Of a stretch of 64,000 bases of DNA, positions 1-64,000 are shown piece by piece. Source of the stretch: Crocinitomicaceae bacterium (lineage in GTDB: Bacteria; Bacteroidota; Bacteroidia; Flavobacteriales_G; Salibacteraceae); assembly GCA_002713215.1 (NCBI GenBank), contig PAVO01000053.1:1-64000 (forward strand), in the 5' to 3' direction. Position numbers and translations under genes: made by a program. The notes beneath the pieces were generated by a model that saw nothing but the letters and a program-made list of their open reading frames with translations, made no database searches and had not been told where the DNA came from. How positions within the stretch are numbered: the first letter of the stretch is position 1; the number at the start of each line of letters is the position of its first letter.

Positions 1-196
1 CTTCATTATATAAATCAAATCCATAGCTCTTTATTTTTTGAGCTAAAGTCTGATTCAAAAACGTAATCTATTTACGGTTTGCCATATGCTAGGAAATTGC
101 GGGGAAACCCTCATTTTTTGCAAAACACTTATTAATGGCGGTTAGTTGATGGTGGAATACCTTTTAATGAACTATTCAATGAAACGATCTGGTTAT

Positions 197-733
197 CTAA
201 CCATGGGATTTCAAAATTCTTCGGGCCCTGGATTTTTCTCCGGCAGATCCAATTTCTACAAATTCCCTTAAGATACTCTCAAATTCTCCTTTTATTTCGG
301 GTTCAATTTCCGAAATACGGTAAACGATGGTCATGCAATGAGCCCTTACCGCAATTGGAGTTTCTTTGTCAACAAGCCACTCAAAGCATACATTGAGTAA
401 CTCTCCTAAGTTTTCTATTGGTAGCGTTGAACGGGATAGCACTTTAGTAATATTTCTTCTGGTTCCTCCGTGCTTTAATTCAGATAAACTGAGGCTTAGA
501 TTCTCTACATATGGGTCAATCCAATTGGGGTAGCGCTGTGTTACTTCATCCAATACCCACGAAGCTCGTTGGGGAATTAGGTTATCTTCTATAAGGCATA
601 ACTCAATCAAAGAATCAAATAATTTTTTCTTTTTGCCTATCAGTCCGGCAATAATCATTACCTGTGATTTTGAGTGATGTTCTTCCAGTAAAGTAATCAT
701 CTCCTGTTGCGAAGAATCGAGCTTTATTTTGTC
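197..733 (-). CDS. Hypothetical helical (HEAT-like) protein
   Basis: A 178-residue protein with no signal peptide or membrane segment. Its sequence looks all-helical, with short amphipathic helices reminiscent of HEAT/ARM repeats, but I recognise no named family. The ATG at 733 is chosen because it lies 2 nt after the TGA of the upstream lipoprotein gene (739..1263), which implies translational coupling; a longer reading to 772 would run back into that gene. It is probably cytoplasmic. Function is unknown. Confidence 0.6.
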   Translation of the reverse strand, partial: DKIKLDSSQQEMITLLEEHHSKSQVMIIAGLIGKKKKLFDSLIELCLIEDNLIPQRASWVLDEVTQRYPNWIDPYVENLSLSLSELKHGGTRRNITKVLSRSTLPIENLGELLNVCFEWLVDKETPIAVRAHCMTIVYRISEIEPEIKGEFESILREFVEIGSAGEKSRARRILKSHG

Positions 734-738
734 CATTA

Positions 739-1263
739 TCAAGGCGGTGGCGGACCTGGGTTTAAAACGCATGGAATAGGACCATTATAGTGACATCGCC
801 CGCGAACCTCATACATTATGGTGGTATCCTTTGTCACCTCAAAAGAAAAATCACATTTTTCCATTTCCTGCAGTAGGCATTCCTCATCAAATTCCCAACC
901 TTCTTTTTTGAACTCTTCCACTTTGGACTTTACAATTTTGTAAGGCTTTTTAATGCAATACTTTCCTTTCAACAAGGCCAGGCGTAAATACCCGTACTGA
1001 TCAGTAACAAACGATTCGTAACTGTCCGTGTTGTTTTTATTCATATAAAGCACTTGACTACTCCAGGGCAACCCTTTTAGTCGTTCTGCTTCCATTTCTT
1101 CATTGGGGGCAGCACCGCCACAATAGGGAGGAATGAATTTAAATTTTAAAGTAACCTCGTAAACGATAGGGATATCTTCATTGAGGTATTCCAGCATAAA
1201 CTTTTGGCTATTTCCACATCCAAAAAGAAAAAAGCATAGGAAAAGCAGACTTGAGTATTTCAT
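739..1263 (-). CDS. Hypothetical lipoprotein
   Basis: A 174-residue protein starting at the ATG at 1263. It begins with a lipoprotein signal: a hydrophobic run rich in Leu and Phe ending in the lipobox LFGC, followed by small polar residues. The mature part has scattered Cys residues and a proline-rich tail (GPPPP). It is probably anchored in an envelope membrane. No family is recognised. It is the first gene of a two-gene unit with 197..733. Confidence 0.65.
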   Translation of the reverse strand: MKYSSLLFLCFFLFGCGNSQKFMLEYLNEDIPIVYEVTLKFKFIPPYCGGAAPNEEMEAERLKGLPWSSQVLYMNKNNTDSYESFVTDQYGYLRLALLKGKYCIKKPYKIVKSKVEEFKKEGWEFDEECLLQEMEKCDFSFEVTKDTTIMYEVRGRCHYNGPIPCVLNPGPPPP

Positions 1264-1455
1264 ATTTTTCAAAGATAACAAAGACCTCGCCAATCGAAAT
1301 ATTGTAAGCTATGGAAACGCGTACATTTGTCGAAAAGAGCAAGCTTAATGCTGAATTCCAAAATATTACGTTTAAATTAATTTTAGGTTTATTTTAAGAA
1401 AAGCCTATACTTGGATACGTTACTTTGTTTAACAGTTAGAATTAAAATTGAATAA

Positions 1456-3177
1456 ATGAATAAATCCTTTATCGTTTGCTTTTTATGCTGCCTGCTGATG
1501 GCTCCTGCTTTTTCTCAGATTAATTTTAAACACCAAAGTAATAGAAGCTTTACTTATCAAGAGGCTATAGACAATTTTAAAATTTTGGCCGATGAGTATG
1601 CTGAAATCGAATTGGTTGAAACCAACTATTTGACTGATGTGGGTCGTCCATTGCACGTAGTAGTGTATAACAATGATAAAAAATTTAAACCTGGAGAAAT
1701 TGATCGGAATAAGAAGACAGTCTTATTCATCAATAACGCAATACACCCGGGAGAATCTTGCGGAGTGGATGCTTCTGTAAAGTTGTTTTCAGATTTAGGT
1801 AAATTTCATAAGCTCTATCCCAATGTAGTGGTGGTTTGTATACCTGTATATAATATAGGAGGTATGTTAAACCGGTCGAAGTACAACCGTTCGGCCCAAC
1901 CTGGGCCAGTGGAATGTGGTTTTAGGGGCAATTACCAGAATCTGGATTTGAATCGCGATTTTATTAAAACGGATGCACTGAATACGGAGGGTTTTGTTCA
2001 GCTATTCCAGCAATGGAACCCTAATTTATTCATGGATACGCATACAACGAACGGAAGTGATCACCAATACACCATTACCCTTATTACCAGCCAAAAGGAC
2101 AAAATGAACCCTGAACTTAAAAATTACGTTTACGGTAAAATGGAACCCATGCTTTATTCGGAAATGAAGAAGAAGAATGTGGAGATGATCCCCTATGTAT
2201 ATTCGATAAATAAAACTCCAGATAAGGGAATTAAAGACTTTTTGGAGACCCCCAGGTATTCAAGTGGATATGCCAATTTATTCAATTGTATATCCTTTAT
2301 TAGTGAGGCTCATAAATACAAGAGTTTTAACGGCAGGGTAGAGCAAACCTACGAATTGTTGAAATACTTGTGTGAATACGCGACAAGAAATACAAATGAT
2401 TTAATTGAGGTGAAAAGGCGGGCAGATGAGTATTCAAAAAATCAAAAGGATTTTTATCTGACCTGGAGCCTTGATACCTCAAAAAGCCAAAAACTACCAT
2501 TTAAAGGATATGCTTTGGAATCTAAAAAAAGTGATGTTACCGGACAGGCAATGATTCATTACAACCGGGACAAGAAAGTTGATATGGAGATTCCATATTT
2601 CAGAGAATATGTTGCGGCAGATAGGGTGGATGCGCCTGATTATTATGTGATTCCCCAATGCTATAGATCCGTTGCGAAACGATTGGAGTTAAATGGTGTG
2701 GAAGTGAAAGTAATTGACAGAGACACAATACTGAATGGAGAAATGTATCGTATTGATAATTTCCATTCCATTAAATCACCCTACGAAAAGCATTTCATGC
2801 ACGATCATATTCATGTGACCCCAAGCAAGCAATCGATTCAGTTCTATAAAGGAGATTACCTGGTAAGTACCAACCAAAAAAACAAGCGATTTATTGTTGA
2901 GGTCCTGGAGCCTCACGCTTCAGATTCATACTTCCGATGGAATTTTTTCGACAATATACTGCAGCAAAAAGAGTGGTTTTCTGACTTCGGATTTGATCCC
3001 GTTGCGAAAGATTTACTTGTTAATGATGAAAACTTAAAAAAATCGTTTGAAGAAAAGAGAAATTCGGATACTACTTTTGCTAAGAATCACTTTCAGCAAT
3101 TGTATTGGATATTTTTACGATCCCCTTATTACGAAAAAACTCATCGAAGGTATCCGGTAATGCGTTATTTCGAATGA
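1456..3177 (+). CDS. Secreted M14-family zinc carboxypeptidase-like protein
   Basis: A 573-residue protein with a signal peptide (residues 1-20, ending AFSQ). The M14 fold signature is visible: HPGE at 97-100 supplies the first two zinc ligands, NLDLNRDF near 160-170 resembles the substrate-binding Asn-Arg region, H196 in DTHTTNG is the third zinc ligand, and E284 in ISEAHK fits the catalytic Glu. The C-terminal 270 residues form an additional domain. It probably cleaves peptides in the periplasm or outside the cell. Its TGA overlaps the ATG of the CotH-type gene (ATGA), so the two are co-translated. Confidence 0.85.
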   Translation: MNKSFIVCFLCCLLMAPAFSQINFKHQSNRSFTYQEAIDNFKILADEYAEIELVETNYLTDVGRPLHVVVYNNDKKFKPGEIDRNKKTVLFINNAIHPGESCGVDASVKLFSDLGKFHKLYPNVVVVCIPVYNIGGMLNRSKYNRSAQPGPVECGFRGNYQNLDLNRDFIKTDALNTEGFVQLFQQWNPNLFMDTHTTNGSDHQYTITLITSQKDKMNPELKNYVYGKMEPMLYSEMKKKNVEMIPYVYSINKTPDKGIKDFLETPRYSSGYANLFNCISFISEAHKYKSFNGRVEQTYELLKYLCEYATRNTNDLIEVKRRADEYSKNQKDFYLTWSLDTSKSQKLPFKGYALESKKSDVTGQAMIHYNRDKKVDMEIPYFREYVAADRVDAPDYYVIPQCYRSVAKRLELNGVEVKVIDRDTILNGEMYRIDNFHSIKSPYEKHFMHDHIHVTPSKQSIQFYKGDYLVSTNQKNKRFIVEVLEPHASDSYFRWNFFDNILQQKEWFSDFGFDPVAKDLLVNDENLKKSFEEKRNSDTTFAKNHFQQLYWIFLRSPYYEKTHRRYPVMRYFE

Positions 3178-5354
3178 AACCGGTAGTTCTCTTATTAAGT
3201 TCACTGCTGTTCTACCTGAGCAGTGTTGCCCAATATGGTCACATCGACCACTGGGAAACAGCGATATTCACTTCTGAACAATGGCGATATTTTGTTGGAA
3301 CCACGGCACCTGATTCCACCTGGAATGATACTACCTACGATGACTCGCATTGGCCTAAGGGTAAGGGAGGACTTGGGTTTGGTTATTCCAATTTAAAGAC
3401 CACCGTAACTAAGGCGAACAGTCTTTATTTAAGAAAGCGTTTTACTATAAAAGATAAATCGAAACTTCAGGCCGCCATATTAGGCTGCGATTGGGACGAT
3501 GGATTTGTGGCCTACCTCAATGGGTTTGAAGTGGCCCGGGAAAATATCGGTACACCATGGGTAGAACCTAAATACAATGAGTTCGCCGGATATGAGCGAA
3601 AAGCCCAATTGGTAGACGGTGGGAAATATTCAGATTTTTTGGTTAGAAGAAATCAGTTGAATTATGCTGTGCGAAACGGGGATAACTACTTAACCATACA
3701 GGTACATAACGTGTCCTCGGTTTCCCCTGACCTAGCCGCATTTTTTAATCTCTACTTCGGAATAATTGATGACAGCAAGCAATTTGCTCCGGCACCGGTG
3801 TGGTTCGAAGTTCCACCAGTATTTGCAGATTCATCCAGTTTGCCAATTGTAACCATTACATCACCCAGGCTCAATGACAGTGCTAAAGTCAGGGGAACTA
3901 TGAGAATTGCGTGGCATGGAAAGGATTCTATGAATTCGTTTTATGAAGAGGGAAAACATTATGATGGCCATATTGAAATTAAATACAGAGGAAACAGTAC
4001 CCTACAATTTCCAAAAAAATCATTTACCATAGAGACTCTAAATCCGGGAGGACATCCTGAGGATCGTTCTATATTGGGAATGCCGGCAGATAATGATTGG
4101 GTATTGTATGCACCCTATTCAGATAAAAGTCTTTTGAGAAATTACCTCTCCTATAATATGGCTTCTTCCATGCAGGAATATGCCCCAAGAACCCAGTTGG
4201 TTGAGGTAATGCATAATGGCTATTACATAGGGGTCTATGTGTTTATGGAAAAGATTAAACGGGGTGATCATCGTATCAACGTGAATAAGCTTACTCCCAG
4301 GGACACTAATGATCGATCCATTACCGGTGGATACATGTTAAAATCGGATTGGGGTAACGACACCAACACCAATGCCTTTTACCTTCCTCATGATAAAAGG
4401 TACCGAAGTTTTGAGCATAACACCTTTCAATATTATCGCCCGAAATGGGATTCACTGGTGGATAAACAAAAAAGCTATATCCGCGACTTCGTATGGCAAT
4501 TTGAAGAAGTAATGCTTTCTGATACCTTCAATTATATAAAAACGGGCTATTCGCAATATGCTAACCTGGTGAGCTTTGCCGACTACATGATCATGCGAGA
4601 AATTTCCAAGGAAATTGATGGATATCGCTTTAGTGTTTACTTCTATAAAAATCACGAGGAAGATGATAACCTGCTTCATATGGGACCCGTTTGGGATTTT
4701 AATTTGGGTTATGGAAACGTGGATTTCAGCACCAGCGGAGCGGAAGATGTAAGGGGTTGGATGTTTAACGTAGAAAGAGGAAGAATTTTTTGGTTTTTAA
4801 GAATGTTAGACGATCCTTTATTTGCAAATACAATGGATTGCAGATGGAAATATTTTAGATCAACCGGGCTCACCAATGCAAAAATTGAAAAGATAATTGA
4901 TGATGCTATCCTTGAAATGGGAGAAGCCGAATACCGAAACAACTACACCTGGAAATCAATGGGAAGGTACATCTGGCCCAATAATTTTGTGGGTGAAACC
5001 TATGAGGAGGAAATCGAATACCTAAAAGACTGGATTTTTGAACGTGTTGCCTGGATGGATATCAACATTCCGGGAAGTTGCCAGGAAGACCTAACGTCAA
5101 TTGAGTCTATTGAAGCCATTAACGGTGTTATTGTATTTCCGAATCCGGCACAGAATAGCATTACCATACGTTCACAAACGTTTCTAAAACAAGTTGATAT
5201 CTATAATGCAGTAGGAAAAAAGGTTCGGAGCCAATCGGTTAGCGATCGAGCCAGTTTGGACGTTAATATCAGTAACCTACCTGTTGGATTTTATATTGTT
5301 CACCTGCAAGACGAAGATGGGAAGTTCTATTCCAGAAAGGTGATAAAAAACTAA
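3174..5354 (+). CDS. CotH-family protein with type IX secretion sorting domain
   Basis: A 726-residue secreted protein. The ATG at 3174 overlaps the upstream stop and gives a clean signal peptide (LLLSSLLFYLSSVAQ). Residues about 25-210 look like a beta-rich galactose-binding-like region. The CotH kinase-like core follows (about 225-620), with YIGVYVFMEKIKRGDHRI and, further on, GPVWDFNLGYGN, which matches the family's Asp-Gly motif. The last 75 residues, starting VFPNPAQNSITI and ending with a basic KVIKN, are a type A T9SS sorting domain, so the protein is probably exported through the Por system and attached at the surface. CotH proteins phosphorylate secreted proteins in spore formers; the substrate here is unknown. 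Confidence 0.85.
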   Translation: MKPVVLLLSSLLFYLSSVAQYGHIDHWETAIFTSEQWRYFVGTTAPDSTWNDTTYDDSHWPKGKGGLGFGYSNLKTTVTKANSLYLRKRFTIKDKSKLQAAILGCDWDDGFVAYLNGFEVARENIGTPWVEPKYNEFAGYERKAQLVDGGKYSDFLVRRNQLNYAVRNGDNYLTIQVHNVSSVSPDLAAFFNLYFGIIDDSKQFAPAPVWFEVPPVFADSSSLPIVTITSPRLNDSAKVRGTMRIAWHGKDSMNSFYEEGKHYDGHIEIKYRGNSTLQFPKKSFTIETLNPGGHPEDRSILGMPADNDWVLYAPYSDKSLLRNYLSYNMASSMQEYAPRTQLVEVMHNGYYIGVYVFMEKIKRGDHRINVNKLTPRDTNDRSITGGYMLKSDWGNDTNTNAFYLPHDKRYRSFEHNTFQYYRPKWDSLVDKQKSYIRDFVWQFEEVMLSDTFNYIKTGYSQYANLVSFADYMIMREISKEIDGYRFSVYFYKNHEEDDNLLHMGPVWDFNLGYGNVDFSTSGAEDVRGWMFNVERGRIFWFLRMLDDPLFANTMDCRWKYFRSTGLTNAKIEKIIDDAILEMGEAEYRNNYTWKSMGRYIWPNNFVGETYEEEIEYLKDWIFERVAWMDINIPGSCQEDLTSIESIEAINGVIVFPNPAQNSITIRSQTFLKQVDIYNAVGKKVRSQSVSDRASLDVNISNLPVGFYIVHLQDEDGKFYSRKVIKN

Positions 5355-5362
5355 CTGTTCTG

Positions 5363-6427
5363 TTAAAGCTTACACTCAATGATGGTGTGGCTCAACCCAA
5401 TCTGATCAATTTGGTTTACAGCGCGTAATCCAGCTTTTTTAATGCAATTAAGCATGGCTTTAGAGTGGTACATTCTGCTGTTTCCATTGGCCATTGCGGT
5501 AAAATAGATGGAGGTTGAATTCAAGCAAAAGGTAGAAGCTTCGCGAACCTGTCTATCCCAATAAGTATCCATAATGAGCAAACTGCTCGATTCCGACATG
5601 GACTTTTTGGCTTTATCAATAATACTCACAATTTGTTCTTCCGAAAAGCAATCGAGAAACTGACTCATCCATATAATGTCAGCTCCTTCGGGAATAGCCG
5701 AATCATTATCTAAAAAGTTTACCGGATAAAAAGAAATACGATCAGCATTGGCGTGGTCCTTTATGTTGTTTTGTGCCAGACCAATTTGTCCGGGCAGATC
5801 AAGAATAGTGACCTTAACGGTTGGGTCGTGGTCAACACAAACTTTTGCCCATTTTCCAGTGTTTCCTCCTGCATCGAAAATGACTTTTGGTTTATTTTTA
5901 AATACTATGGGGATGATCTCTTTAAACGACGTATCGGAATAGTAGTGATCGAAATCGAACCAACTTTTTTTAGCCTTTTCAGGAAGTTTACTCAACCCTT
6001 CGTATATGGTACTCCAGTCTCCTAATTCTTTTAAACCGGCAGGCTTTTGTTCCAGAATGGATTCTTCGAGATTGTATAGTCCTTTGTAGCAAATGTCCTG
6101 AACAAAATTCATGTTTACCCTGGTCATGGGATCGTTCTTAACAAAGTGTCCAATTTTTGAAAGAACAAAACGGTTATCATTCAAGTGAACCAGGCCAATA
6201 CTTAAGCCCAGGTCCAGAAGAACACTTACACCATACTTAGGTAACCCTAAGTTCTCAGCAATTTGTTCTAACGAAGCTCCTGCTTTTCTGGTTTTACCAA
6301 CTTCTTCAAGGATATTAAGATCGCGTAGGACTCTGCTGGTTTGGAAAACCACAGGGGCAAATGCAATTTTTTGTGCTTCGAATTTTGCCTCAAAGGCAGA
6401 TATGTGGTCATCTTTGAATTGATGCAT
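5363..6427 (-). CDS. Class I SAM-dependent methyltransferase (winged-helix, O-methyltransferase type)
   Basis: A 354-residue protein. The N-terminal 110 residues form a winged-helix dimerisation domain (LGLPKYGVSVLLDLGLSIGL), followed by a Rossmann methyltransferase domain with SAM-binding motif VIFDAGGNTGKWAK and an acidic VTILDLPG. This is the methyltransferase_2/CrtF-like layout used on phenolic or carotenoid hydroxyls; the substrate is not predictable. The ATG at 6427 is preferred over a TTG at 6445 because the minus-strand box TAAATTTG (6443-6450), a perfect Bacteroidota -7 element, covers that TTG. It is divergent from tryptophanase and shares an FNR-like operator at 6472-6485, which sits about 40 bp before the predicted start of transcription. 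Confidence 0.8.
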   Translation of the reverse strand: MHQFKDDHISAFEAKFEAQKIAFAPVVFQTSRVLRDLNILEEVGKTRKAGASLEQIAENLGLPKYGVSVLLDLGLSIGLVHLNDNRFVLSKIGHFVKNDPMTRVNMNFVQDICYKGLYNLEESILEQKPAGLKELGDWSTIYEGLSKLPEKAKKSWFDFDHYYSDTSFKEIIPIVFKNKPKVIFDAGGNTGKWAKVCVDHDPTVKVTILDLPGQIGLAQNNIKDHANADRISFYPVNFLDNDSAIPEGADIIWMSQFLDCFSEEQIVSIIDKAKKSMSESSSLLIMDTYWDRQVREASTFCLNSTSIYFTAMANGNSRMYHSKAMLNCIKKAGLRAVNQIDQIGLSHTIIECKL

Positions 6428-6442
6428 GTTTTTTGTTTTGTG

Positions 6443-6450
6443 CAAATTTA
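6443..6450 (-). promoter_or_regulatory. Predicted Bacteroidota -7 promoter box for the methyltransferase gene
   Basis: On the minus strand this reads TAAATTTG, an exact match to the known Bacteroidota consensus TAnnTTTG. The centre of the ATGAT-N4-ATCAT palindrome lies 32 bp upstream, so the palindrome would be near -40, the position of class II FNR/CRP activators. I saw no clear -33 TTG element, as expected for an activated promoter. Confidence 0.55.
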
Positions 6451-6471
6451 CCTTGCGACCAATATAGGGTA

Positions 6472-6485
6472 ATGATATGAATCAT
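6472..6485. promoter_or_regulatory. FNR/CRP-type palindrome ATGAT-N4-ATCAT (tryptophanase/methyltransferase)
   Basis: The 14 bases read ATGATATGAATCAT, a perfect 5+4+5 palindrome. It lies between two divergent genes, 45 bp from the methyltransferase ATG and 193 bp from the tryptophanase ATG. The same motif with a different spacer occurs upstream of the nar operon, the tyrosine phenol-lyase and narK in this window. It resembles the FNR consensus TTGAT-N4-ATCAA with the outer base changed. Confidence 0.65.
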
Positions 6486-6677
6486 GGTTTATAATTAATT
6501 AACTGGAAATGGAATCGGGTAAAACATTCTTTATTGGATTAATTAGAGCAGTAGTTTGAGCAATAAAAGGAGTTCAAACTAATTCAAGATACAAATTTTT
6601 GTCATGTTTCAAGCCAATGTCAATCATAGTTAAACCCGGGCTAAAAAGGAATATTTGAGCCCAGTAAATAAAATACT

Positions 6678-8054
6678 ATGAAGCATAAAACCATTATTGA
6701 ACCCTTTAGAATTAAATCGGTTGAACCACTGAGCTTAAGTACCGAATCGGAACGAAAAGAGTACTTAAAAAAGGCACATTATAATCTGTTTTTGCTACGC
6801 TCCGAAGAAGTAATCATCGACTTCCTGACTGATAGTGGAACTTCTGCAATGAGTGCTGATCAATGGGCAGGTATCATGCTGGGAGATGAATCATATGCAG
6901 GCTCCAGAAGTTGGTTGAAAATGGAGAGAACAATAAAGGACCTAACCGGTTTTGACCACATACTTCCCACTCATCAGGGAAGAGCTGCGGAACGAATCAT
7001 TTATGGATACCTTGGGGGCAAGGGGAAGACCTTTATTTCCAATACCCACTTCGATACTACTCGGGCCAACATTGAATTTTCTGGAGCCGATGCTATTGAT
7101 ATACCCATTCCTGAATCAGCGGATACTTCTTTAATTCATCCATTCAAAGGAAACATGGATGTAAACCGACTGGAAAAACTTATTGCCGAAACAGGTGCCG
7201 AGAATATCGGTGCCGTAATCCTTACGGTAACCAATAACAGTGGGGGAGGGCAACCGGTAAGTATGCGAAATACCAAAGCCGTTTCGGCGATTTGTAAAAA
7301 GTATGGAATTTTAATGTTGTTGGACTGTTGCCGGATTGCAGAAAATTCATACTTCGTAAAACACCGGGAGCCGGAATATGCCAACAAAAGTTATAAAGAG
7401 ATTGCACAGGAAATGTTTCGCTTGTGCGATGGAGCTGCTATGAGCTCCAAGAAAGATGCCCTTGTAAATATGGGCGGATTCCTGGCACTTAGAGACAAAA
7501 AGATTGCAGAAGCATGTACCAGTTTATTGATTATCACCGAGGGGTTTGTTACCTACGGTGGTTTGTCCGGAAGGGACATGGAAGCATTGGCTATTGGGTT
7601 GGAGGAAGTATTTGATGATCATTATTTAGAGTATCGAATAAAGAGTACCACCTACCTGGGAGAGCACCTGCACAAGCTGGGAGTTCCGGTGCTTATGCCC
7701 ATTGGAGGACATGCGGTATACGTGGATGCTAAAAAATTCTACGATCATATTCCTGTGGACGAATATCCGGCACAGGCACTTGCTTGTGATTTGTATATCC
7801 TGGGTGGAATTCGAACCGTAGAAATTGGTTCGGTCATGTTTGGGAAATACGATGAAAACGGAAAGTTAATCCCGGCACCTCAGGAATTGGTCCGATTGGC
7901 TATTCCGCGACGGGTTTATACTCAAAGTCACCTGGAGTTTGTGATCGAAACCTTTGAGGAGTTGATTAAACACCGACACGATACCAAGGGATATAAGATT
8001 GTAGAAGAGCCCCAGTTCTTAAGGCATTTTACGGCTAAGTTTGAGGGGATTTAA
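6678..8054 (+). CDS. tnaA: Tryptophanase (tryptophan indole-lyase)
   Basis: A 458-residue PLP enzyme that splits tryptophan into indole, pyruvate and ammonia. The PLP lysine is K259 in MSSKKDALV. Three positions that separate tryptophanase from tyrosine phenol-lyase are all of the tryptophanase type: D126 in HFDTTR (Asp137 in E. coli TnaA, Thr in TPL), I383 in RTVEIG (Ile in TnaA, Arg381 in TPL) and H450 in LRHFTAKF (His463 in TnaA, Phe448 in TPL). A homologue at 60823 has the opposite set. It stands alone, divergent from a methyltransferase, with an FNR-like palindrome in the intergenic region. No leader peptide or TnaC-like ORF is visible. Confidence 0.95.
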   Translation: MKHKTIIEPFRIKSVEPLSLSTESERKEYLKKAHYNLFLLRSEEVIIDFLTDSGTSAMSADQWAGIMLGDESYAGSRSWLKMERTIKDLTGFDHILPTHQGRAAERIIYGYLGGKGKTFISNTHFDTTRANIEFSGADAIDIPIPESADTSLIHPFKGNMDVNRLEKLIAETGAENIGAVILTVTNNSGGGQPVSMRNTKAVSAICKKYGILMLLDCCRIAENSYFVKHREPEYANKSYKEIAQEMFRLCDGAAMSSKKDALVNMGGFLALRDKKIAEACTSLLIITEGFVTYGGLSGRDMEALAIGLEEVFDDHYLEYRIKSTTYLGEHLHKLGVPVLMPIGGHAVYVDAKKFYDHIPVDEYPAQALACDLYILGGIRTVEIGSVMFGKYDENGKLIPAPQELVRLAIPRRVYTQSHLEFVIETFEELIKHRHDTKGYKIVEEPQFLRHFTAKFEGI

Positions 8055-8085
8055 GGTTGCGATAGGATGGCTTCTAGTGAAATAA

Positions 8086-8105
8086 GGCCTAATCGTTATT
8101 AGGCT
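8086..8105. terminator. Hairpin between convergent tryptophanase and GNAT genes
   Basis: An inverted repeat with arms GGCCTAAT and ATTAGGCT around a CGTT loop lies between the two convergent genes and overlaps the GNAT stop codon. There is no long T run on either strand, so its role as a bidirectional terminator is only suggested by position. Confidence 0.4.
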
Positions 8106-8592
8106 AAAGGAGAGCTCTTTTTAATTCAAAGACATAGCAAACAGCTCCATTGAACTCTCGCTCATCAATAAAATCGAATCCAAGTTTTTTATAAAACCGA
8201 TGTGCTTTTGTATTACTCTTTAATGGGTCTATTAATATCCCGGTTACAAGGGGTTCCTTAAAACATTTTTTAATGGCAAATTCCATTATTCGTGTTCCGT
8301 ATCCCTTGTTCAGGTTTTTTTCTTCACCAATCCAAATATCAATGGCTCTCTTGTTTTTATCAATGTTTCCCCAATAATGAGTTTCTTCTTCAAAGGGATC
8401 TATTATTTGTAAAAAGCCAATAGGTTTTCCATTTAATTCAGCAATTAATTGCTCTCTCCATTTAGGGTTTTCATTAAGTTCTATTTCCCAGTTCCAATCT
8501 TCGTCCGGATCACAATCAATTACATGCTGCTTGGTATCCCAGTACTGGAGTAATTCAAGATCTGATATGCTTGCAGGCCTTAACTTTATCAT
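8104..8592 (-). CDS. GNAT acetyltransferase, AAC(6')/RimJ-like
   Basis: A 162-residue single-domain GNAT. The acetyl-CoA loop is visible as IGEEKNLNKGYGTRIM, followed by the helix-strand end DPLKSNTKAHRFYKKLGF, typical of the family. The layout IDIWIGEE-KGYGT-LVTGILIDP resembles aminoglycoside 6'-N-acetyltransferases and siderophore or protein N-acetyltransferases of the Acetyltransf_8 group. The substrate cannot be inferred, and a resistance role should not be assumed. It is a lone gene between tryptophanase and the di-heme peroxidase. Confidence 0.8.
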   Translation of the reverse strand: MIKLRPASISDLELLQYWDTKQHVIDCDPDEDWNWEIELNENPKWREQLIAELNGKPIGFLQIIDPFEEETHYWGNIDKNKRAIDIWIGEEKNLNKGYGTRIMEFAIKKCFKEPLVTGILIDPLKSNTKAHRFYKKLGFDFIDEREFNGAVCYVFELKRALL

Positions 8593-8705
8593 TGTTTGTC
8601 TCTTTCCCTTGCTTGCCGATAAAGATAAGATTCCAATACCCTAATCATGTTTGGGTCTAAAATAAAATATTATTACTGTAACGTGTCCTTACTAAATAGA
8701 TTGGG

Positions 8706-9755
8706 CTACTTATTTGGGTTACTCAAATCCGGATTGGTCGTAAACCCATTATCTGTAAGTGCTTTTAGGTAGGCTACCAGGGCTTCTTTTTGATAGAGGG
8801 TTAGGTTCAGTTTGTTGTCGGGGTTGTTCTTGCTCATTAAAGGATCGAGGTAGGCACTCTTTTTAATGCCCGAATTGTAGTGCTCTACAACTTCTTCCAG
8901 GGTGTTAAAACGCCCGTCGTGCATATAGGGTGCGGTAAGCTCTATATTGCGTAGGGAAGGGGTTTTAAATTTCCCCTTATCTGAATCTCTACCGGTTATT
9001 TCGTATCGTCCGAAGTTGGTTGCAGAAAAAGTAGCATCGAGTCCAATGTTGTGGAAATCATTGTCTGTCATAAGTGGAAACCCGTGGCAATGGAAGCAAT
9101 CACCAGTTTCCGTATTAAAGATCTTGTACCCAATTTTTTCCAGGGAAGTCAGGTCTGATTCGCCTCGCATAAATCGATCAAAATTTGAGTCAGCAGAAAT
9201 CAAAGTTCTAAAGAACTGGGCCAGGGCATAGGCAGTTGTTTTTTTGGTTGGAATAGAATCGCCGTAGGCCTGAAAGTAGGCTGCCCGATACTCCGTAGAA
9301 GCAGTTATCGCTTTTAAATCGGATTGAAAAAAATCATTGACTTCAAAGGTCATGATATCCTCCATCTTACCCTCGATTTTTCCATTCCACAAATAGGAAG
9401 TGTTCCAACCCAGGTTCATATGGGGTAATACAGAAGTTCCTGGGGTAGATACAGAAAATGCCAATTCCTGGCTGTGACAACTGGCACAGGCCATTCCTTG
9501 TTGCGGCCCACCTTCACTAAGCAGGGGTTCGTAGTACAATTTCCGCCCAAGGGCTATGGCTTCTTTGGTTAGTGGGTTATCAGGGTGAATATCCATAGGC
9601 GGGAACCCATAGGGACTTTTGATTTCTACTACTGTTGTATTATGAGTTGGGGAATCAAGGTCAGTGACAGTGGTAGGTGTAGTGTCGTTGTCTTTTGAAC
9701 AAGAACCAAATAACGCAAAAGCTGAAACGAGGATAATGATTACAATTCTTTTCAT
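8706..9755 (-). CDS. Di-heme peroxidase of the CcpA/MauG/MbnH family, lipoprotein
   Basis: A 349-residue protein with a lipoprotein signal (lipobox LFGSC, C19). Two c-type heme sites are present, CASCH (90-94) and CFHCH (220-224), in the arrangement of bacterial cytochrome c peroxidases and MauG-like enzymes, and the conserved PYMHDGRF segment follows. It lies 3 bp after an MbnP-family gene. In methanotrophs the MbnH/MbnP pair oxidises a tryptophan of MbnP to kynurenine to create a copper site, so this enzyme is better read as MbnH-like than as a hydrogen peroxide scavenger. It is periplasmic. Confidence 0.85.
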   Translation of the reverse strand: MKRIVIIILVSAFALFGSCSKDNDTTPTTVTDLDSPTHNTTVVEIKSPYGFPPMDIHPDNPLTKEAIALGRKLYYEPLLSEGGPQQGMACASCHSQELAFSVSTPGTSVLPHMNLGWNTSYLWNGKIEGKMEDIMTFEVNDFFQSDLKAITASTEYRAAYFQAYGDSIPTKKTTAYALAQFFRTLISADSNFDRFMRGESDLTSLEKIGYKIFNTETGDCFHCHGFPLMTDNDFHNIGLDATFSATNFGRYEITGRDSDKGKFKTPSLRNIELTAPYMHDGRFNTLEEVVEHYNSGIKKSAYLDPLMSKNNPDNKLNLTLYQKEALVAYLKALTDNGFTTNPDLSNPNK

Positions 9756-9758
9756 GAC

Positions 9759-10478
9759 CTAATTGGATTTAATTGAAAATACAGTTTGACCATTGTTTTG
9801 AAGCAATTTCATATTCTCAGGAATTCCCATGCTATAGTTGCCATCTTTTTCAAAATCGTAGAGCACTGGATTTTTAAACCACTCGTTGATGTTCATATTC
9901 AACACGAGCTGCTTGCGTGAATTGTTTAATGTAAAAGCGGTATTTAGTCTTACTTTGAACTGGAAATTGTTGGCACCCAAATGCATGGTATAGCCTTTTT
10001 CAGCATCATTTCCCGGTGCGTAATGCCCTTCCAATTTCATGAAATGATATCCGCCTCCCATTTCGTCGGGCCAGATCATTTTTAGGTTTTCGTTGGTCAA
10101 TGGAAGGGAATCGTGATGGTTAATTTGTTCATACAATCCAAACGTAAACTCAATAGCATTGAATGAACTATTTTCAGGCAAATGAAAAAGGTAGGTTTCG
10201 GGATTTAAAGCGTCTATATAAATGAATTTGCTCACGGAAACTGAACCTCCACTTTTAATTAGTTTGATGTCGGACAGGTAGTACTTAAGTTTGGTAACGC
10301 TATAGGCATAACCACCGGGATGGGAATACATTATTTTATCCATGGTAAGTTCCTGCCCATCCACCGAATGATCGATTCGAATTTCAATGGAAGAGGCAGG
10401 AGTTTTGTTGTACTGTTCTTTGCTACAACCCAACAACAACACTCCGAGAACTATTAGAACCTGATGTACTTTTTTCAT
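9759..10478 (-). CDS. MbnP-family copper-binding lipoprotein
   Basis: A 239-residue lipoprotein (lipobox LLLGC, C18). The MbnP family pattern is visible: KYYLSDIKLI near 65-75, FTFGLYEQINHHDSLPLT near 111-128, and W136 followed by GGGYHFMKLEGHY. W136 lies in the conserved stretch where MbnH-type enzymes act on a tryptophan, although I cannot confirm that it is the modified residue. It is transcribed with the downstream MbnH-like di-heme peroxidase. The likely role is periplasmic or outer-membrane copper handling. Confidence 0.75.
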   Translation of the reverse strand: MKKVHQVLIVLGVLLLGCSKEQYNKTPASSIEIRIDHSVDGQELTMDKIMYSHPGGYAYSVTKLKYYLSDIKLIKSGGSVSVSKFIYIDALNPETYLFHLPENSSFNAIEFTFGLYEQINHHDSLPLTNENLKMIWPDEMGGGYHFMKLEGHYAPGNDAEKGYTMHLGANNFQFKVRLNTAFTLNNSRKQLVLNMNINEWFKNPVLYDFEKDGNYSMGIPENMKLLQNNGQTVFSIKSN

Positions 10479-10705
10479 TTCTTCAATAAGCTAATGCATT
10501 AGCAATTTTAGCGATCTCTTTTGCGTAAAACGATGTTCCTGGTCATACACAAGTATTTCTTATTGACCTAAGTTAGGGAATGGTGTGGAGTAGTAGAATG
10601 ATGGATTTATAAACCCAATTTATAATTTTATTAAGAAATGTTCCAGATCATAAGAAGAGTGTAGTTTGGAAAAAGTTACACAATTAAGCTTGCTGCAACT
10701 TGCGA

Positions 10706-11038
10706 TTAGTTCTTGTTGCCCATTGTCCTTTCCCTTAAGTATAAAAACAAAGGAAAGCCACCGGCCAGGCCCAAAAGCATGGTAACCAGCCAAATCCATC
10801 CAACGCCTTTCATTTGGTGTTTTTTTCCTTCGGAGTAGGACCAAATGAAAAAGACTAGAACTGCAAAGAGTAAGTCGATGATAAATATAGTTGAAATCCT
10901 ATTGCTGAACATTCCATCCATAGTAGCAATGGGGTTGGTGTAGAGCAGGAAATTGCCCGTTTCAATGGATTCCATGAAAACCAAAATATTGGGTAGAATA
11001 AGTCCGATGGTGGTAAGTAAAAAATAAACGTTTTTCAT
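10706..11038 (-). CDS. DUF2834-like small membrane protein
   Basis: A 110-residue protein with three membrane segments: residues about 5-22, 46-66 and 79-102, the last ending in the conserved GGFPLFLYLRER. This terminal motif and the length match the DUF2834 family of unknown function. It lies downstream of the Crp-type regulator 11102..11674 on the same strand, with a 60 bp gap that could hold its own promoter. Role unknown. Confidence 0.7.
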   Translation of the reverse strand: MKNVYFLLTTIGLILPNILVFMESIETGNFLLYTNPIATMDGMFSNRISTIFIIDLLFAVLVFFIWSYSEGKKHQMKGVGWIWLVTMLLGLAGGFPLFLYLRERTMGNKN

Positions 11039-11101
11039 AATAGAATTTTGGGCGAAATTAGAATGACAATCCCGTAAACCTCATTGACAAACGTCAAGAA
11101 A

Positions 11102-11674
11102 TTAGTTGGTCACAATTCTCTTTCTAATTCTACTAAGCGTCTCGGGCGAAACACCTAAGAAAGTGGCAATATAATGCTGTGGAATTCTCTTAATCAGTTC
11201 GGGTTTGTTTTGGAGTAGATCGAGGTAACGTCCTTCTGCATTTTTATTGATAAAAGAGGAAATAATGTATTGGTTGGCTGAAAGTTCTTCTTCCATTATC
11301 ATTCGGGCCAGCATCTCAAATTTGGGTGAAAAACTCATAAATTTTTCCACCTGATTTACATTAAAAACCACCAATTCTGTTTCTTCTAACGTAGCGATAC
11401 AGTGAGTTGCGGGCACTTGTTTGGTAAAACTTTCGTAGGAACTAACAAACATATTTTCGGTATAGAAATAGGCCGTTTTCTCTTCCGAGTTGGTGAGGTA
11501 ATACAGACGAACACATCCTTTCGTTATGAAATAGAACTCCGTTGATACCTGTCCCTCTTCCAGCAAAACATGGTTTTTGGGTACTTGCTTTACGAGTATA
11601 TTTTCTTCAACGAAAGCAATTTCCTTGTTGCTAAGTTCGGTATATCGATTTAAAAAATGTATTAAGGTGTTCAA
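11102..11674 (-). CDS. Crp/Fnr-superfamily transcriptional regulator
   Basis: A 190-residue regulator with a cyclic-nucleotide-binding-like beta barrel (VLLEEGQVSTEFYFITKGCVRLYYL, residues about 30-60) and a C-terminal HTH whose recognition helix reads VSPETLSRIRKR. It lacks the N-terminal cysteine cluster of oxygen-sensing FNR. The E-x-x-S-R pattern is the one FNR/CRP proteins use to read TGA half-sites. The reading frame opens at a TTG (11674) and no upstream ATG is in frame. It probably controls the DUF2834 gene or distant targets. Confidence 0.85.
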   Translation of the reverse strand: MNTLIHFLNRYTELSNKEIAFVEENILVKQVPKNHVLLEEGQVSTEFYFITKGCVRLYYLTNSEEKTAYFYTENMFVSSYESFTKQVPATHCIATLEETELVVFNVNQVEKFMSFSPKFEMLARMIMEEELSANQYIISSFINKNAEGRYLDLLQNKPELIKRIPQHYIATFLGVSPETLSRIRKRIVTN

Positions 11675-11723
11675 GCTAATAAATTATATAAATGTGGATG
11701 TTATTTCATTGACCTTCGTTAGA

Positions 11724-12326
11724 CTATTTAAGCTTAAATTCAGGACAGTCTAATCGTATCTCAGATTTAATCAATTCTTTTTCCAGCAAATTACAATAGT
11801 CTTTATTGGCTACCAGACCATGATATTGGCAACCAAAACAGATGCGCTGAATACTTAAGATTTGGTTCCGATTCAATTGGTAAATTAATTTACTCAACGT
11901 CTCAAAAAGAGAATGTAAATCAGGAGCTTCAATTTTTTGGAGCTCTTTCGATATGGGAAGTGCAAAGTTTTCGGTCTCAGTAACCTTTTTTTTCCCAGAT
12001 TCAGAGAGCAAAATGGAATAGCTTCTCCCATCGGAGGGTGAGAAGTCTTTAATAACTAATTCTTTTTTCTCCAGGACCTTTATGGCGTCGCTAACGGTGG
12101 CTTTGGTTACATTAAACTCCTTAGACAAATGACTGACATTGCACAGGTCAGATTTATGGCATGAAATAAAAATGAGAATTTGAATTTGGATTGGGCTGAG
12201 TCCTAATGTTTTTGCCTTTTCCCAAAGCAAAACCTTAAATGCTTCCGAGATTCGTTCCAGTCCAACAACTATTTTACTTGAGAGATTCTTCTCCTGGTTG
12301 GTTGGATTAAAAATGCTTTCACTCAT
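11724..12326 (-). CDS. MarR-family regulator with C-terminal cysteine cluster
   Basis: A 200-residue protein starting at the ATG at 12326; a TTG further upstream (12359) would place coding sequence against the operator-like palindrome. The winged helix is clear (CNVSHLSKEFNVTKATVSDAIKVLEKKELV and DGRSYSILLSESG). After the dimerisation helices a tail carries Cys residues in the pattern CFGCQYHG...DYCNLLE...CPEF, which could bind an Fe-S cluster or zinc and make the protein redox responsive. It lies downstream of a thioredoxin-like gene, with a strong palindrome between them and a related motif upstream of that gene. Confidence 0.85.
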   Translation of the reverse strand: MSESIFNPTNQEKNLSSKIVVGLERISEAFKVLLWEKAKTLGLSPIQIQILIFISCHKSDLCNVSHLSKEFNVTKATVSDAIKVLEKKELVIKDFSPSDGRSYSILLSESGKKKVTETENFALPISKELQKIEAPDLHSLFETLSKLIYQLNRNQILSIQRICFGCQYHGLVANKDYCNLLEKELIKSEIRLDCPEFKLK

Positions 12327-12360
12327 AATTATGCCAATCAATTTCTTTCTGAAAGGCAAA

Positions 12361-12390
12361 GTTAGGATTCCTTTAAGAAGGAATCCTAAC
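12361..12390. promoter_or_regulatory. 13+13 bp palindrome: candidate MarR operator or terminator
   Basis: Arms GTTAGGATTCCTT and AAGGAATCCTAAC are perfectly complementary around a TAAG loop. The site lies between the thioredoxin-like stop (12405) and the MarR start (12326). A third copy of the half-site, GTTAGGAATCCTTA, occurs upstream of the thioredoxin gene (12686-12699). The repeated half-site favours an autoregulatory operator, though a hairpin followed by TTT could also terminate transcription. Confidence 0.6.
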
Positions 12391-12404
12391 TATATGAGAT
12401 AAAA

Positions 12405-12638
12405 TTATCCCTTTACATCTGCCATTGATGCTCCAAAGTTTAGGTGGAGAACATTACCATTTGGGGTAACCAGTGCGGGAACGGATTTAACGCCTATTTT
12501 CTCTGCTGCCCCAATTCGAGATCGATCTTCTCCGAAATGAACGATATCTACGTTTTCCTGGCCGATTAATTCAATTATGTCGTGTTCTGCACTCAGGCAA
12601 ACAGGACAACCTGCGTGATAAAAAATTGATTTACTCAT
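12405..12638 (-). CDS. Small thioredoxin/glutaredoxin-like protein (CPVC)
   Basis: A 77-residue protein starting at the ATG at 12638. The redox motif HAGCPVC lies at the N-terminus, and VKSVPALV supplies the conserved cis-proline turn. It lacks a signal peptide, so it is cytoplasmic. It precedes a cysteine-rich MarR regulator, which suggests a thiol or redox stress unit. Shorter than canonical thioredoxin (about 105 residues), it fits a glutaredoxin-like family often paired with such regulators. Confidence 0.75.
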   Translation of the reverse strand: MSKSIFYHAGCPVCLSAEHDIIELIGQENVDIVHFGEDRSRIGAAEKIGVKSVPALVTPNGNVLHLNFGASMADVKG

Positions 12639-12685
12639 AATAAATTGTCTTTTAAAAGTTTGGCAATATTGCCGGAACAAATATA

Positions 12686-12702
12686 GTTAGGAATCCTTAC
12701 TA
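12686..12702. promoter_or_regulatory. Candidate second MarR operator
   Basis: This reads GTTAGGAATCCTTACTA, and its first 13 bases match the arms of the palindrome at 12361-12390 with one central base flipped. It lies 48 bp upstream of the thioredoxin-like ATG, a position where a repressor would block transcription. Confidence 0.5.
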
Positions 12703-12784
12703 ATTAAAAATTTATGAAGTTATTTTGAATAGAGCATAGCTGCCTTCATTTTACTAAATGTTGGTATTAACGTTCAGTTTAAGG

Positions 12785-12882
12785 ATAATGTGGGAATAGC
12801 CGTCATTCCTGCATCCCAATAGTTATTGGGGCGCAGGAATGACTTTTCTTATTAATTAGGTAATATTTTTAACCCGCATTAT
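12785..12882. repeat. REP/MITE-like palindromic repeat, copy 1
   Basis: The element begins ATAATGTGGGAATAG and ends AACCCGCATTAT, so its ends are inverted repeats with one mismatch. Inside, CATTCCTGC pairs with GCAGGAATG, and CCCAATA with TATTGGG. A second copy with the same outer and middle arms lies at 18207-18325. It has no coding capacity and its structure differs from the attC-like sites. Confidence 0.7.
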
Positions 12883-12927
12883 TCTTTAATAGCGCCCTGT
12901 TTAAGGCAATTGCTTTGTCAATGGTAA

Positions 12928-13239
12928 CTACATACTCTCGCAGACCATCATATTTAGCTTGCTGAAAACTCTTGTCCTCATATCGGATAGAGCCGTAAAT
13001 TCATTTCCATTGACCATGTTCTTTATAACATCCAGGTCTGCAAATTCTATAATTGCAATCATTTCGGGAAAATCTTCACCAGTTAGAGGTTCAACCGTCT
13101 TGTATCTTCCAATAGGCTTCCCCCCATTTTTTCCAAAAATCTGCATTACGCTTCCTAAATAATCCTGAAGCTCTGCTGCATTTTGTTTGTTCACTATTGC
13201 GTTAATTACTAAAAGTGCCTTAGTATCTTCCATAACCAT
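12928..13239 (-). CDS. DUF1330-like protein
   Basis: A 103-residue protein with ferredoxin-like alpha+beta spacing: a beta strand (ALLVINAIV), helix, GGKPIGRYKTVEPLTGEDFP, then a strand IAIIEFADLD and a helix with a conserved Arg. This matches DUF1330, a small dimeric alpha-beta-barrel family of unknown function. ATG codons at 13239 and 13233 are both possible starts. It stands alone between the REP-like element and the TPR/AraC remnant. Confidence 0.65.
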   Translation of the reverse strand: MVMEDTKALLVINAIVNKQNAAELQDYLGSVMQIFGKNGGKPIGRYKTVEPLTGEDFPEMIAIIEFADLDVIKNMVNGNEFTALSDMRTRVFSKLNMMVCESM

Positions 13240-13310
13240 ATTGTTTAATTCTAAATTTTAGTTACGAAATTATTGTGAGCAGCAATAGCCGGGTTTCACC
13301 AAAAGGCCAA

Positions 13311-13949
13311 CTATTTGCCTGAAAAGGTCAATTTATATTCCGAAGGCGAAATGCTGTATTTTTCTTTAAATTTTCTTGAATAATGACTTACTGATTTAAA
13401 GCCTGAATTTAGTGCGACATCTATTATTGATTCCTCAGACGTAGCAAGTAACTTTTTTGAATTTTCCAGTCTTTGATCAAAACCTTGAACCCCTAATTCT
13501 TTTGCAATTGATAATGCCTCCTGATAATACAGAAGAGATTGAGAAATCTCCGTTTTTCGGTAATAGGCGTTTCCCAGCGATATGTTTATGGCAACTAAAC
13601 GTTCGGTGGTTGGTTTTACATCTTGCGCAATTTGAAATGCTTGTTTGTATAATCTAATAACGGTATCGTATTCCTGAATTTTGAAGTAAACACCCCCCAG
13701 GTGATGCAGCGCATTAATTTTTTTCGGGGCAGAGTTAATGGAATCAGAAAGTGAGACTGCCCATTCGGCCAGTTGTAATGAAACCTCATAGTCCCTGTCT
13801 ATATAGCTTGTACTGGATTGAATGAGCTTGGTCAATCTGCTCGTATCATCCAGTTGGTTTAGGTGTAGAATTAAACTATCTTCAATGGAGATTGAGGAAG
13901 CTAGAATGGGCATACAAACGAGAACTAAAAGTTGCCAAAACTTGCCCAT
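13311..13949 (-). pseudogene. TPR sensor-AraC regulator with internal deletion
   Basis: A 212-residue frame from the ATG at 13949. A signal peptide is followed by TPR-like helices (about 40-150), which then join directly to the second half of an AraC DNA-binding domain (SIIDVALNSGFKSVSHYSRKFKEKYSISPSEYK). Full regulators of this type carry more TPRs, a membrane helix and the first HTH of the AraC domain; all of these are missing. The junction is near EALSIAKELGVQGFDQ. I infer an in-frame deletion, so it probably cannot bind DNA normally and is a remnant. A genuine short fusion protein is the less likely alternative. Confidence 0.6.
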
Positions 13950-14125
13950 GTAACGTTTAAATTCCTCCACCTGAAAAGGTGATATTCCTTCGCTAAATTA
14001 GTTATCGAATTAGGGCATTGCAAGGATAAGCATGGGCCAACTTGTAGCGAAGCCTTGAGAGTTTCTAAAGATACGTTTCAAGAATGTGAGATACTAAATT
14101 GGGATTGGAAATGTTTCTGTCAAAT

Positions 14126-15247
14126 TTACAATTGGCTGTTCTCTGATGGAGTTGACCTATTGTTAGTTACTGGCATCTTTTCTATATTATATTCTATGTG
14201 TTTAATTTCCAATTTTAACCAAGTCCATTTCTCGTTTTCCAATTGCCAACTTGCGTCACACTCGGTTGGTATTTTGATCCCGTTTAGTTCTGTAATTTTT
14301 TGTGCACTTACTGTCCACTCAGTTGGTTCTGTGTCATTAGTATCTTTGTAACGCAATGCGGTGAATTTTTTAAACTGTCCATCGTTGTCAAAGTAGTATA
14401 CACCAGAACCTTTGGTTCCATTGAATTCCATAGTTGCTTTGGCAGAAATATCGTCTAAACTCTCCCAGTGTATGTACTTACTCAAAGAAGCTGAAGGAAA
14501 CCAAACAATTTCGGCCAAATATCTTTGCAAAGCTGCTTGATTGATTTTCTCATTATTTTTTGCGTCTGCAACGGGAACCAATGAGAGAAGCTTTATGAGC
14601 ATTTCGCCTTTACCATCTTCAAATTTGTCTCGTCCACTAATACCCAAAAGAGGATTCAATTCTGTGTTAATATTCCAATTAAAGGCGGGAGGGGTAATTG
14701 TGAAATATTGTTCAGCAATTCCTTTGTTCCACTCGGTTTGTTCAGGTTTAAGCTTCAGTTGCAGTTCTTGAATCAAATACACATTTGAAACTCTTGGTTT
14801 CCCTATTATTCCACTATTTGTTAGCCATTTTTGGACTATCGGCGGCAAGTCCGAAATGTCATCTTTTGTTACGTTTACTGTGCTTGCGGCTTTTGAGCTA
14901 TTAAACAGTGCTATTCTTTCCTTCTTAATACTGTTTTTAAAGTTGTGGTTTGAATATGCCAATATCGCTGGAAGTAAAATAATTAGGTTGGCTATGGTAC
15001 CATATCTTGCATCCGACCAATAGATGAATATCAAAGTTTGAGAAGTAAATAAACCTAGAAATCCACAAACCCACCAGTAGTCAGAACGAATCAGCAATAG
15101 AATAATGGTAACAAAGAAAAGAAGAAATGCCAGTAGCCAAAAAAGCCCTGATAATTTCGAAATAGGTTGATCAATTCCACTGAATTTAGAAATTCCGTAA
15201 GCTTTGAGAAATCCAAATAAATGGATAAGCCCGTGTATTCCGATCAA
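14126..15247 (-). CDS. DUF6544-like membrane protein
   Basis: A 373-residue protein with four N-terminal membrane segments (about 1-105) and a large soluble domain. The soluble part contains LPPIVQKWLTNSG, an RDKFEDGKGEM turn and RYLAEIVWFPSASLSKYIHWE, which I recognise as the DUF6544 pattern of unknown function. The frame opens at a TTG at 15247 just after the preceding gene (stop 15285) and no ATG is available upstream, so the start is uncertain. Probably co-transcribed with 15285..15857. Confidence 0.65.
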   Translation of the reverse strand: MIGIHGLIHLFGFLKAYGISKFSGIDQPISKLSGLFWLLAFLLFFVTIILLLIRSDYWWVCGFLGLFTSQTLIFIYWSDARYGTIANLIILLPAILAYSNHNFKNSIKKERIALFNSSKAASTVNVTKDDISDLPPIVQKWLTNSGIIGKPRVSNVYLIQELQLKLKPEQTEWNKGIAEQYFTITPPAFNWNINTELNPLLGISGRDKFEDGKGEMLIKLLSLVPVADAKNNEKINQAALQRYLAEIVWFPSASLSKYIHWESLDDISAKATMEFNGTKGSGVYYFDNDGQFKKFTALRYKDTNDTEPTEWTVSAQKITELNGIKIPTECDASWQLENEKWTWLKLEIKHIEYNIEKMPVTNNRSTPSENSQL

Positions 15248-15284
15248 TATGATTAAACCTTGTTTTATGAGAGCTTGTTTTTTG

Positions 15285-15857
15285 TTACCGCAAGTTGATT
15301 TTTAATATTTCTCTATACAATTCAACTCTTCCTTTTTGTTCATCGTATCGATACGAAATAAAAACCATAAATATTGGCATTTTGACATTAGCCATTTTTA
15401 GTTTTTGCTTTTTATTTACGTCATATAATGTTTTAATTGTCCGAGTGCATTTAATTCGTCCATTTTTCTTTTCGGTAAGGTTAAACCTGTTTTCTTCTTC
15501 GTCGTCATAATACCACGCACTTGGCGCAGAATGATTTAACAATATATTTAGTTCAGAATTCTTCATTCCTTCAGCCATTCCACTCTGCTTGAAACCTTTT
15601 AATTCTGTGATTTCTTTATTATTAATAGCCTGGCTGTAAGTAGTGGAGTCAAAAGTTGCACTAATCAATAAGCTAGTTGGCTTACTGAAAGAGAAAACAA
15701 TATCAAATTTCTGTGATTTTATGTTTACAGTATGGTTGTTGACTTCAACCTTTTTATTTTTTTGAAAAACCTCAACCGTAAATTCATTGGAATTTTGACC
15801 AAGAATTAAATTCCCAGTTAGAAAAATAACACTAAACAGTAAAAATAACTTCTTCAT
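15285..15857 (-). CDS. Hypothetical secreted protein
   Basis: A 190-residue protein with a signal peptide (LFLLFSVIFLTGNLILGQ, cleavage after LGQ). The mature part is rich in beta strands and lysine and has no cysteine cluster or catalytic motif. I recognise no family. It lies 37 bp upstream of the DUF6544-like gene on the same strand, suggesting a two-gene unit acting in the envelope. Confidence 0.6.
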   Translation of the reverse strand: MKKLFLLFSVIFLTGNLILGQNSNEFTVEVFQKNKKVEVNNHTVNIKSQKFDIVFSFSKPTSLLISATFDSTTYSQAINNKEITELKGFKQSGMAEGMKNSELNILLNHSAPSAWYYDDEEENRFNLTEKKNGRIKCTRTIKTLYDVNKKQKLKMANVKMPIFMVFISYRYDEQKGRVELYREILKINLR

Positions 15858-16008
15858 ATTCTTGTATCATTTAATTTGTATTGGTGCCCTTTACTACCTG
15901 GTTCGGTAGATGCTTTTTTATTCTCGGTTTCGTTTGATATACATGAGGACATGAATCCAACAACTTGAAATAGAATCAATACTTGGAAACACAATCTCGT
16001 ATGCATTT

Positions 16009-16737
16009 TTATATTGTGTTAGTGGGCTTTTTTATTTTTTCTAAGCCAATCCATTCATGTCCAATATCTCTCATCAACAGGGCATTGTCAAATTTAACCG
16101 ACCCTTTTGGAAAAATCTTTTCGTTTTCGAAAAAACTGGATTGGACATTCTTTACATCTAAAAGAGATACTTTCCAATTGTATGCTTTGAGTTCTAACCC
16201 CTCAAACTCATTTTTATCTGGGGAGTAACCAACCGAGCCATTTTCGAAAAATTCAGAAACACAATCGATATTTTCGAACACGCTTTCTTCATTCCATTTG
16301 TTTGTCTCTTTTGCTTCAATGGACAATGAGGTTTTATCCTCACTAATAAAAGCTACCTTATAGTTCCCATCAGATTCTTCAACGGAAAACTCAGCAAGAT
16401 GGTGAACACCAGGAAAAATGGCACCTCCAGCAATTGCGTTTAATTTCGATGACGTATCTCTTCGCGGAATATAAACCCCTTCTTTTAATTCACCGTTTTC
16501 AAGCCATTCCACAGCAATTCTATGAGCCCCGTTTTCCGATGATATTCCAATGTGTTTAGGAAGCCCTTTTGGTCTGATTTCTTTTAGTCGAATTAAACAA
16601 ATTCCTGCAATTCCTTTTCCATTAACCAATTTCGGTTTGAATGGCTCAGGCAAATAACTTTCCAAGATCTTTTTATCAACCTGATAATTGATGAGAATTC
16701 TTCTGTCTATTATTCCTTTTATCCTAGGTATTTTCAT
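16009..16737 (-). CDS. DUF2071-family (YqjF-like) protein
   Basis: A 242-residue soluble protein. The DUF2071 pattern is visible: RRILINYQVDKKILESYLPEPFKPKLVNGKG at the start, then GIAGICLIRLKEIRP, SSENGAHRIAVEW and GVYIPRRDTSS. The family is distantly related to acetoacetate decarboxylase folds but its function is not established. It is a lone minus-strand gene in the accessory region, followed upstream by a partial attC-like half-site. Confidence 0.75.
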   Translation of the reverse strand: MKIPRIKGIIDRRILINYQVDKKILESYLPEPFKPKLVNGKGIAGICLIRLKEIRPKGLPKHIGISSENGAHRIAVEWLENGELKEGVYIPRRDTSSKLNAIAGGAIFPGVHHLAEFSVEESDGNYKVAFISEDKTSLSIEAKETNKWNEESVFENIDCVSEFFENGSVGYSPDKNEFEGLELKAYNWKVSLLDVKNVQSSFFENEKIFPKGSVKFDNALLMRDIGHEWIGLEKIKKPTNTI

Positions 16738-16777
16738 TCTTCTGAAATCGGGTGTGGTTTCATTGTTTTTCTACCGA

Positions 16778-16850
16778 TTCAAATTTACACCAGACTTGTT
16801 TACTTTTCAGCTCTAATGAGGTAGAGTTCCCACAAGGTTACTGTTAGCTA
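16778..16850. repeat. Partial attC-like site (relic half)
   Basis: This contains TTCAAATTTACACC followed about 50 bp later by ACTGTTAGCTATG. Both match the right half of the type B attC-like sites seen at 32.7-36.4 kb. The left half is not recognisable. I read it as a decayed recombination site beside the gene 16860..17165. Confidence 0.4.
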
Positions 16851-16859
16851 TGATCTTTA

Positions 16860-17165
16860 CTAAGGGTTAACAATTGACTTGATTGTTTCAACTAGAATTT
16901 TTAAAGCCCCATCTATATTGTTTATATAATTTACTTCCACCACTTTTTTTCCATTCAATTCTATGAAATAGATGAAGTAAAAATCTCTCCAATCTTGTGC
17001 TGATATTTTTATTTGATTCTTTCCATTCGAGTATATGGCATGAGCAGTGAGGTCTTCTTTTTCATCATGCGGAATATCCTTATTGTCGAAAGTCTTGTTG
17101 TATCCATTAGCTTCAAGAATTGACTCTGATAGTTTTTGTGTTTTTTCAAGAAAGAACTGCGCCAT
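16860..17165 (-). CDS. Hypothetical small protein
   Basis: A 101-residue soluble protein starting at the ATG at 17163-17165. It has an N-terminal helix, a central beta region (HAIYSNGKNQIKISAQDWRDFYFIYFIELNGKKV) and a C-terminal helix. No family recognised. Its flanks hold degenerate attC-like motifs, so it may be an old cassette gene. Confidence 0.55.
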   Translation of the reverse strand: MAQFFLEKTQKLSESILEANGYNKTFDNKDIPHDEKEDLTAHAIYSNGKNQIKISAQDWRDFYFIYFIELNGKKVVEVNYINNIDGALKILVETIKSIVNP

Positions 17166-17240
17166 ATAATTGCTTTTAACGTTCCACTAAGGAACGATTT
17201 TGTTAGTTATGCCTATGCTATTTAGCCGTGCTTGTTTAAT

Positions 17241-17621
17241 CTATTCGTTCGATTGCACCAGAGGTTTAAACCCTCCATAGACCATTCTACTGGCATCAAA
17301 AATCAATTTTTCGGGTTTGATCAATGGCGTGACTAATTCAGTCATTCGTGGATCCATAGGAACTTTTTGGTTGGCTAAATCCCGGATCTCCTTTGAAGGA
17401 AAAACAACCCAACCAAATACAACTTCCTCTTCTTCTTTAGCATCTATGGTTTCGGTAAAAGATTTAGTGCCTTCCAAAGTCAAATCATCACCAACAAATT
17501 CGAAATAAGCAATTGCTCCATACTCCTTCCAAATTTCAGCTACTTTTTCAGCCACTTTTTTGTATTGGTTCAAATAAATCCGAGGAACTGGAAGAACGAA
17601 TCCGTCAATGTAGTTTTCCAT
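17241..17621 (-). CDS. DUF1428-family (YbaA-like) protein
   Basis: A 126-residue protein from the ATG at 17621; the frame extends upstream only into attC-like sequence. The DUF1428 pattern YIDGFVLPVPRIYLNQYKKVA, then WKEYGAIAYFEFVGDD and VVFGWVVFPSKEIRD, with a late DPRM and FDASRMVYGGF, is clear. The fold is a dimeric alpha-beta barrel and the function is unknown. Such small single genes are typical of integron cassettes. Confidence 0.8.
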   Translation of the reverse strand: MENYIDGFVLPVPRIYLNQYKKVAEKVAEIWKEYGAIAYFEFVGDDLTLEGTKSFTETIDAKEEEEVVFGWVVFPSKEIRDLANQKVPMDPRMTELVTPLIKPEKLIFDASRMVYGGFKPLVQSNE

Positions 17622-17655
17622 GCTTTTATCTTTTGGGTTTAAGTACTTGTTTCTT

Positions 17656-17703
17656 TGTTTCAAATCTACAACTGTCAGCTTTTGCTTGTTTGCTGTTAGC
17701 TAG
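17656..17703. repeat. Partial attC-like site (right half)
   Basis: The bases TTTCAAATCTACAAC at 17658, then GCTGTTAGC at 17692-17700, match the right half of the sites at 34.9 and 36.4 kb. The TAA stop of the GNAT gene lies inside the terminal GTTAGC, read GCTAAC on the minus strand, as in two other cassettes here. The left half appears lost. Confidence 0.5.
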
Positions 17704-18184
17704 TCGTATTTAGTTTTATTTCTTTTTCCATGATCACTGTATTGTGACCCTTATATTTCACCCTTTCTATAGATTTCCAACCTGATTTTCTATATAGTGA
17801 TTCGGCTGTGAATGTATACAAGTAGATTTTGTCCAGTTTACAGGTTCTTGCATTCAATTCAATTTGTTCGAGCAAAGCTTTTCCAATTCCCTGATTTCGA
17901 TATTCTTTGTCTGTATATAACAAAGCTACCCATGGTCCGAATTTCACAAACTCAGGATATACCTTTAATAGGTTAACATTATCAGACAGCCCGCCAGTGG
18001 CTACTATTTTACCACTTTTTCTAACAACTAATTGAAAATAAACTCCTTCGTATTGGCTATTTGAAAGCCTGTCAACTGTTTGTTTAATCGGAGTATTCCA
18101 CTCTTTTTGGTACCAATCCGCAATTTTCAGGATACTATCCTCATCGGAGGAATCTATCTTATCAATCTGTAACTCTTGTTCCAT
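17696..18184 (-). CDS. GNAT acetyltransferase
   Basis: A 162-residue GNAT. The acetyl-CoA binding loop is YRNQGIGKALLEQIE preceded by the strand VALLYTDKE, with the C-terminal KIYLYTFTAESLYRKSGWKSIER. The substrate is unknown. Its stop codon lies in the core of an attC-like half-site, so it was probably acquired as a cassette. The REP/MITE-like copy 2 lies immediately upstream. Confidence 0.8.
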   Translation of the reverse strand: MEQELQIDKIDSSDEDSILKIADWYQKEWNTPIKQTVDRLSNSQYEGVYFQLVVRKSGKIVATGGLSDNVNLLKVYPEFVKFGPWVALLYTDKEYRNQGIGKALLEQIELNARTCKLDKIYLYTFTAESLYRKSGWKSIERVKYKGHNTVIMEKEIKLNTTS

Positions 18185-18206
18185 GTTAAATTATGCCATA
18201 TTGCAT

Positions 18207-18325
18207 AATAATGTGGGAATAGTCGTCATTCCTTGCTTGACAAGGAATCTAGTCTTATTTCTAGATTCCTGCTTTCGCAGGAATGACGTAACTTTTATAT
18301 GGTAGCTTGGTTAACCCACATTATT
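18207..18325. repeat. REP/MITE-like palindromic repeat, copy 2
   Basis: Ends AATAATGTGGG and CCCACATTATT are a perfect 11 bp inverted repeat. Inner arms GTCATTCC/GGAATGAC and AGGAATCTAG/CTAGATTCCT make nested stems. The outer and middle arms are shared with 12785-12882; the innermost differs. It is noncoding and probably mobilised in trans. Confidence 0.7.
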
Positions 18326-18386
18326 TTACAAGACTCCGTTTAATTACCCATAACACATAGGAGGCAAAAACTTTAAAGGTTTATAA

Positions 18387-18629
18387 TTATAAACTTAAAA
18401 CAAAAGCAAATACCCATCCGACGATTATAAATAGAATTAGAAAAGCGAATAACAGAAACGTCCAAAACAAAAGTTTGATTAATACTCCTTTGGGTTTAAT
18501 CAATGATTTATAAAGTCCATCTTTAGTTATGATCTTATTAAACGCGAATAATATAATCGAGACAACGATTACAATTGGAATTGACAATACTTTATAAAAT
18601 CCAATTATATCTCCCGAAAGAATAATCAT
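18387..18629 (-). CDS. Small membrane protein
   Basis: An 80-residue protein with two hydrophobic segments (about 10-28 and 48-76) separated by a lysine-rich loop. No family recognised. Located between the REP-like copy and another membrane protein gene. Confidence 0.5.
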   Translation of the reverse strand: MIILSGDIIGFYKVLSIPIVIVVSIILFAFNKIITKDGLYKSLIKPKGVLIKLLFWTFLLFAFLILFIIVGWVFAFVLSL

Positions 18630-18679
18630 GTATTTTCAATGTACGCTAGTGTCCTGTTGCTAAATTAGGAATCGCATCA

Positions 18680-19192
18680 CTAATTTTTAGCCTGACTATC
18701 TGCTTCCAACAATTGCTCATGATAAGCTTTAATTCTTTCATTGGCATTGCTATCAACTATTAAAATAACGACCATCATAGCAATAACGGTAATGCTAATC
18801 GCACGCCAGGTTGGTGTGTTAACAAAAACAATGAGTAGGGCAGCAGCTAATATGATGAACGGGATCACCTTGAAAACTATGGTCTTGTATTCTCCCATTG
18901 ATTTTTCGGTACGAGTTATTTCCGATTTTACAAAGGCGGGAGCATCGCTATTGTATGCCTCTGCAAAACTCGTAACCCTCGACTTATTGGCGATAAATAT
19001 TCCTACTCCAATAGTTAACAGTAAAATACCGCATACCAGGGTTGGATAAATATATGCTTTGGCCATATCGGTTTTTCCTAATTGCCAAAACCCAATAGTT
19101 GCCAGTATAAAAGCAACTCCAAATAGAATAAAAAATGATGAGGAAAAAACTTCGGCTTTTGCCCAATCAGTGGCTGTTTTTAGTATATCCAT
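18680..19192 (-). CDS. Hypothetical inner-membrane protein
   Basis: A 170-residue protein with four predicted membrane segments: about 18-36, 50-68, 107-125 and 130-147, with a soluble loop from 70 to 100 and a charged C-terminal helix. No catalytic motif is visible and no named family is recognised. It is bounded on its 5' side by the attC-like palindrome at 19235-19313. Confidence 0.6.
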   Translation of the reverse strand: MDILKTATDWAKAEVFSSSFFILFGVAFILATIGFWQLGKTDMAKAYIYPTLVCGILLLTIGVGIFIANKSRVTSFAEAYNSDAPAFVKSEITRTEKSMGEYKTIVFKVIPFIILAAALLIVFVNTPTWRAISITVIAMMVVILIVDSNANERIKAYHEQLLEADSQAKN

Positions 19193-19234
19193 TGTTTAAT
19201 TTTTAAAAAGTTTTTGTCATATTTCTACACAACG

Positions 19235-19313
19235 GCTAACGATTTTGTACCAGGCAAAGTAAGGCACACTTCAATATGATTGCGTGCCACTTTGCTTGGT
19301 GTAAGTTAGCAAC
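19235..19313. repeat. attC-like site, short type
   Basis: The left half begins GCTAACGATTTTGTACCAGG and the right half ends CTTTGCTTGGTGTAAGTTAGC. Stems GGCAAAGT...GGCAC and GTGCC-ACTTTGC pair with unpaired bases, as in integron attC sites. It separates the DinB-like gene from the membrane protein 18680..19192. Confidence 0.65.
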
Positions 19314-19341
19314 ATTAATATTCCCAGGGAAAACTAGTGAA

Positions 19342-19863
19342 TTATTTGTCCAATGGTAAATATCTTTCCCTGATTATATTGAAATGATGTATTTGATGGG
19401 CTGTGATAGTCAATCCCATTGTATAGAGAGGCATTTCATATTCAAAGAACACACAATTTGTATCGAGAATTTTTTGATTGAAAGAATTAAACAAGACTAT
19501 AGTCGATTGACGTAAAATTTTAAGTTCATCTACTAGTTGTTCAATGGTTCGTTCGTTAGCATTCGAATGGTAAGCCATTATTTCCTGGTCCAACGCATCC
19601 GGAATATTCCCTTCTTTCCGGGCAAAAACAATGGCCCGATAGCACCAAATTCGTTCCCAATCAATGAGATGCTGCAATATTTTATGAATGGTCCATTTAT
19701 CTTTTTCATAAGTTTTTAAGCCAATTCGGTTCAATTGAGCTATGTCTAATTCGTTAATTCGATGTAGACTTAGTTGTAATGCCTCATTAAGTTCTGTGTC
19801 TCCGTTCAATTCCAGAACGTACTCTAAAAATTCAGGGTTCTTTTTATTTTCTTGATTTTTCAT
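19342..19863 (-). CDS. DinB-like protein
   Basis: A 173-residue protein from the ATG at 19863. It has the DinB-like four-helix arrangement with metal-binding histidines spaced across the protein: HKILQHLIDWER near 60-72, then AHQIHHFNIIRERYL near the C-terminus. DinB-family proteins are putative metal-dependent thiol or nucleophile transferases. Cassette gene, single, with an attC-like site on its 3' side. Confidence 0.75.
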   Translation of the reverse strand: MKNQENKKNPEFLEYVLELNGDTELNEALQLSLHRINELDIAQLNRIGLKTYEKDKWTIHKILQHLIDWERIWCYRAIVFARKEGNIPDALDQEIMAYHSNANERTIEQLVDELKILRQSTIVLFNSFNQKILDTNCVFFEYEMPLYTMGLTITAHQIHHFNIIRERYLPLDK

Positions 19864-20165
19864 GTCCAATTATTTTGTAATAAAATGAATTAAATATTCT
19901 GTCTGATTGCAGTATATACCTTATTTCATGGTCCATCATCGTGGTTCAATAGCATGGGTTAACCATGCTGATGGATTGCAACACTATCTTCAAATGCTGT
20001 TTAAGTAATACGAATGAAATGGTAAAATGAAATCTAGTTCGGGTAGAATTACCCAAACAAAATAATTAGCCTAAAGGGGGAGTGGCTAATTACTATGCTA
20101 CTATGTATTTAAGAATCACTCTCAAAATTGGAATCATTTATACGACGTGAAAGTATGCAATTTAT
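19864..20165. other. Noncoding gap with one palindrome
   Basis: This 302-bp gap has no credible ORF. It holds GCATGGGTTAACCATGC (near 19954-19970) with flanking CCATCATC and GATGG that can extend the stem. It may be a decayed attC-like site, but no TAAC/GTTA termini are clear. Confidence 0.4.
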
Positions 20166-20945
20166 TTATTGCTTGGTGTCGTTTTTTATTTCCCTTTTGT
20201 ATTCTTCTTTGTAACCACCCTGTTCATTAAATTTACTTTCAAATTGCCGATAATTTATGTTCCCTTTAAATTCATTTGAAAAGGTACTGTCAATTTTTAG
20301 TCTAAGAGTAGTCGAATAATTTCCGTGATAAATCATTGTCGCTGAAAGTGCAATTTCATTTGGTGGGAGAATAAATGTTCCTACTCCGTTTCCACACGCA
20401 TACATCCATTTTTTTTCTATTGGTCGCCAATTTCCAGTTGAGTCTTTGGCTTCGGTTATTAGTGGTACAAAGCTTCCGTAAGCGATGGTAATTGTGTCGT
20501 CTTCCATGTTTTCAATTAGAACAGGGTATGCTTCAAAGAAAGGTTCATCCCAATTGACGTGAATGTCATCATTCTTAACTCTCTGTGTTGTATCAATGGT
20601 GATTGAGATTTTTGCCTCATGCCACGATATATGATTATGCAGAGCCATCCAATTAATGTAGTATGGATACATTTTATGTTCGGTCAGTATTTTGCTATAT
20701 GCAGTTGTGTCACTCGGGTCAAACTTGTTAGCAGCTGGTGGAGGAGGAGGGGCAATCGGGTAATATTTTAGCCTGTAGTCAGGGTAGATTGTGTCTTTCC
20801 ATTTTCCTATGTACAATAATTCATGGTTAGCAGTGGAAAGCCAGGCAGCTTTCCTTTTCGAGGTCTTAAAGTTAAATGTATCAATGATTACAGGAAATTT
20901 TAGTTCTTCCTTCTGAACAGAAATTGGTTTTTCGTTCCTTTCCAT
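20166..20945 (-). CDS. Hypothetical protein, probable lipoprotein with unclear start
   Basis: From the ATG at 20945 the protein has 259 residues, with beta strands and proline clusters (APPPPPAAN). Reading the frame upstream gives a hydrophobic stretch ending AILISC just before this ATG, which is a good lipobox, yet no ATG, GTG or TTG opens it after the preceding stop at 21006. Either a rare start (CTG at 21005, or ATA/ATT) is used, or the start has mutated. It follows the S41 peptidase gene by about 60 bp and is probably co-transcribed. No family recognised. Confidence 0.55.
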   Translation of the reverse strand: MERNEKPISVQKEELKFPVIIDTFNFKTSKRKAAWLSTANHELLYIGKWKDTIYPDYRLKYYPIAPPPPPAANKFDPSDTTAYSKILTEHKMYPYYINWMALHNHISWHEAKISITIDTTQRVKNDDIHVNWDEPFFEAYPVLIENMEDDTITIAYGSFVPLITEAKDSTGNWRPIEKKWMYACGNGVGTFILPPNEIALSATMIYHGNYSTTLRLKIDSTFSNEFKGNINYRQFESKFNEQGGYKEEYKREIKNDTKQ

Positions 20946-21005
20946 CCTACAACTAATCAGAATAGCGAAAAGTCCAATAATTGATATGTTGAATAAGTGG
21001 CTCAG

Positions 21006-22379
21006 TTATTTTTTCTGTTTTAAATATTCAATTGCTTTGTTCAACACCGGGTCATTTCCATCTATATAATCGTTTAACGTTCTACGAACGATTATATCCG
21101 GTTGAATGCCATAACCTACAAATTCTCTGCCATCGGGATAGGTATCCTTTTTGGTACAAACCCTTGCTGAGCCTCCTCCCGGTAGATCAAACTGCATGGG
21201 TTGTCCGGTACTCCCAAAGGTAGGTTCTCCAATTTTTACCATGTGATCTTGATTATCAGCATATATTAGAAAGTCTTCTGCCGCAGATGCTGTGTAATGT
21301 CCGATTAACAAAACCGTTGGAACCACAATACGCTGGATCTTTTCTGAGATTGTATCTGCTTCGTACTCAAAGTCATAATAGTACTTGTCTCTGTACGAGA
21401 GAAAACTCTGCTTTTCCCAATTATTACCTGTTGTATCCTTTGCCTCTGTCCATTCACCCCAAGCTTTGTAGGAAGGAATGTGCAGTCTGCTTCTCATTTT
21501 TATACCGTACAGGATTGTATCGTTGGTGAGGTATTTAAGTATATCCATTCCAATAAATGTATTACCACCACCGTTGTTTCTCAGGTCAATGACCAACGAT
21601 TTTGCTTTGTATAACTCGGGCAATTTTTCAATGAATAATGTATCAATTTTAGGGTCGCTGAACGAATTAAGGGAAACATATGCAATGTTTTTGCCAACCC
21701 ATTTAAAATCCAGGAGTGTTGGGCTTTGTTCAAAAGGTGGATAAACTTCTTTTTCCGTTGTCTTTGTGTGAGTAAGAGTCAAGGCTTTTATTTTACCATT
21801 GGGAAGTTTCAACTCAACGTCATATTTTTTTCCTGATGGAGCTCTGAAGAGGTTTCTAACAGCCCAGTCGTCAAGGGCATGATCTGTAGAAGATGAAATG
21901 TAGGGCTTCACATATTGGTCCAGGTAGGTTGCAGTGTTTAGCCCGTTTACTTTAGTAATTTCAGTGCCAATCGGGATTTCGTCTTTTTTACTCAGGTTGG
22001 TTCGTGTCACTATCGCTTTTCCTTCAATGTTGCTCAAGAAAAGTCTGTATTCTCCGAAATTGGTATTTAGGAGAGAATTCCATATTGTATCAGGCTCATA
22101 AACGTTGGTGTGTCCATCTTTAAGCATTGCACAAAATTTTTGAAGCAAACGGTAGTATTCATAATCATCCCTGGTTTCCTGCACTTCAGTAATTAGCCTC
22201 TTGTATTCTTCATTCCAACTATCTCTGTCTATTTTGTCGAGGTAAATAAAATTGTAATTGACTTCTTGCCAAAATTTTGATAGGCCATATACTTTTTCTG
22301 TCTTGGTTAAGGTGTTCGGCATTTGCGCCAATAATTCATTAATAAAAAGTACCAGCGATAATAAAAGCGCTATTCTCAT
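21006..22379 (-). CDS. S41-family (tail-specific) serine peptidase
   Basis: A 457-residue protein from the ATG at 22379, which gives a signal peptide (IALLLSLVLFINELLAQ); the frame extends to 22436 without reason. The S41 core is visible: LVIDLRNNGGGNTFIGMDIL, then VLLIGHYTASAAEDFLIYADN with the nucleophile Ser in TASAAEDF, and GEPTFGSTGQPMQFDLPGGGSARVCTKKD. A PDZ-like region lies at about 130-220. It acts in the periplasm. It heads a two-gene unit with 20166..20945. Confidence 0.85.
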   Translation of the reverse strand: MRIALLLSLVLFINELLAQMPNTLTKTEKVYGLSKFWQEVNYNFIYLDKIDRDSWNEEYKRLITEVQETRDDYEYYRLLQKFCAMLKDGHTNVYEPDTIWNSLLNTNFGEYRLFLSNIEGKAIVTRTNLSKKDEIPIGTEITKVNGLNTATYLDQYVKPYISSSTDHALDDWAVRNLFRAPSGKKYDVELKLPNGKIKALTLTHTKTTEKEVYPPFEQSPTLLDFKWVGKNIAYVSLNSFSDPKIDTLFIEKLPELYKAKSLVIDLRNNGGGNTFIGMDILKYLTNDTILYGIKMRSRLHIPSYKAWGEWTEAKDTTGNNWEKQSFLSYRDKYYYDFEYEADTISEKIQRIVVPTVLLIGHYTASAAEDFLIYADNQDHMVKIGEPTFGSTGQPMQFDLPGGGSARVCTKKDTYPDGREFVGYGIQPDIIVRRTLNDYIDGNDPVLNKAIEYLKQKK

Positions 22380-22569
22380 AGTTTTAGTTTTAAAACTGAC
22401 CACAACAATCCTGTTTTTATTTGCATTGTTGTACATCTTCTATTTTGTTATTCCATTTTGAGTTTTGCAGGAAGGAGCGTAAAGACAATACCAAAATTGC
22501 TAAAGCACTTAAGTTCCGACTTTTGTTAAGTTATCAAATTTACGCCATCGCTAAGATTACCGGAAATGC

Positions 22570-22604
22570 TATTTACTGTTGCTTAAATGCCGTTTACTGA
22601 AGTT
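22570..22604. repeat. Dispersed repeat, copy 1 (partner at 51434-51468)
   Basis: A 35-bp stretch beginning TATTTACTG and ending TTTACTGAA-TT is shared, with 5 differences by eye, with 51434-51468. It lies just 3' of the membrane gene 22608..23156. Upstream, a degenerate attC-like motif TCAAATTTACGCC occurs at 22534. Confidence 0.45.
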
Positions 22605-22607
22605 GCC

Positions 22608-23156
22608 TTATTGTTTTTCAGGCTTCAGTATAAATCGGGATACAATGAAACACGTGACGAGCCAGCCAATTATTAAGTTCGCTCCCACTCCTATGGCATA
22701 AGTAGCTGGTAAGGCCCACCAATTCAGTAACTGTCCATAGGTTGCAACCCAGGTGATTAAGCCAACTATACCTACAAACAACATTCGTGTTTGTATGTTG
22801 TGATTTTTGGTCAACAACAGCAATACGACAAGTAGAACACCAACGAAAAACTGGGTGATTATTTCTCCTACAAAGTAGCTGGTATAATCCGTTCTTAAGG
22901 GTTGGGTTACAATCCAGGAAAATGTGGCATTTGTAGTGTATGTACTTATTTTATGATTGAAGGTTGAATCAAAATCATTAGTGGTTAGTGCGTTGGGCTG
23001 CAGCTTAATGAGGTTGGAGGGCTCATTAGCAATGTCTCCCGATTGTACTGTAATTTTTTGAGTTGTTGGGATTCCCCAGGGAAGCATTTGAGTAATCCCA
23101 CTCCATAGAAAAAGAAGCACCGTGAATACAAGTGAAGCCAATAGATATTTTTTCAT
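22608..23156 (-). CDS. Hypothetical membrane protein
   Basis: A 182-residue protein with an N-terminal membrane segment (about 5-25), a soluble periplasmic loop (about 30-85) and three C-terminal segments (about 90-178). The upstream ArsR gene ends at 23153, so the two overlap by ATGA. It forms a three-gene unit SRPBCC-ArsR-membrane protein, an arrangement common in Bacteroidota. Function unknown. Confidence 0.65.
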   Translation of the reverse strand: MKKYLLASLVFTVLLFLWSGITQMLPWGIPTTQKITVQSGDIANEPSNLIKLQPNALTTNDFDSTFNHKISTYTTNATFSWIVTQPLRTDYTSYFVGEIITQFFVGVLLVVLLLLTKNHNIQTRMLFVGIVGLITWVATYGQLLNWWALPATYAIGVGANLIIGWLVTCFIVSRFILKPEKQ

Positions 23157-23473
23157 TTTTTGTTTTCTTTAGCGAGATAAGCTTCTAAACCATTGAGTTT
23201 TTTCTGCCAAAACTTTTCCACTCTGGTAAGGTAATCTCCCACTTCTTTCAATGCTTCTAATTGAACAACGCAGTTTCGTTGTCTGCCATCTGCACGGTCG
23301 GGCTCAATATTAAGAAGGTTGGCATTTTGCAATACCTTCACATGCTTTGCTATTGCTGGTCTTGACATATTGAAATTCTCAGCTATTTGGCCAATGCTAC
23401 TTTGTTCTTCAACAAGCATTAGTAATATTTCCCGTCTTGTTGGGTCTGCTATGGCTTTAAATACATCACCCAT
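23153..23473 (-). CDS. ArsR-family regulator
   Basis: A 106-residue winged-helix protein from the ATG at 23473 (MGDVFKAIADPTRREILLML). The recognition region SIGQIAENFNMSRPAIAKHVKVLQNANLL is typical of the ArsR subgroup paired with SRPBCC/AHSA1 proteins. There is no metal-binding CxC motif. It overlaps the SRPBCC gene on one side and the membrane protein gene on the other, so the three are one transcript. Confidence 0.85.
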   Translation of the reverse strand: MGDVFKAIADPTRREILLMLVEEQSSIGQIAENFNMSRPAIAKHVKVLQNANLLNIEPDRADGRQRNCVVQLEALKEVGDYLTRVEKFWQKKLNGLEAYLAKENKK

Positions 23474-23888
23474 TTTTCTCGAGATAATTTTGTAAAAGAG
23501 TTGGAAGTATTTTGGTTTTCCAACCATTGGATAAGATTTTCTGTACGATAATCCTGTTCAGAAGGCCTTCAAACCCGCTGTGCTCAAAATAGAGTATTGT
23601 ATTACTTCCTGATTTTTTGAGCCTAAAGCTAACCTTGGTTTGTTTTAACGAACCACCGCTCCAACAGAAGGATAGCAATTCGTTTTCAATAACCTCCAAC
23701 ACTTCGCAGTCTATGATTCCGTTAAACCCCGGAAAAGATTTGGTTTTAAACTGAAATTTATGGCCAACTATGGGTTCAATGTCACAGGGCATTAACCACT
23801 CGCTCATGGCGTTTTTATCGCTTAGGGCTTTCCATACTTCGGCAATTGGAAAGTTGTATTCAATTTTAAACTTAATGGTGTTTTTCAT
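23466..23888 (-). CDS. SRPBCC (AHSA1-like) domain protein
   Basis: A 140-residue protein from the ATG at 23888 (MKNTIKFKIEYNFPIAEVWKALSDKNAMSEWL). The START/Bet v1-like pattern includes WLMPCDIEP, LLSFCWSGG and LYFEHSGFEG. These proteins bind small hydrophobic ligands or assist chaperones. Its end overlaps the ArsR start. First gene of the three-gene cassette. Confidence 0.8.
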   Translation of the reverse strand: MKNTIKFKIEYNFPIAEVWKALSDKNAMSEWLMPCDIEPIVGHKFQFKTKSFPGFNGIIDCEVLEVIENELLSFCWSGGSLKQTKVSFRLKKSGSNTILYFEHSGFEGLLNRIIVQKILSNGWKTKILPTLLQNYLEKNG

Positions 23889-24039
23889 ATTATATAAAAC
23901 CTTTTGGTTTCGCAAAAATATGAAACCTTCTGGTTTTATACTTAGAACTAGGGCATTTTTAGAGAATGATATTTTTAGTTGATGGATAAAGTTTGAGCTA
24001 GAATTTCGTTACTGTAAAGTATGAAGCTGTTATGAATTT

Positions 24040-24110
24040 TTCGTCCTTTCAAATTTACACTATCGCTAGTACCTGGCTGGCCGGACGGGCAGGTTACATT
24101 GTGGCAAATG
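24040..24110. repeat. Degenerate attC-like right half
   Basis: It contains CCTTTCAAATTTACACTATCGC at 24045-24066 and ends TTGTGGCAAA (24099-24108), which partly complements TTTGCTAAC at 25235-25243 on the other side of the gene 24113..25228. The left half is not clear. Confidence 0.4.
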
Positions 24111-24112
24111 TT

Positions 24113-25228
24113 TCATTTCCTTCTTTCCTTAAAAGTGTAAACCGCGTACCAATAATTTACTAATTCCCCGTCCTCTGTCTTTGTAGTATTTAACCAACGC
24201 CCTTGTTCGTCAAACTGCCTGGTTATTTTAGTTGCCGAGATATGATTATAAATTAAACCCCAATAGAGATATACAGTCTTAACTTCTTTAATACCACCCA
24301 TATAGTTTTCCAGGTATTCAAATACGGTTTTCGTTCTGAGTTGGGATTTCATTGGTCTGAATTGCGACGTATCGCAATACTTAAATGATTGAGTGATTCT
24401 GTCTAATGAATCGTATTGATGTTCCCAATGAAAAACAAACTCGACCATGTCATTGCGGAAGCTTTTATCATAAATAAGCTTCCCCATGGAGTCATACCTC
24501 TTTACGGATTTTACATGTTTGGTACCACTGGCGTCAATTGAAATAAGCCTGGTAGTTTTTTTATATTCATTGTATTCAGTTTCAGTTCCTCGAGTAAAAA
24601 CACCCCTTTCATAGTAGGATTCAAGCTTTTTATGTAGTGTAGTATCCTGGTAAGTGTATTTGGCTTCATAAACTTTCTCTTTTCCGCTCCCTTTGCCCGA
24701 ATAATGGATTTCAGATATCTTCTTGCCTTCGCTGTCCATTAGAGAAACGTATGTAGAAGTGCGGGTGCTGTCTGTAATCCAACCTACATATACTGTGCTG
24801 TCCTTAAAATAGGTATGGGTGCTACGAAAAAGAACTCTATTCTTTGTGTCAATCCCTTTTCTGGATACTTGTCTGTTTAAAGCATCATATTTTAGCGTTA
24901 TAACATAATTTAGAGCACTATCATCATTCAATACCGTTGTTCGTATATTGTTTCCTTTTTGATCATACTGAAAAAAACTCCAGGCATACAAAGTGCCACT
25001 TAGATTATAGTCCTTTTCCTCCAGCAAGCGCCCGTTGTCATCAAAGCGTTCAAAAAAAGTAAGTTGAGGAATCGAAATTTCATTTCTTGTTGGTGTCAAT
25101 TTATACTTTGATTTTGTTACCACCAACTGAACTATACTATCATTGTCTAAATAGATTCCATTTACAACTTGGCCTAAAGCGGTTAACCATGTACAGGTTA
25201 AAAATAGTATGGCGTATAGTTTACCCAA
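24113..25228 (-). CDS. Secreted YD/RHS-like repeat protein
   Basis: A 371-residue protein with a signal peptide (LYAILFLTCTWLTALGQ). The frame opens at a TTG just after the attC-like boundary GTTAGCAAAC, and no ATG fits. The mature part consists of short beta-strand repeats such as FDDNGRLLEEKDY, YDALNRQVSRKG, YDSMGKLIYDKS and YDSLDRITQSFKY, the pattern of YD/RHS-type repeats. It is smaller than toxin-bearing RHS proteins and has no visible toxin domain. Cassette gene. Confidence 0.65.
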   Translation of the reverse strand: MGKLYAILFLTCTWLTALGQVVNGIYLDNDSIVQLVVTKSKYKLTPTRNEISIPQLTFFERFDDNGRLLEEKDYNLSGTLYAWSFFQYDQKGNNIRTTVLNDDSALNYVITLKYDALNRQVSRKGIDTKNRVLFRSTHTYFKDSTVYVGWITDSTRTSTYVSLMDSEGKKISEIHYSGKGSGKEKVYEAKYTYQDTTLHKKLESYYERGVFTRGTETEYNEYKKTTRLISIDASGTKHVKSVKRYDSMGKLIYDKSFRNDMVEFVFHWEHQYDSLDRITQSFKYCDTSQFRPMKSQLRTKTVFEYLENYMGGIKEVKTVYLYWGLIYNHISATKITRQFDEQGRWLNTTKTEDGELVNYWYAVYTFKERRK

Positions 25229-25234
25229 GTTATG

Positions 25235-25390
25235 TTTGCTAACGCCCCACAGCCATGAGTGATAGGCCTTTTGTTGTAAACTCTTCGGTTCTCGGGTTTG
25301 TGTTCTTAAAATTCATCCGTTTCAAATTTACGCAACTCAGACTACTGTGCCTACCGGCAGGCAGGTTTCTTATTTGGCAGATGTTAGGCA
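25235..25390. repeat. attC-like site, type B
   Basis: The left end is TTTGCTAACGCCCCACAGCC, matching the left ends at 32.75, 34.09 and 36.23 kb. The middle has CGTTTCAAATTTACGCAAC and the right end is GTTAGGCATTGG. The stop codon TAA of the pseudogene 25384..25758 sits in the right core site (GCCTAAC on the minus strand). Confidence 0.65.
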
Positions 25391-25758
25391 TTGGCGTTAA
25401 TTCGTTCCTGATCTTTTTTCCAAAGGCTTACCTTTTCAAAAATTCGGTTAACAATATCAGAATCATCTTCTTTTGTAAAATCATCCCAATGACAGGTCGG
25501 AGCGAACCAAATCCAAATAAGATTCAAGTCAGGGAAATCTTGTTTCTTAATATTATCAATTTCGTTCTTTAGTTTATCGGTAAATTCTTCTGCAGAGAGC
25601 ATTTCACCTGAGTAGCCATCAGAGTATTTTGAAACGATTTTTAGCGCGTCGTTTAGGTCGTCTATCAGTCCAGTAATATCCCAAGATCTCTAATATTCCT
25701 CTTTTGTGGAAGGAGTTTTCTTTTTTCGTCTGAATATCTGACTGAGCAGGGTTTTCAT
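25384..25758 (-). pseudogene. Hypothetical gene interrupted by an in-frame TAG
   Basis: From the ATG at 25758 the frame reads MKTLLSQIFRRKKKTPSTKE, then reaches TAG at codon 23 (25690-25692), and stays open in the same frame for 101 more codons to the TAA at 25384. The later part includes WDITGLIDDLNDALKIV and WIWFAPTCHWDDFTKED. One amber mutation in an otherwise intact frame is the simplest explanation; an internal restart at the ATG at 25602 would give 72 residues. No family is recognised. Confidence 0.65.
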
Positions 25759-25766
25759 GTAGCTTG

Positions 25767-25900
25767 TGCCTAATGTTGAGTATATGCTAAGTAGGCGATT
25801 GCGGGCTTCAAACTTGTCATACCGATACGATTTTGAAGCGAGCTACAACAACTGAATTTACTACTATTACTCCTATTTTGTATATACATTGTTGTACAAC
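25767..25900. repeat. attC-like site, type A
   Basis: The left half TGCCTAATGTTGAGTATATG and the right half TTTTGTATATACATTGTTGTAC form the outer stem typical of the 31.9 and 37.3 kb sites. The left core TGCCTAA complements TTAGGCA at 25384-25390, at the other end of the pseudogene cassette. Confidence 0.65.
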
Positions 25901-25910
25901 GTTTATTTCA

Positions 25911-26897
25911 TCATATAAATATTGTTACTTCCGAATTAACAGCTTCTCCTTTAACTTTTGCCGGGACCCATTTTGGCATTTCTTCAAGCATTGTCTTAAC
26001 TGATTCAGTATAGTTTCTTTCACGTCCGTAATCAATAACTATATCTATTAATTTACCTTCTTTAGAAACAACAAACTCTAATGTGATATCCGTTTGTTTT
26101 TCACCAGGCAAAATATCCTTTAAAGCATCCCTTATATATTTTTTAACCGAATTTCTTCCAGCCTGGAACGTTGGATATTGAAATGACTTGAAATGGTTTT
26201 CTTCATAATCTTTTGCCCACATTGAATCAAGTGAGAATACAGAAACGGGAACAACTAAATTGTATTCATCGGGTACTTGGTGTTCAAAGTTTTTTTGTGA
26301 AATGCTTTGATCCGATATCGATTTGATAACATACCTTCTATCCACTTTTCCCAGGATCTTTATTTCATATTCTAATGCAACATTTTCAAATGTTAGAGGT
26401 GTCCATGGATATAATATCCCTGGCTTTATTTTATCAGTTGTCCATACTTCAACTTCTACTTGATTTCCGTGTTTAATAATTGATTTTTGGCAATTGTAAC
26501 CTAAAATTTCTTTGAATTCCTGGGTGGTTGTGATTGAAGTATCTCCGTAATTACTGGATAAAGCAAGATCTATTAATTCTTCCGAAGTGTAATAAATGAA
26601 GTAACAGTCCTTGAATCTTCGATTTAGTTTAAAGTCATCTATTAAACCCAGTATTTCATTTTGCTTCTTGTCATATATGTAGGTTTTTTTTGCTGTTAAG
26701 GCGTACTCCTCATTTATCCTTACGTTATTTTGATCAAACACAACTTCCAGGTCCCAACCCGATGTTGTTCCTTCTCCCGAAATGGAGTAAATAAGACGAC
26801 CTTGGGTTATCTGAACAGAAGTATCTTTTACAGTTGATCCCTGATTGTTACAACTAGCATGGGACAATGGGATTAATAATATTAGTAGTTTTTTCAT
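25911..26897 (-). CDS. Lipoprotein with GLPGLI-like and TonB-C-like regions
   Basis: A 328-residue lipoprotein from the ATG at 26897 (lipobox SHASC). Residues about 25-200 are beta rich (GRLIYSISGEG, TYIYDKKQNEILGL, EILGYNCQKSI) and resemble GLPGLI-type secreted proteins. The last 80 residues (TLEFVVSKEGKLIDIVIDYG and MLEEMPKWVPAKVKGEAV) match the TonB C-terminal fold, but without a TonB membrane anchor. Single cassette gene, function unknown. Confidence 0.65.
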   Translation of the reverse strand: MKKLLILLIPLSHASCNNQGSTVKDTSVQITQGRLIYSISGEGTTSGWDLEVVFDQNNVRINEEYALTAKKTYIYDKKQNEILGLIDDFKLNRRFKDCYFIYYTSEELIDLALSSNYGDTSITTTQEFKEILGYNCQKSIIKHGNQVEVEVWTTDKIKPGILYPWTPLTFENVALEYEIKILGKVDRRYVIKSISDQSISQKNFEHQVPDEYNLVVPVSVFSLDSMWAKDYEENHFKSFQYPTFQAGRNSVKKYIRDALKDILPGEKQTDITLEFVVSKEGKLIDIVIDYGRERNYTESVKTMLEEMPKWVPAKVKGEAVNSEVTIFI

Positions 26898-26903
26898 TTT
26901 TAA

Positions 26904-26962
26904 TGTGCACAACGTTTTGGCTAAACTGGGTTTTAATGTAGTTTAGGTATTATTTGCAGTAG
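26904..26962. repeat. Degenerate attC-like site
   Basis: It begins GTGCACAACGTTTTGGCTAAAC and ends near GCAGTAGTTTCTAC. The left end GTGCACAAC nearly complements GTTGTAC at 25891. The internal pairing is weak, so this is one of the decayed sites. Confidence 0.35.
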
Positions 26963-26965
26963 TTT

Positions 26966-27343
26966 CTACTTTTTTTCTTTACGCAAAATTTTCTCCATTT
27001 TACGACCTCTTGCCAATTCATCAATCAGCTTTTCCATACGTCTACATTGTTTATACAATTCAAATTCATCCTCTATTTCTTCAATTCGATAACCGCAAAC
27101 GACCCCTTTAATCAAGTGTGCGTTAGGATGTATTTTAGCTTTCTGAAAAAATGTTCTAAAAGTTACTTTCTCTTGAATAAGTGCTTGCAATTCATCTTTA
27201 TCAAAACCAGTGAACCATTCTATAACTTGGTTGAGTTCTTCTTTTGTTCTACCATTCTTTTCCAACCTATTCAGGTATAGTGGATAAATGGATGCAAATA
27301 CCATATTGGCAACTTTTTCATTTTTTTCGACTGTAACTTTCAT
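26966..27343 (-). CDS. DUF2200-family protein
   Basis: A 125-residue protein with the DUF2200 pattern almost throughout: VFASIYPLYLNRLEKNGRTKEE, VIEWFTGFDKDEL, TFRTFFQKAKIHPNAHLIKG, VVCGYRIEEIED and LIDELARGRKMEKILRK. The family is close to PF09966-type small proteins of unknown function, widely found as integron cassettes. Soluble, no catalytic motif evident. Confidence 0.85.
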   Translation of the reverse strand: MKVTVEKNEKVANMVFASIYPLYLNRLEKNGRTKEELNQVIEWFTGFDKDELQALIQEKVTFRTFFQKAKIHPNAHLIKGVVCGYRIEEIEDEFELYKQCRRMEKLIDELARGRKMEKILRKEKK

Positions 27344-27662
27344 TTTTACTTGATTTTGAATTGATCGGTGCTAACCCTAGCTAAGACAATTGCTAAAGGG
27401 TTTAACTTCGAGTTTATTTAATTGCTTCGTTCGAGGTATTTCATTTCAAATTTAGCAGAAAGTAGCATGCGCCAACTAACAGTTGTTATAGCCAGTTTTA
27501 TCTCATTTTTAATTTCAAAGTCAGGTTCGCTACCTCTCCTTTCAAATTTACGCCAAACTCCTTTCTTCGCACTGGCTGGCCCATAAAAGCACTGCTTTTA
27601 TGCCCTCATTTGGCTGCTGTTAGCCAATGTGCCTATTCAATTATCATTTCGCGGTGTTCTGT

Positions 27663-27731
27663 TCAACCAACAGTTTTTAGGCAAAAAGCCAGTAAAAAAA
27701 AGCTAATAATAAAAAGTTCGTATCGTTTCAT
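27663..27731 (-). pseudogene. Truncated secretion-signal ORF in an eroded cassette
   Basis: A 22-codon ORF (MKRYELFIISFFLLAFCLK followed by TVG and a stop) that looks like the first part of a lipoprotein or exported protein. It lies between attC-like boundaries GCTGTTAGCC (27612) and CTACTAACGG (27751). It may be the remains of a cassette gene whose body was deleted. Confidence 0.35.
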
Positions 27732-27750
27732 TCCGTTCTTGGTTAGGTTG

Positions 27751-27886
27751 CTACTAACGGTTTCGTGTATGAGCAGAAGCGGATTTCAAGGCTTTCCGCC
27801 TGTCAGGCCTTAACAAAGTTAATTAAATGTACTGACCTTGAATTTATCACTTCACCCGCTATTGATTATACACATTGTCGTATGCC
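27751..27886. repeat. attC-like site, type A
   Basis: It begins CTACTAACGGTTTCGTGTAT and ends GATTATACACATTGTCGTATG, with inner stems AAGCGG/CCGCT. The right core TTGTCGTATGCC complements the left end GGCATACAAC of the next site (30135) with one mismatch, so the four-gene metal module between them is one cassette. Confidence 0.7.
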
Positions 27887-28008
27887 GCCTTTTCTTTCGT
27901 GCGTTAGGGCAGTTATACTCTTTGGCAGGTTTTGGGTTCTGTGTCTGACTTGTTCGACCTGCCAATGTGTATGGCTGCGAAGGGATGATACTGCCCATCT
28001 TTTTTTAC

Positions 28009-28695
28009 CTAAAAATAATAACTAAAAAGTCTGAAAAAATAAAAACTTAAATAGAGTAATGCCAAGCCGCTTATAATCTGGATGCTTTTTCGTAACCAAG
28101 TCAATTTGGCAAGATTTGAAACAGTGCTCGCAAAAAGTCCGACAACTAAAAAAGGCAAACCTCTCCCGATGCCAAACATAAACGCTAAAACTAATCCGTA
28201 TAAAATGCTTGCTTCGGCTGCTGCTACAGATAATAATAGTAGTAAAGGGGCTGCGGATGTTCCTAAACTGAAAATGAAACCATAAACAAAAGAACCACCC
28301 ATTCCTGGTCTGCGAAGAGCCTCAAGTTGTCGCACACGTAAATAAGGTCCGTAAAAAGCAATACCTGCTGCAATGAGTGATACAATGCCCATTACCAAAG
28401 CCCAATACTTCCCGAATGTTTCAGTCAGAAAAGTCCCTATATATCCTGCAATTGCTCCTAAAATTGTGAGGCAGAGAATAATTCCAAAAAAAAATGAAAA
28501 GGTAATGGAAGAACCCGATTTTGATTCCCGTACTTCATTACTCCCAACATAACCTGCAAATCCAAATCCGACAGGTAACGTGCAAGGACAAACACCACTT
28601 GAGATTATACCTACCAACAGTGCGATGCCTAAACTTAAAATTGAGTCTTCCTGAAATGTGGTCGAGAATTGGTTTAAAAATTCCTCTAAATTCAT
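28009..28695 (-). CDS. CcdA/DsbD-type membrane thiol-electron transporter
   Basis: A 228-residue protein with six hydrophobic segments. It carries ISSGVCPCTLPVGFGFAGYV in the first segment, with the paired cysteines and proline typical of CcdA/DsbD. The second half repeats the pattern (FIFSLGTSAAPLLLLLSV). It lies last in a four-gene unit with a thioredoxin-like protein, a CsoR-HMA regulator and an HMA lipoprotein, which suggests electron transfer or metal efflux linked to thiol chemistry. It overlaps the HMA gene by ATGA. Confidence 0.75.
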   Translation of the reverse strand: MNLEEFLNQFSTTFQEDSILSLGIALLVGIISSGVCPCTLPVGFGFAGYVGSNEVRESKSGSSITFSFFFGIILCLTILGAIAGYIGTFLTETFGKYWALVMGIVSLIAAGIAFYGPYLRVRQLEALRRPGMGGSFVYGFIFSLGTSAAPLLLLLSVAAAEASILYGLVLAFMFGIGRGLPFLVVGLFASTVSNLAKLTWLRKSIQIISGLALLYLSFYFFRLFSYYF

Positions 28696-29027
28696 TCGGT
28701 TAATTCTTTTGGTTTACCTGCTTTGTAGCTCAACTTATTAATAGCATTTTTCAATTGTTCGGCCGTAACTTTTTGAATGTCATACCTTACTTTAGCATTC
28801 TTTTCTTGCAGGCTTACAATTACCTCCACAACTCCATCCATACTTGACAAGGTCGTTTTAACATTCGCAACGCAAGACATACAACTCATTCCGTCAATAG
28901 GTATTTCAATAAGCTTGACCTCTCCTTCATTTAAACCTGTTTGATTATTTTGAGAATTGCTTCCTGAACAGGCAAAAAAGAATGTTTGAAATATTAATAA
29001 AATGACAAATAATATTCTTCTACTCAT
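28692..29027 (-). CDS. HMA-domain lipoprotein (MerP-like)
   Basis: A 111-residue lipoprotein (lipobox FFACS). The heavy-metal-associated domain follows: IPIDGMSCMSCVANVKTTL, with the metal-binding CxxC, and KAGKPKELTE at the end. MerP proteins bind Hg(II) in the periplasm and pass it to membrane carriers; anchoring by a lipid is a Bacteroidota variation. The operon contains no MerA, so the metal could also be copper or another soft metal. Confidence 0.8.
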   Translation of the reverse strand: MSRRILFVILLIFQTFFFACSGSNSQNNQTGLNEGEVKLIEIPIDGMSCMSCVANVKTTLSSMDGVVEVIVSLQEKNAKVRYDIQKVTAEQLKNAINKLSYKAGKPKELTE

Positions 29028-29037
29028 CTGACTAAAT

Positions 29038-29607
29038 TTAATCTTTGGGTTTATATCCTGATTTTGTCAAAATTGCTTTGAGCTTATTTTCATTTGTTTT
29101 GTTCGGGTTAAATTTTATATCCACTATTTTTCTCATTGCCTTTGTTTTCACATTTTCCACACCTTTTTCTTCCTTTAAAATGTCGGTAATTTTTTCTGCA
29201 CACCCTTGGCAAACCATATTTTCAATGGTTAATGATATTTCTTTCATACTTTCGTTTTGCCTGTTTATAAATTCATAAACTTTTTCAATTTCCTGCATTT
29301 TGTCTGTTAGTTCGTATAAGCCCAAATCAGGAAATTGCTTTTTAATTATTGCTATTTTTTCTTCTTGACCACAGTTGCCCGGACAGGCTTCTAATGCCTC
29401 TGATATTTTCAATGCCAAAGTTTTACGGAAAACCTCATCTAATAGAAGGAACTGGGTTTTCTCAAATCCTTTATTTATAGCTTTAAATTGATTTAATATT
29501 TGAGAAGGGTCATCGCTTTGGTCAAGCATTTTTATCACTCCTTCAACCTGACCTTTAATGCTATTTAGCCGGTCTTTAAGGTCTTTTGTTAAATCTCTTG
29601 GCAACAT
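29038..29607 (-). CDS. CsoR-like regulator fused to an HMA domain
   Basis: A 189-residue protein. Residues 1-95 resemble the CsoR/RcnR (DUF156) four-helix repressor (LKDRLNSIKGQVEGVIKML), though the canonical Cys-His-Cys pattern is not obvious: ALEACPGNCGQEE supplies cysteines elsewhere. Residues about 120-189 form an HMA domain (LTIENMVCQGCAEKITDIL). A repressor with a built-in metal-binding domain is unusual. It lies first after the thioredoxin-like gene, with a hairpin between them. Confidence 0.75.
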   Translation of the reverse strand: MLPRDLTKDLKDRLNSIKGQVEGVIKMLDQSDDPSQILNQFKAINKGFEKTQFLLLDEVFRKTLALKISEALEACPGNCGQEEKIAIIKKQFPDLGLYELTDKMQEIEKVYEFINRQNESMKEISLTIENMVCQGCAEKITDILKEEKGVENVKTKAMRKIVDIKFNPNKTNENKLKAILTKSGYKPKD

Positions 29608-29621
29608 AACTTATTCAATTA

Positions 29622-29660
29622 AAACCACCCAACTTCCTTTGATTAGAAATTGGGTGGTTT
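29622..29660 (-). terminator. Intercistronic hairpin
   Basis: Arms AAACCACCCAA (29622-29632) and TTGGGTGGTTT (29650-29660) are a perfect 11 bp inverted repeat, followed on the minus strand by TTAATT. It lies between the thioredoxin-like stop and the CsoR-HMA start, so it could be a partial terminator or attenuator separating the first gene from the rest. Confidence 0.55.
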
Positions 29661-29670
29661 GGTTCAAAAA

Positions 29671-29943
29671 TCAAATGTCTTTACCAATGCCTGCTGCTGC
29701 TAATTCTTCTTTACTTACACCTCTGTTTTGACAGCAGGAAAGTAATTTTTCATTAACAGCTACTGCTGGCAGCGAATTAATGTTATATTTTTTCATTTTG
29801 TCAACACAGACTTTGTCATCACATTGTTCCACAAGATTATAGACAGTAACTTCGCAAGAGTCGCAAGCCATTTCTTTTACTGTTTTTACTACTGGTTCAC
29901 ATACTGGACATCTGGCTGTAAATATTTCAATCTGTCTTTTCAT
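29671..29943 (-). CDS. Thioredoxin/glutaredoxin-like protein of the metal module
   Basis: A 90-residue protein starting MKRQIEIFTARCPVCEPVV. It has a CPVC redox motif, further cysteines (ACDSC, QCDDKVC, SCC) and the cis-proline turn NSLPAVAV. The extra cysteines suggest metal or metalloid binding or reduction. First gene of the four-gene cassette 28009..29943. Confidence 0.75.
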   Translation of the reverse strand: MKRQIEIFTARCPVCEPVVKTVKEMACDSCEVTVYNLVEQCDDKVCVDKMKKYNINSLPAVAVNEKLLSCCQNRGVSKEELAAAGIGKDI

Positions 29944-30054
29944 TGTATTACGTTTTTAATGATTAAAATTAACTACGCTACAAAGGTGAGACTGGTCAGG
30001 GGGTGGTCTCCAAATTTTTTCGTCCTTTTTTTCAGTCCGTTGGCGTCAGCAAAA

Positions 30055-30116
30055 ATTCAGGCTCTTTTGGCTGCGAGCTTTCGCTCGTGCGTCAAGGTAG
30101 CCAAATGTGCCTGAAT
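30055..30116. repeat. Nested palindrome
   Basis: Outer arms ATTCAGGC (30055-30062) and GCCTGAAT (30109-30116), middle GGCT/AGCC and inner CGAGC/GCTCG form a three-tier cruciform. It lies upstream of the metal module promoter and 19 bp before the attC-like site. It may be an older recombination site or a regulator target. Confidence 0.45.
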
Positions 30117-30134
30117 GTGGGTGGGATTCTGTAT

Positions 30135-30204
30135 GGCATACAACGGCTGGAGTAAGATGTCGTGGCTGACGTCGGGAAGCTATGCATTTTACTCATTGTT
30201 ATCG
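30135..30204. repeat. attC-like site, short type
   Basis: It begins GGCATACAACGGCTGGAGTA and ends GCATTTTACTCATTGTTATCG; GAGTAA and TTACTC pair. The left end GGCATACAAC complements the right end of 27751-27886, and the right end GTTATCG complements CGATAAC at 31877. It therefore fits both neighbouring cassettes. Confidence 0.75.
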
Positions 30205-30338
30205 GTTTTTTCTTTTTAGTTATTCATTATTAATCTCTATTACTCCTAAGCTAAATTAGTTTATTTCATTTCTTAACTCAAGTCAATGATATTAGATTGG
30301 TTAAAGGACAATTTTGCTGATATAAAAAAGTAAAGATT

Positions 30339-31271
30339 ATGAAAGCTATTGAGTGTTTAAAATACGGAGGTTCAGAAAACTTAGTGTTAACAGAAGTCGG
30401 AAAGCCCTCACCAAAGGACAATGAAATTCTCATTAAGATTCACGCTACGTCTGTCACAACGAGTGATGTACTTATTCGCAGAATGAACGAATCACCTATT
30501 CCAAAGTTCATCCTTCAGTGTGTATTCGGTTTTGGAAAACCAAGAAACCCGATTTTGGGTATGGTATCATCTGGTATTGTAGAGAGTATGGGTAAAACTG
30601 TGTCTTCATTTAATATTGGTGATGAAGTTTTTGCATATGGTTCGGTTTCACCAACAAAGCGTCATTTTGGTTCTTATGCTGAATATATATGCCTGCCTGA
30701 AGATTGGCACATTGCCCTTAAGCCCAAGAATATCAGCCATAAAGAGGCAGCAGCCATCCCGTATGGTGGATTACTCGCCTCACATTTGTTGCATAAGGCT
30801 GTCATAAATAAGGGGGATAAGGTTTTAATTTATGGAGCTTCAGGTAGCATTGGGAGCATGGCGATACAATTGGCAAAGAATGCAGGAGCCATTGTCACAA
30901 GCGTTTGCAGTGGAAGGAACTTTGAATTAGTAAAGTCTTTGGGTAGTGATTTTGTGATTGATTATATGACAGAAGACGCTGAATCACATTTAGAGACTTA
31001 CAAATATGTAATAGACGCTGTTGGAAACTCTAAAACCTCAACACTTAAAGAGAAAAGCAAAAAAGCTCTTTTGCCAAAGGGTAAATACATTTCAATTGAT
31101 CACGGAATTCCGTTAACTCCTAAAGAGGCTTTTCTCAATTTAAAATCATTGGCTGAACAAGAGAAGATTAAGCCTGTAATAGACAGAATTTATCCTTTAG
31201 AAAAAATGCCGGAAGCTCACACTTATGTTGAGAAAGGGCATAAAAGAGGCAATGTTGTTATAACTATTTAG
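30339..31271 (+). CDS. Zinc-free NAD(P)-dependent quinone oxidoreductase-like (MDR family)
   Basis: A 310-residue medium-chain dehydrogenase/reductase. The GroES-like half starts MKAIECLKYGGSENLVLTEV; the Rossmann motif is LIYGASGSIGSMAIQLAKNAGA (about 165-186). Cysteine ligands for a structural zinc are absent, as in zeta-crystallin-like quinone oxidoreductases. It is the only substantial plus-strand gene in the cassette region and converges with the Crp-type gene, stop against stop (31271/31272), so the two together form one cassette. Confidence 0.85.
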   Translation: MKAIECLKYGGSENLVLTEVGKPSPKDNEILIKIHATSVTTSDVLIRRMNESPIPKFILQCVFGFGKPRNPILGMVSSGIVESMGKTVSSFNIGDEVFAYGSVSPTKRHFGSYAEYICLPEDWHIALKPKNISHKEAAAIPYGGLLASHLLHKAVINKGDKVLIYGASGSIGSMAIQLAKNAGAIVTSVCSGRNFELVKSLGSDFVIDYMTEDAESHLETYKYVIDAVGNSKTSTLKEKSKKALLPKGKYISIDHGIPLTPKEAFLNLKSLAEQEKIKPVIDRIYPLEKMPEAHTYVEKGHKRGNVVITI

Positions 31272-31856
31272 CTATTCATCAGAGGATATGGCAATTCGCT
31301 TTCTAATGCGACTTAAAGATTCGGGTTTTACACCAATATAACTGGCGATATGATATTGAGGAATTCGCTGCAATAAGCTAGGTCTTGATTTTAGCAGCTT
31401 AAGATATCGCTGTTCGGGTGAGTCTATATAATAAGAAGCTAACGCTTCTTTTTGTTCAGCAAAAGCTACTTCCATTATTGCTCGAGAAATTGTTTCGAAC
31501 CTCGGGAAGTGTTTGAAAAGATCTTGAGCTTGTTGTTCATTGCCCACAACAACAATGGTGTCTTCAATACAAACCCAATTGTGTGTTGCTGAACTTTTAG
31601 GAGATAAACTATTTAGTGAGATAGCCCATTGTTCCTCAGAAAAGAAATTCGTAGTCTTTTCTTCTCCATCAGATAGAATGTATTCTCGTATACAGCCTCC
31701 AAGTACGAAATATGTGTTTGCCGAAATCTGTCCTTCTTTTAATAAATACTCTCCCTTTTTCAATGCTTTAGTTTGCATGCTGGTGATAATCGCTTCAGAC
31801 TCTTCAATTGAAAGAGGCGATATTTTGGAGAAGTAATTAATGAACTTTTCGTGCAT
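31272..31856 (-). CDS. Crp/Fnr-superfamily transcriptional regulator
   Basis: A 194-residue regulator with a cNMP-binding-like barrel (YLLKEGQISANTYFVLGGCIREYIL) and a C-terminal HTH with recognition helix VKPESLSRIRKRI. It is a paralogue of 11102..11674, with no N-terminal Fe-S cysteines. It converges with the oxidoreductase gene in the same cassette, so it may control it, although they share no promoter. Confidence 0.85.
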   Translation of the reverse strand: MHEKFINYFSKISPLSIEESEAIITSMQTKALKKGEYLLKEGQISANTYFVLGGCIREYILSDGEEKTTNFFSEEQWAISLNSLSPKSSATHNWVCIEDTIVVVGNEQQAQDLFKHFPRFETISRAIMEVAFAEQKEALASYYIDSPEQRYLKLLKSRPSLLQRIPQYHIASYIGVKPESLSRIRKRIAISSDE

Positions 31857-31876
31857 TAAGGTCTTGTTTTAATTAT

Positions 31877-32010
31877 CGATAACGGTTTTGTATATGAAAA
31901 GTAGCGGATTTTTACGCACTAATTTTTGGTTAAATTACTGACATTAAATTTATAAAATTCATTTCGATTAAGCAACTAAACCACTATTTTTTATATACGT
32001 TGTTGTATGC
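31877..32010. repeat. attC-like site, type A
   Basis: It begins CGATAACGGTTTTGTATATG and ends TTTTTTATATACGTTGTTGTA. The left half AAAAGTAGCGG pairs with the right-half sequence around CCACTATTTTTT, with mismatches. It is about 80 percent identical by eye to 37308-37443. The right core GTTGTATGC complements GCATACAAC at 32750, the other end of the cupin/ArsR cassette. Confidence 0.8.
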
Positions 32011-32014
32011 AGTT

Positions 32015-32344
32015 TTATTTTTCTTTGTATCTGTCTGCTTGGTCAAATAAGGTCAAATCTTTATAACCTGCCTTAATCTTTGCAGAGTGAATTTCATCTT
32101 TTTTTATAAAATAGGAATCTCCTTTTTTCAATTTATGAATTTCTCCACTTATCGTTATTTCCATTTCTCCATCTAGTACTACTCCCCATTGTGCATTGTG
32201 CGAATGTGGTGCAACTTCAGTGTCATTCTCAAATTCCATAAAAATAAATTGTTGTTCTCCAGCTTGAATAAGTCGTGAACTTACGCCTTCTAAAGGAATT
32301 TGCGCTTCTGGAAACTTTGAAATCAATTTGTTTGTATTTATCAT
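32015..32344 (-). CDS. Cupin-domain protein
   Basis: A 109-residue single-domain cupin. Motif 1 is EVAPHSHNAQWGVVLDGEMEI and motif 2 is KGDSYFIKKDEIHSAKI, giving the histidines and glutamate for a metal site. It may bind a small ligand or be a sugar isomerase-like or sensor protein. It shares a cassette with the ArsR gene just upstream (stop at 32394). Confidence 0.8.
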   Translation of the reverse strand: MINTNKLISKFPEAQIPLEGVSSRLIQAGEQQFIFMEFENDTEVAPHSHNAQWGVVLDGEMEITISGEIHKLKKGDSYFIKKDEIHSAKIKAGYKDLTLFDQADRYKEK

Positions 32345-32393
32345 AATAGCATATTTTAATATCTAGAATTATCGATATATTTAGTTAAAAAAA

Positions 32394-32696
32394 TTATTTT
32401 AAGTATTCAATATAGTCCTTTATTATTTTTTCATTTCGTTTGAAATAAGTCCATTTCCCTTTTCGTGTAGAAATAAGCAACTCACATTTTTCCATACTAT
32501 TTAAATATGTAGAAATTGTAGATTGTGACATTTCAGTTTTCTTTTGTATAAATGTTCCACAAACACCAAAGTCAAAATGTCCAAGAGTTGGGTGAGGTGG
32601 GAAGTTTTCATCAGGTTCTTTTAACCATTCCAATATTTTCAAACGAGTTCGATTGGTTAATGACTTACTAACTTCTATAAATTGTTTTTCATTCAC
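32394..32696 (-). CDS. ArsR-like winged-helix regulator
   Basis: A 100-residue protein starting at a GTG (32696). The HTH is visible (SKSLTNRTRLKILEWL and FIQKKTEMSQSTISTYLNSMEKCEL), followed by a wing (ISTRKGKWTYFKRN). A short insertion containing HPTLGHFDFGVCG is unusual. It probably controls the downstream cupin gene in the same cassette. Confidence 0.75.
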   Translation of the reverse strand: MNEKQFIEVSKSLTNRTRLKILEWLKEPDENFPPHPTLGHFDFGVCGTFIQKKTEMSQSTISTYLNSMEKCELLISTRKGKWTYFKRNEKIIKDYIEYLK

Positions 32697-32749
32697 AATG
32701 CAAACATATTGATAGTTTTCGATTTGTCAAAGTGTTTATCGTTCAAATC

Positions 32750-32967
32750 GCATACAACGCCCCGCAGCTAAAACAAGTGCGGGCAAAGCAATTTTGGGCG
32801 CGCTGACAAAATTTCCATTTCTATTGCTTTTTGATAGAGCGCGTGGGAACCAACCACCAAAAGCATACGAGCCGTACACTTAGGTTTAACAATATCGTTT
32901 ATTCGAGGCATATCGTTTCAAATTTACACAACTGCTAGCATTTGCCTTTTAGCCGTTGTTAGGCTAC
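32750..32967. repeat. attC-like site, type B
   Basis: The left end is GCATACAACGCCCCGCAGCT and the right end TAGCCGTTGTTAGGCTAC. It contains CGTTTCAAATTTACACAAC. The left core complements the right end of 31877-32010; the right core complements GTAGCCTAAC at 33612 in 10 of 10 bases. The HigA stop codon lies in the right core. Confidence 0.85.
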
Positions 32968-33261
32968 GTTTTTTCTTCCAAGTTTAGCAATCAATTCGAG
33001 CTCGGATTTCTTTTCTTCAAGTTCTTCTTCAATATCGTAATCATCTTGAAGTCCAAGCCAAAACTTAGCGGAATTTCCAAAGTATCTACTTAAACGAACA
33101 GCTGTGTCTGCCGTAATTCTTCGGTTTCCTTTGATAATCTCTGAAATTCGAGTTTGAGGAATTTTGCAATCCTTTGAAAGTCTATAAGCAGAAACTTCCA
33201 TAGGCTCTAGAAACTCATGAAGTAAAATTTCTCCTGGGTGAATATTAGGTAGCTTTTCCAT
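32959..33261 (-). CDS. higA: HigA-type antitoxin (XRE family)
   Basis: A 100-residue antitoxin with the HigA/VapI signature: IHPGEILLHEFLEPMEVSAY, a Cro-like HTH (PQTRISEIIKGNRRITADTAVRLSRYFG) and the conserved SAKFWLGLQDDYDIEEE. It binds the toxin and represses its own operon. It follows the HigB-type toxin gene by about 10 bp, with toxin first, the order typical of HigBA. Its stop TAA lies in the attC core, as in many integron cassettes. Confidence 0.9.
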   Translation of the reverse strand: MEKLPNIHPGEILLHEFLEPMEVSAYRLSKDCKIPQTRISEIIKGNRRITADTAVRLSRYFGNSAKFWLGLQDDYDIEEELEEKKSELELIAKLGRKNVA

Positions 33262-33271
33262 CTTTCAATAT

Positions 33272-33553
33272 TTAATGATAATCAACTATTTCAACTTCTT
33301 TGGAGTTTCCATTTTGCCAAATGAAAATGATTCTCCATTGCTTATAAATTCTAATGCTGTAAAATCCATCCAAGTTTCCGCCGAGTTTTTCCAATCGATT
33401 TGAAGGAGGAATTCGAAGATCTTTAATGTCGGTTGAGTTATTCAACATTCTCAGTTTTCTCCGACCGACAGTTTGAATTTCAAGCGGCAGTTTCTTAACT
33501 CGAATTCCGTCCCAAATTTTCTCGGTTTCTTTGGAACCAAAGGATAAAATCAT
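33272..33553 (-). CDS. higB: HigB-type toxin (RelE superfamily)
   Basis: A 93-residue toxin from the ATG at 33553 (MILSFGSKETEKIWDG). The RelE/HigB fold pattern is clear: RRKLRMLNNSTDIKDLRIPPSNRLEKLGG, then FYSIRIYKQWRIIFIWQNG and the terminal DYH. These toxins cleave ribosome-bound mRNA. First gene of the HigBA pair, which forms one complete cassette between 32958 and 33621. Confidence 0.9.
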   Translation of the reverse strand: MILSFGSKETEKIWDGIRVKKLPLEIQTVGRRKLRMLNNSTDIKDLRIPPSNRLEKLGGNLDGFYSIRIYKQWRIIFIWQNGNSKEVEIVDYH

Positions 33554-33611
33554 ACACTTTAACGTTACTAACGTCAAAAGTAAGTAAAATGTTTGGGTTT
33601 TGGGTAGAAAT

Positions 33612-33698
33612 GTAGCCTAACGGTCTGGCTATGAAATGTAGCCAAAACATTTTATCGTAGCCAACCCTTGGTTATGTTTTATAGCTCTTGTTGGCAAA
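33612..33698. repeat. attC-like site, short type
   Basis: It begins GTAGCCTAACGGTCTGGC and ends GCTCTTGTTGGCAAA. The stem GGCTATGAAATGTAGCCAA pairs with TTGGTTATGTTTTATAGC with several unpaired bases. The left core GCCTAAC fits the integron R'' consensus RYYYAAC. The right core GTTGGCAAA complements TTTGTCAAC at 34090 with one mismatch. Confidence 0.8.
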
Positions 33699-33709
33699 TC
33701 GTTCATTTA

Positions 33710-34078
33710 TTAAATTTTATTAGTTGTATGAAAGTGATAAATTTTCCATTTATCCTCTTCAAGTTTTAAAACCATCGTTTCAATTGCACTAATTTTCATT
33801 TCTAAACCATTTGATATTCCTTTAAATTCAGTCTGATAGGTTGCAATAGCTAGGTCTTTAGATTCGGTTATATTTAATCCATCTAAGCGGAAATTTTCTC
33901 CTTGCCAATCATTTTTCTTCATAAATGAAAGGAAGTCCGTTTTCTTTTGAGTAATGCAGTTATCTGTGAAATATGAGAAATCGTTCGAAAGAAGTTCTTC
34001 AACCACCTTCCAACGTTTAGAGTTAAAAGCGTTATAGAAATCAGCTAGTTTATTCTGAATAGAGATTTTGTTACTCAT
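33710..34078 (-). CDS. NTF2/SnoaL-like protein
   Basis: A 122-residue protein with the cone-shaped NTF2 fold pattern: LADFYNAFNSKRWKVVEELLSNDF at the start, then LAIATYQTEFKG and MKISAIETMVLKLEEDKWKIYHF at the end. Such proteins bind small ligands or act as enzymes in polyketide or steroid metabolism; here nothing more specific is supported. Single cassette gene. Confidence 0.75.
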   Translation of the reverse strand: MSNKISIQNKLADFYNAFNSKRWKVVEELLSNDFSYFTDNCITQKKTDFLSFMKKNDWQGENFRLDGLNITESKDLAIATYQTEFKGISNGLEMKISAIETMVLKLEEDKWKIYHFHTTNKI

Positions 34079-34089
34079 GAATTTTAATG

Positions 34090-34308
34090 TTTGTCAACGC
34101 CCCACGGCTAAGGCAAGTGCGGGGTAAATGCTTTTGGGTGCGATGGCCAAACATTCATTCCTATTGCGCTTCTTGTGTTGCGCGTGGGAACCAAAACACT
34201 TGCTGACTATTGTACTCACTTCGGGTCTCGGGTTCATGTTTATTAGATTTCTATCGTTTCAAATTTACAACAAGCCGCCCTATTTGCTTTGTGGCTGCTG
34301 TTATACTC
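34090..34308. repeat. attC-like site, type B
   Basis: The left end is TTTGTCAACGCCCCACGGCT; the right end is TGGCTGCTGTTATACTC. It contains CGTTTCAAATTTACAACAA. The right core GTTATACTC is the exact complement of GAGTATAAC at 34840, so the gene between them is a cassette with 9 bp matching ends. Confidence 0.85.
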
Positions 34309-34326
34309 TTTTGCCATTTAATCTAT

Positions 34327-34806
34327 CTATAAAGACTTGAGGAATTTCCTAACGATTTCTTCTTCTAAGTCGTTATTAATTATTTTTTTTAGTGGTGATT
34401 GAGCCGAATAGACATGAACAAAAAGACCCCATTCTAAATTAGAATTTAAAGGTACTTTTCTCTTCTTGAAATTTGGCCAGCACCCTAATTCTTCATAACC
34501 ACCTCCTTTTAAATTTCCGGCACCTTCGCACAATTGAATTCTAACTTTTTCTTCGATACCTTCAATCTGATCAATTTTCAAAATATAGAGGTGGTTTTGA
34601 AATTTTCTACGTTTTTGAATGATTAATTTCTCGGCTAATTTTCCTAATACGAAAAAGGATCTTTCACATGAATCTAAGGGTAAACATTCCATTTCATGAA
34701 TTGAAAAAATTGAGTCTGTTTCTTGGCCTTGAGATAAAAAAGAGAATGATGTAAGAAAGAGTGTTATGGGAATTAAACTTTTAATAAAAATTGGATAGTT
34801 TTTCAC
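34327..34806 (-). CDS. Hypothetical secreted protein
   Basis: A 159-residue protein. A GTG at 34806 gives a good signal peptide (KNYPIFIKSLIPITLFLTSF, then SFLSQGQE). The longer frame to 34884 translates the attC-like site itself and is rejected. The mature part contains paired cysteines (ECLPLDSCERSFFV, QLCEGAG, GCWPNF) and a positively charged end. No family recognised. Single cassette gene. Confidence 0.6.
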   Translation of the reverse strand: MKNYPIFIKSLIPITLFLTSFSFLSQGQETDSIFSIHEMECLPLDSCERSFFVLGKLAEKLIIQKRRKFQNHLYILKIDQIEGIEEKVRIQLCEGAGNLKGGGYEELGCWPNFKKRKVPLNSNLEWGLFVHVYSAQSPLKKIINNDLEEEIVRKFLKSL

Positions 34807-34839
34807 AGGTTTCGATTTAGGATTCCGATTGAGGCAATT

Positions 34840-34976
34840 GAGTATAACGTTCTGTGGCCATGAGAAGTAGGCTTTTCGAGGCACAAACTTCGGTACTAGG
34901 GATTGGGTTATTAATTTTCATTCGTTTCAAATTTACAACAGACCTGCCTATTTCTTATTTGGCCGCTGTTATATGC
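34840..34976. repeat. attC-like site, type B
   Basis: The left end GAGTATAACGTTCTGTGGCC and the right end TTATTTGGCCGCTGTTATATG pair; GGCCATGAGAAGTAGGC matches GCCTATTTCTTATTTGGCC with few unpaired bases. The right core GTTATATGC is the exact complement of GCATATAAC at 36233, so two genes share the next cassette. Confidence 0.85.
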
Positions 34977-35365
34977 TTTGCATTTATTGATTTTCTTTTC
35001 AAACCCGTACCAATGTGCTCTGGACACAAAGTTCCAGCTGTCAAGGATTCAAGATAAGCTCGGTCCTTAGCGTTTTCCACTTCCAAATATTTGAATTTGT
35101 GCGTACCTCTTAACTTTATGCTATTAGGTTGCATATACAGCTTGGAGAAAGAAGATTGATTTCTAACATGATTCAATAGTCGTTGATTTAGTCCGTTTTT
35201 ACCGCCATTAGTTCTTCCAACATGTAATACTTCATCGGTTGGACTATAAACAATATAAACTCCTTGCTCAGTGCTTACAGTAATTTTACCAGTCGTTGGA
35301 AAAATATTTTCCTTAGAGTTAACCAAGGTTTCGTATAACTCCTGAATTTCCTTTCGCTTTTTCAT
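34955..35365 (-). CDS. GIY-YIG-like nuclease domain protein
   Basis: A 136-residue protein. The GIY-YIG signature appears as GVYIVYSPTDEVLHVGRTN, followed by GLNQRLLNHVRN with the conserved Arg, and a late Glu in AYLESLTAG near HIGTG. The family cuts DNA or RNA in repair and restriction. The gene lies 9 bp downstream of a HEPN-like gene on the same strand and in the same cassette, so the two probably act together. Its C-terminal codons overlap the attC-like site. Confidence 0.7.
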   Translation of the reverse strand: MKKRKEIQELYETLVNSKENIFPTTGKITVSTEQGVYIVYSPTDEVLHVGRTNGGKNGLNQRLLNHVRNQSSFSKLYMQPNSIKLRGTHKFKYLEVENAKDRAYLESLTAGTLCPEHIGTGLKRKSINAKHITAAK

Positions 35366-35374
35366 CTCAATAAA

Positions 35375-36208
35375 TTAAGTTTCGACCGTATCGATAAATT
35401 TCCACAGACCCAATTGAATTATCTCTTCAAGGTTTTGCAAGTAGGCTTCTCTAACTTCGATTCTAGTAGTAATATCTTTATCATGAATCGTATCGCGAAC
35501 GTACCAACCAAATTCATCCGTATGTTCAGGAAATAAAATTTGGCTGGGGGCAGTTGTCATGGATTTATGTGTAAAATCATTTCTAATAGAGTAGAGATAG
35601 TTCTTTATTTCTTGAGAGCCATGAAATTGAAAGTTAAGATTGTCTGGGTAGTTTGTACAATAGCTTAGTCTAATATTTGCCTTTAATAAGTTGAATTCGT
35701 TTTCTGAAATTAATTCATTGAAAAAGTTCATAAATGAATTTCGAACTCCATAAATTTTTTGATAGCCTTTGAATAATTGTTTGGAAACTTCTATTGGGTC
35801 TTCAGAGCATATTGAATAAAGAATTAAATCCCGTTCATTCTTACATTTCTTTGCGACTAGCCACTGGTCAAAACTAATGTAGTGCTTTTGCTGACCTAAA
35901 TTATCGGCACAAGTAAGTAGAAGGTATTCCGATAACGGCGGAATTAAATATTTACTTTCAAAAGAGTCACTTTCCCTTGGCAACAGACTATTGGCGAGCC
36001 GAATTCTTTCATTAGTGCGAAAAATTTTTCCAGGAGTTGAGTATTTTCTTGGGTCGGTTTTAAATATTTCTTTAGAATTCCAACTTTCGTCAAACCTTTC
36101 ACAAATGACTTTGACTTTTGAATCTAATTTATCAAATTCGACGAATTTATAGAGAGATTCATCATACAGCCTCTGTATGGCTTTTTTATGGTTTTGGTAA
36201 GTACTCAA
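35375..36208 (-). CDS. HEPN-like putative RNase
   Basis: About 277 residues from a TTG at 36208. The longer reading to 36340 translates the attC-like site (residues AYFSWPRGV) and is rejected. A helical C-terminal half includes YLYSIRNDFTHKS, with R-x4-H (RNDFTH), the active-site motif of HEPN ribonucleases. The rest shows no named domain. HEPN proteins act as toxins or abortive-infection effectors. The partner is the downstream GIY-YIG gene. The start is uncertain. Confidence 0.55.
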   Translation of the reverse strand: MSTYQNHKKAIQRLYDESLYKFVEFDKLDSKVKVICERFDESWNSKEIFKTDPRKYSTPGKIFRTNERIRLANSLLPRESDSFESKYLIPPLSEYLLLTCADNLGQQKHYISFDQWLVAKKCKNERDLILYSICSEDPIEVSKQLFKGYQKIYGVRNSFMNFFNELISENEFNLLKANIRLSYCTNYPDNLNFQFHGSQEIKNYLYSIRNDFTHKSMTTAPSQILFPEHTDEFGWYVRDTIHDKDITTRIEVREAYLQNLEEIIQLGLWKFIDTVET

Positions 36209-36232
36209 TTGATAAGTAAGTTTCGTGGCATT

Positions 36233-36450
36233 GCATATAACGCCCCGTGGCCATGAGAAGTAGGCTAGAAGCAGTAAGTGGTGCGTAGGCCAAATATTCA
36301 TTCCTATTGCGTTTTGCTTGTCGTGCGCAGGAACCAACACACTTACTGCCCGTGGCAGACTCTTCGGAACTCGGGTATGGGTTATTAAATTTCAATTGTT
36401 TCAAATTTAGCACAAACTGCCTATTTCTTATGTGGCCACTGTTAGTATGC
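36233..36450. repeat. attC-like site, type B
   Basis: The left end is GCATATAACGCCCCGTGGCC and the right end TGTGGCCACTGTTAGTATGC. GTGGCCATGAGAAGTAGGC pairs with GCCTATTTCTTATGTGGCCAC, leaving single unpaired bases. A second inner stem is GCAGTAAGTG/CACTTACTGC. The right core GTTAGTATGC complements GCATACTAAC at 37308 in 10 of 10 bases. Confidence 0.9.
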
Positions 36451-36454
36451 GTAA

Positions 36455-37297
36455 TTATTCCTTTTTTAAATCAATTATTTCTTCAAGAACTTTTTCAGGT
36501 GTTCCTCTGATATACTTGACATCAGGGACAATTATTTCACTTGATATTTCGACACCTTTTTTGTATGTTTTCTCTTCTTTATTTGATGTTCCTTCATTTA
36601 GGATTGTTGTCCAAACACCGTCTTTTAAACCCTTTTTCCAATTTCCACGATATCTAGATGTTTGTGTTTCAAAATACCCATCTTCCAATCCATTTAATTC
36701 TCCTTTAACATAGGTTCTTTTTGATTTCAATGCACCTGATGGAAAATAGAACAGTTGTTGTCCATGAGCAATTCCTTTCACGTAGTCCATTTCTTCAATT
36801 AAACCACCATTCTCGTCAAATTTTAGCACGCGTCCATGTATTAACCCATTTTGGTATGGAACTAATTTTTTTAATTGTCCATTTTCATGATAGTACTGCC
36901 ATGTTCCCATCTTCTTCAGGTTATCGTGAATTAAAGGATAGTTCCAATGGCCTACATAGGAACGAGTTCCATTAGAATGAAAGTCGTACCATTTAATAGA
37001 CTTTTCTATGAAGGCGTGTATTTCTTTTAAAGTATCACCTTCAATAAGTACTTTAGTATGATTTGAGAACTTATATGCATTTTCTAGGGCAGGATCGAAA
37101 GAGAGTAAAATGGTGTCGTTTTCAATTATTCCCCAAGTTCCAAATATTGTGTCATGATCTAGGCATAAATGACAAGATTGAAAATATGTGGAGTCAGGAA
37201 GAATTCCAATAACATTCCCATACAATCCAGTTATTCCTGATTGAGCCGATGAAGACAATTGGATTATTAATAGATTGAAAAGCAGTATATATTTCAT
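36455..37297 (-). CDS. Secreted MORN-repeat (YwqK-like) protein
   Basis: A 280-residue protein with a signal peptide (YILLFNLLIIQLSSSAQ) and several MORN_2-type repeats: HGRVLKFDENGGLIEEMDYV, GIAHGQQLFYFPSGALKSKR, GELNGLEDGYFETQ, RGNWKKGLKDGVWTTI. Such repeats occur in YwqK-type antitoxin or surface proteins; here nothing beyond repeat content is supported. The cassette has 10 bp matching ends (36441 and 37317). Confidence 0.75.
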   Translation of the reverse strand: MKYILLFNLLIIQLSSSAQSGITGLYGNVIGILPDSTYFQSCHLCLDHDTIFGTWGIIENDTILLSFDPALENAYKFSNHTKVLIEGDTLKEIHAFIEKSIKWYDFHSNGTRSYVGHWNYPLIHDNLKKMGTWQYYHENGQLKKLVPYQNGLIHGRVLKFDENGGLIEEMDYVKGIAHGQQLFYFPSGALKSKRTYVKGELNGLEDGYFETQTSRYRGNWKKGLKDGVWTTILNEGTSNKEEKTYKKGVEISSEIIVPDVKYIRGTPEKVLEEIIDLKKE

Positions 37298-37307
37298 TTG
37301 GCCTTAT

Positions 37308-37443
37308 GCATACTAACGGTCTTGTATATGAAAAGTAGCGGATTTTTTGCACGAACTTTTCGGTTAAACACAGACCTTAAATTTATAAAATTCATTTCGA
37401 TTTAGCACCTAAACCGCTATTTTTTATATACGTTGTTACCCAC
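37308..37443. repeat. attC-like site, type A
   Basis: It begins GCATACTAACGGTCTTGTAT and ends TTTATATACGTTGTTACCCAC. GTATATGAAAAGTAGCGG pairs with CCGCTATTTTTTATATAC with two unpaired bases, a close likeness to an integron attC. The right core GTTACCCAC is the exact complement of GTGGGTAAC at 38893, beside the recombinase gene. Confidence 0.9.
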
Positions 37444-37562
37444 TGGCTTTATTCCTTTCAGCTTGGTTTTCAGCGTTGGCAAAGACATACTTTTTTGTAA
37501 TTTTTGGCTTGTGTGTTGGCTGAAGCGAATTACAAATGTGTATGGCTTTTAGCGTTGGCTTT

Positions 37563-37769
37563 TTAACAACAACTTTTATTTTCTTGAATTGGTGGACAAG
37601 CTACTGTACCATAAGAACAATAAACACAACAATCTCCCTCTTTAGGTTTCAAAACCGTTTTGCAATTCTCACATTCGTAGAAAAATTGACAAGCGTTTGT
37701 CGGCATATCTTCTACTTTTTTATGTCCGCAGTTTGGACAAGTAATTTCAGATTTTAATATAGTTTCCAT
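37563..37769 (-). CDS. GDCCVxC-domain protein
   Basis: A 68-residue cysteine-rich protein. It has CPNCGHKK, ECENCKTVLKPKEGDCCVYC and a terminal CPP...SCC. The GDCCVxC family is commonly linked to mercury resistance operons. Its start overlaps the MerTP stop by one base (TAATG). Zinc or mercury binding is likely. Last gene of the Hg cassette. Confidence 0.8.
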   Translation of the reverse strand: METILKSEITCPNCGHKKVEDMPTNACQFFYECENCKTVLKPKEGDCCVYCSYGTVACPPIQENKSCC

Positions 37770-38368
37770 TAATTTTCTTTTTTGTCCGTTACTTTATAGC
37801 CTGTTGAATTAATTGCTTTCTCAATTTCCGTTTCATTGGTTTTGGTTTTGTCAAATTCAACGATTGCATTTCCATTTTCGTAAGACGCTTTTGAATTTAC
37901 AATTCCGTTGAGTTTATTTACTTCGTGATTTACGTGTTCTTCGCAACTCGCACAAGTCATTCCGCTGATTTTAAATTCCGTTGTTTTAATGTCCGATTTG
38001 TCAACTACGATAACTTGCTTTTCTGTATTTGGGTAAAAAATTCCTGAATAGTATGGGAAAGCCAACATTACAATTGCAAATACAGTTACAATTCCTAAAA
38101 ATTTCTTTGATTTTATAAATTTTGGTTTTTCGTCCGTCTCACAATCACAGTCTATTTCTTTTTGAGGTTTTAGTTTTTGATACCAAGCAAAGCCAAGAAC
38201 TAAAATTGTCAGTCCAATTAAATAAGGTCTAAAAGGTTCAATCCAAGAAAATGTTGAAGCAATTCCGCTTGTTCCTGCGATTAGAGCCAAAACAGGTGTA
38301 ATACAACATAATGAAGCTGTAATTGCAGTTAACAAACCTGCACCAATTAATTTGTTTTCGCTTTTCAT
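37769..38368 (-). CDS. merTP: Mercuric transport protein MerTP (fused MerT-MerP)
   Basis: A 199-residue protein. The MerT part has three membrane segments with the vicinal cysteines C21-C22 in SLCCITPVLALIAG and a cytoplasmic CDCETD. A C-terminal HMA domain carries ISGMTCASCEEHVN. MerT moves Hg(II) inward and the fused MerP-like domain captures it. The adjacent ArsR-type gene overlaps it by ATGA. No MerA is in the cassette. Confidence 0.9.
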   Translation of the reverse strand: MKSENKLIGAGLLTAITASLCCITPVLALIAGTSGIASTFSWIEPFRPYLIGLTILVLGFAWYQKLKPQKEIDCDCETDEKPKFIKSKKFLGIVTVFAIVMLAFPYYSGIFYPNTEKQVIVVDKSDIKTTEFKISGMTCASCEEHVNHEVNKLNGIVNSKASYENGNAIVEFDKTKTNETEIEKAINSTGYKVTDKKEN

Positions 38369-38739
38369 ATCGTTTCTAAAATTTTGTTTTTATCAAGTAT
38401 CTCAAAGAATGGATTTAGCATTTTTTCGTATTCAGCCGTGAGTGAGTAAAAAATCGTTTGGGCTTCTCTATCGGTTTCTAATAGATTACGGTCTTTCATT
38501 TTCCTCAAATGTTGAGAGATTGCAGAAATGTTCATTCCAAGAATATCGCTTAAATCACAAACGCAAAGTCTTTTTTCCTCAAAGAGTAGGTAAAGTATTT
38601 TCAGTCGAACGCTATTTCCGACTAATGAAAGTCCGTTCGCCAAATAGTCGAACGATTCGTTTAATTCCGAAACTGTGTCTTTGCAACGATTTATTTGTTC
38701 AATATCGGCTTTTTGTCTTATGCAAGAATTATTTTCCAT
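38365..38739 (-). CDS. ArsR-family metal-responsive regulator
   Basis: A 124-residue winged helix with the metal-sensing ArsR signature CVCDLSDILGMNISAISQHLRKMKDRNLL; the cysteines of RLCVCDL can bind a thiophilic metal. Starts at the ATG at 38739. It precedes MerTP and GDCCVxC, so it probably represses the Hg operon until metal binds. First gene of the cassette next to the recombinase. Confidence 0.9.
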   Translation of the reverse strand: MENNSCIRQKADIEQINRCKDTVSELNESFDYLANGLSLVGNSVRLKILYLLFEEKRLCVCDLSDILGMNISAISQHLRKMKDRNLLETDREAQTIFYSLTAEYEKMLNPFFEILDKNKILETI

Positions 38740-38892
38740 AAAACAAAGTTACGGTTATTTCTTATTTAAGCAAATACTAAAATACAATATTCTCAAGCGT
38801 TGGGAAATTTTAGCTCTTTTGGTTTTCAGAGCGTTGGATTTGTGTGTCGGCAAAAAATGAAAGTGCTAAAATGTGAGGCTGGTTTTCAGCTT

Positions 38893-38955
38893 GTGGGTAA
38901 CTTGTATATATCGGAATAAAATGTTCCGATAACCATCCAAATAAGGTGGATAAAC
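38893..38955. other. Candidate attI-like primary site
   Basis: It begins GTGGGTAAC, complementary to the right core of the first attC-like site (37435-37443), which fixes the outer end of cassette 1. It also contains ATCGGAA/TTCCGAT (38910-38930) and GTGGAT/ATCC segments. It lies between the first cassette and the recombinase gene, where an integron carries attI. No further attC-like site lies beyond it. Confidence 0.5.
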
Positions 38956-38981
38956 GGACATTTTGAAGACTTTGTGTTATT

Positions 38982-40130
38982 CTACTTTTCATTCCTTTTT
39001 AAAAAGTCAAATGGAGATGGAAGTGTCTCCAGTTTATGGTTACTAACATACGTATAAATTTCTGTGGTTTTGCTACTTTTATGCCCCAAAAGCTCTTGTA
39101 TGTACCTTAAATCAACCCCACCTTCCAATAAATGAGTAGCGTAGCTATGCCTGAGCATATGACTGCTGATATGCCTTTTGATACCTGCTTTGGTAGCTGC
39201 TCTTTTCAGTATTTGATTTACCGAACGATCCGAATATTTACCTCCAGCTTGGCCCTCAAATAAATAATCCTCAGGACGATATGCCTTCCAATATTCGCGA
39301 AGCATTTTTATTATCGAATCACTTACTTTAATTCTTCTATCCACACTTCCCTTGCTATTCAATATCAGTACTGTATTTCGATCTTTATTAAAATGCTCGG
39401 CCTTTAGTGCAAGCAACTCACTCACCCGTAATCCACAACCGTATTGCAAGCTAATCATGGTTAGATGTTTTAAATTCTTGATTTGATCTAAAATGGAATT
39501 TACTTCCTCCAACGACAGCACCTTGGGGAGTTGTCTCCTCCTTTTGGGCAGATCGATAAGGTCGATATCTAATGCTCTTTTTTTCCTTTTGGCGTAAAAG
39601 AGTCTTATGGCTCCGATCATTAGTCGTAAATAAGAAGCAGAATATCCACGACCCACATTTAGCTCATTAATAAAGGAGTTTATATCTTCATTCGTGATTT
39701 CGCCTGGCGACTTGTGAGTAAAGTATCCAAAAAATACCTCAATCATATTTTTATAAGTTGCCCTTGTGTTAGTTGCATATCCCTTAGCCCCTAGAATATC
39801 TGCAAAGGCTGCAATTTCTTTTTTTACTTCGGTGCTAAAGTTCTTAATGGGTTGTTCTCTTTTTATAGGTGGTGTTTTTACCGCTTTTATGTTGGTAGAA
39901 AACCCCTTGATGGAAGAATAATTAACCCAAGCCGTTCCTTTAAAAGCCTCAAACCAACTATTCAAATTGAACAAGTTCGCATCTACATACCATTTCTTGT
40001 TTGTATTGCTCCAACGAGCTTTTAATTGTTTACAAAGGTTTATTATCTCTTTATTGTAATTGAATTCAATAAAAATAACAGGTACTTTTCGATGCTCGCC
40101 TTTCGTGAGTGTGATGGTTTTTGTTAGCAT
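38982..40130 (-). CDS. Tyrosine recombinase (XerC/D-type) with HARP-like N-terminus
   Basis: A 382-residue recombinase. Residues about 15-75 (FIEFNYNKEIINLCKQLKA, WSNTNKKWYVDANLFNL) resemble a HARP-type domain. A SAM-like core-binding domain follows (about 100-190) and then the catalytic domain with R235 (GLRVSE), the pair H324/R327 (HMLRH), H350 (LLGHKSS) and nucleophile Y359 (EIYTYVS). It ends SPFDFL, reminiscent of IntI and Xer tails. The insertion that defines IntI between the R and HxxR boxes (ALxRKYP...HH) is missing: YLFEGQAGGKYSDRSVNQI comes instead. It is transcribed toward the cassettes, unlike most integrons. Confidence 0.9.
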   Translation of the reverse strand: MLTKTITLTKGEHRKVPVIFIEFNYNKEIINLCKQLKARWSNTNKKWYVDANLFNLNSWFEAFKGTAWVNYSSIKGFSTNIKAVKTPPIKREQPIKNFSTEVKKEIAAFADILGAKGYATNTRATYKNMIEVFFGYFTHKSPGEITNEDINSFINELNVGRGYSASYLRLMIGAIRLFYAKRKKRALDIDLIDLPKRRRQLPKVLSLEEVNSILDQIKNLKHLTMISLQYGCGLRVSELLALKAEHFNKDRNTVLILNSKGSVDRRIKVSDSIIKMLREYWKAYRPEDYLFEGQAGGKYSDRSVNQILKRAATKAGIKRHISSHMLRHSYATHLLEGGVDLRYIQELLGHKSSKTTEIYTYVSNHKLETLPSPFDFLKRNEK

Positions 40131-40141
40131 GCAACTAATCT

Positions 40142-40184
40142 ACAAAAAAAGCCCCTCACTCAGGGAGTGAAGGGCCTTTAAACG
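40142..40184 (-). terminator. Rho-independent terminator after the nar operon
   Basis: On the minus strand the sequence reads GGCCCTTCACTC, a loop CCT, GAGTGAGGGGC and then seven T (40143-40149). It follows the narI stop (40199) by about 15 bp and separates the nar operon from the recombinase gene, which starts at 40130. A strong, well formed terminator. Confidence 0.85.
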
Positions 40185-40198
40185 CGAAAGTTGATTTC

Positions 40199-41167
40199 CT
40201 AATGGTTTTTAATCTTTCTTCCGAAAGTATGTCGGGTTGATTTACGAATAAGTTTTCTGTTGTAATTCCAAACCACTACCTGGTAGTTTCTCCAGATATA
40301 ATCAATAGGCGCTACCAAAAAGTGCATAAAACGGGAGAATGGAATCACAGCTATGATAAAGAAGGCCGAAATGATATGAACTTGTACAAACCAGGGCATT
40401 GCAGTAACGGCAGCTATGTCCGGGTTAAATGCGAAAATGGATCGCAGGTAGGGGGTAAGTGTACTGGCAAACCAGGTAGAACCCCAGCGTGCAAAGAGCG
40501 CAATGCCCAATCCGCTGGTAATCTGTGTAAACAGTACCACGTAGACCAACATGTCCATTTTATTGGTGACCATACTAATTCGTCTGGTGCCCAGTCTTCT
40601 GTAGATAAGAACAATAAGCCCGTACAGTGCAGATAAGGCAAAAACAAAGGAGCTTATTTCCAAAATCAACAGGCGAACCGGTTCTCCGTTCCAACCAATT
40701 ACCGATCGTGGAAACAAGAAGGCTACCAGGTGACCCACAAACAAAAACAAGATTCCCCAGTGAAAGGGTTGAGACCCCCAGAAAAGTTGTTTGCCTTCCA
40801 GAAACTGAGTAGACAAAGAAGACACTTTAAACCCAGTGTTTCGGTACCGATAAATACTGCCCAGAATAAATATGGCTACAGTTATGTAGGGGAATGCCGC
40901 AAAGAACAAAGTATTGAGCATACCAACACCACCTTCGAGTCCTTCTTTAATTAAGAACACCGCCAGGCCTGCAGCAATAAGCATGATCCAGAAGGTCCAT
41001 GCAAACTCTTTTTTAGGCTCTTCCATTACGCCATAAATCCGCTTCATCCGCTGGGCTCGGAAATACAGAATAACAGTAACGATGATAGCAATGGCTACCA
41101 GCCCAAGTACCGTGTAAAGAAAAGTTCCTTTAAATAGGGGAAGAAAATTAGATTCTAATAGTGTCAT
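40199..41167 (-). CDS. narI: Respiratory nitrate reductase gamma subunit (cytochrome b) with N-terminal extension
   Basis: A 322-residue membrane protein, about 97 longer than E. coli NarI. Canonical NarI starts near residue 92 (PYITVAIFILGSIYRYR) and has the heme ligands in HWGILFLFVGH and VQVHIISAFFIIAVIPFSRFMH. The extra N-terminal part has two membrane helices (about 18-36 and 58-76). It carries quinol electrons to NarH. It overlaps narJ by ATGA and ends the operon. Confidence 0.9.
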   Translation of the reverse strand: MTLLESNFLPLFKGTFLYTVLGLVAIAIIVTVILYFRAQRMKRIYGVMEEPKKEFAWTFWIMLIAAGLAVFLIKEGLEGGVGMLNTLFFAAFPYITVAIFILGSIYRYRNTGFKVSSLSTQFLEGKQLFWGSQPFHWGILFLFVGHLVAFLFPRSVIGWNGEPVRLLILEISSFVFALSALYGLIVLIYRRLGTRRISMVTNKMDMLVYVVLFTQITSGLGIALFARWGSTWFASTLTPYLRSIFAFNPDIAAVTAMPWFVQVHIISAFFIIAVIPFSRFMHFLVAPIDYIWRNYQVVVWNYNRKLIRKSTRHTFGRKIKNH

Positions 41168-41877
41168 GATTTTCGTTTTTGTGAATCTGGTGAATCAATA
41201 GTTTTTTGACCTAAATCGCAGGTGTTACAGTTATTTATGAATGAATCGCTCGACGGAGCCGCATATTCTACAGCATAACTTATTCCGGCAAAGTCTTTTT
41301 CCAACACATGCAGAATGGCTTTAAGCGCATTTTGATAAATGTTTCCACCCTCTATATGTTCAGATATAAGCACCTTGTGCTTTCTTTTTAGAATTCGCTT
41401 TCGGATTTCAATGCGCGAAGCTTCAAATTCTTCGAGCATTTTCTTAACCGCAGGAATAAGTACCAACACCGCCATTTCGTTTCGGAGTTCGTCGTCGTCC
41501 GTGTTGTGCATCAGTGCAAGCACATGAGGCAAGTTGTCGGGCAATTCGTCTCCACAATCGTGATTTACTTTTCGCTGTTCATTTTTCATTTGAACCAGAA
41601 AAGCACCACGCTTGTAGTCTTCGCCAAAAAGCACATAACCTAAATCGAGGAAGCAAATGGCCTGAATATGAAATGTTTTGCTAAATATTTCCTCAATTTC
41701 GAAAAGTTCTTTTCGATGGACCAACTCAATAAACGGATCAAGTTCTTTGGCCGCGTGAGGGTAGTGGTTCCTGAGAAATTCCCAGGCCTTGTTCACTTCT
41801 TCTTTGTACCCTTCTTCGGGGTATTTAAAGAGGTTTCCAAGCAGTGGATAATGTTTATATGTGTTTGTAGTAGCCAT
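41164..41877 (-). CDS. narJ: Nitrate reductase assembly chaperone
   Basis: A 237-residue TorD/NarJ-type chaperone, close to the usual length. FKYPEEGYKE near the start and CFLDLGYVLFGEDYKRGAFL, then DELPDNLPHVLALM match the family. It helps fold NarG and insert the Mo cofactor. It lies between narH (gap of 1 bp) and narI (4 bp overlap), in the order narGHJI. Confidence 0.9.
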   Translation of the reverse strand: MATTNTYKHYPLLGNLFKYPEEGYKEEVNKAWEFLRNHYPHAAKELDPFIELVHRKELFEIEEIFSKTFHIQAICFLDLGYVLFGEDYKRGAFLVQMKNEQRKVNHDCGDELPDNLPHVLALMHNTDDDELRNEMAVLVLIPAVKKMLEEFEASRIEIRKRILKRKHKVLISEHIEGGNIYQNALKAILHVLEKDFAGISYAVEYAAPSSDSFINNCNTCDLGQKTIDSPDSQKRKS

Positions 41878-41878
41878 C

Positions 41879-43372
41879 TTATGCTCCTCTTTCAGGTCTC
41901 ATTTTAAAACCAAATCCGGTTTCGCCTTTGGCGTCAGCAGTAGCTTCCAGCATTTCTATAGATTCTTCTCTATGCTCGGGTGGAATTACAAATCGTTCCT
42001 CAAAGGTTGCTAAAGAAGTCAATCGGAAAATAGCATCAGCGGTATCAGCATTCACTTTGGACTTAGCCATAAGCTCTTTTACTTCCTCGTCAGACATGTC
42101 ACCCACAGTAGTATTTCTTCTGTGAAGTTTTACACTCATCAGTTTTTCGTAAACCTCTGTTACCCTTGCTGTATCACCAGCGGTGAACAAAGAAGCTAAG
42201 TACTTCATGGGTAAACGGTTCTGATCGATTCCGGGGAACATTTTTTCAGAAGCTGTTTGGTAGGTTCCATCACCGTCTACCTGAGCCATTGCAGGAAGCA
42301 TTGGCGGAACGTAGAACAGGTTAGGAATGGTTCTGAACTCAGGGTGAAGCGGCAAGGCAATTCCCCATTCTTTTACAAATTTGTAAACCGGAGAACGTTG
42401 TGCTGCTTCAATGGTAGAATCATGAACCCCAGCTTTTCGGGCTTCTTCAATTACTTTAGGATCATTGGGATCCAGGTAAATGTCCAGTTGCTTTTGAACC
42501 AATTCGTTTTCGTTGCAAGAGGCAACTGCTTCAATTTTATCGGCATCGTAAAGCATTACACCCAAGTAGCGTATTCTACCCACACAAGAGTGCATGCAGG
42601 CAGGTGCCTGACCAGACTCCAAACGTGGATAACACAGAATACACTTCTCAGATTTACCAGTGTGCCAGTTGTAGTAGCTCTTTTTGTAAGGACATGCCGT
42701 TACACACATTCTCCAGGCTCTACATCGATCTTGATTGATCAGGACCACACCGTCTTCACCTCTTTTGTATAAGGCTCCTGAAGGACAAGAACCGACACAG
42801 GCGGGGTTTAAACAGTGATTACAAATTCTGGGTAGATAATGGAAGGTCATTTGCTCCAACTGGAACATGGCTTCCTGTTCGGAAGGGCTCAAGTCTTTGA
42901 AGTTGACATCCTTTCTGGCATAATCGGGAGTACCACTTAAATCATCATCCCAGTTAGGACCCGATTTAATGTCGATAGGCTCACCGGTTACCAACGAAAC
43001 GGCACGGCCAATTGGCTGATCGTCTCCTTCAGGTGCGGTAAATAAATCCTGGTACTTATATGCCCAGGGGTGGTAGTAGTCTTCCAATACCGGCATGTGC
43101 GGATTGTGAAAGATGTTCTTCAACCCTTTCAGTTTTCCGGCACCTTTTAGCGATACGGAGTTTCCGTTTTTCTCCCATCCACCTTTGTATATGTCCTGGT
43201 CTTCCCATTTGGTAGGATAACCTGTTCCCGGTTTGGTTTCCACATTGTTCCACCACATATACTCTGCACCTCTACGGTCTGTCCAGATGTTTTTACAGGC
43301 AACTGAACAGGTGTGGCACCCGATACATTTATCGAGGTGAAAAACCATTGAAACTTGTGCTCTTACGTCCAT
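41879..43372 (-). CDS. narH: Nitrate reductase beta subunit
   Basis: A 497-residue four-cluster Fe-S protein. Cysteine groups: CIGCHTCSVACKN (16-26), CNHCLNPACVGSCPSGALY, CRAWRMCVTACPYKKS where Trp replaces the second Cys (marking the 3Fe-4S cluster, as in E. coli NarH), and CILCYPRLESGQAPACMHSC. No signal peptide, so cytoplasmic. It passes electrons from NarI to NarG. Confidence 0.95.
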   Translation of the reverse strand: MDVRAQVSMVFHLDKCIGCHTCSVACKNIWTDRRGAEYMWWNNVETKPGTGYPTKWEDQDIYKGGWEKNGNSVSLKGAGKLKGLKNIFHNPHMPVLEDYYHPWAYKYQDLFTAPEGDDQPIGRAVSLVTGEPIDIKSGPNWDDDLSGTPDYARKDVNFKDLSPSEQEAMFQLEQMTFHYLPRICNHCLNPACVGSCPSGALYKRGEDGVVLINQDRCRAWRMCVTACPYKKSYYNWHTGKSEKCILCYPRLESGQAPACMHSCVGRIRYLGVMLYDADKIEAVASCNENELVQKQLDIYLDPNDPKVIEEARKAGVHDSTIEAAQRSPVYKFVKEWGIALPLHPEFRTIPNLFYVPPMLPAMAQVDGDGTYQTASEKMFPGIDQNRLPMKYLASLFTAGDTARVTEVYEKLMSVKLHRRNTTVGDMSDEEVKELMAKSKVNADTADAIFRLTSLATFEERFVIPPEHREESIEMLEATADAKGETGFGFKMRPERGA

Positions 43373-43404
43373 AATCTACTTGTTATTTACGATTTGTGAT
43401 TTGT

Positions 43405-46400
43405 TTAATATTCTACTTTATCCATTCTACGTACCAGTACGTGTGTATCTCGGTTTACCCCTACAGGTCCCCAGTAATTGAAGTGGTAGGTAAACTGTCC
43501 ATATCCACCGCACATTAAGTTTGGCTTCAGGTGAACCCGCGTAAACGAGTTGTTCATTCCACCTCGCATGGGCTGCCCTTTCGGACCTCTTCTTTCCTGA
43601 GATTTGGCAATGTTGTAGGTACGCTCTACTGCGTGATACACCAGGCAAACTCCTTTTGGAATCCTTGCACTTACACAGGCTCGGGTAACGTAGGTTCCGT
43701 GGTCGTTATACACTTCCACGTGATCGTTATCCTTAATTCCAAGTTCTTCCGCATCCTGCTCACTCAACCAGCAAGGTTCAGCTCCGCGGGATAGGGTCAA
43801 CATTCTTAGTGTATCTCCATAGGTAGAGTGAATGTGCCATTTTCCGTGGGGAGTCAGGCAGTTCAACATTCGGGCTTTACCATCATTAATGGTTTGCCTT
43901 AAATCGCCATAAGCCTCCGGAGTAGGAGAGGGCTTGTAAGTTGATAGATGCTCTCCAAAAGCAATGTAGGCGTCGTGATCTAAATAGAAGTGCTGACGTC
44001 CGGTAAGCGTTCTCCATGGAACCAGCATGTCTACGTTGTAGGTGTAGGCCGCATAGGTTCTACCGTCGTGCATAAGACCAGACCACAGTGGAGAGGAATT
44101 ATAACGCTTAGGTTGAGATTGTAAATCGCGGTACTCCATATCAATTTGTCGATATTCGGTTCCCAATTCTCCAATTTCCGGAACACCAATTTTCTCTGAC
44201 ATGTTTTTGTAACAGCGTTCTGTCAGCTTACCATTGGTAAGGGTTGAAAGCTTGAGGATAGCATTAATAGCCTCTACATCGGATTTTAATGAAGGATAAG
44301 TTTCCCCATCCAATTGCTGTACAACACCGCCTTGCTTCTGGTCTACCATTTCTTCGTAGACATCAGCACATTGGTAGCTGTTTCCGTGCGCACCTAAACC
44401 AGTCTTCTTAATGTTATCGCCCAGGGCAATAAACTTCTCGTAGACCTTGGTATAATCCCTTTCTACAAATGCAATTTTGTGCATGGTTTTTCCGGGAATA
44501 GGCTCACATTCTCCCTTGCTCCAATCCAATAATCGAGGCTGGGTAATTTCATCTGCACTATCGTGAGACAGCGGAACGTTTACCACATCCTTCATAGGCT
44601 TGGGAAGGTATCGCTTAGCCATTTCGCTCATTTTCTTGGCCAACGCCTGGAAAATTTGCCAATCCGTTTTAGACTCCCAAACCGGAGGAATAGCCTCTGA
44701 CAATGGGTGAATAAAAGAGTGCATATCGGTAGAGTTGATATCTGCTTTTTCGTACCAGGAAGCGGTAGGCAAAACAATGTCAGAATACAAGGCTGAGGTA
44801 TCCATACGGAAGTTGATATCGATTACCAAATCCATTTTACCTCTTGCACCGTCTTCTTTGTAGGTTATATCTTTTACAATATCTCCCGCTACTTCGTCTG
44901 CAATTTTATTGTTGTGGGTTCCTAAGTAGTGATCCAGGAAATACTCATGACCCTTGGCTGAAGTGCCAATTGCATTTCCTTTCCATATAAACCAGTTACG
45001 TGGGAAGTTGACTTCCTCATCCGGCTCCACAATGGAGTGTTTTAAATCACCACTTTTCAGTTGGTCTACAATATGGGCCCGCATGGCTTCATCGGTTGTG
45101 TGACCCGCTGCTTCTGCATCTTTTACAATTTCAAAATTGTTTTTGTTGTATTGAGGGTAGTAAGGCATCCATCCGTTTCGAACGGCTTTTACAGCCCAAT
45201 CGGCAGAGTGCATGTTCGCCAATTCATTTTCCGGAGCAGAGTTGTAATACTTCTGATTACCGTCGTATCTCCATTGACTGGAATTGATATAATGCCAAAT
45301 CGGTCCTTGTTGTAGACGAGGAACAGTTCCCCAGTCTTTAGAACTCATTATGGTTGCCCAGGAATCCATAGGAGCCAGTTTTTCCTGACCCACGTAGTGA
45401 TTCATTCCGCCACCATTTTTACCGTTACATCCGGTAAGCATTTGAGCCATAATGGCTGAACGATACATGAGGTTGTTGTGGAACCAGTGATTAATTGCTG
45501 CTCCGACAATGACCATACATTTACCTTCTGTGGTTTCAGCTGTACTAGCCCATTCGCGAGCCAACTGAATCACTTCTTTTTTACCAATACCAGTGAATAT
45601 TTCTTGCCAGGCTGGAGTATAAGCTTGATCCTTATCGTCGTATGACGTTGGGAATTCTCCTTCTAACCCTCTACCTACACCATATTGAGACATGGTAAGA
45701 TCGTAGATAGTTGCTACTGGGATTTTACCTCCATCAACCGTATCAATGTATTTAACCGGAACTCCGCGCAAGGCTTTTTTGTCCAATCCAAACTCGGTGA
45801 ATTCGACTTGAAGCACTTTTTCGCTTTTTTCCAAAAGGGTCAATTCCGGATCGTATGGTGTATTAAACTCACCATCTTCGTATTTCATGTTCCAGTTGCC
45901 CTTCTTGTCATCCCAGCGATGACCCATACTTCCTTTTGGCATTACCAAGTCACCGGAATCGGCATCGTAGTTTAGGAACTTCCAATCTCCATTGCTAACG
46001 TCTTTGTATTTAGCAACGCGATTGGCACGAACCATTCTGCCAGGTAAGAATTTCCCATCTTCTTCGTGTAGTTCAACTAAGAAAGGACAGTCGGTATATC
46101 GCTTAACGTAATCGATGAAGTAGGGAGTCTTCTTATTTACGTGATACTCCTGTAATATAACGTGAGTAACTGACATCCAAAACGCGCCATCAGAACCGGC
46201 ATGTGCAGGAATCCATTGGTCGGCATGTTTGGCAACCATACTAAAGTCAGGAGACATTACTACGGTTTTAGTACCGTTGTGCCTGGCTTCAGAGAAGAAG
46301 TGAATGTCCGGGGTTCTGGTCATTCCCAGGTTAGCTCCCATAGAGACAATAAACTTGGATTGATACCAGTCGGCACTTTCACAAACGTCAGTTTGTTCTC

Positions 46401-47049
46401 CCCAGATTTCAGGGAAGGCATTTGGTAAATCGCAGTACCAGTCGTAGAAACTCAGGTTAATACCTCCACAAAGCTGCAAGTAACGTGCACCAGAGGCATA
46501 ACTCAACATACTTTTCGCAGGAATAGGAGCAAAGCCCGTAATTCGATCGGAACCATATTTCTTGATTACATAAATATTAGCTGCTGTAATTAGCTCTTCT
46601 AACTCATCCCATTTTACACGTCGGAATCCACCTTTACCACGAGCACGTTGATAGCGATGGCGTTTGGCCGGATCTTCCTGAATGCTGGCCCATGCGGCAA
46701 CTGGATCTCCTGGGTTTTCGTCTTTAGCAGCACGATACAGGTCGATAAGTGCACCACGAATGATAGGGTATTTTACCCGAATAGGACTATAGAGGTACCA
46801 TGAGTAGGAAATACCCCGTTGGCAACCACGTGGCTCATAAGGAGGCACTTCTTTGTTGAATTGTGGGTAATCTACTTGCTGCAATTCCCATACAACGATT
46901 CCATCCTTTACGTGAATGGTCCAGGAGCAACCACCAGTACAGTTTACACCGTGGGTACTTCTAACCACTCTATCGTATTGCCATCTATTTCTATAAAATT
47001 CTTCCCACTTTCTTGTTTTGGGTGAAATGATGTCTTCAATCCAGCTCAT
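43405..47049 (-). CDS. narG: Nitrate reductase alpha subunit (molybdenum)
   Basis: A 1214-residue catalytic subunit. The Fe-S site is H33, C37, C41 and C76 ([11 protein letters not shown] and RGCQRG). The Mo ligand is D207 in [12 protein letters not shown], equal to Asp222 of E. coli NarG. No Tat signal, so it faces the cytoplasm. It reduces nitrate to nitrite. Second gene of the operon after the diheme cytochrome. Confidence 0.97.
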
Positions 47050-47079
47050 AGTATATTGAGTTTATTTAATTCTTAGTTC

Positions 47080-47964
47080 TTATGAATTTACAGAGTCGTT
47101 GCCCTTTAATTGTCTTTTAAAAATGTCTGCTTTTACCGATTCTTTCTTACGATAACTCCACATGGCGTATATAATCACCAACCAAACAATGAGTCCTATA
47201 AAACCACCACCCAGTAGTTGAATGAATCCCATGCTACTGGTGTCAGCTTGTTCGGGTGAATTATTGTTAACCGTCTTAAAGAAGGCGGTAAGTTGCAGCA
47301 CTTCTTCATCGGTAAGTGATTTGCCATTGTAAGCATCGGCCATGGCAGGGAAGGGCGGAGCAGAAATAATACTGCTTACACCGGCGTCCAACAGTCTTCC
47401 ATGCACATCGGTTAGGTCTTTGGCTAATAATCCACCACTCATTACACCCGGGAAGGAAACATGGTGGCAGGTAACGCAAGATGGGCCACTGTTTACAAAT
47501 CGGCTTTCGCCGGTAAATAACAGTTGCCCTGCAATGGCATCTTCTTCGGTGTATTCCATTGGAGCTACTGGTTCTTCTTCTTCCGCTTCAGCAGTGGCAC
47601 CTTCAGCTGCGGCAGGTTTTCCAGGAATGATGGCTAACATGGCTTTGATTTCGTCATCAGACAAAAATCCAAATGCCGTCATTGGAAGTTTGTTGTACTC
47701 TTCGAAAATGGCAACGGCTTCGGCATCTCCATCGTTAACCATTTTCATTGGATCTTTAATCCAACTGATTAACCACTCCTCAGAACGTTTTTCATTAATC
47801 CCTTCCAATCCGGGACCAACCAATCGCTTGGAGCTTAATTTATGACATGAAGCACAGTTTGCTTTGAATAAGGCTTCGCCGTCTTGAGCGCTTGCCGGGA
47901 TTGAAATGAGCTGACCTCCTAAAATTAAACCAGCTGAAATACTTAATAGTCTTAGAATTCGCAT
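47080..47964 (-). CDS. Diheme cytochrome c associated with the nar operon
   Basis: A 294-residue protein from the ATG at 47964, which gives a signal peptide (LLSISAGLILGGQLISIPAS); the longer frame to 48045 overlaps the FNR-like site and is rejected. Two hemes, CASCHK and CVTCHH, sit in separate domains joined by an acidic AEAEEEEP linker, and a C-terminal membrane helix anchors it. First gene of the nar operon, 30 bp before narG. It may feed or relay electrons in nitrate respiration. Confidence 0.85.
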   Translation of the reverse strand: MRILRLLSISAGLILGGQLISIPASAQDGEALFKANCASCHKLSSKRLVGPGLEGINEKRSEEWLISWIKDPMKMVNDGDAEAVAIFEEYNKLPMTAFGFLSDDEIKAMLAIIPGKPAAAEGATAEAEEEEPVAPMEYTEEDAIAGQLLFTGESRFVNSGPSCVTCHHVSFPGVMSGGLLAKDLTDVHGRLLDAGVSSIISAPPFPAMADAYNGKSLTDEEVLQLTAFFKTVNNNSPEQADTSSMGFIQLLGGGFIGLIVWLVIIYAMWSYRKKESVKADIFKRQLKGNDSVNS

Positions 47965-48000
47965 ATCTGAAAGAGTAAATTGTTCTTCGAAATTCGAGGG

Positions 48001-48008
48001 TAAAAGTA
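48001..48008 (-). promoter_or_regulatory. Predicted -7 box of the nar operon
   Basis: On the minus strand it reads TACTTTTA, 7 of 8 positions of TAnnTTTG. Its centre is 34 bp from the centre of the FNR-like palindrome, close to the 32 bp at the methyltransferase promoter, which fits activation from near -41. Confidence 0.45.
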
Positions 48009-48031
48009 GATTGCGAAATACAATGCATACA

Positions 48032-48045
48032 ATGATGTGCATCAT
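48032..48045. promoter_or_regulatory. FNR/CRP-type palindrome ATGAT-N4-ATCAT (nar operon)
   Basis: It reads ATGATGTGCATCAT, a perfect palindrome 68 bp upstream of the cytochrome c ATG. It is the second of four copies in the window, all upstream of nitrate or aromatic amino acid genes. Confidence 0.7.
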
Positions 48046-48169
48046 AGAATGTATGATTCACCTCATGCTTTTCGAGGTTTTATTCGAGTTAAATCCATGA
48101 ATCGAATTAAAGAATATGATCTGAAATGTTTTTTTAGCTGATTTGATATGGCAGGTTATGGGAACCTTA

Positions 48170-48835
48170 CTAATGGCAATCATTCCATGATAGACGTTGG
48201 TAGTCGGAACCTTCTTTCCAGTTTCGTCTGCTCAATGGGTTTTGAGTAGCTGACCGAACATGGGCTTCATCAACATAACGAAGCATAAGATCAGCGTCTC
48301 GGTGGTCAGGGATTCCCAATCGCCGGCATTGAATAATGGAATTCGGTTGGTATCCTACATCTTCTATATAGAGGTGTTCGCGGTCGAATGGTTTTCCATC
48401 CCATTCTTTTACTTTAAGGTTTAATGCCCGGGCGAATAAGGATTGTCCCGCCAGAAGTTTATAATCAAGCCTCTGTCCTTTTGTACCGGGGTTAAGCTTA
48501 TGCATGGTTTCAAGAGCCACTTGATCGGATGTTGTATCAATCCAAGGGCGCCCTCCTTTAATTAGAACGGCATGACCATCGCCCTTAACACTTATATTAA
48601 AGGAATCTCCACCCTGGCTCATGTACATATATATGGTGCCTGGAGGTGCCCACATCGATTCTCTGGAGGGAGTTCTTCCGAGGTAGGAATGACTGGCTTT
48701 GTCAGCTCCGTAGGCTTCGGTTTCTACAATGGCAGAAGCCAGCCAGAAGTTCTTGTACTTTCTTCGAATGACCTTACCAACCAAATCTTTGGCAACAATT
48801 TCGGATGGACGATTAAAGAATTGTGATGAAAGCAT
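48170..48835 (-). CDS. 3-methyladenine DNA glycosylase (AAG/Mpg family)
   Basis: A 221-residue repair enzyme that removes alkylated purines. The family pattern is visible: VAKDLVGKVIRR, ASAIVETEAYGADKASHSYLGRTPSRESMWAPPGTIYMYM with the conserved catalytic Glu in VETEAY, and LLAGQSLFARALNLKV. Single gene with no neighbouring repair genes except the uracil-DNA glycosylase-like gene at 50711. Confidence 0.9.
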   Translation of the reverse strand: MLSSQFFNRPSEIVAKDLVGKVIRRKYKNFWLASAIVETEAYGADKASHSYLGRTPSRESMWAPPGTIYMYMSQGGDSFNISVKGDGHAVLIKGGRPWIDTTSDQVALETMHKLNPGTKGQRLDYKLLAGQSLFARALNLKVKEWDGKPFDREHLYIEDVGYQPNSIIQCRRLGIPDHRDADLMLRYVDEAHVRSATQNPLSRRNWKEGSDYQRLSWNDCH

Positions 48836-48850
48836 ACAATTTGTTGTTTC

Positions 48851-49738
48851 CTACTTTTCTTCAATCAGTGAGAAATTTTTCGAACTGTTAGAATTCATAT
48901 ACCCCGTAGTGTTCAAGCCCAAAATTCCATTGTAAGAGATCCATTTACCATTATCAATTGAAAACTCCGCCACCGCCTGATGGGTAAAATGCATAGTGGT
49001 TTCATTAGGTTTACTTGGGCCGGGCATAAACGAAATGTTAAACGTGCCTTGAACATACTCCTCCAAATTGTACTTTACAACAGCAATTTTTTCTCCTTTT
49101 ATTTTTTTTATTTCTGTTAGCGTAACTTCATTTGCTCTATGGGAAGAATCGCAAATAAAACCAGCGCCATTGGCAATAAAATTAACGTCAAGAGACCACG
49201 AATCTCCTACCTGAACAGGATAGGGAGGAAGTTGAAAGAAAAAAGCCACCAAATTCTTCTGGGAGCTCTTTAACCAAAAACTGTGAATGTTTCCGTCCGA
49301 ATAAACTGATCCTCTTAGACTAATTCCTTGATTCAAGGACCTAGCCCTGGCCAATACTTCGTTTATTTTTTTGTCATTGCTATCCAATTCAGTTGTATCT
49401 AATTCTTCTTTAGGTCGCATTTTCATTGTAATATCTACGATACCTTCTTGGCTACTAGTCAATGCAGTGATAAGATCTATATTCTGATATGCTTGATTAA
49501 TCTTTTTAAAATATTGGCTCCCATCTTCATTCTTGTCATTGGTGCTATCATTCAAGACACCAAAAATGTTTTTCATTTCGAATTTAAATACCGAAGTATC
49601 AATTTCCTTCATGACGGTCAGGTAGGTTAGGGTATCGCCGTCTTTTATTTTCCAGTTTAATTCGACTGACTTGTTTTTCTGGCTTAACGCATATAAACCT
49701 ATAAATAGCGTGATAGTTAATAAGAGTGCTTTCCTCAT
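48851..49738 (-). CDS. Hypothetical secreted protein
   Basis: A 295-residue protein with a signal peptide (ALLLTITLFIGLYALSQ). The mature part alternates beta strands (WKIKDGDTLTYLTVMKEIDT, YPVQVGDSWSLDV, VVKYNLEEYVQGTF) and resembles DUF6263-type secreted proteins, a weak assignment. No active-site motif. Downstream of the OmpA/TonB-C gene on the same strand, separated by 8 bp. Confidence 0.55.
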   Translation of the reverse strand: MRKALLLTITLFIGLYALSQKNKSVELNWKIKDGDTLTYLTVMKEIDTSVFKFEMKNIFGVLNDSTNDKNEDGSQYFKKINQAYQNIDLITALTSSQEGIVDITMKMRPKEELDTTELDSNDKKINEVLARARSLNQGISLRGSVYSDGNIHSFWLKSSQKNLVAFFFQLPPYPVQVGDSWSLDVNFIANGAGFICDSSHRANEVTLTEIKKIKGEKIAVVKYNLEEYVQGTFNISFMPGPSKPNETTMHFTHQAVAEFSIDNGKWISYNGILGLNTTGYMNSNSSKNFSLIEEK

Positions 49739-49746
49739 TGTTATAA

Positions 49747-50676
49747 TTATTCTTGTTGTTCAATCTGTTTTACTCCTCTCCCAAGGCAAATTCTTACTGG
49801 AAAGAAAAAACTGCTGGCCACTGGCTTTCCATCCTTTGTGGCTGGTTTCCACTGCGGCATTTCTCTAAAAACGCTCAAAATCGATTCGCCCGAAGGGTAT
49901 GGATTTGTTGGTTTGATGATACAATGATCTCTTGTCTGTCCGTTGCTGTCTACAATAAATTGAACATAGTACGTAGAATAATTATAGCCATCAATATGTT
50001 CTATTTTAAGGTTCTTACCCATGTATTCATAAAGTTTGGATTGTCCACCTGGAAATTCGGCAGGCTGATCGAACTCTTGCTTATTCAATTGTTTTCCCCT
50101 GGCCAGGGTTGTAGAATCACAGGTTAAACGTTGCATGTTTCTTTCGGCGTAATCCATCCTAAGAATAGTGATTTCTACCCTGCGGTTTTGTTGATAGGCC
50201 CTTTCCTTTTCTTCCTTTGACTGAAGCCGATCGATTTCTTGTTGGGTAATTAGCGGCTTACTTTTTCCATATCCTTTCGCAATCAACCGTTCAGGACTTA
50301 TTCCTTTGGAAATCAGGTGCTGCGATATACTTTTTGCCCTCGATTGGGAGAGGTCAGTGCAGCAATAATCACACTGTCTTTGATCGGTATGGACTCCAAT
50401 TTCTACAAGCAAACTGTCGTGTATTGTTAGAAACCGATAAATTGAATCCATCAAAGGATAGCTAAATTCAAGGATATCTTTTTTGGCCAATTGAAAAAGA
50501 ACATGTGGGTTAGGGGTATATACATCACCAACCTGAAACTTATTGGAATTGAGGTTGAAGGTATTTTTGCTGGTTAGAGTTTGGTTGGATACGTTCAATT
50601 CTCCGGAAACTGATTGAGTTATTCCGGTTAGTGAAAATAATGTTAGCAGGTGGATAGTAGCACAAATGCCTGGCAT
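49747..50676 (-). CDS. OmpA-like plus TonB-C-like fusion protein
   Basis: A 309-residue protein from the ATG at 50676 (the TTG at 50685 is not needed), with a signal peptide (CATIHLLTLFSLTGITQS). Residues about 65-165 are an OmpA peptidoglycan-binding domain (SQSRAKSISQHLISKGI, RLIAKGYGKSKPLI, NRRVEITIL). Residues about 200-300 match the TonB C-terminal domain (AEFPGGQSKLYEYMGKNLKI, FIVDSNGQTRDHCII, MPQWKPATKDGKPV). A TonB-C fused after an OmpA domain, with no proline spacer and no membrane helix, is unusual. Confidence 0.75.
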   Translation of the reverse strand: MPGICATIHLLTLFSLTGITQSVSGELNVSNQTLTSKNTFNLNSNKFQVGDVYTPNPHVLFQLAKKDILEFSYPLMDSIYRFLTIHDSLLVEIGVHTDQRQCDYCCTDLSQSRAKSISQHLISKGISPERLIAKGYGKSKPLITQQEIDRLQSKEEKERAYQQNRRVEITILRMDYAERNMQRLTCDSTTLARGKQLNKQEFDQPAEFPGGQSKLYEYMGKNLKIEHIDGYNYSTYYVQFIVDSNGQTRDHCIIKPTNPYPSGESILSVFREMPQWKPATKDGKPVASSFFFPVRICLGRGVKQIEQQE

Positions 50677-50710
50677 GGTTATCAAAAGTAAGCCAATTGG
50701 ATATTATTCT

Positions 50711-51283
50711 TTATTCTAATAGTTGACCAATTATGGCTTTAGCTTGTGGCAATAATTCTCTTTCAAACCAGGGGTTCTTTTTCATCCAGATATTGTTTCT
50801 GGGTGAGGGATGGGGAAGCACCAAATACCTCGGCAGGTAAGCCTCAAAATTTCTAACAGTTTCGGTAAGCGTCTTTTTCATTTGTTCCTTTAGGTAATAT
50901 TCCTGGGCATACTTTCCAATTAAGACGATTAGCTCAACCTCCTTTAAGTGATCGAATAATTGCTCGTGCCAAAGAGGAGCGCATTCTTTGCGTGGAGGTA
51001 AATCACCTGATTTTCCTTTGCCGGGGTAGCAAAACCCCATCGGGATGATCGCAATTTTCTTAGGGTCATAAAAGGTTTCGTTATTCAAATTCAACCATCT
51101 TCTTAAGTTTTCACCGCTTTTATCGTCCCAGGGAATTCCGCTCTCGTTTACCTTGGTTCCTGGCGCTTGGCCAATAATTACGATTTTGCTATTTGGGCTG
51201 GCTGAAAGTACTGGTCGTGGTGGAAAGGGGAGGTGTTGCGAGCAGACAGTGCAGTTTTTTATTTCGGAAAGCAAAGCATTCAT
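50711..51283 (-). CDS. Uracil-DNA glycosylase family protein
   Basis: A 190-residue protein of the UDG superfamily. The motif GQAPGTKVNESGIPWDDKSG is the family's motif 1 and LPHPSPRNNIWMKKNPWF the C-terminal His motif. Four cysteines at the start (CTVCSQ and others) may bind an Fe-S cluster, as in family 4-like enzymes, but the spacing is incomplete. It removes uracil from DNA. Single gene. Confidence 0.85.
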   Translation of the reverse strand: MNALLSEIKNCTVCSQHLPFPPRPVLSASPNSKIVIIGQAPGTKVNESGIPWDDKSGENLRRWLNLNNETFYDPKKIAIIPMGFCYPGKGKSGDLPPRKECAPLWHEQLFDHLKEVELIVLIGKYAQEYYLKEQMKKTLTETVRNFEAYLPRYLVLPHPSPRNNIWMKKNPWFERELLPQAKAIIGQLLE

Positions 51284-51671
51284 ATGAACCGTAATAGTAA
51301 GGAAAAATGACTTAGGTGATCTGATTTGATTTTACGGTGAATTTTTATCAAGATATGTTTTGGCATATTATAAGGAAACGGCTATTCCTGTGCAATTATC
51401 CGGAAACCTTTAATTCATCTTTCAACAAGTTGTTATTTACTGATCGTTAAATGTCGTTTACTGAAATTACGTCACAAATAATTGCGATGTATGCCTTCCT
51501 CATTACATTCGGGTTTAGGTCAGACGGCCACCTTAACTTTTTGCGATCATAGAGTTGGAATGGTTATTGACAAACTTATATCCGTGGCTTAAAAAAAATG
51601 GCAAATCGAAAGGGCCATTTCCACTTAACTTCGCGGCGAATTTTAAAATTATTAATCCCATTAGTACTACT
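51284..51671. other. Noncoding upstream region with a dispersed repeat
   Basis: This 388-bp gap holds the 35-bp repeat copy at 51434-51468, shared with 22570-22604. The longer ORF start at 51555 precedes the real signal peptide of the IPT protein and is not used. No gene is supported. Confidence 0.5.
51434..51468. repeat. Dispersed repeat, copy 2 (partner at 22570-22604)
   Basis: It starts TATTTACTGATCGTTAAATG and ends TTTACTGAAATT. About 30 of 35 positions agree by eye with 22570-22604, with CCGGAAA upstream in both. It is in the same orientation and is probably the end of a small dispersed noncoding repeat. Confidence 0.45.
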
Positions 51672-53825
51672 ATGAAATTCTTTAATACAAAATTGTTATT
51701 TGTTGTTTTTATTTTAACCTTAACCTCGTTCCTTAGTTTTTCACAATCTTATGATTTTAGCATTACCGGAGTTGATATTTCAAAGCCAACCGGTTATAGT
51801 GTTGGTAGCTCCATTCCTGTTGGAACCGCATTGGATGAATTATCATTCGACATTGGTAATAATGGAACCAATACCATTCCGATGGGTACTAAAGTCGATG
51901 TTGATCTGGATATAGATGGTAGTATTACTAAACTTACGGGTACTCTTGGTGCCGCGTTAGCACCAAGTACTCAAACCACTTTTACCGTGGATTGCCGCCC
52001 TTCTGCTATTAATTTGAGTTTCCCTACCACGGCAGGAAAATTCACCATTTGTGTTACCTCAACCTATGCCAATGACCCCAATAAGTCGAACAATAAGCTG
52101 TGCAGTCAATATACTATGACTTCCAGTTCTTCAGGGGTAGATTTGGCCGTTCAGATTGGTTCGATAGAAGTAACCAATCCGACCGGTATTAGTCAAGGAG
52201 GGAATATTGCTCTGGGAACTGCCTTGAATCAAATCCAGTTTATTATAGAGAATGTTGGCACGCAAGGTCTGGGATCTGGCTCTTCGTTCCCCATTGAAAT
52301 TGAGGTAGGTGGAGTTAAGAAAACAACCACATTAACACTAAGCAGTAACTTACTAGCGAAAGCTAGTACGAAAATTACGGCAAACTGCATGTCATCTGGT
52401 CTTAATATGGATTTTCCAAGTTCGCCAGGTAGTTTTGATATCTGCTTTAGGGTCACCTCCTCGCTGGATAAGAACCCAAACAACAACAGGCATTGTCAAA
52501 GCTATACAATGGGTTCTGGGACCGTACCTAAGGTTACTAGTATGAGCCCGACGAGTGGGCCCATTGGAACATCTGTAACCATATATGGATCTAATTTTGC
52601 TACTTCCGGAAATACGGTGAGATTCTCACCCAACACCTATGGAACGATTACCTCTTCAACGAGCAACCAAATTAAAGTGACTGTTCCTACTGGAACCATG
52701 ACTGGTCCTGTTGAATTAACCACTGCCGGTTATCGATTGAACGCAGGGATTTTTACCGTATCAAGCACCACTTCTCATACCATAACGGCACTGTCTCCTA
52801 ACGGTGGGTTGATTGGAGCTGAAATAAAAATAATCGGAACCAATTTCGATCCAAACGCGGCGAACAACATTGTAACCTTTTTCGGTGGACAAAATGCTAC
52901 AGTAAAAAAGGCCACTCCAACTGAATTAACCGTAAATGTGCCTTCGGGTGCCATGACAGGACCGGTTGCGGTAAGAATAGGTGGAATAACGGTTATGAGC
53001 GCTCAAAGTTTTACGGTATTTACCACGCCTACCATGGTAATAACTGATTTTAATCCTAAGAAAGCGGCGATTGGCCAGGAAGTAACTATTGACGGAGATT
53101 TGTTTAGTACGACAGGTACCAACACAGTTACATTTTCGGGTGGTGCGGTTGCAACCATTGTATCTGAAAACGCTAAAAAAATAGTAGTAAAAGTTCCCAG
53201 TGGAGCTATAGATGGCTACTTCACGGTTAATAATGGAACTACAACCGCTACTTCCCCTCAGATATTTGAAGTTGAAAACGGTCCGGTAATTACCCAATTA
53301 ACTCCAAATAAAGGAGAAGCGGGATCCACGGTAAAACTGATAGGATATAATTTTAGCACTACTGCAAGTAATAATAAAGTGCTATTTGGTTCTATTGATG
53401 CAGGACTTCCTATTGTTAACCCTAATGGTACCGAGTTGGAAGTAACTGTTCCTCCGGGGTTGAGTGTTGGAAAACATACCGTAAGACTTACGGTTGGAGG
53501 AACAACTGTTACTGCTCCCGAGAAATATGAAGTGATAAAAATATTTATCGGTGTTGAAGAAGAAGTCAACTACAATTCCATGAAGGTAAGTAGCAAGGAT
53601 GGATTATTAGCGGTTAAAATAAATGCCGCATACTACCTGAATAATACCCGATTAAACGTTATTGATTTAAAAGGTACAACGGTCTACTCTGAAGACTTAA
53701 ATACAAACGGGGAACTGGAATACGAGACACAAATCAGTTCTGAACTAACCCCGGGTATTTACATTGTATCCATACAGGAAAACGGGGAACCGATAATGTC
53801 GGAGAAGGTTTTAATTACTGACTAA
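51672..53825 (+). CDS. IPT/TIG-domain surface protein with T9SS sorting domain
   Basis: A 717-residue protein from the ATG at 51672, which gives a signal peptide (KLLFVVFILTLTSFLSFSQ). Two CARDB-like beta domains come first (about 25-140 and 150-270), then four IPT/TIG repeats (each starting like SPTSGPIGTSVTIYGSNF, SPNGGLIGAEIKIIGTNF, NPKKAAIGQEVTIDGDLF and TPNKGEAGSTVKLIGYNF), and a C-terminal T9SS sorting domain ending KVLITD. Likely surface adhesin or structural protein. Single gene with its own terminator. Confidence 0.85.
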   Translation: MKFFNTKLLFVVFILTLTSFLSFSQSYDFSITGVDISKPTGYSVGSSIPVGTALDELSFDIGNNGTNTIPMGTKVDVDLDIDGSITKLTGTLGAALAPSTQTTFTVDCRPSAINLSFPTTAGKFTICVTSTYANDPNKSNNKLCSQYTMTSSSSGVDLAVQIGSIEVTNPTGISQGGNIALGTALNQIQFIIENVGTQGLGSGSSFPIEIEVGGVKKTTTLTLSSNLLAKASTKITANCMSSGLNMDFPSSPGSFDICFRVTSSLDKNPNNNRHCQSYTMGSGTVPKVTSMSPTSGPIGTSVTIYGSNFATSGNTVRFSPNTYGTITSSTSNQIKVTVPTGTMTGPVELTTAGYRLNAGIFTVSSTTSHTITALSPNGGLIGAEIKIIGTNFDPNAANNIVTFFGGQNATVKKATPTELTVNVPSGAMTGPVAVRIGGITVMSAQSFTVFTTPTMVITDFNPKKAAIGQEVTIDGDLFSTTGTNTVTFSGGAVATIVSENAKKIVVKVPSGAIDGYFTVNNGTTTATSPQIFEVENGPVITQLTPNKGEAGSTVKLIGYNFSTTASNNKVLFGSIDAGLPIVNPNGTELEVTVPPGLSVGKHTVRLTVGGTTVTAPEKYEVIKIFIGVEEEVNYNSMKVSSKDGLLAVKINAAYYLNNTRLNVIDLKGTTVYSEDLNTNGELEYETQISSELTPGIYIVSIQENGEPIMSEKVLITD

Positions 53826-53842
53826 GAGTTTTAAAAGGAAAA

Positions 53843-53867
53843 GGAGCTGATTTCAGCTCCTTTTTTT
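53843..53867 (+). terminator. Rho-independent terminator of the IPT gene
   Basis: GGAGCTGA pairs with TCAGCTCC around TT and is followed by seven T (53861-53867). It lies 18 bp after the stop codon. A clear terminator for the plus-strand gene; it also precedes the minus-strand gene stop at 53880. Confidence 0.9.
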
Positions 53868-53879
53868 ATTGGGTTGTTA

Positions 53880-54908
53880 TTACTGCTCTATATCTGGTAG
53901 CCTACCGTATTTCTTCTCAAACTTCTTTAGTGTTTTGTTCTTATATCCCTGTTGGATTCTATCTGCCACGCTTTGGTGAAGTAAAGTAGGGATTTTGGCA
54001 GGATCAGGAATCTCCCTTTGCTTCTTTCCCAGGAGTTTGATCATTCCCGAGTAAGAGTCATTGAGGTGAGAGTTTGGATTTAGTTGCACATTTCCAAAGT
54101 CCGTATCAAACTTTAACCCTTTATCAAAGGCTTCTTTTTTCATCCATTTCATAGAAATATCAGAGAGTCGAGATTTATCAGCTTCATCGGGTGGGTAACC
54201 ACCGCCAATGTCTGAATGAGCTCCAGCAAACCAAACTTGTTTCAAGTCAACACCATCTTTTGGTTCCCAAATGGTAGGGTAAAAATCATTCCTGATTTCA
54301 TCCAGTGCTAGGGCATGCCTGGCAAAAGAGATATTGCTACCAATTTTATGATCGTAAAACGCGTGCTTTCGATTTAGAAACCCGAGGAAGGAAAAAGGTA
54401 CTCCCATTGAGCCAACGGTATCCCATACACCAACAAAATGAACTTTGGTTTGGGTTTCAACTGAATTTTGAGTTTTCCAATTGATGGAATAATCGCCATT
54501 CGCTGAATGATCCGGATTTTTATAGAGTTCAAAAGCTTCCTCAATCATATTGGCGTGGGAGCTTTTAAGAATGCTGCAATTGTTGATCATTCCGCACAAA
54601 CTTCGTGCGGTGTAGGCGCCACGGCTAAACCCAAACAGATAGATTTGATCGTTTGGTTCATAGTTATGCACTAGAAATCGGTATCCATCCATTACGTTTT
54701 TTTCCAGTCCTTTTCCAAATCCGCCACCGGTTGCACCGGCATGATAGGAACCAATTCCCCAGTCGTAGAAAACGACTTGTTTGGTACCTCCATCGGTTGG
54801 GGCAATGCCCCGGGCAAATTTTAAAACGTTAGTAGGGTAGTCATCTTTTTCTCCTAATCTTTCGGGCCTGTTCCATGTCCCGTCAAAGCAAATTACGATT
54901 CTTTTCAT
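53880..54908 (-). CDS. DUF2235 (Tle1-like) alpha/beta-hydrolase
   Basis: A 342-residue hydrolase of the DUF2235 family. It opens KRIVICFDGTWNRPE, and the nucleophile elbow is FGFSRGAYTAR with the Ser in GFSRG; later VHFVGVWDTVGSMGVP and WFAGAHSDIGGGY give the Asp and His. Family members include Tle1-type phospholipase effectors. No signal peptide. Last gene of the lipase-channel-lipase operon. Confidence 0.85.
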   Translation of the reverse strand: MKRIVICFDGTWNRPERLGEKDDYPTNVLKFARGIAPTDGGTKQVVFYDWGIGSYHAGATGGGFGKGLEKNVMDGYRFLVHNYEPNDQIYLFGFSRGAYTARSLCGMINNCSILKSSHANMIEEAFELYKNPDHSANGDYSINWKTQNSVETQTKVHFVGVWDTVGSMGVPFSFLGFLNRKHAFYDHKIGSNISFARHALALDEIRNDFYPTIWEPKDGVDLKQVWFAGAHSDIGGGYPPDEADKSRLSDISMKWMKKEAFDKGLKFDTDFGNVQLNPNSHLNDSYSGMIKLLGKKQREIPDPAKIPTLLHQSVADRIQQGYKNKTLKKFEKKYGRLPDIEQ

Positions 54909-54910
54909 AT

Positions 54911-55348
54911 TTATTCAGGTATTTCTTCTTCCATTACATTTTCCAATGATTTCCCTTTTAAAAGGGCATTGGCAATGAGATGCAGAAATCCTTTAATTAA
55001 AATTTTTTCTGACCATTCTGGTAGGTAGGGGATGTCAATTTTATCGTTTACATATTTGGTAAGTGATTTTACAAGCCTGTTCTTCTCACGTTCGGAGATA
55101 CCAGAGTTAGGGTCCCAAATTGTTTCATAGATTTCATTGGGCAGGTTTTTGTAAAGGATATGATCAAGGGAACGTACAATTTTTACAAAAACAACAAATT
55201 CCTTTTCTTCGGATACAAAAGGCAAGTTACGTTCGGTTTGTAGCTTTCTTGCAATTTTTTCGATTTCTTCTTCGGTCAGCAAATTTGTGCCTTCGGCATC
55301 ACGTTTAATTTGTTCCCACTGTTCCTGGGTTAGCTGTATATTAACCAT
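54911..55348 (-). CDS. Hypothetical protein of the lipase/channel operon
   Basis: A 145-residue mostly helical protein with an acidic start (LTQEQWEQIKRDAEG, LLTEEEIEKIARKLQ) and several charged helices. No membrane segment or signal. It lies 2 bp before the DUF2235 gene and 48 bp after the channel gene. An immunity or adaptor role is only a guess from position. Confidence 0.6.
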   Translation of the reverse strand: MVNIQLTQEQWEQIKRDAEGTNLLTEEEIEKIARKLQTERNLPFVSEEKEFVVFVKIVRSLDHILYKNLPNEIYETIWDPNSGISEREKNRLVKSLTKYVNDKIDIPYLPEWSEKILIKGFLHLIANALLKGKSLENVMEEEIPE

Positions 55349-55396
55349 TCAATTTTATTTTAATTGTCAATTTCATTTTATTGCTCCTATTTGTTC

Positions 55397-57442
55397 CTAC
55401 CAATAAACCAAAAAATAGCTCATAGTGAAAATCAATAATGAGCCGAGTAGAAAAGGCCAGAAAAGAATCTTTACCATTAAGCTATTGTTTTGTTCTAGTA
55501 ATCCCAGGTTTATATCGGATTGATGCAGGTACCTGTATACGATAAGAACCATAAGCATTAGATAAAGAATAAAATAATACCATTCAATATAAACAACGGC
55601 GTGAAATTGTAAATCTTCTCTAAGCTTAAAGTGGGAGAGAAGCAGGGTAAAAAACAAACCAACATAGGCTCCTATTAAATTGCCGGCATCCTTTATCTTT
55701 TCCATAAGAAGCACCAGAATAAACAAGATCATACTGATAATAAAGAGGAGCAGGAAATTAGAAATCATAGGGCCCAGCAGCTTTCGTTTAATGTGAACCG
55801 CCTGAACAAATTCCGGCGTTGTGCCGAAACCATCACTAATGGATGATAACTGAGCCGTTTTGCCCAATTGATAATGAGCGTCTTCAATCTTCCAATCGGA
55901 TAATTCCAAGTCATTGTTTATTCCCTGGTTGATCCGTTGGATTCTTTTATCAATTGATTTATTTAGAATGAACAAATTATCCTTATCGCGAGAACTGTCT
56001 GTTTCTTTGGCCTTATCGTATACTGCAACGGCATGATTATAAATATTATCAAAGTCGGGAATAAAAAAATCTTTATCCCGATCAATGTGCTGAATTCTAA
56101 GTTTTAGTTGTTGTACGTCGAAAGGATAGAATCTATAATCAAGGATTTGATAGAGTTTTACGGAGAATTTCCAGTCGGTGACGTGATAATTGTGAGAGCC
56201 GTTCTGGCTTATTTTGGCAGGAATCGTTTTCCAACCACTATCTAACAATTGAATTTGCTGTTCAACTCCATCAGGAAAATAAAAGGGTGCCGTGTTTAAA
56301 GCAAATTTCGGTTGGCTATGCCGTTTGGCATATTTAACGGCAATGGTGCCCGATACTTTAATGTAGTTAGCGTCTACCAGGTCCATGGAGTTAATCTGAA
56401 CCATAAGTTGGTGAATATGATCTTCATTTACATAAAATTCATGATTTTCAACCGAATCAACCGTTTTGGCAGAATCTGAACCGATATGTAAATCATCCAT
56501 ATGATTATCCAAATGCACAGCGGGAGAATCGGTAACCTGATCAAGTTTTTCAATTTCAATTTTGAGCGACTTTTTTAAGTATTCAATTACTCCCGGGTAT
56601 TCAACAACCACAGCGGTTTTGTGACGGTTTTTTTGTTCAAAAATTCTAATGTTGTTGTAGTTTACAGCTACCAAGGTGGCACTCAAGCCAACTAATAAAC
56701 AGAATGATACGCTTGCACTTAACGATCCCAGGTATTTTTTATAGTAGCGTTTACCATTGGGTTCGATTTGATTAAAAAGGAAATTAATCAACAAATAGCT
56801 TAAGGAAATAAGGCAAATGGTTATGCAAAAGATTCGGAGGAAAACAATGGTTATAAACCAATTCCAGTTTTTGGGCAATTCTTCCTCATTAAAAATAATT
56901 ACCGTGGTCCAATTGGTTGTGCTTCTTCTTGAAAACACCCGCCACTGCCATTTATTCGATAAGGTTTGATCTAAATACCTTATACGACCCGCCGTATCTG
57001 AATTATGGCCCTTTACAATGCTGTCGATAAATTGACCAAGATTTCCTCCATCCTTTTGGCTATTGGCAATCGAGTCAATTAAAAGTGTGTCGTGGTAGTA
57101 GTAGCGGTTGTCGTAGAATACCATTCTGCCGGTTTCGTCCACTATATAGCTATGCCCGGTTTCTCCTAAGTCGATTGAATCCATATAATCCGATGACAAT
57201 ATTTGTCGTGCGACTGAATCGCGGCTTTGTGTTATGAAGGTTTTAGTTTCTATTAATCCGGTGGCTGATTCAAGGTGAGACTGAATGGTATTCAGACGCT
57301 CATTTAAATTCATTCGACTGAACTGCTTAGGGCCAAAACCAATGGCTATAAAACTATATATGATACCGCAAAGACTTATAATGAGTCCTGAATAGCAAAA
57401 TGCTTTTGCCCTGGATTCTAACCTTCTAAATCGTTTACCCAT
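55397..57442 (-). CDS. Cache-domain protein with a pentameric ligand-gated channel-like module
   Basis: A 681-residue membrane protein. After a first helix (about 15-35), a Cache-like sensor region contains GHSYIVDETGRMVFYDN. Two helices follow (about 195-265). Residues about 280-555 form a beta-rich domain with YPFDVQQLKLRIQ (P440), which matches the YPFD loop of bacterial pentameric ligand-gated channels, then LSDWKIEDAHYQ and IKRKLLGPMISN (P558) before M1, and three further helices (GAYVGLFFTLLLSHF in M2). The order YPFD-W-R/K-P-M1-M2-M3-M4 fits the family. It lacks the Cys loop, as bacterial members do. Confidence 0.7.
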   Translation of the reverse strand: MGKRFRRLESRAKAFCYSGLIISLCGIIYSFIAIGFGPKQFSRMNLNERLNTIQSHLESATGLIETKTFITQSRDSVARQILSSDYMDSIDLGETGHSYIVDETGRMVFYDNRYYYHDTLLIDSIANSQKDGGNLGQFIDSIVKGHNSDTAGRIRYLDQTLSNKWQWRVFSRRSTTNWTTVIIFNEEELPKNWNWFITIVFLRIFCITICLISLSYLLINFLFNQIEPNGKRYYKKYLGSLSASVSFCLLVGLSATLVAVNYNNIRIFEQKNRHKTAVVVEYPGVIEYLKKSLKIEIEKLDQVTDSPAVHLDNHMDDLHIGSDSAKTVDSVENHEFYVNEDHIHQLMVQINSMDLVDANYIKVSGTIAVKYAKRHSQPKFALNTAPFYFPDGVEQQIQLLDSGWKTIPAKISQNGSHNYHVTDWKFSVKLYQILDYRFYPFDVQQLKLRIQHIDRDKDFFIPDFDNIYNHAVAVYDKAKETDSSRDKDNLFILNKSIDKRIQRINQGINNDLELSDWKIEDAHYQLGKTAQLSSISDGFGTTPEFVQAVHIKRKLLGPMISNFLLLFIISMILFILVLLMEKIKDAGNLIGAYVGLFFTLLLSHFKLREDLQFHAVVYIEWYYFILYLMLMVLIVYRYLHQSDINLGLLEQNNSLMVKILFWPFLLGSLLIFTMSYFLVYW

Positions 57443-57448
57443 TCAATA

Positions 57449-59701
57449 CTATTTTAGATCGTCGTCTTTTATTTGTTGTTTAAACCAAAACATAAGATCT
57501 TTAAATTCTTCTGAGGCATTAATATTGTCCCAGGGAACTACAGGGTTTTCTACTGATTTTCCCATATTCCATGATATGGAGTATCCCAGCTCCCGATAAG
57601 CTTCAAATTGTTTCTCATCGAAAAACTGATCGGCGGTTGCTTGTTGTGGAAAGTCTTTGTGTATACCCTTGTAGCTGTACACATCAGTGGCGAGCTTTAA
57701 AAACATAGCGGGCTTTACCAATACCAATAAGCCTCTTTTATTATTGGCATAAGTTATTTCACCAAATGCAAATCCATTAATTGCCCGGTCATAAGGATCA
57801 TCTTTTTCCTTGCCCTCCTTCTGATAATACGAACCGGGCATGAGCTCGCTTATTCCATAATGCTCAATATGAAATTTGACATTGGCACCAAAATCAACTC
57901 TGATTTTTTCAATGGCATTTCCCAAATCATCATAGTTGTATGCCAGGTCGGCACCCCCGTCAGAGAGAATAACTACATCCAGTTCTCTTCGAATGAGTTC
58001 ATACAATCCGCAGTTTTCGAAGTGGCCTCCATCGGAAAGCTGAACCAACGGTTTTTTTTCATTCAAACCTTCAGAAAAAAGCCTTGGTATACCTGGAAAT
58101 AGTAGGTTAGGGGTAATGCTGAAAAGTTTAAACTTGGGATTGGACGCCCAATAGCCTAAGCCCAGGTTAAGTAAGGAAAGAAGCATGGAAACGGCAGCAT
58201 TTTTAGTAAATCCTTCACCCGAAACTCCGGCATTTGGATTAAGAGCAGCACCTGAAGCTGCAACTGCAGTGGCCATAGTAACACCGCCTCTTCCGACGGC
58301 ATGCTGGTATTGATCTGTTTTTTGCCATCCGGTTGCATCAGATCCCGAATACAAGGGAGATATTATGAAATTATCTCCGCCTCGGTTTTTATACCTCGAC
58401 TCTTCTGAATCTACCAGGATAACGTTGGTGTTTATGATATGATAGGGCTTTTTATGGGGGGGCTGACACATCTTTTCCATGTTGCCCGTTTCTTCGCTAT
58501 TAGCAAGTATTGCTTTTTCCCACTTGTTGCCGTCAACCGCCTCCGGGTTGGGCATAAAGATTTCCATCAACCGATTTCTCCATATGCGGTGTGGACTGAT
58601 AAGGTTAAGGTTGGACAATGCTCCCAGAACAATTGCACTGATAAGGGTTACAAGCAAAGTGGTTTTATTTAATTGTCCCAGGTCGTTTACATAGAAGTCA
58701 GAAAGTGCTAATTGAAAAGTACCCACTAATATTCCAAAGAGCAACAAAAACACTCCGCAATATGCAATTATGGAATTAAGAGTACCACCCGATTCTCCGG
58801 CTTGTGACTTTTTATGCTCCCAAAGTCCTGCAACAACTCCGGAAATAATAGGAAGGGTTGTTCCTGAGATTTCAATTTCCAATGCCCTGAGAAAATCCAC
58901 CGTAACAGGAATTAATCCAAGAACCAGAAACACCAGGGTAAATTTCCAAACGTAGCCCAACACCGTTTGACCCCTTAGAAAACCTTCGTATTTGGATATT
59001 CCCAAAATGTTGGGCAAGGATGAGCGAAGTGCAAATACCAGGTACAAAAACAAGGTAAAAGCTGCCAGAGCAAAGGATAGCAGGAAGAATGGACTTTTAA
59101 TGTTGTGGTCAGAAAGAAGAAGAGTATTGGAAATCCAATCCAACACCGGCCCCAAATAGATATTGATCCAGGATCCGGACTGTTGGTAAAAAGCACCTAA
59201 TGAGTTAAGAATAACCAATACAGATGTAAGTAGCGCCGCGTATACCGCGAGGGAAACGATAACACTTCTAAAAACAACTGCGACGAATGAAAACATACCT
59301 AAATTATGAGTGGGCATTAAGTAATTACCATGTTGTCTTAGGTAATTTAACAGGTAATTTTTATTGTCTTCATTTTTACTTATTTCCTTTTGACTTCCAA
59401 GTGGGAATGTTTTGGCATCCAGACCAACTTTTTCACCTCCAAGTTTTAGTGCCCAGGTTAGTGCCGACCCTAAAAACCCACCACCAGAAACAGTTGACAT
59501 ATAGTCTACTTTCTTCATAAGTCCCTTGGCAACAAGTCCTTGCATAACACCAAGGCCAAATGAAGCGGAGCGAATTCCACCACCAGAAACAGCAAGTCCG
59601 ATTTTCCTTCCTTTTTCGCTCTCAAAGAGGTGTCTTTCCTCTTCCTTTATTACTTCCTTACTATTCCTGGTGTATTCTTTTGATGATTCAGTAGTTTCCA
59701 T
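57449..59701 (-). CDS. Patatin-like phospholipase with membrane domain
   Basis: A 750-residue protein from the ATG at 59701. The patatin core starts IGLAVSGGGIRSASFGLGVMQGL, the nucleophile Ser lies in STVSGGGFLG (S72), and the catalytic Asp in LSDGGHFENCGLYELIRR. Several hydrophobic helices lie between (about 140-340), so it is membrane embedded. It would cleave phospholipid acyl chains. First gene of the operon with the channel and the DUF2235 hydrolase. Confidence 0.85.
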   Translation of the reverse strand: METTESSKEYTRNSKEVIKEEERHLFESEKGRKIGLAVSGGGIRSASFGLGVMQGLVAKGLMKKVDYMSTVSGGGFLGSALTWALKLGGEKVGLDAKTFPLGSQKEISKNEDNKNYLLNYLRQHGNYLMPTHNLGMFSFVAVVFRSVIVSLAVYAALLTSVLVILNSLGAFYQQSGSWINIYLGPVLDWISNTLLLSDHNIKSPFFLLSFALAAFTLFLYLVFALRSSLPNILGISKYEGFLRGQTVLGYVWKFTLVFLVLGLIPVTVDFLRALEIEISGTTLPIISGVVAGLWEHKKSQAGESGGTLNSIIAYCGVFLLLFGILVGTFQLALSDFYVNDLGQLNKTTLLVTLISAIVLGALSNLNLISPHRIWRNRLMEIFMPNPEAVDGNKWEKAILANSEETGNMEKMCQPPHKKPYHIINTNVILVDSEESRYKNRGGDNFIISPLYSGSDATGWQKTDQYQHAVGRGGVTMATAVAASGAALNPNAGVSGEGFTKNAAVSMLLSLLNLGLGYWASNPKFKLFSITPNLLFPGIPRLFSEGLNEKKPLVQLSDGGHFENCGLYELIRRELDVVILSDGGADLAYNYDDLGNAIEKIRVDFGANVKFHIEHYGISELMPGSYYQKEGKEKDDPYDRAINGFAFGEITYANNKRGLLVLVKPAMFLKLATDVYSYKGIHKDFPQQATADQFFDEKQFEAYRELGYSISWNMGKSVENPVVPWDNINASEEFKDLMFWFKQQIKDDDLK

Positions 59702-60165
59702 TTTATTCAAGATTTATTGGTTTTTGTTTCTTAGCGGATTTCTTTTCTTGGTTATTAACGAGCTATTAGATGACTCCATTGTTTATTTACCACCTGGTTA
59801 TTAACGTGTCTATTTAATCTAATTCCCAACACATTTGTCAGGAATAGGCTTTATACATTACCGATCAGTAGGGTTAACTACCAAAATTTAGAATTAACAG
59901 GTGAGTGGTTGATTCTCTATCCAAACCTAAATAGTAATGGTCGCAATTACAAACTTCAACAGGCAATAGTCAAAATTTGTATCGAATTGATTTAAAACAA
60001 GATATTCTATTAAATAACTGATAAACAGATATTTATGATTGGTACGCGGGTAAGTGGAGAAATTTAAAATTAAGGTATAGCTTAGTTTTTTTGGGGTTTA
60101 GCTTAGGTAAGTAAGGAGTGAGTTTTAAGAAAACAGAAAATCAAAAACTCACTATTTCATACAGT
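59702..60165. other. Noncoding gap upstream of the lipase/channel operon
   Basis: This 464-bp gap has no credible gene. It is AT-rich and presumably contains the operon promoter and the 3' end of 60166..60630. No palindrome of note was seen. Confidence 0.4.
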
Positions 60166-60630
60166 TTAAACCGGTAAGGCAAATTCGGTTTCCCAAACCT
60201 GTTGATCTTCCTCTTTTTTGAGTTTTATCTTAAAGTAGGAGTGGTCTTTTTCTTTGAACATCATTCGATCCACAACTTCGCTTAATCCAACCTCATTCTG
60301 AGCGTCCTCATAAATTTTATCTCCCATTCGGGGTAAAAAAGGATATAAAATAGTCAACCTTTCATCCTCGGTAAGCACCATAGAAGAGGCGGTTTCAAAA
60401 ATAATTTCCTCGAATTTTTCACCAATTAATTCGTCGTTTACCTCGTCTTTGGCTTTATCGTGTAATCCGTTTGCCCAATCGTAAAACTTGGCGATCGCAC
60501 GTTGTTTCAGCTCATCCCTAATGTAAGAAGGAAATGGTGTACGAATGTGTTCATTATCGGCAAACCAAAACCGAAACGTTTCTTCCATGAGTTCGCTGCT
60601 TTCAAATGTGCTGGGATCAAGTTCTTTCAT
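60166..60630 (-). CDS. Hypothetical soluble protein
   Basis: A 154-residue protein, mostly helical and acidic, with WFADNEHIRTPFPSYIRDEL, KFYDWANGLHDKAKDEVND and ERLTILYPFLPRMGDKI. No signal or membrane segment. It starts 47 bp from the FNR-like site at 60677, which it may share with the divergent tyrosine phenol-lyase. No family recognised. Confidence 0.6.
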   Translation of the reverse strand: MKELDPSTFESSELMEETFRFWFADNEHIRTPFPSYIRDELKQRAIAKFYDWANGLHDKAKDEVNDELIGEKFEEIIFETASSMVLTEDERLTILYPFLPRMGDKIYEDAQNEVGLSEVVDRMMFKEKDHSYFKIKLKKEEDQQVWETEFALPV

Positions 60631-60676
60631 ACCAAAAAAATATCGGCAAAGTTATCGGATAATGGTAGTCATAATC

Positions 60677-60690
60677 ATGATTGATATCAT
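60677..60690. promoter_or_regulatory. FNR/CRP-type palindrome ATGAT-N4-ATCAT (tyrosine phenol-lyase)
   Basis: It reads ATGATTGATATCAT, between divergent genes 60166..60630 and 60823..62202, 132 bp before the latter's ATG. Downstream, CATCTTTG (60704-60711) matches 7 of 8 positions of the -7 box TAnnTTTG. Confidence 0.65.
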
Positions 60691-60819
60691 ATAACCGATA
60701 AATCATCTTTGACCCTTCATGACTTCATGAGGGTAAGCACAAATCCACTGTTGGATGTGATTTGAATCATCTGTTTCTTGAATTCCAGCACGCACTTTTG
60801 CAGCAAATCTTAATCGTAA

Positions 60820-62202
<1,383 letters not shown>

Positions 62203-62270
62203 TGATAGTCAATGTTATTGCTGAAATATTGCGCGATACAATTGAATTGGAGGGTAACAGCTAAAATTGT

Positions 62271-62286
62271 TATGATATACATCATA
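62271..62286. promoter_or_regulatory. FNR/CRP-type palindrome (narK)
   Basis: The 16 bases TATGATATACATCATA are a palindrome with 6 bp arms, containing ATGAT-N4-ATCAT at 62272-62285. It lies about 77 bp before the narK ATG. It is the fourth copy in the window and the most symmetric. Confidence 0.7.
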
Positions 62287-62362
62287 TCCGATTGTATAGT
62301 AGGTCATTGCATAAGGTCTGTATCCGCAGTTCTTTTACATCTTCAAATTAAAACAATTGGTA

Positions 62363-63931
62363 ATGACTGAAGATTTAAAACTATTTGATTTTTCGAAACA
62401 ACCAATCCGCACGCTACATTACACCTGGATTGCTTTTTTCCTGACCTTTTATGTTTGGTTTAACATGGCTCCTTTGGCAACAACTATGTTGTCGAGCATC
62501 GATTGGTTAACCCGTTCGCACATAAAAGTGCTGCTCATTTGTAACGTTGCCTTAACCATTCCCGCAAGGATTATTGTGGGGGCAATGATAGATCGATATG
62601 GACCAAGAAGAGTTTTTTCAGGATTGATGGTCATAATGGGTATTCCAGCCATTGTTTTTGCTTTTGGTAATTCATTTATGCAGTTGATGATTTCCCGTTT
62701 AATTCTTGGTTCCATTGGAGCCGGATTTGTGATTGGGATTAAAATGGTAGCCAACTGGTTTCCGCACAAAATGGTAGGACGGGCAGAAGGTCTGTATGCT
62801 GGTTGGGGAAACTTTGGTTCTGCAGCCGCCGCCGGTAGTTTACCCTTCTTTACCATTCATATTATGGACGCTATTTTCGGTTTTGGTCCTGATAGTTGGA
62901 GATGGACACTTTTCTTAAATGCACTGATATGTGTGATTTACGGTGTTGTATACTGGTTTATTGTAGAAGATCATCCTGATGGAGATGCAGGCCATAAAAC
63001 CAGAAAAACTGAACCGATGACCGTCACTTCCTATGGAGATTTAATTCAATATATCGTTTGGTCTTTTCCGCTCCTAGGAGCAATGGGTGTTTTGGCCTGG
63101 AAACTTCAGAAAGTTCAAATTGTAACCGCAGGTGTAACGCACAATTTGTACACCATGAATGTACTTTATGTCATTTATGGTATTCTGGCTATCATGTACA
63201 TTGTGCATGTTATTAAGCTCTTGCAAATAAATCTTCCTTATTTAAAAAAGGGTGTTCCGGAAGATGAAAAATACCACTGGGGGAGTGTAGCTGCTCTTAA
63301 CAGTACCTACTTTGCAAACTTTGGAGCTGAACTGGCTGTAGTATCTATGCTACCCATGTTTTTCGAAAGCGTTTTTGCACCGCTTATGAATGATGCAGGA
63401 GAGAAAATAATGACTCCTGCTATGGCAGGTTTGGTTGCTGGTTCTTTTGCCTTTGTAAATCTGTTTGCCAGGCCATTAGGTGGATTATTATCTGATATGA
63501 TGGGCAATAGAAAACGAACCATGCTTATTTACATGTTAGGTATTGCCTTAGGATTTTTAGGAATGGCCTTTATCGGTAAATATGGGCCGATAGTAGATGG
63601 AGAACAAATAATCGTACCCATGTTTAGTGGTATTTGGTGGTTGGTAGTATCTGTTGTAATTACCATTTGTTGTTCCATGTTTGTTCAGGGAGCGGAAGGC
63701 GCCACATTCGCGGTTATTCCAATGATTAATACTCGAATGACAGGTCAAATTGCAGGTATGGCTGGTGCTTATGGTAACGTAGGTGCAGTAATTTATCTGG
63801 TAATATTCTCCCTGGTTGACTCTAAAACATTCTTTTACATCGTAAGTGCGGGAGCAGCTCTAAGTTTCTTTTTCTGTTGGTTTATGTTGGAAGAACCAAA
63901 AGACGCATTTAGCGATGAAGTTGACGACTAG
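62363..63931 (+). CDS. narK: NarK-type nitrate/nitrite transporter (MFS)
   Basis: A 522-residue protein from the ATG at 62363 (the TTG at 62357 is ignored). Twelve membrane segments are expected. The nitrate signature GRAEGLYAGWGNFGSAAAAG is clear, and a second GAYGNVGAV motif lies in the C-terminal half (GQIAGMAGAYGNVGAVIYL). R residues in GARIIVGAMIDRYG-like positions support nitrate binding. It supplies nitrate to the cytoplasmic NarG and exports nitrite. Followed by a second possible transporter. Confidence 0.9.
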   Translation: MTEDLKLFDFSKQPIRTLHYTWIAFFLTFYVWFNMAPLATTMLSSIDWLTRSHIKVLLICNVALTIPARIIVGAMIDRYGPRRVFSGLMVIMGIPAIVFAFGNSFMQLMISRLILGSIGAGFVIGIKMVANWFPHKMVGRAEGLYAGWGNFGSAAAAGSLPFFTIHIMDAIFGFGPDSWRWTLFLNALICVIYGVVYWFIVEDHPDGDAGHKTRKTEPMTVTSYGDLIQYIVWSFPLLGAMGVLAWKLQKVQIVTAGVTHNLYTMNVLYVIYGILAIMYIVHVIKLLQINLPYLKKGVPEDEKYHWGSVAALNSTYFANFGAELAVVSMLPMFFESVFAPLMNDAGEKIMTPAMAGLVAGSFAFVNLFARPLGGLLSDMMGNRKRTMLIYMLGIALGFLGMAFIGKYGPIVDGEQIIVPMFSGIWWLVVSVVITICCSMFVQGAEGATFAVIPMINTRMTGQIAGMAGAYGNVGAVIYLVIFSLVDSKTFFYIVSAGAALSFFFCWFMLEEPKDAFSDEVDD

Positions 63932-63971
63932 GTAGTCGTTGGCCATTATTATAAATCTAAAATGATTGATT

Positions 63972-64000
63972 ATGCCCAAGATTAATATTTCTAATTGGAA
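63972..64000 (+). CDS. Start of a probable second NarK-type transporter (partial)
   Basis: The ATG at 63972 opens MPKINISNW before the window ends. NarK2-type proteins often begin with a similar SNWNPED segment, and narK genes are frequently paired. Only nine codons are visible, so the assignment rests on this short match and on position 40 bp after narK. Confidence 0.4.

Follow-up and report, generated by a model that had tools for sequence, protein, structure and literature searches.

Introduction

Bacteroidia are considered nearly free of integrons (PMC9024848). The described systems closest to the locus reported here are the IntI integrons, the integrons of Treponema, and the XerA or archaeal Xer recombinases. 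In Treponema, a recombinase codirectional with its cassettes is known; the enzyme there is a genuine IntI, which distinguishes these integrons from the present locus (PMC3607928). XerA and archaeal Xer (NF040815; 4A8E, 5HXY) are the best matches of our recombinase core by sequence, NCBIfam model and structure (Z 22), but they have neither a cassette array nor an N-terminal domain of the kind described below. A survey of tyrosine recombinases reported that the IntI insertion is not fully conserved in an 'integron-like' subgroup, yet called it essential for integron function (PMC8138268); its relevant passages give no arrays, attI or attC for the insertion-less members. Possibly, the family studied here belongs to this subgroup of simple tyrosine recombinases. 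Integron surveys identify IntI by its insertion, and a system lacking it should therefore escape them, however conspicuous its arrays. In the open literature searched, with preprints and most subscription papers outside its scope, we found no description of a XerA-like integron system.

The locus lies in a stretch of 64,000 nucleotides from a Crocinitomicaceae bacterium (contig PAVO01000053.1, positions 1 to 64,000), called the window throughout; all coordinates without a further label refer to it. Like IntI integrons, it has a recombinase beside attI and a promoter-poor cassette array that includes a toxin-antitoxin cassette, together with attC hairpins, AAC/GTT boxes, an unpaired spacer, G^TT boundaries and R''/R' complementarity within the cassette. 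Unlike them, it lacks the IntI additional domain, carries an extra HARP/DRD-like N-terminal domain and has attI on the 3' instead of the 5' side of the recombinase gene; moreover, its main attC class forms a symmetric stem with a conserved A.C mismatch and without clear extra-helical bases. The additional domain, the defining feature of the integrase, was tested for and is absent, and we therefore do not regard the locus as an IntI integron. Very likely, it is a functional analogue of an integron that uses a non-IntI, XerA-like enzyme with a HARP/DRD-type N-terminal domain and an attI site 3' of the recombinase; the reaction as such is an inference without biochemical data.

Results

A XerA-like recombinase without the IntI insertion

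The recombinase gene (38982..40130, minus strand) is an intact open reading frame with an ATG start and encodes a XerA-like tyrosine recombinase of 382 amino acids with an N-terminal extension. Pfam assigns a SAM-like core-binding domain to residues 109-187 and the catalytic Phage_integrase domain, which has no IntI insertion, to residues 204-363 (39042..39521, minus strand). In an alignment of 33 family members, R235, K260, H324, R327 and H350 were invariant; Y359 was invariant in this alignment as well and conserved to at least 90% in a second set of sequences. The spacing from the catalytic R to the HxxR box is 89 in the window protein and 88-90 in the family (one member has 81) as compared to 131 in the IntI that could be measured. 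Upon alignment with IntI4 (2A3V), residues 180 to 247 of IntI4 (67) corresponded to residues 280 to 304 of the query (24). Thus, two claims of the preliminary description held: the catalytic set R235, H324/R327, H350 and Y359 is present and conserved across the family, and an IntI insertion between R and HxxR is absent. These protein features are shown directly.

The best curated match of the window protein was NF040815 (XerA/integron integrase) with 222 bits against a cut-off of 220, and the NCBIfam integron integrase model TIGR02249 was not reached (177 bits, cut-off 265). In a structural comparison of the core, the archaeal Xer 4A8E ranked first with a Z of 22.1; IntI4 scored 20.4. The features of the recombinase recur in dozens of genomes, and near-full-length relatives were found in roughly 65-70 of 199 related genomes, as counted from search rows. 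Many contigs carrying relatives end within 400 nt on the 3' side of the recombinase, as would be expected if repeats come next.

The window recombinase is the sole Phage_integrase match on its contig, so that its description as the only recombinase beside the array held for the contig. Its transcription toward the cassettes was also confirmed; the reversal relative to typical integrons, claimed along with it, is not diagnostic by itself. The position of attC was examined, as a control, at IntI loci from the phylum, and 3' arrays were also present at some of them; orientation alone is therefore not diagnostic. Genuine IntI genes of the phylum that are oriented as in Treponema, with attC-like sites 3' of the gene, are found at loci L082-L086 and L097.

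The N-terminal domain

Residues 1-75 (39906..40130, minus strand) are predicted to form a separate alpha/beta domain (mean pLDDT 84.5) with a fold like HARP or the XPB damage-recognition domain (DRD), as judged from the structure model and the Pfam matches of relatives; F23, W40 and S41 are conserved. The closest folds to the model belonged to the XPB damage-recognition domain (Z 6.3), the HARP domain of SMARCAL1 being a weaker match (Z 3.6, rmsd 2.0 over 48 residues), and a Foldseek search with the domain gave no match at E < 0.001. Taken alone, the window protein remained under the gathering score of Pfam HARP (PF07443; E 0.081, 12.9 versus 25 bits); 4 of 25 relatives matched this family, the best with an E of 6.8e-7. 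Hence, the claimed extension of about 75 residues held, and its likeness to HARP rests on the fold and on these four relatives, the window protein itself being below the cut-off.

XPB DRD and HARP are structure-specific DNA-binding domains that act at junctions of single- and double-stranded DNA. This makes it attractive to assume that the N-terminal domain reads folded attC hairpins, and we infer that it may help to do so in place of the IntI insertion. A few members without the domain are nested inside the recombinase family, so it may be dispensable.

An attI-like site 3' of the recombinase

An attI-like site (38899..38932, minus strand) consists of the palindrome TTATCGGAACATTTTATTCCGATA at 38909-38932 followed by TATACAA directly before the crossover GTT (38899-38901), which lies 80 nt beyond the stop codon. 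Equivalents exist in more than 30 relatives: with loci oriented on the recombinase, the site was located 30-133 nt 3' of the stop codon in about 36 of them, with a consensus of short palindromes and a core near TATAAACNA directly before GTT. Nearly all relatives have the site within this distance of the recombinase gene. Position and conservation of the site are thus shown. Unrelated coding sequence usually starts directly after it. Across many genomes, the first cassette adjoins the site, and its leader matches its own attC; the cassettes are thereby linked to the site next to the recombinase gene. An accidental arrangement of neighbouring genes was considered and ruled out, since the first cassette fits at attI in many genomes.

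The window's genome also harbors a decayed second copy of the recombinase (L010, G000:C6:30885-31091), 77% identical over its end. It is still followed by the attI-like site TATAAATAAGTTAGC.

The cassette array of the window

At least nine codirectional cassettes follow 3' of the attI-like site, all features of the array being on the minus strand. Cassette 1 (37318..38900) encodes an ArsR regulator, a MerTP mercury transporter and a small GDCCVxC-type protein, and homologous cassettes occur in four other arrays; its attC 1 (123 nt, 37315..37437) was found at E 5.8e-12 by a covariance model built without window sequences. It is followed by attC 2 (205 nt, 36239..36443), which closes cassette 2 with a MORN-repeat protein and shows a 2-nt bulge by eye, attC 3 (125 nt, 34846..34970; covariance model E 1.4e-7) and attC 4 (207 nt, 34096..34302). 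A DUF4440/SnoaL-like cassette is closed by attC 5 (74 nt, 33619..33692), which the model matched weakly, a HigB toxin/HTH antitoxin cassette by attC 6 (205 nt, 32756..32960; E 1.6e-4), and an HTH plus cupin cassette by attC 7 (124 nt, 31881..32004; E 9.8e-10). Next come attC 8 (59 nt, 30142..30200) and attC 9 (124 nt, 27756..27879; E 8.1e-12), the latter with GAC as its 5' box. A further attC at 25772..25893 (E 7.9e-9) belongs to an older part of the array, and the distal, apparently older region (8104..25700) contains mostly codirectional genes and degenerate attC remnants. Fresh cassettes thus lie near the recombinase, and those at the opposite end of the array are degenerate.

Palindromic GTCATTCCTGC...GCAGGAATGAC repeats, REP- or MITE-like, are present in the old part of the array at 18190-18290 and 12770-12830. 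Away from the recombinase, the window's genome has attC-like sites also at G000:C39:14528, C5:53024, C5:62512 and C20:81364.

Structure and covariation of attC

The gaps between the codirectional genes contain hairpins with AAC at the start and GTT at the end. In integrons, the nucleotides 3' of GTT are already part of the following cassette; in the free circle, they pair with that cassette's own bases 5' of AAC. A leader should therefore complement the attC of its own cassette and not the adjoining one. Among 68 sites, 20 showed a 7/7 match to their own leader, as compared to 0.6% of random pairs; the own leader fitted better than the next one in 44 cases and worse in 13 (p 2e-6). All nine window cassettes matched their own leader at 5-7 of 7 positions (mean 6.1/7; next leader 1.6/7). 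Such complementarity makes sense only for a circularised cassette, and it is shown by the sequences.

Covariation was analyzed with 17 sites of the 124-nt attC class, none of them from the window. In a 22-pair structure, 92% of cells were paired, each of the 19 stem pairs varied on both sides, and the covariation score reached 0.668 versus 0.136 for shuffled and at most 0.112 for slid versions. The sites had first been chosen by complementarity, which inflates the paired fraction; this choice does not account for the covariation seen in comparison with slid versions, and structure and covariation of attC can be regarded as shown. The stem of this main class is symmetric and canonical extra-helical bases were not seen; in a wider attC set, position 18 was a constant A.C mismatch and the spacer was asymmetric (1 nt versus 5 nt). 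No Rfam family matched the attC-like sites. That attC is used as folded single-stranded DNA remains an inference.

An initial hairpin scan anchored on AAC/GTT was too noisy; it was replaced by a stem-only score and later by the covariance model. Without window sequences, this model recovered six window sites at E < 1e-3 with borders identical to those set by hand. In G069, G087, G017, G116 and G050, clusters of matches were located on the strand of the family recombinase and downstream of it. Sites were detected in 20 of 20 genomes picked mostly for having the recombinase (G074 among them has no clear relative), in 10 of 20 genomes without a clear relative, and in none of 8 genomes outside Bacteroidota. 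The occurrence of attC without a recombinase, seen here in about every second genome that has no clear family recombinase, is likewise known from IntI CALINs.

Two functional criteria of an integron are thereby met, namely an attI site adjoining the integrase gene and attC hairpins conserved in structure and variable in sequence.

Transfer of cassettes between arrays

A third criterion, cassettes as discrete mobile units bounded at G^TT, is met as well. L044 and L047, which belong to two different families and whose recombinases share only 51% identity, both contain a mercury cassette of the type of window cassette 1 (1,436 bp; ArsR, MerTP and a small protein), with 97.9% identity between the two copies. 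The agreement breaks off precisely at GTT at either end; in the 400-nt flanks, identity is 55% and 49.5%, which corresponds to the random level (51.5%). Furthermore, homologous cassettes of L042 and L047 both start at GTT, one after attI and the other after attC. Whole cassettes have thus been transferred between unrelated arrays with boundaries at GTT, which is shown by these comparisons.

Phylogeny and occurrence of IntI

Phylogeny had been named in the preliminary description as a check. In a careful tree, IntI formed a clade with 100/100 support and the window protein was placed outside; the XerA-like part of the tree contains both IntI and the window family. Forcing the two together cost 29 log-likelihood units, but the AU test did not reject this topology (p 0.136); a common origin of the two attC-using lineages is therefore not excluded. 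The window's genome contains no IntI above the cut-off. IntI was present in 84 of 296 genomes of the phylum, nearly all outside the window's class; among the same-class genomes searched, only G179 had an IntI above the cut-off.

Resistance genes and plasmids

A Chryseobacterium plasmid carries the family recombinase, attI and an attC array. On this plasmid (L112, 13121-17772), repeated cassettes without an open reading frame consist almost only of a 140-nt attC, and the array also contains a group II intron reverse transcriptase.

The resistance gene tet(X) starts at an identical GTT^ATGTGCC in three contexts (L198 6904-8237, L201 516-2029, L202 7878-9330, L203 2296-2420): in Acinetobacter, it comes after an attI-like site preceded by a truncated recombinase relative, and in Empedobacter and Sphingobacterium after two different attC sites. 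In L202 (Sphingobacterium), the attC of tet(X) matches its leader at 7/7, and blaOXA-347 is located between attC sites, also with a leader match of 7/7 (L202 2132-5795). The plasmid of Sphingobacterium faecium has the appearance of an array of the XerA-like system with multiple resistance cassettes. On IncA/IncC-type plasmids, blaVEB-3 is preceded by an attI-like site and, before that, by another truncated relative (L115 3700-3900); no attC was found after blaVEB-3 in L115. We conclude that tet(X) and blaOXA-347 are cassettes of the XerA-like system and that blaVEB-3 probably is one, too. Modules of the type xerD-tet(X3)-resolvase have been described on Acinetobacter plasmids without an integron or cassette reading, their spread being credited to ISCR2 (PMC7758954). 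In our reading, the 'xerD' of these modules is a truncated relative of the window recombinase; an attI-like site and tet(X3) come after it.

Discussion

An integron-like system is real and widespread, recurring across Bacteroidia. The preliminary description had proposed that a non-IntI, Xer-type enzyme has taken over attC-like recombination. This reading is strongly supported by the comparative evidence because the enzyme lacks the IntI signature and falls outside the IntI clade, attI lies 3' of the recombinase, the genome has no IntI, and cassettes move with GTT boundaries; catalysis of attI x attC recombination by the local enzyme is inferred. In the proposed mechanism, the recombinase would bind, in double-stranded form, the attI-like site that lies shortly after the 3' end of its gene. 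An incoming circular cassette would present its one attC, a long imperfect hairpin with AAC/GTT as outer boxes, folded as a single strand. Recombination at G^TT would place the cassette beside attI and in the same direction as the recombinase gene; older cassettes would be displaced outward by new insertions.

Three other explanations have to be considered. The one that survives best, although unlikely, is that the locus is a genuine IntI integron and that its integrase lost the insertion secondarily. Sister placement to IntI was not rejected (AU p 0.136), and both groups share the XerA-like region of the tree. Against this, the 100/100 clade of IntI excludes the window protein, the insertion is absent in all family members, and the best solved-structure match is an archaeal Xer and not IntI.

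Very unlikely is a CALIN, the remnant of a lost canonical IntI integron beside an unrelated recombinase. CALINs are common (PMC9024848), Bacteroidota genomes without the family also carry attC-like sites, and IntI occurs elsewhere in the phylum. However, an attI-like site with a correctly matched first cassette is found 3' of the family recombinase in genome after genome, IntI above the cut-off is confined to G179 among the same-class genomes searched, and the gradient from fresh cassettes at the recombinase end to degenerate ones at the far end also speaks against a remnant.

It is equally hard to maintain that XerC/XerD or another host tyrosine recombinase moves the cassettes, the local enzyme being a passenger or acting on attI only: the window's genome does have XerC- and XerD-like genes and several further recombinases, but attI tracks the family recombinase and not XerC/D, and the family recombinase is at the attI end of the array in every locus inspected.

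We therefore retain the functional analogue of an integron with its own XerA-like enzyme as the preferred reading. A bolder version, which in our opinion has as much against it as for it, would see a second integron lineage in Bacteroidota, in which a HARP/DRD-type, fork-DNA-binding domain on a Xer enzyme recognises folded attC; the IntI insertion would then be only one solution out of two, and the major resistance genes tet(X), blaOXA-347 and probably blaVEB would have been assembled as cassettes of this lineage before reaching Proteobacteria.

If the enzyme works as inferred, attC recombination would not require the IntI insertion, and the descent of integrons from Xer enzymes would become directly testable. 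Furthermore, tet(X) and other resistance genes of Bacteroidota origin thereby gain a mechanism of mobilisation, and the attI/attC signature can be used to locate cassettes in genomes.
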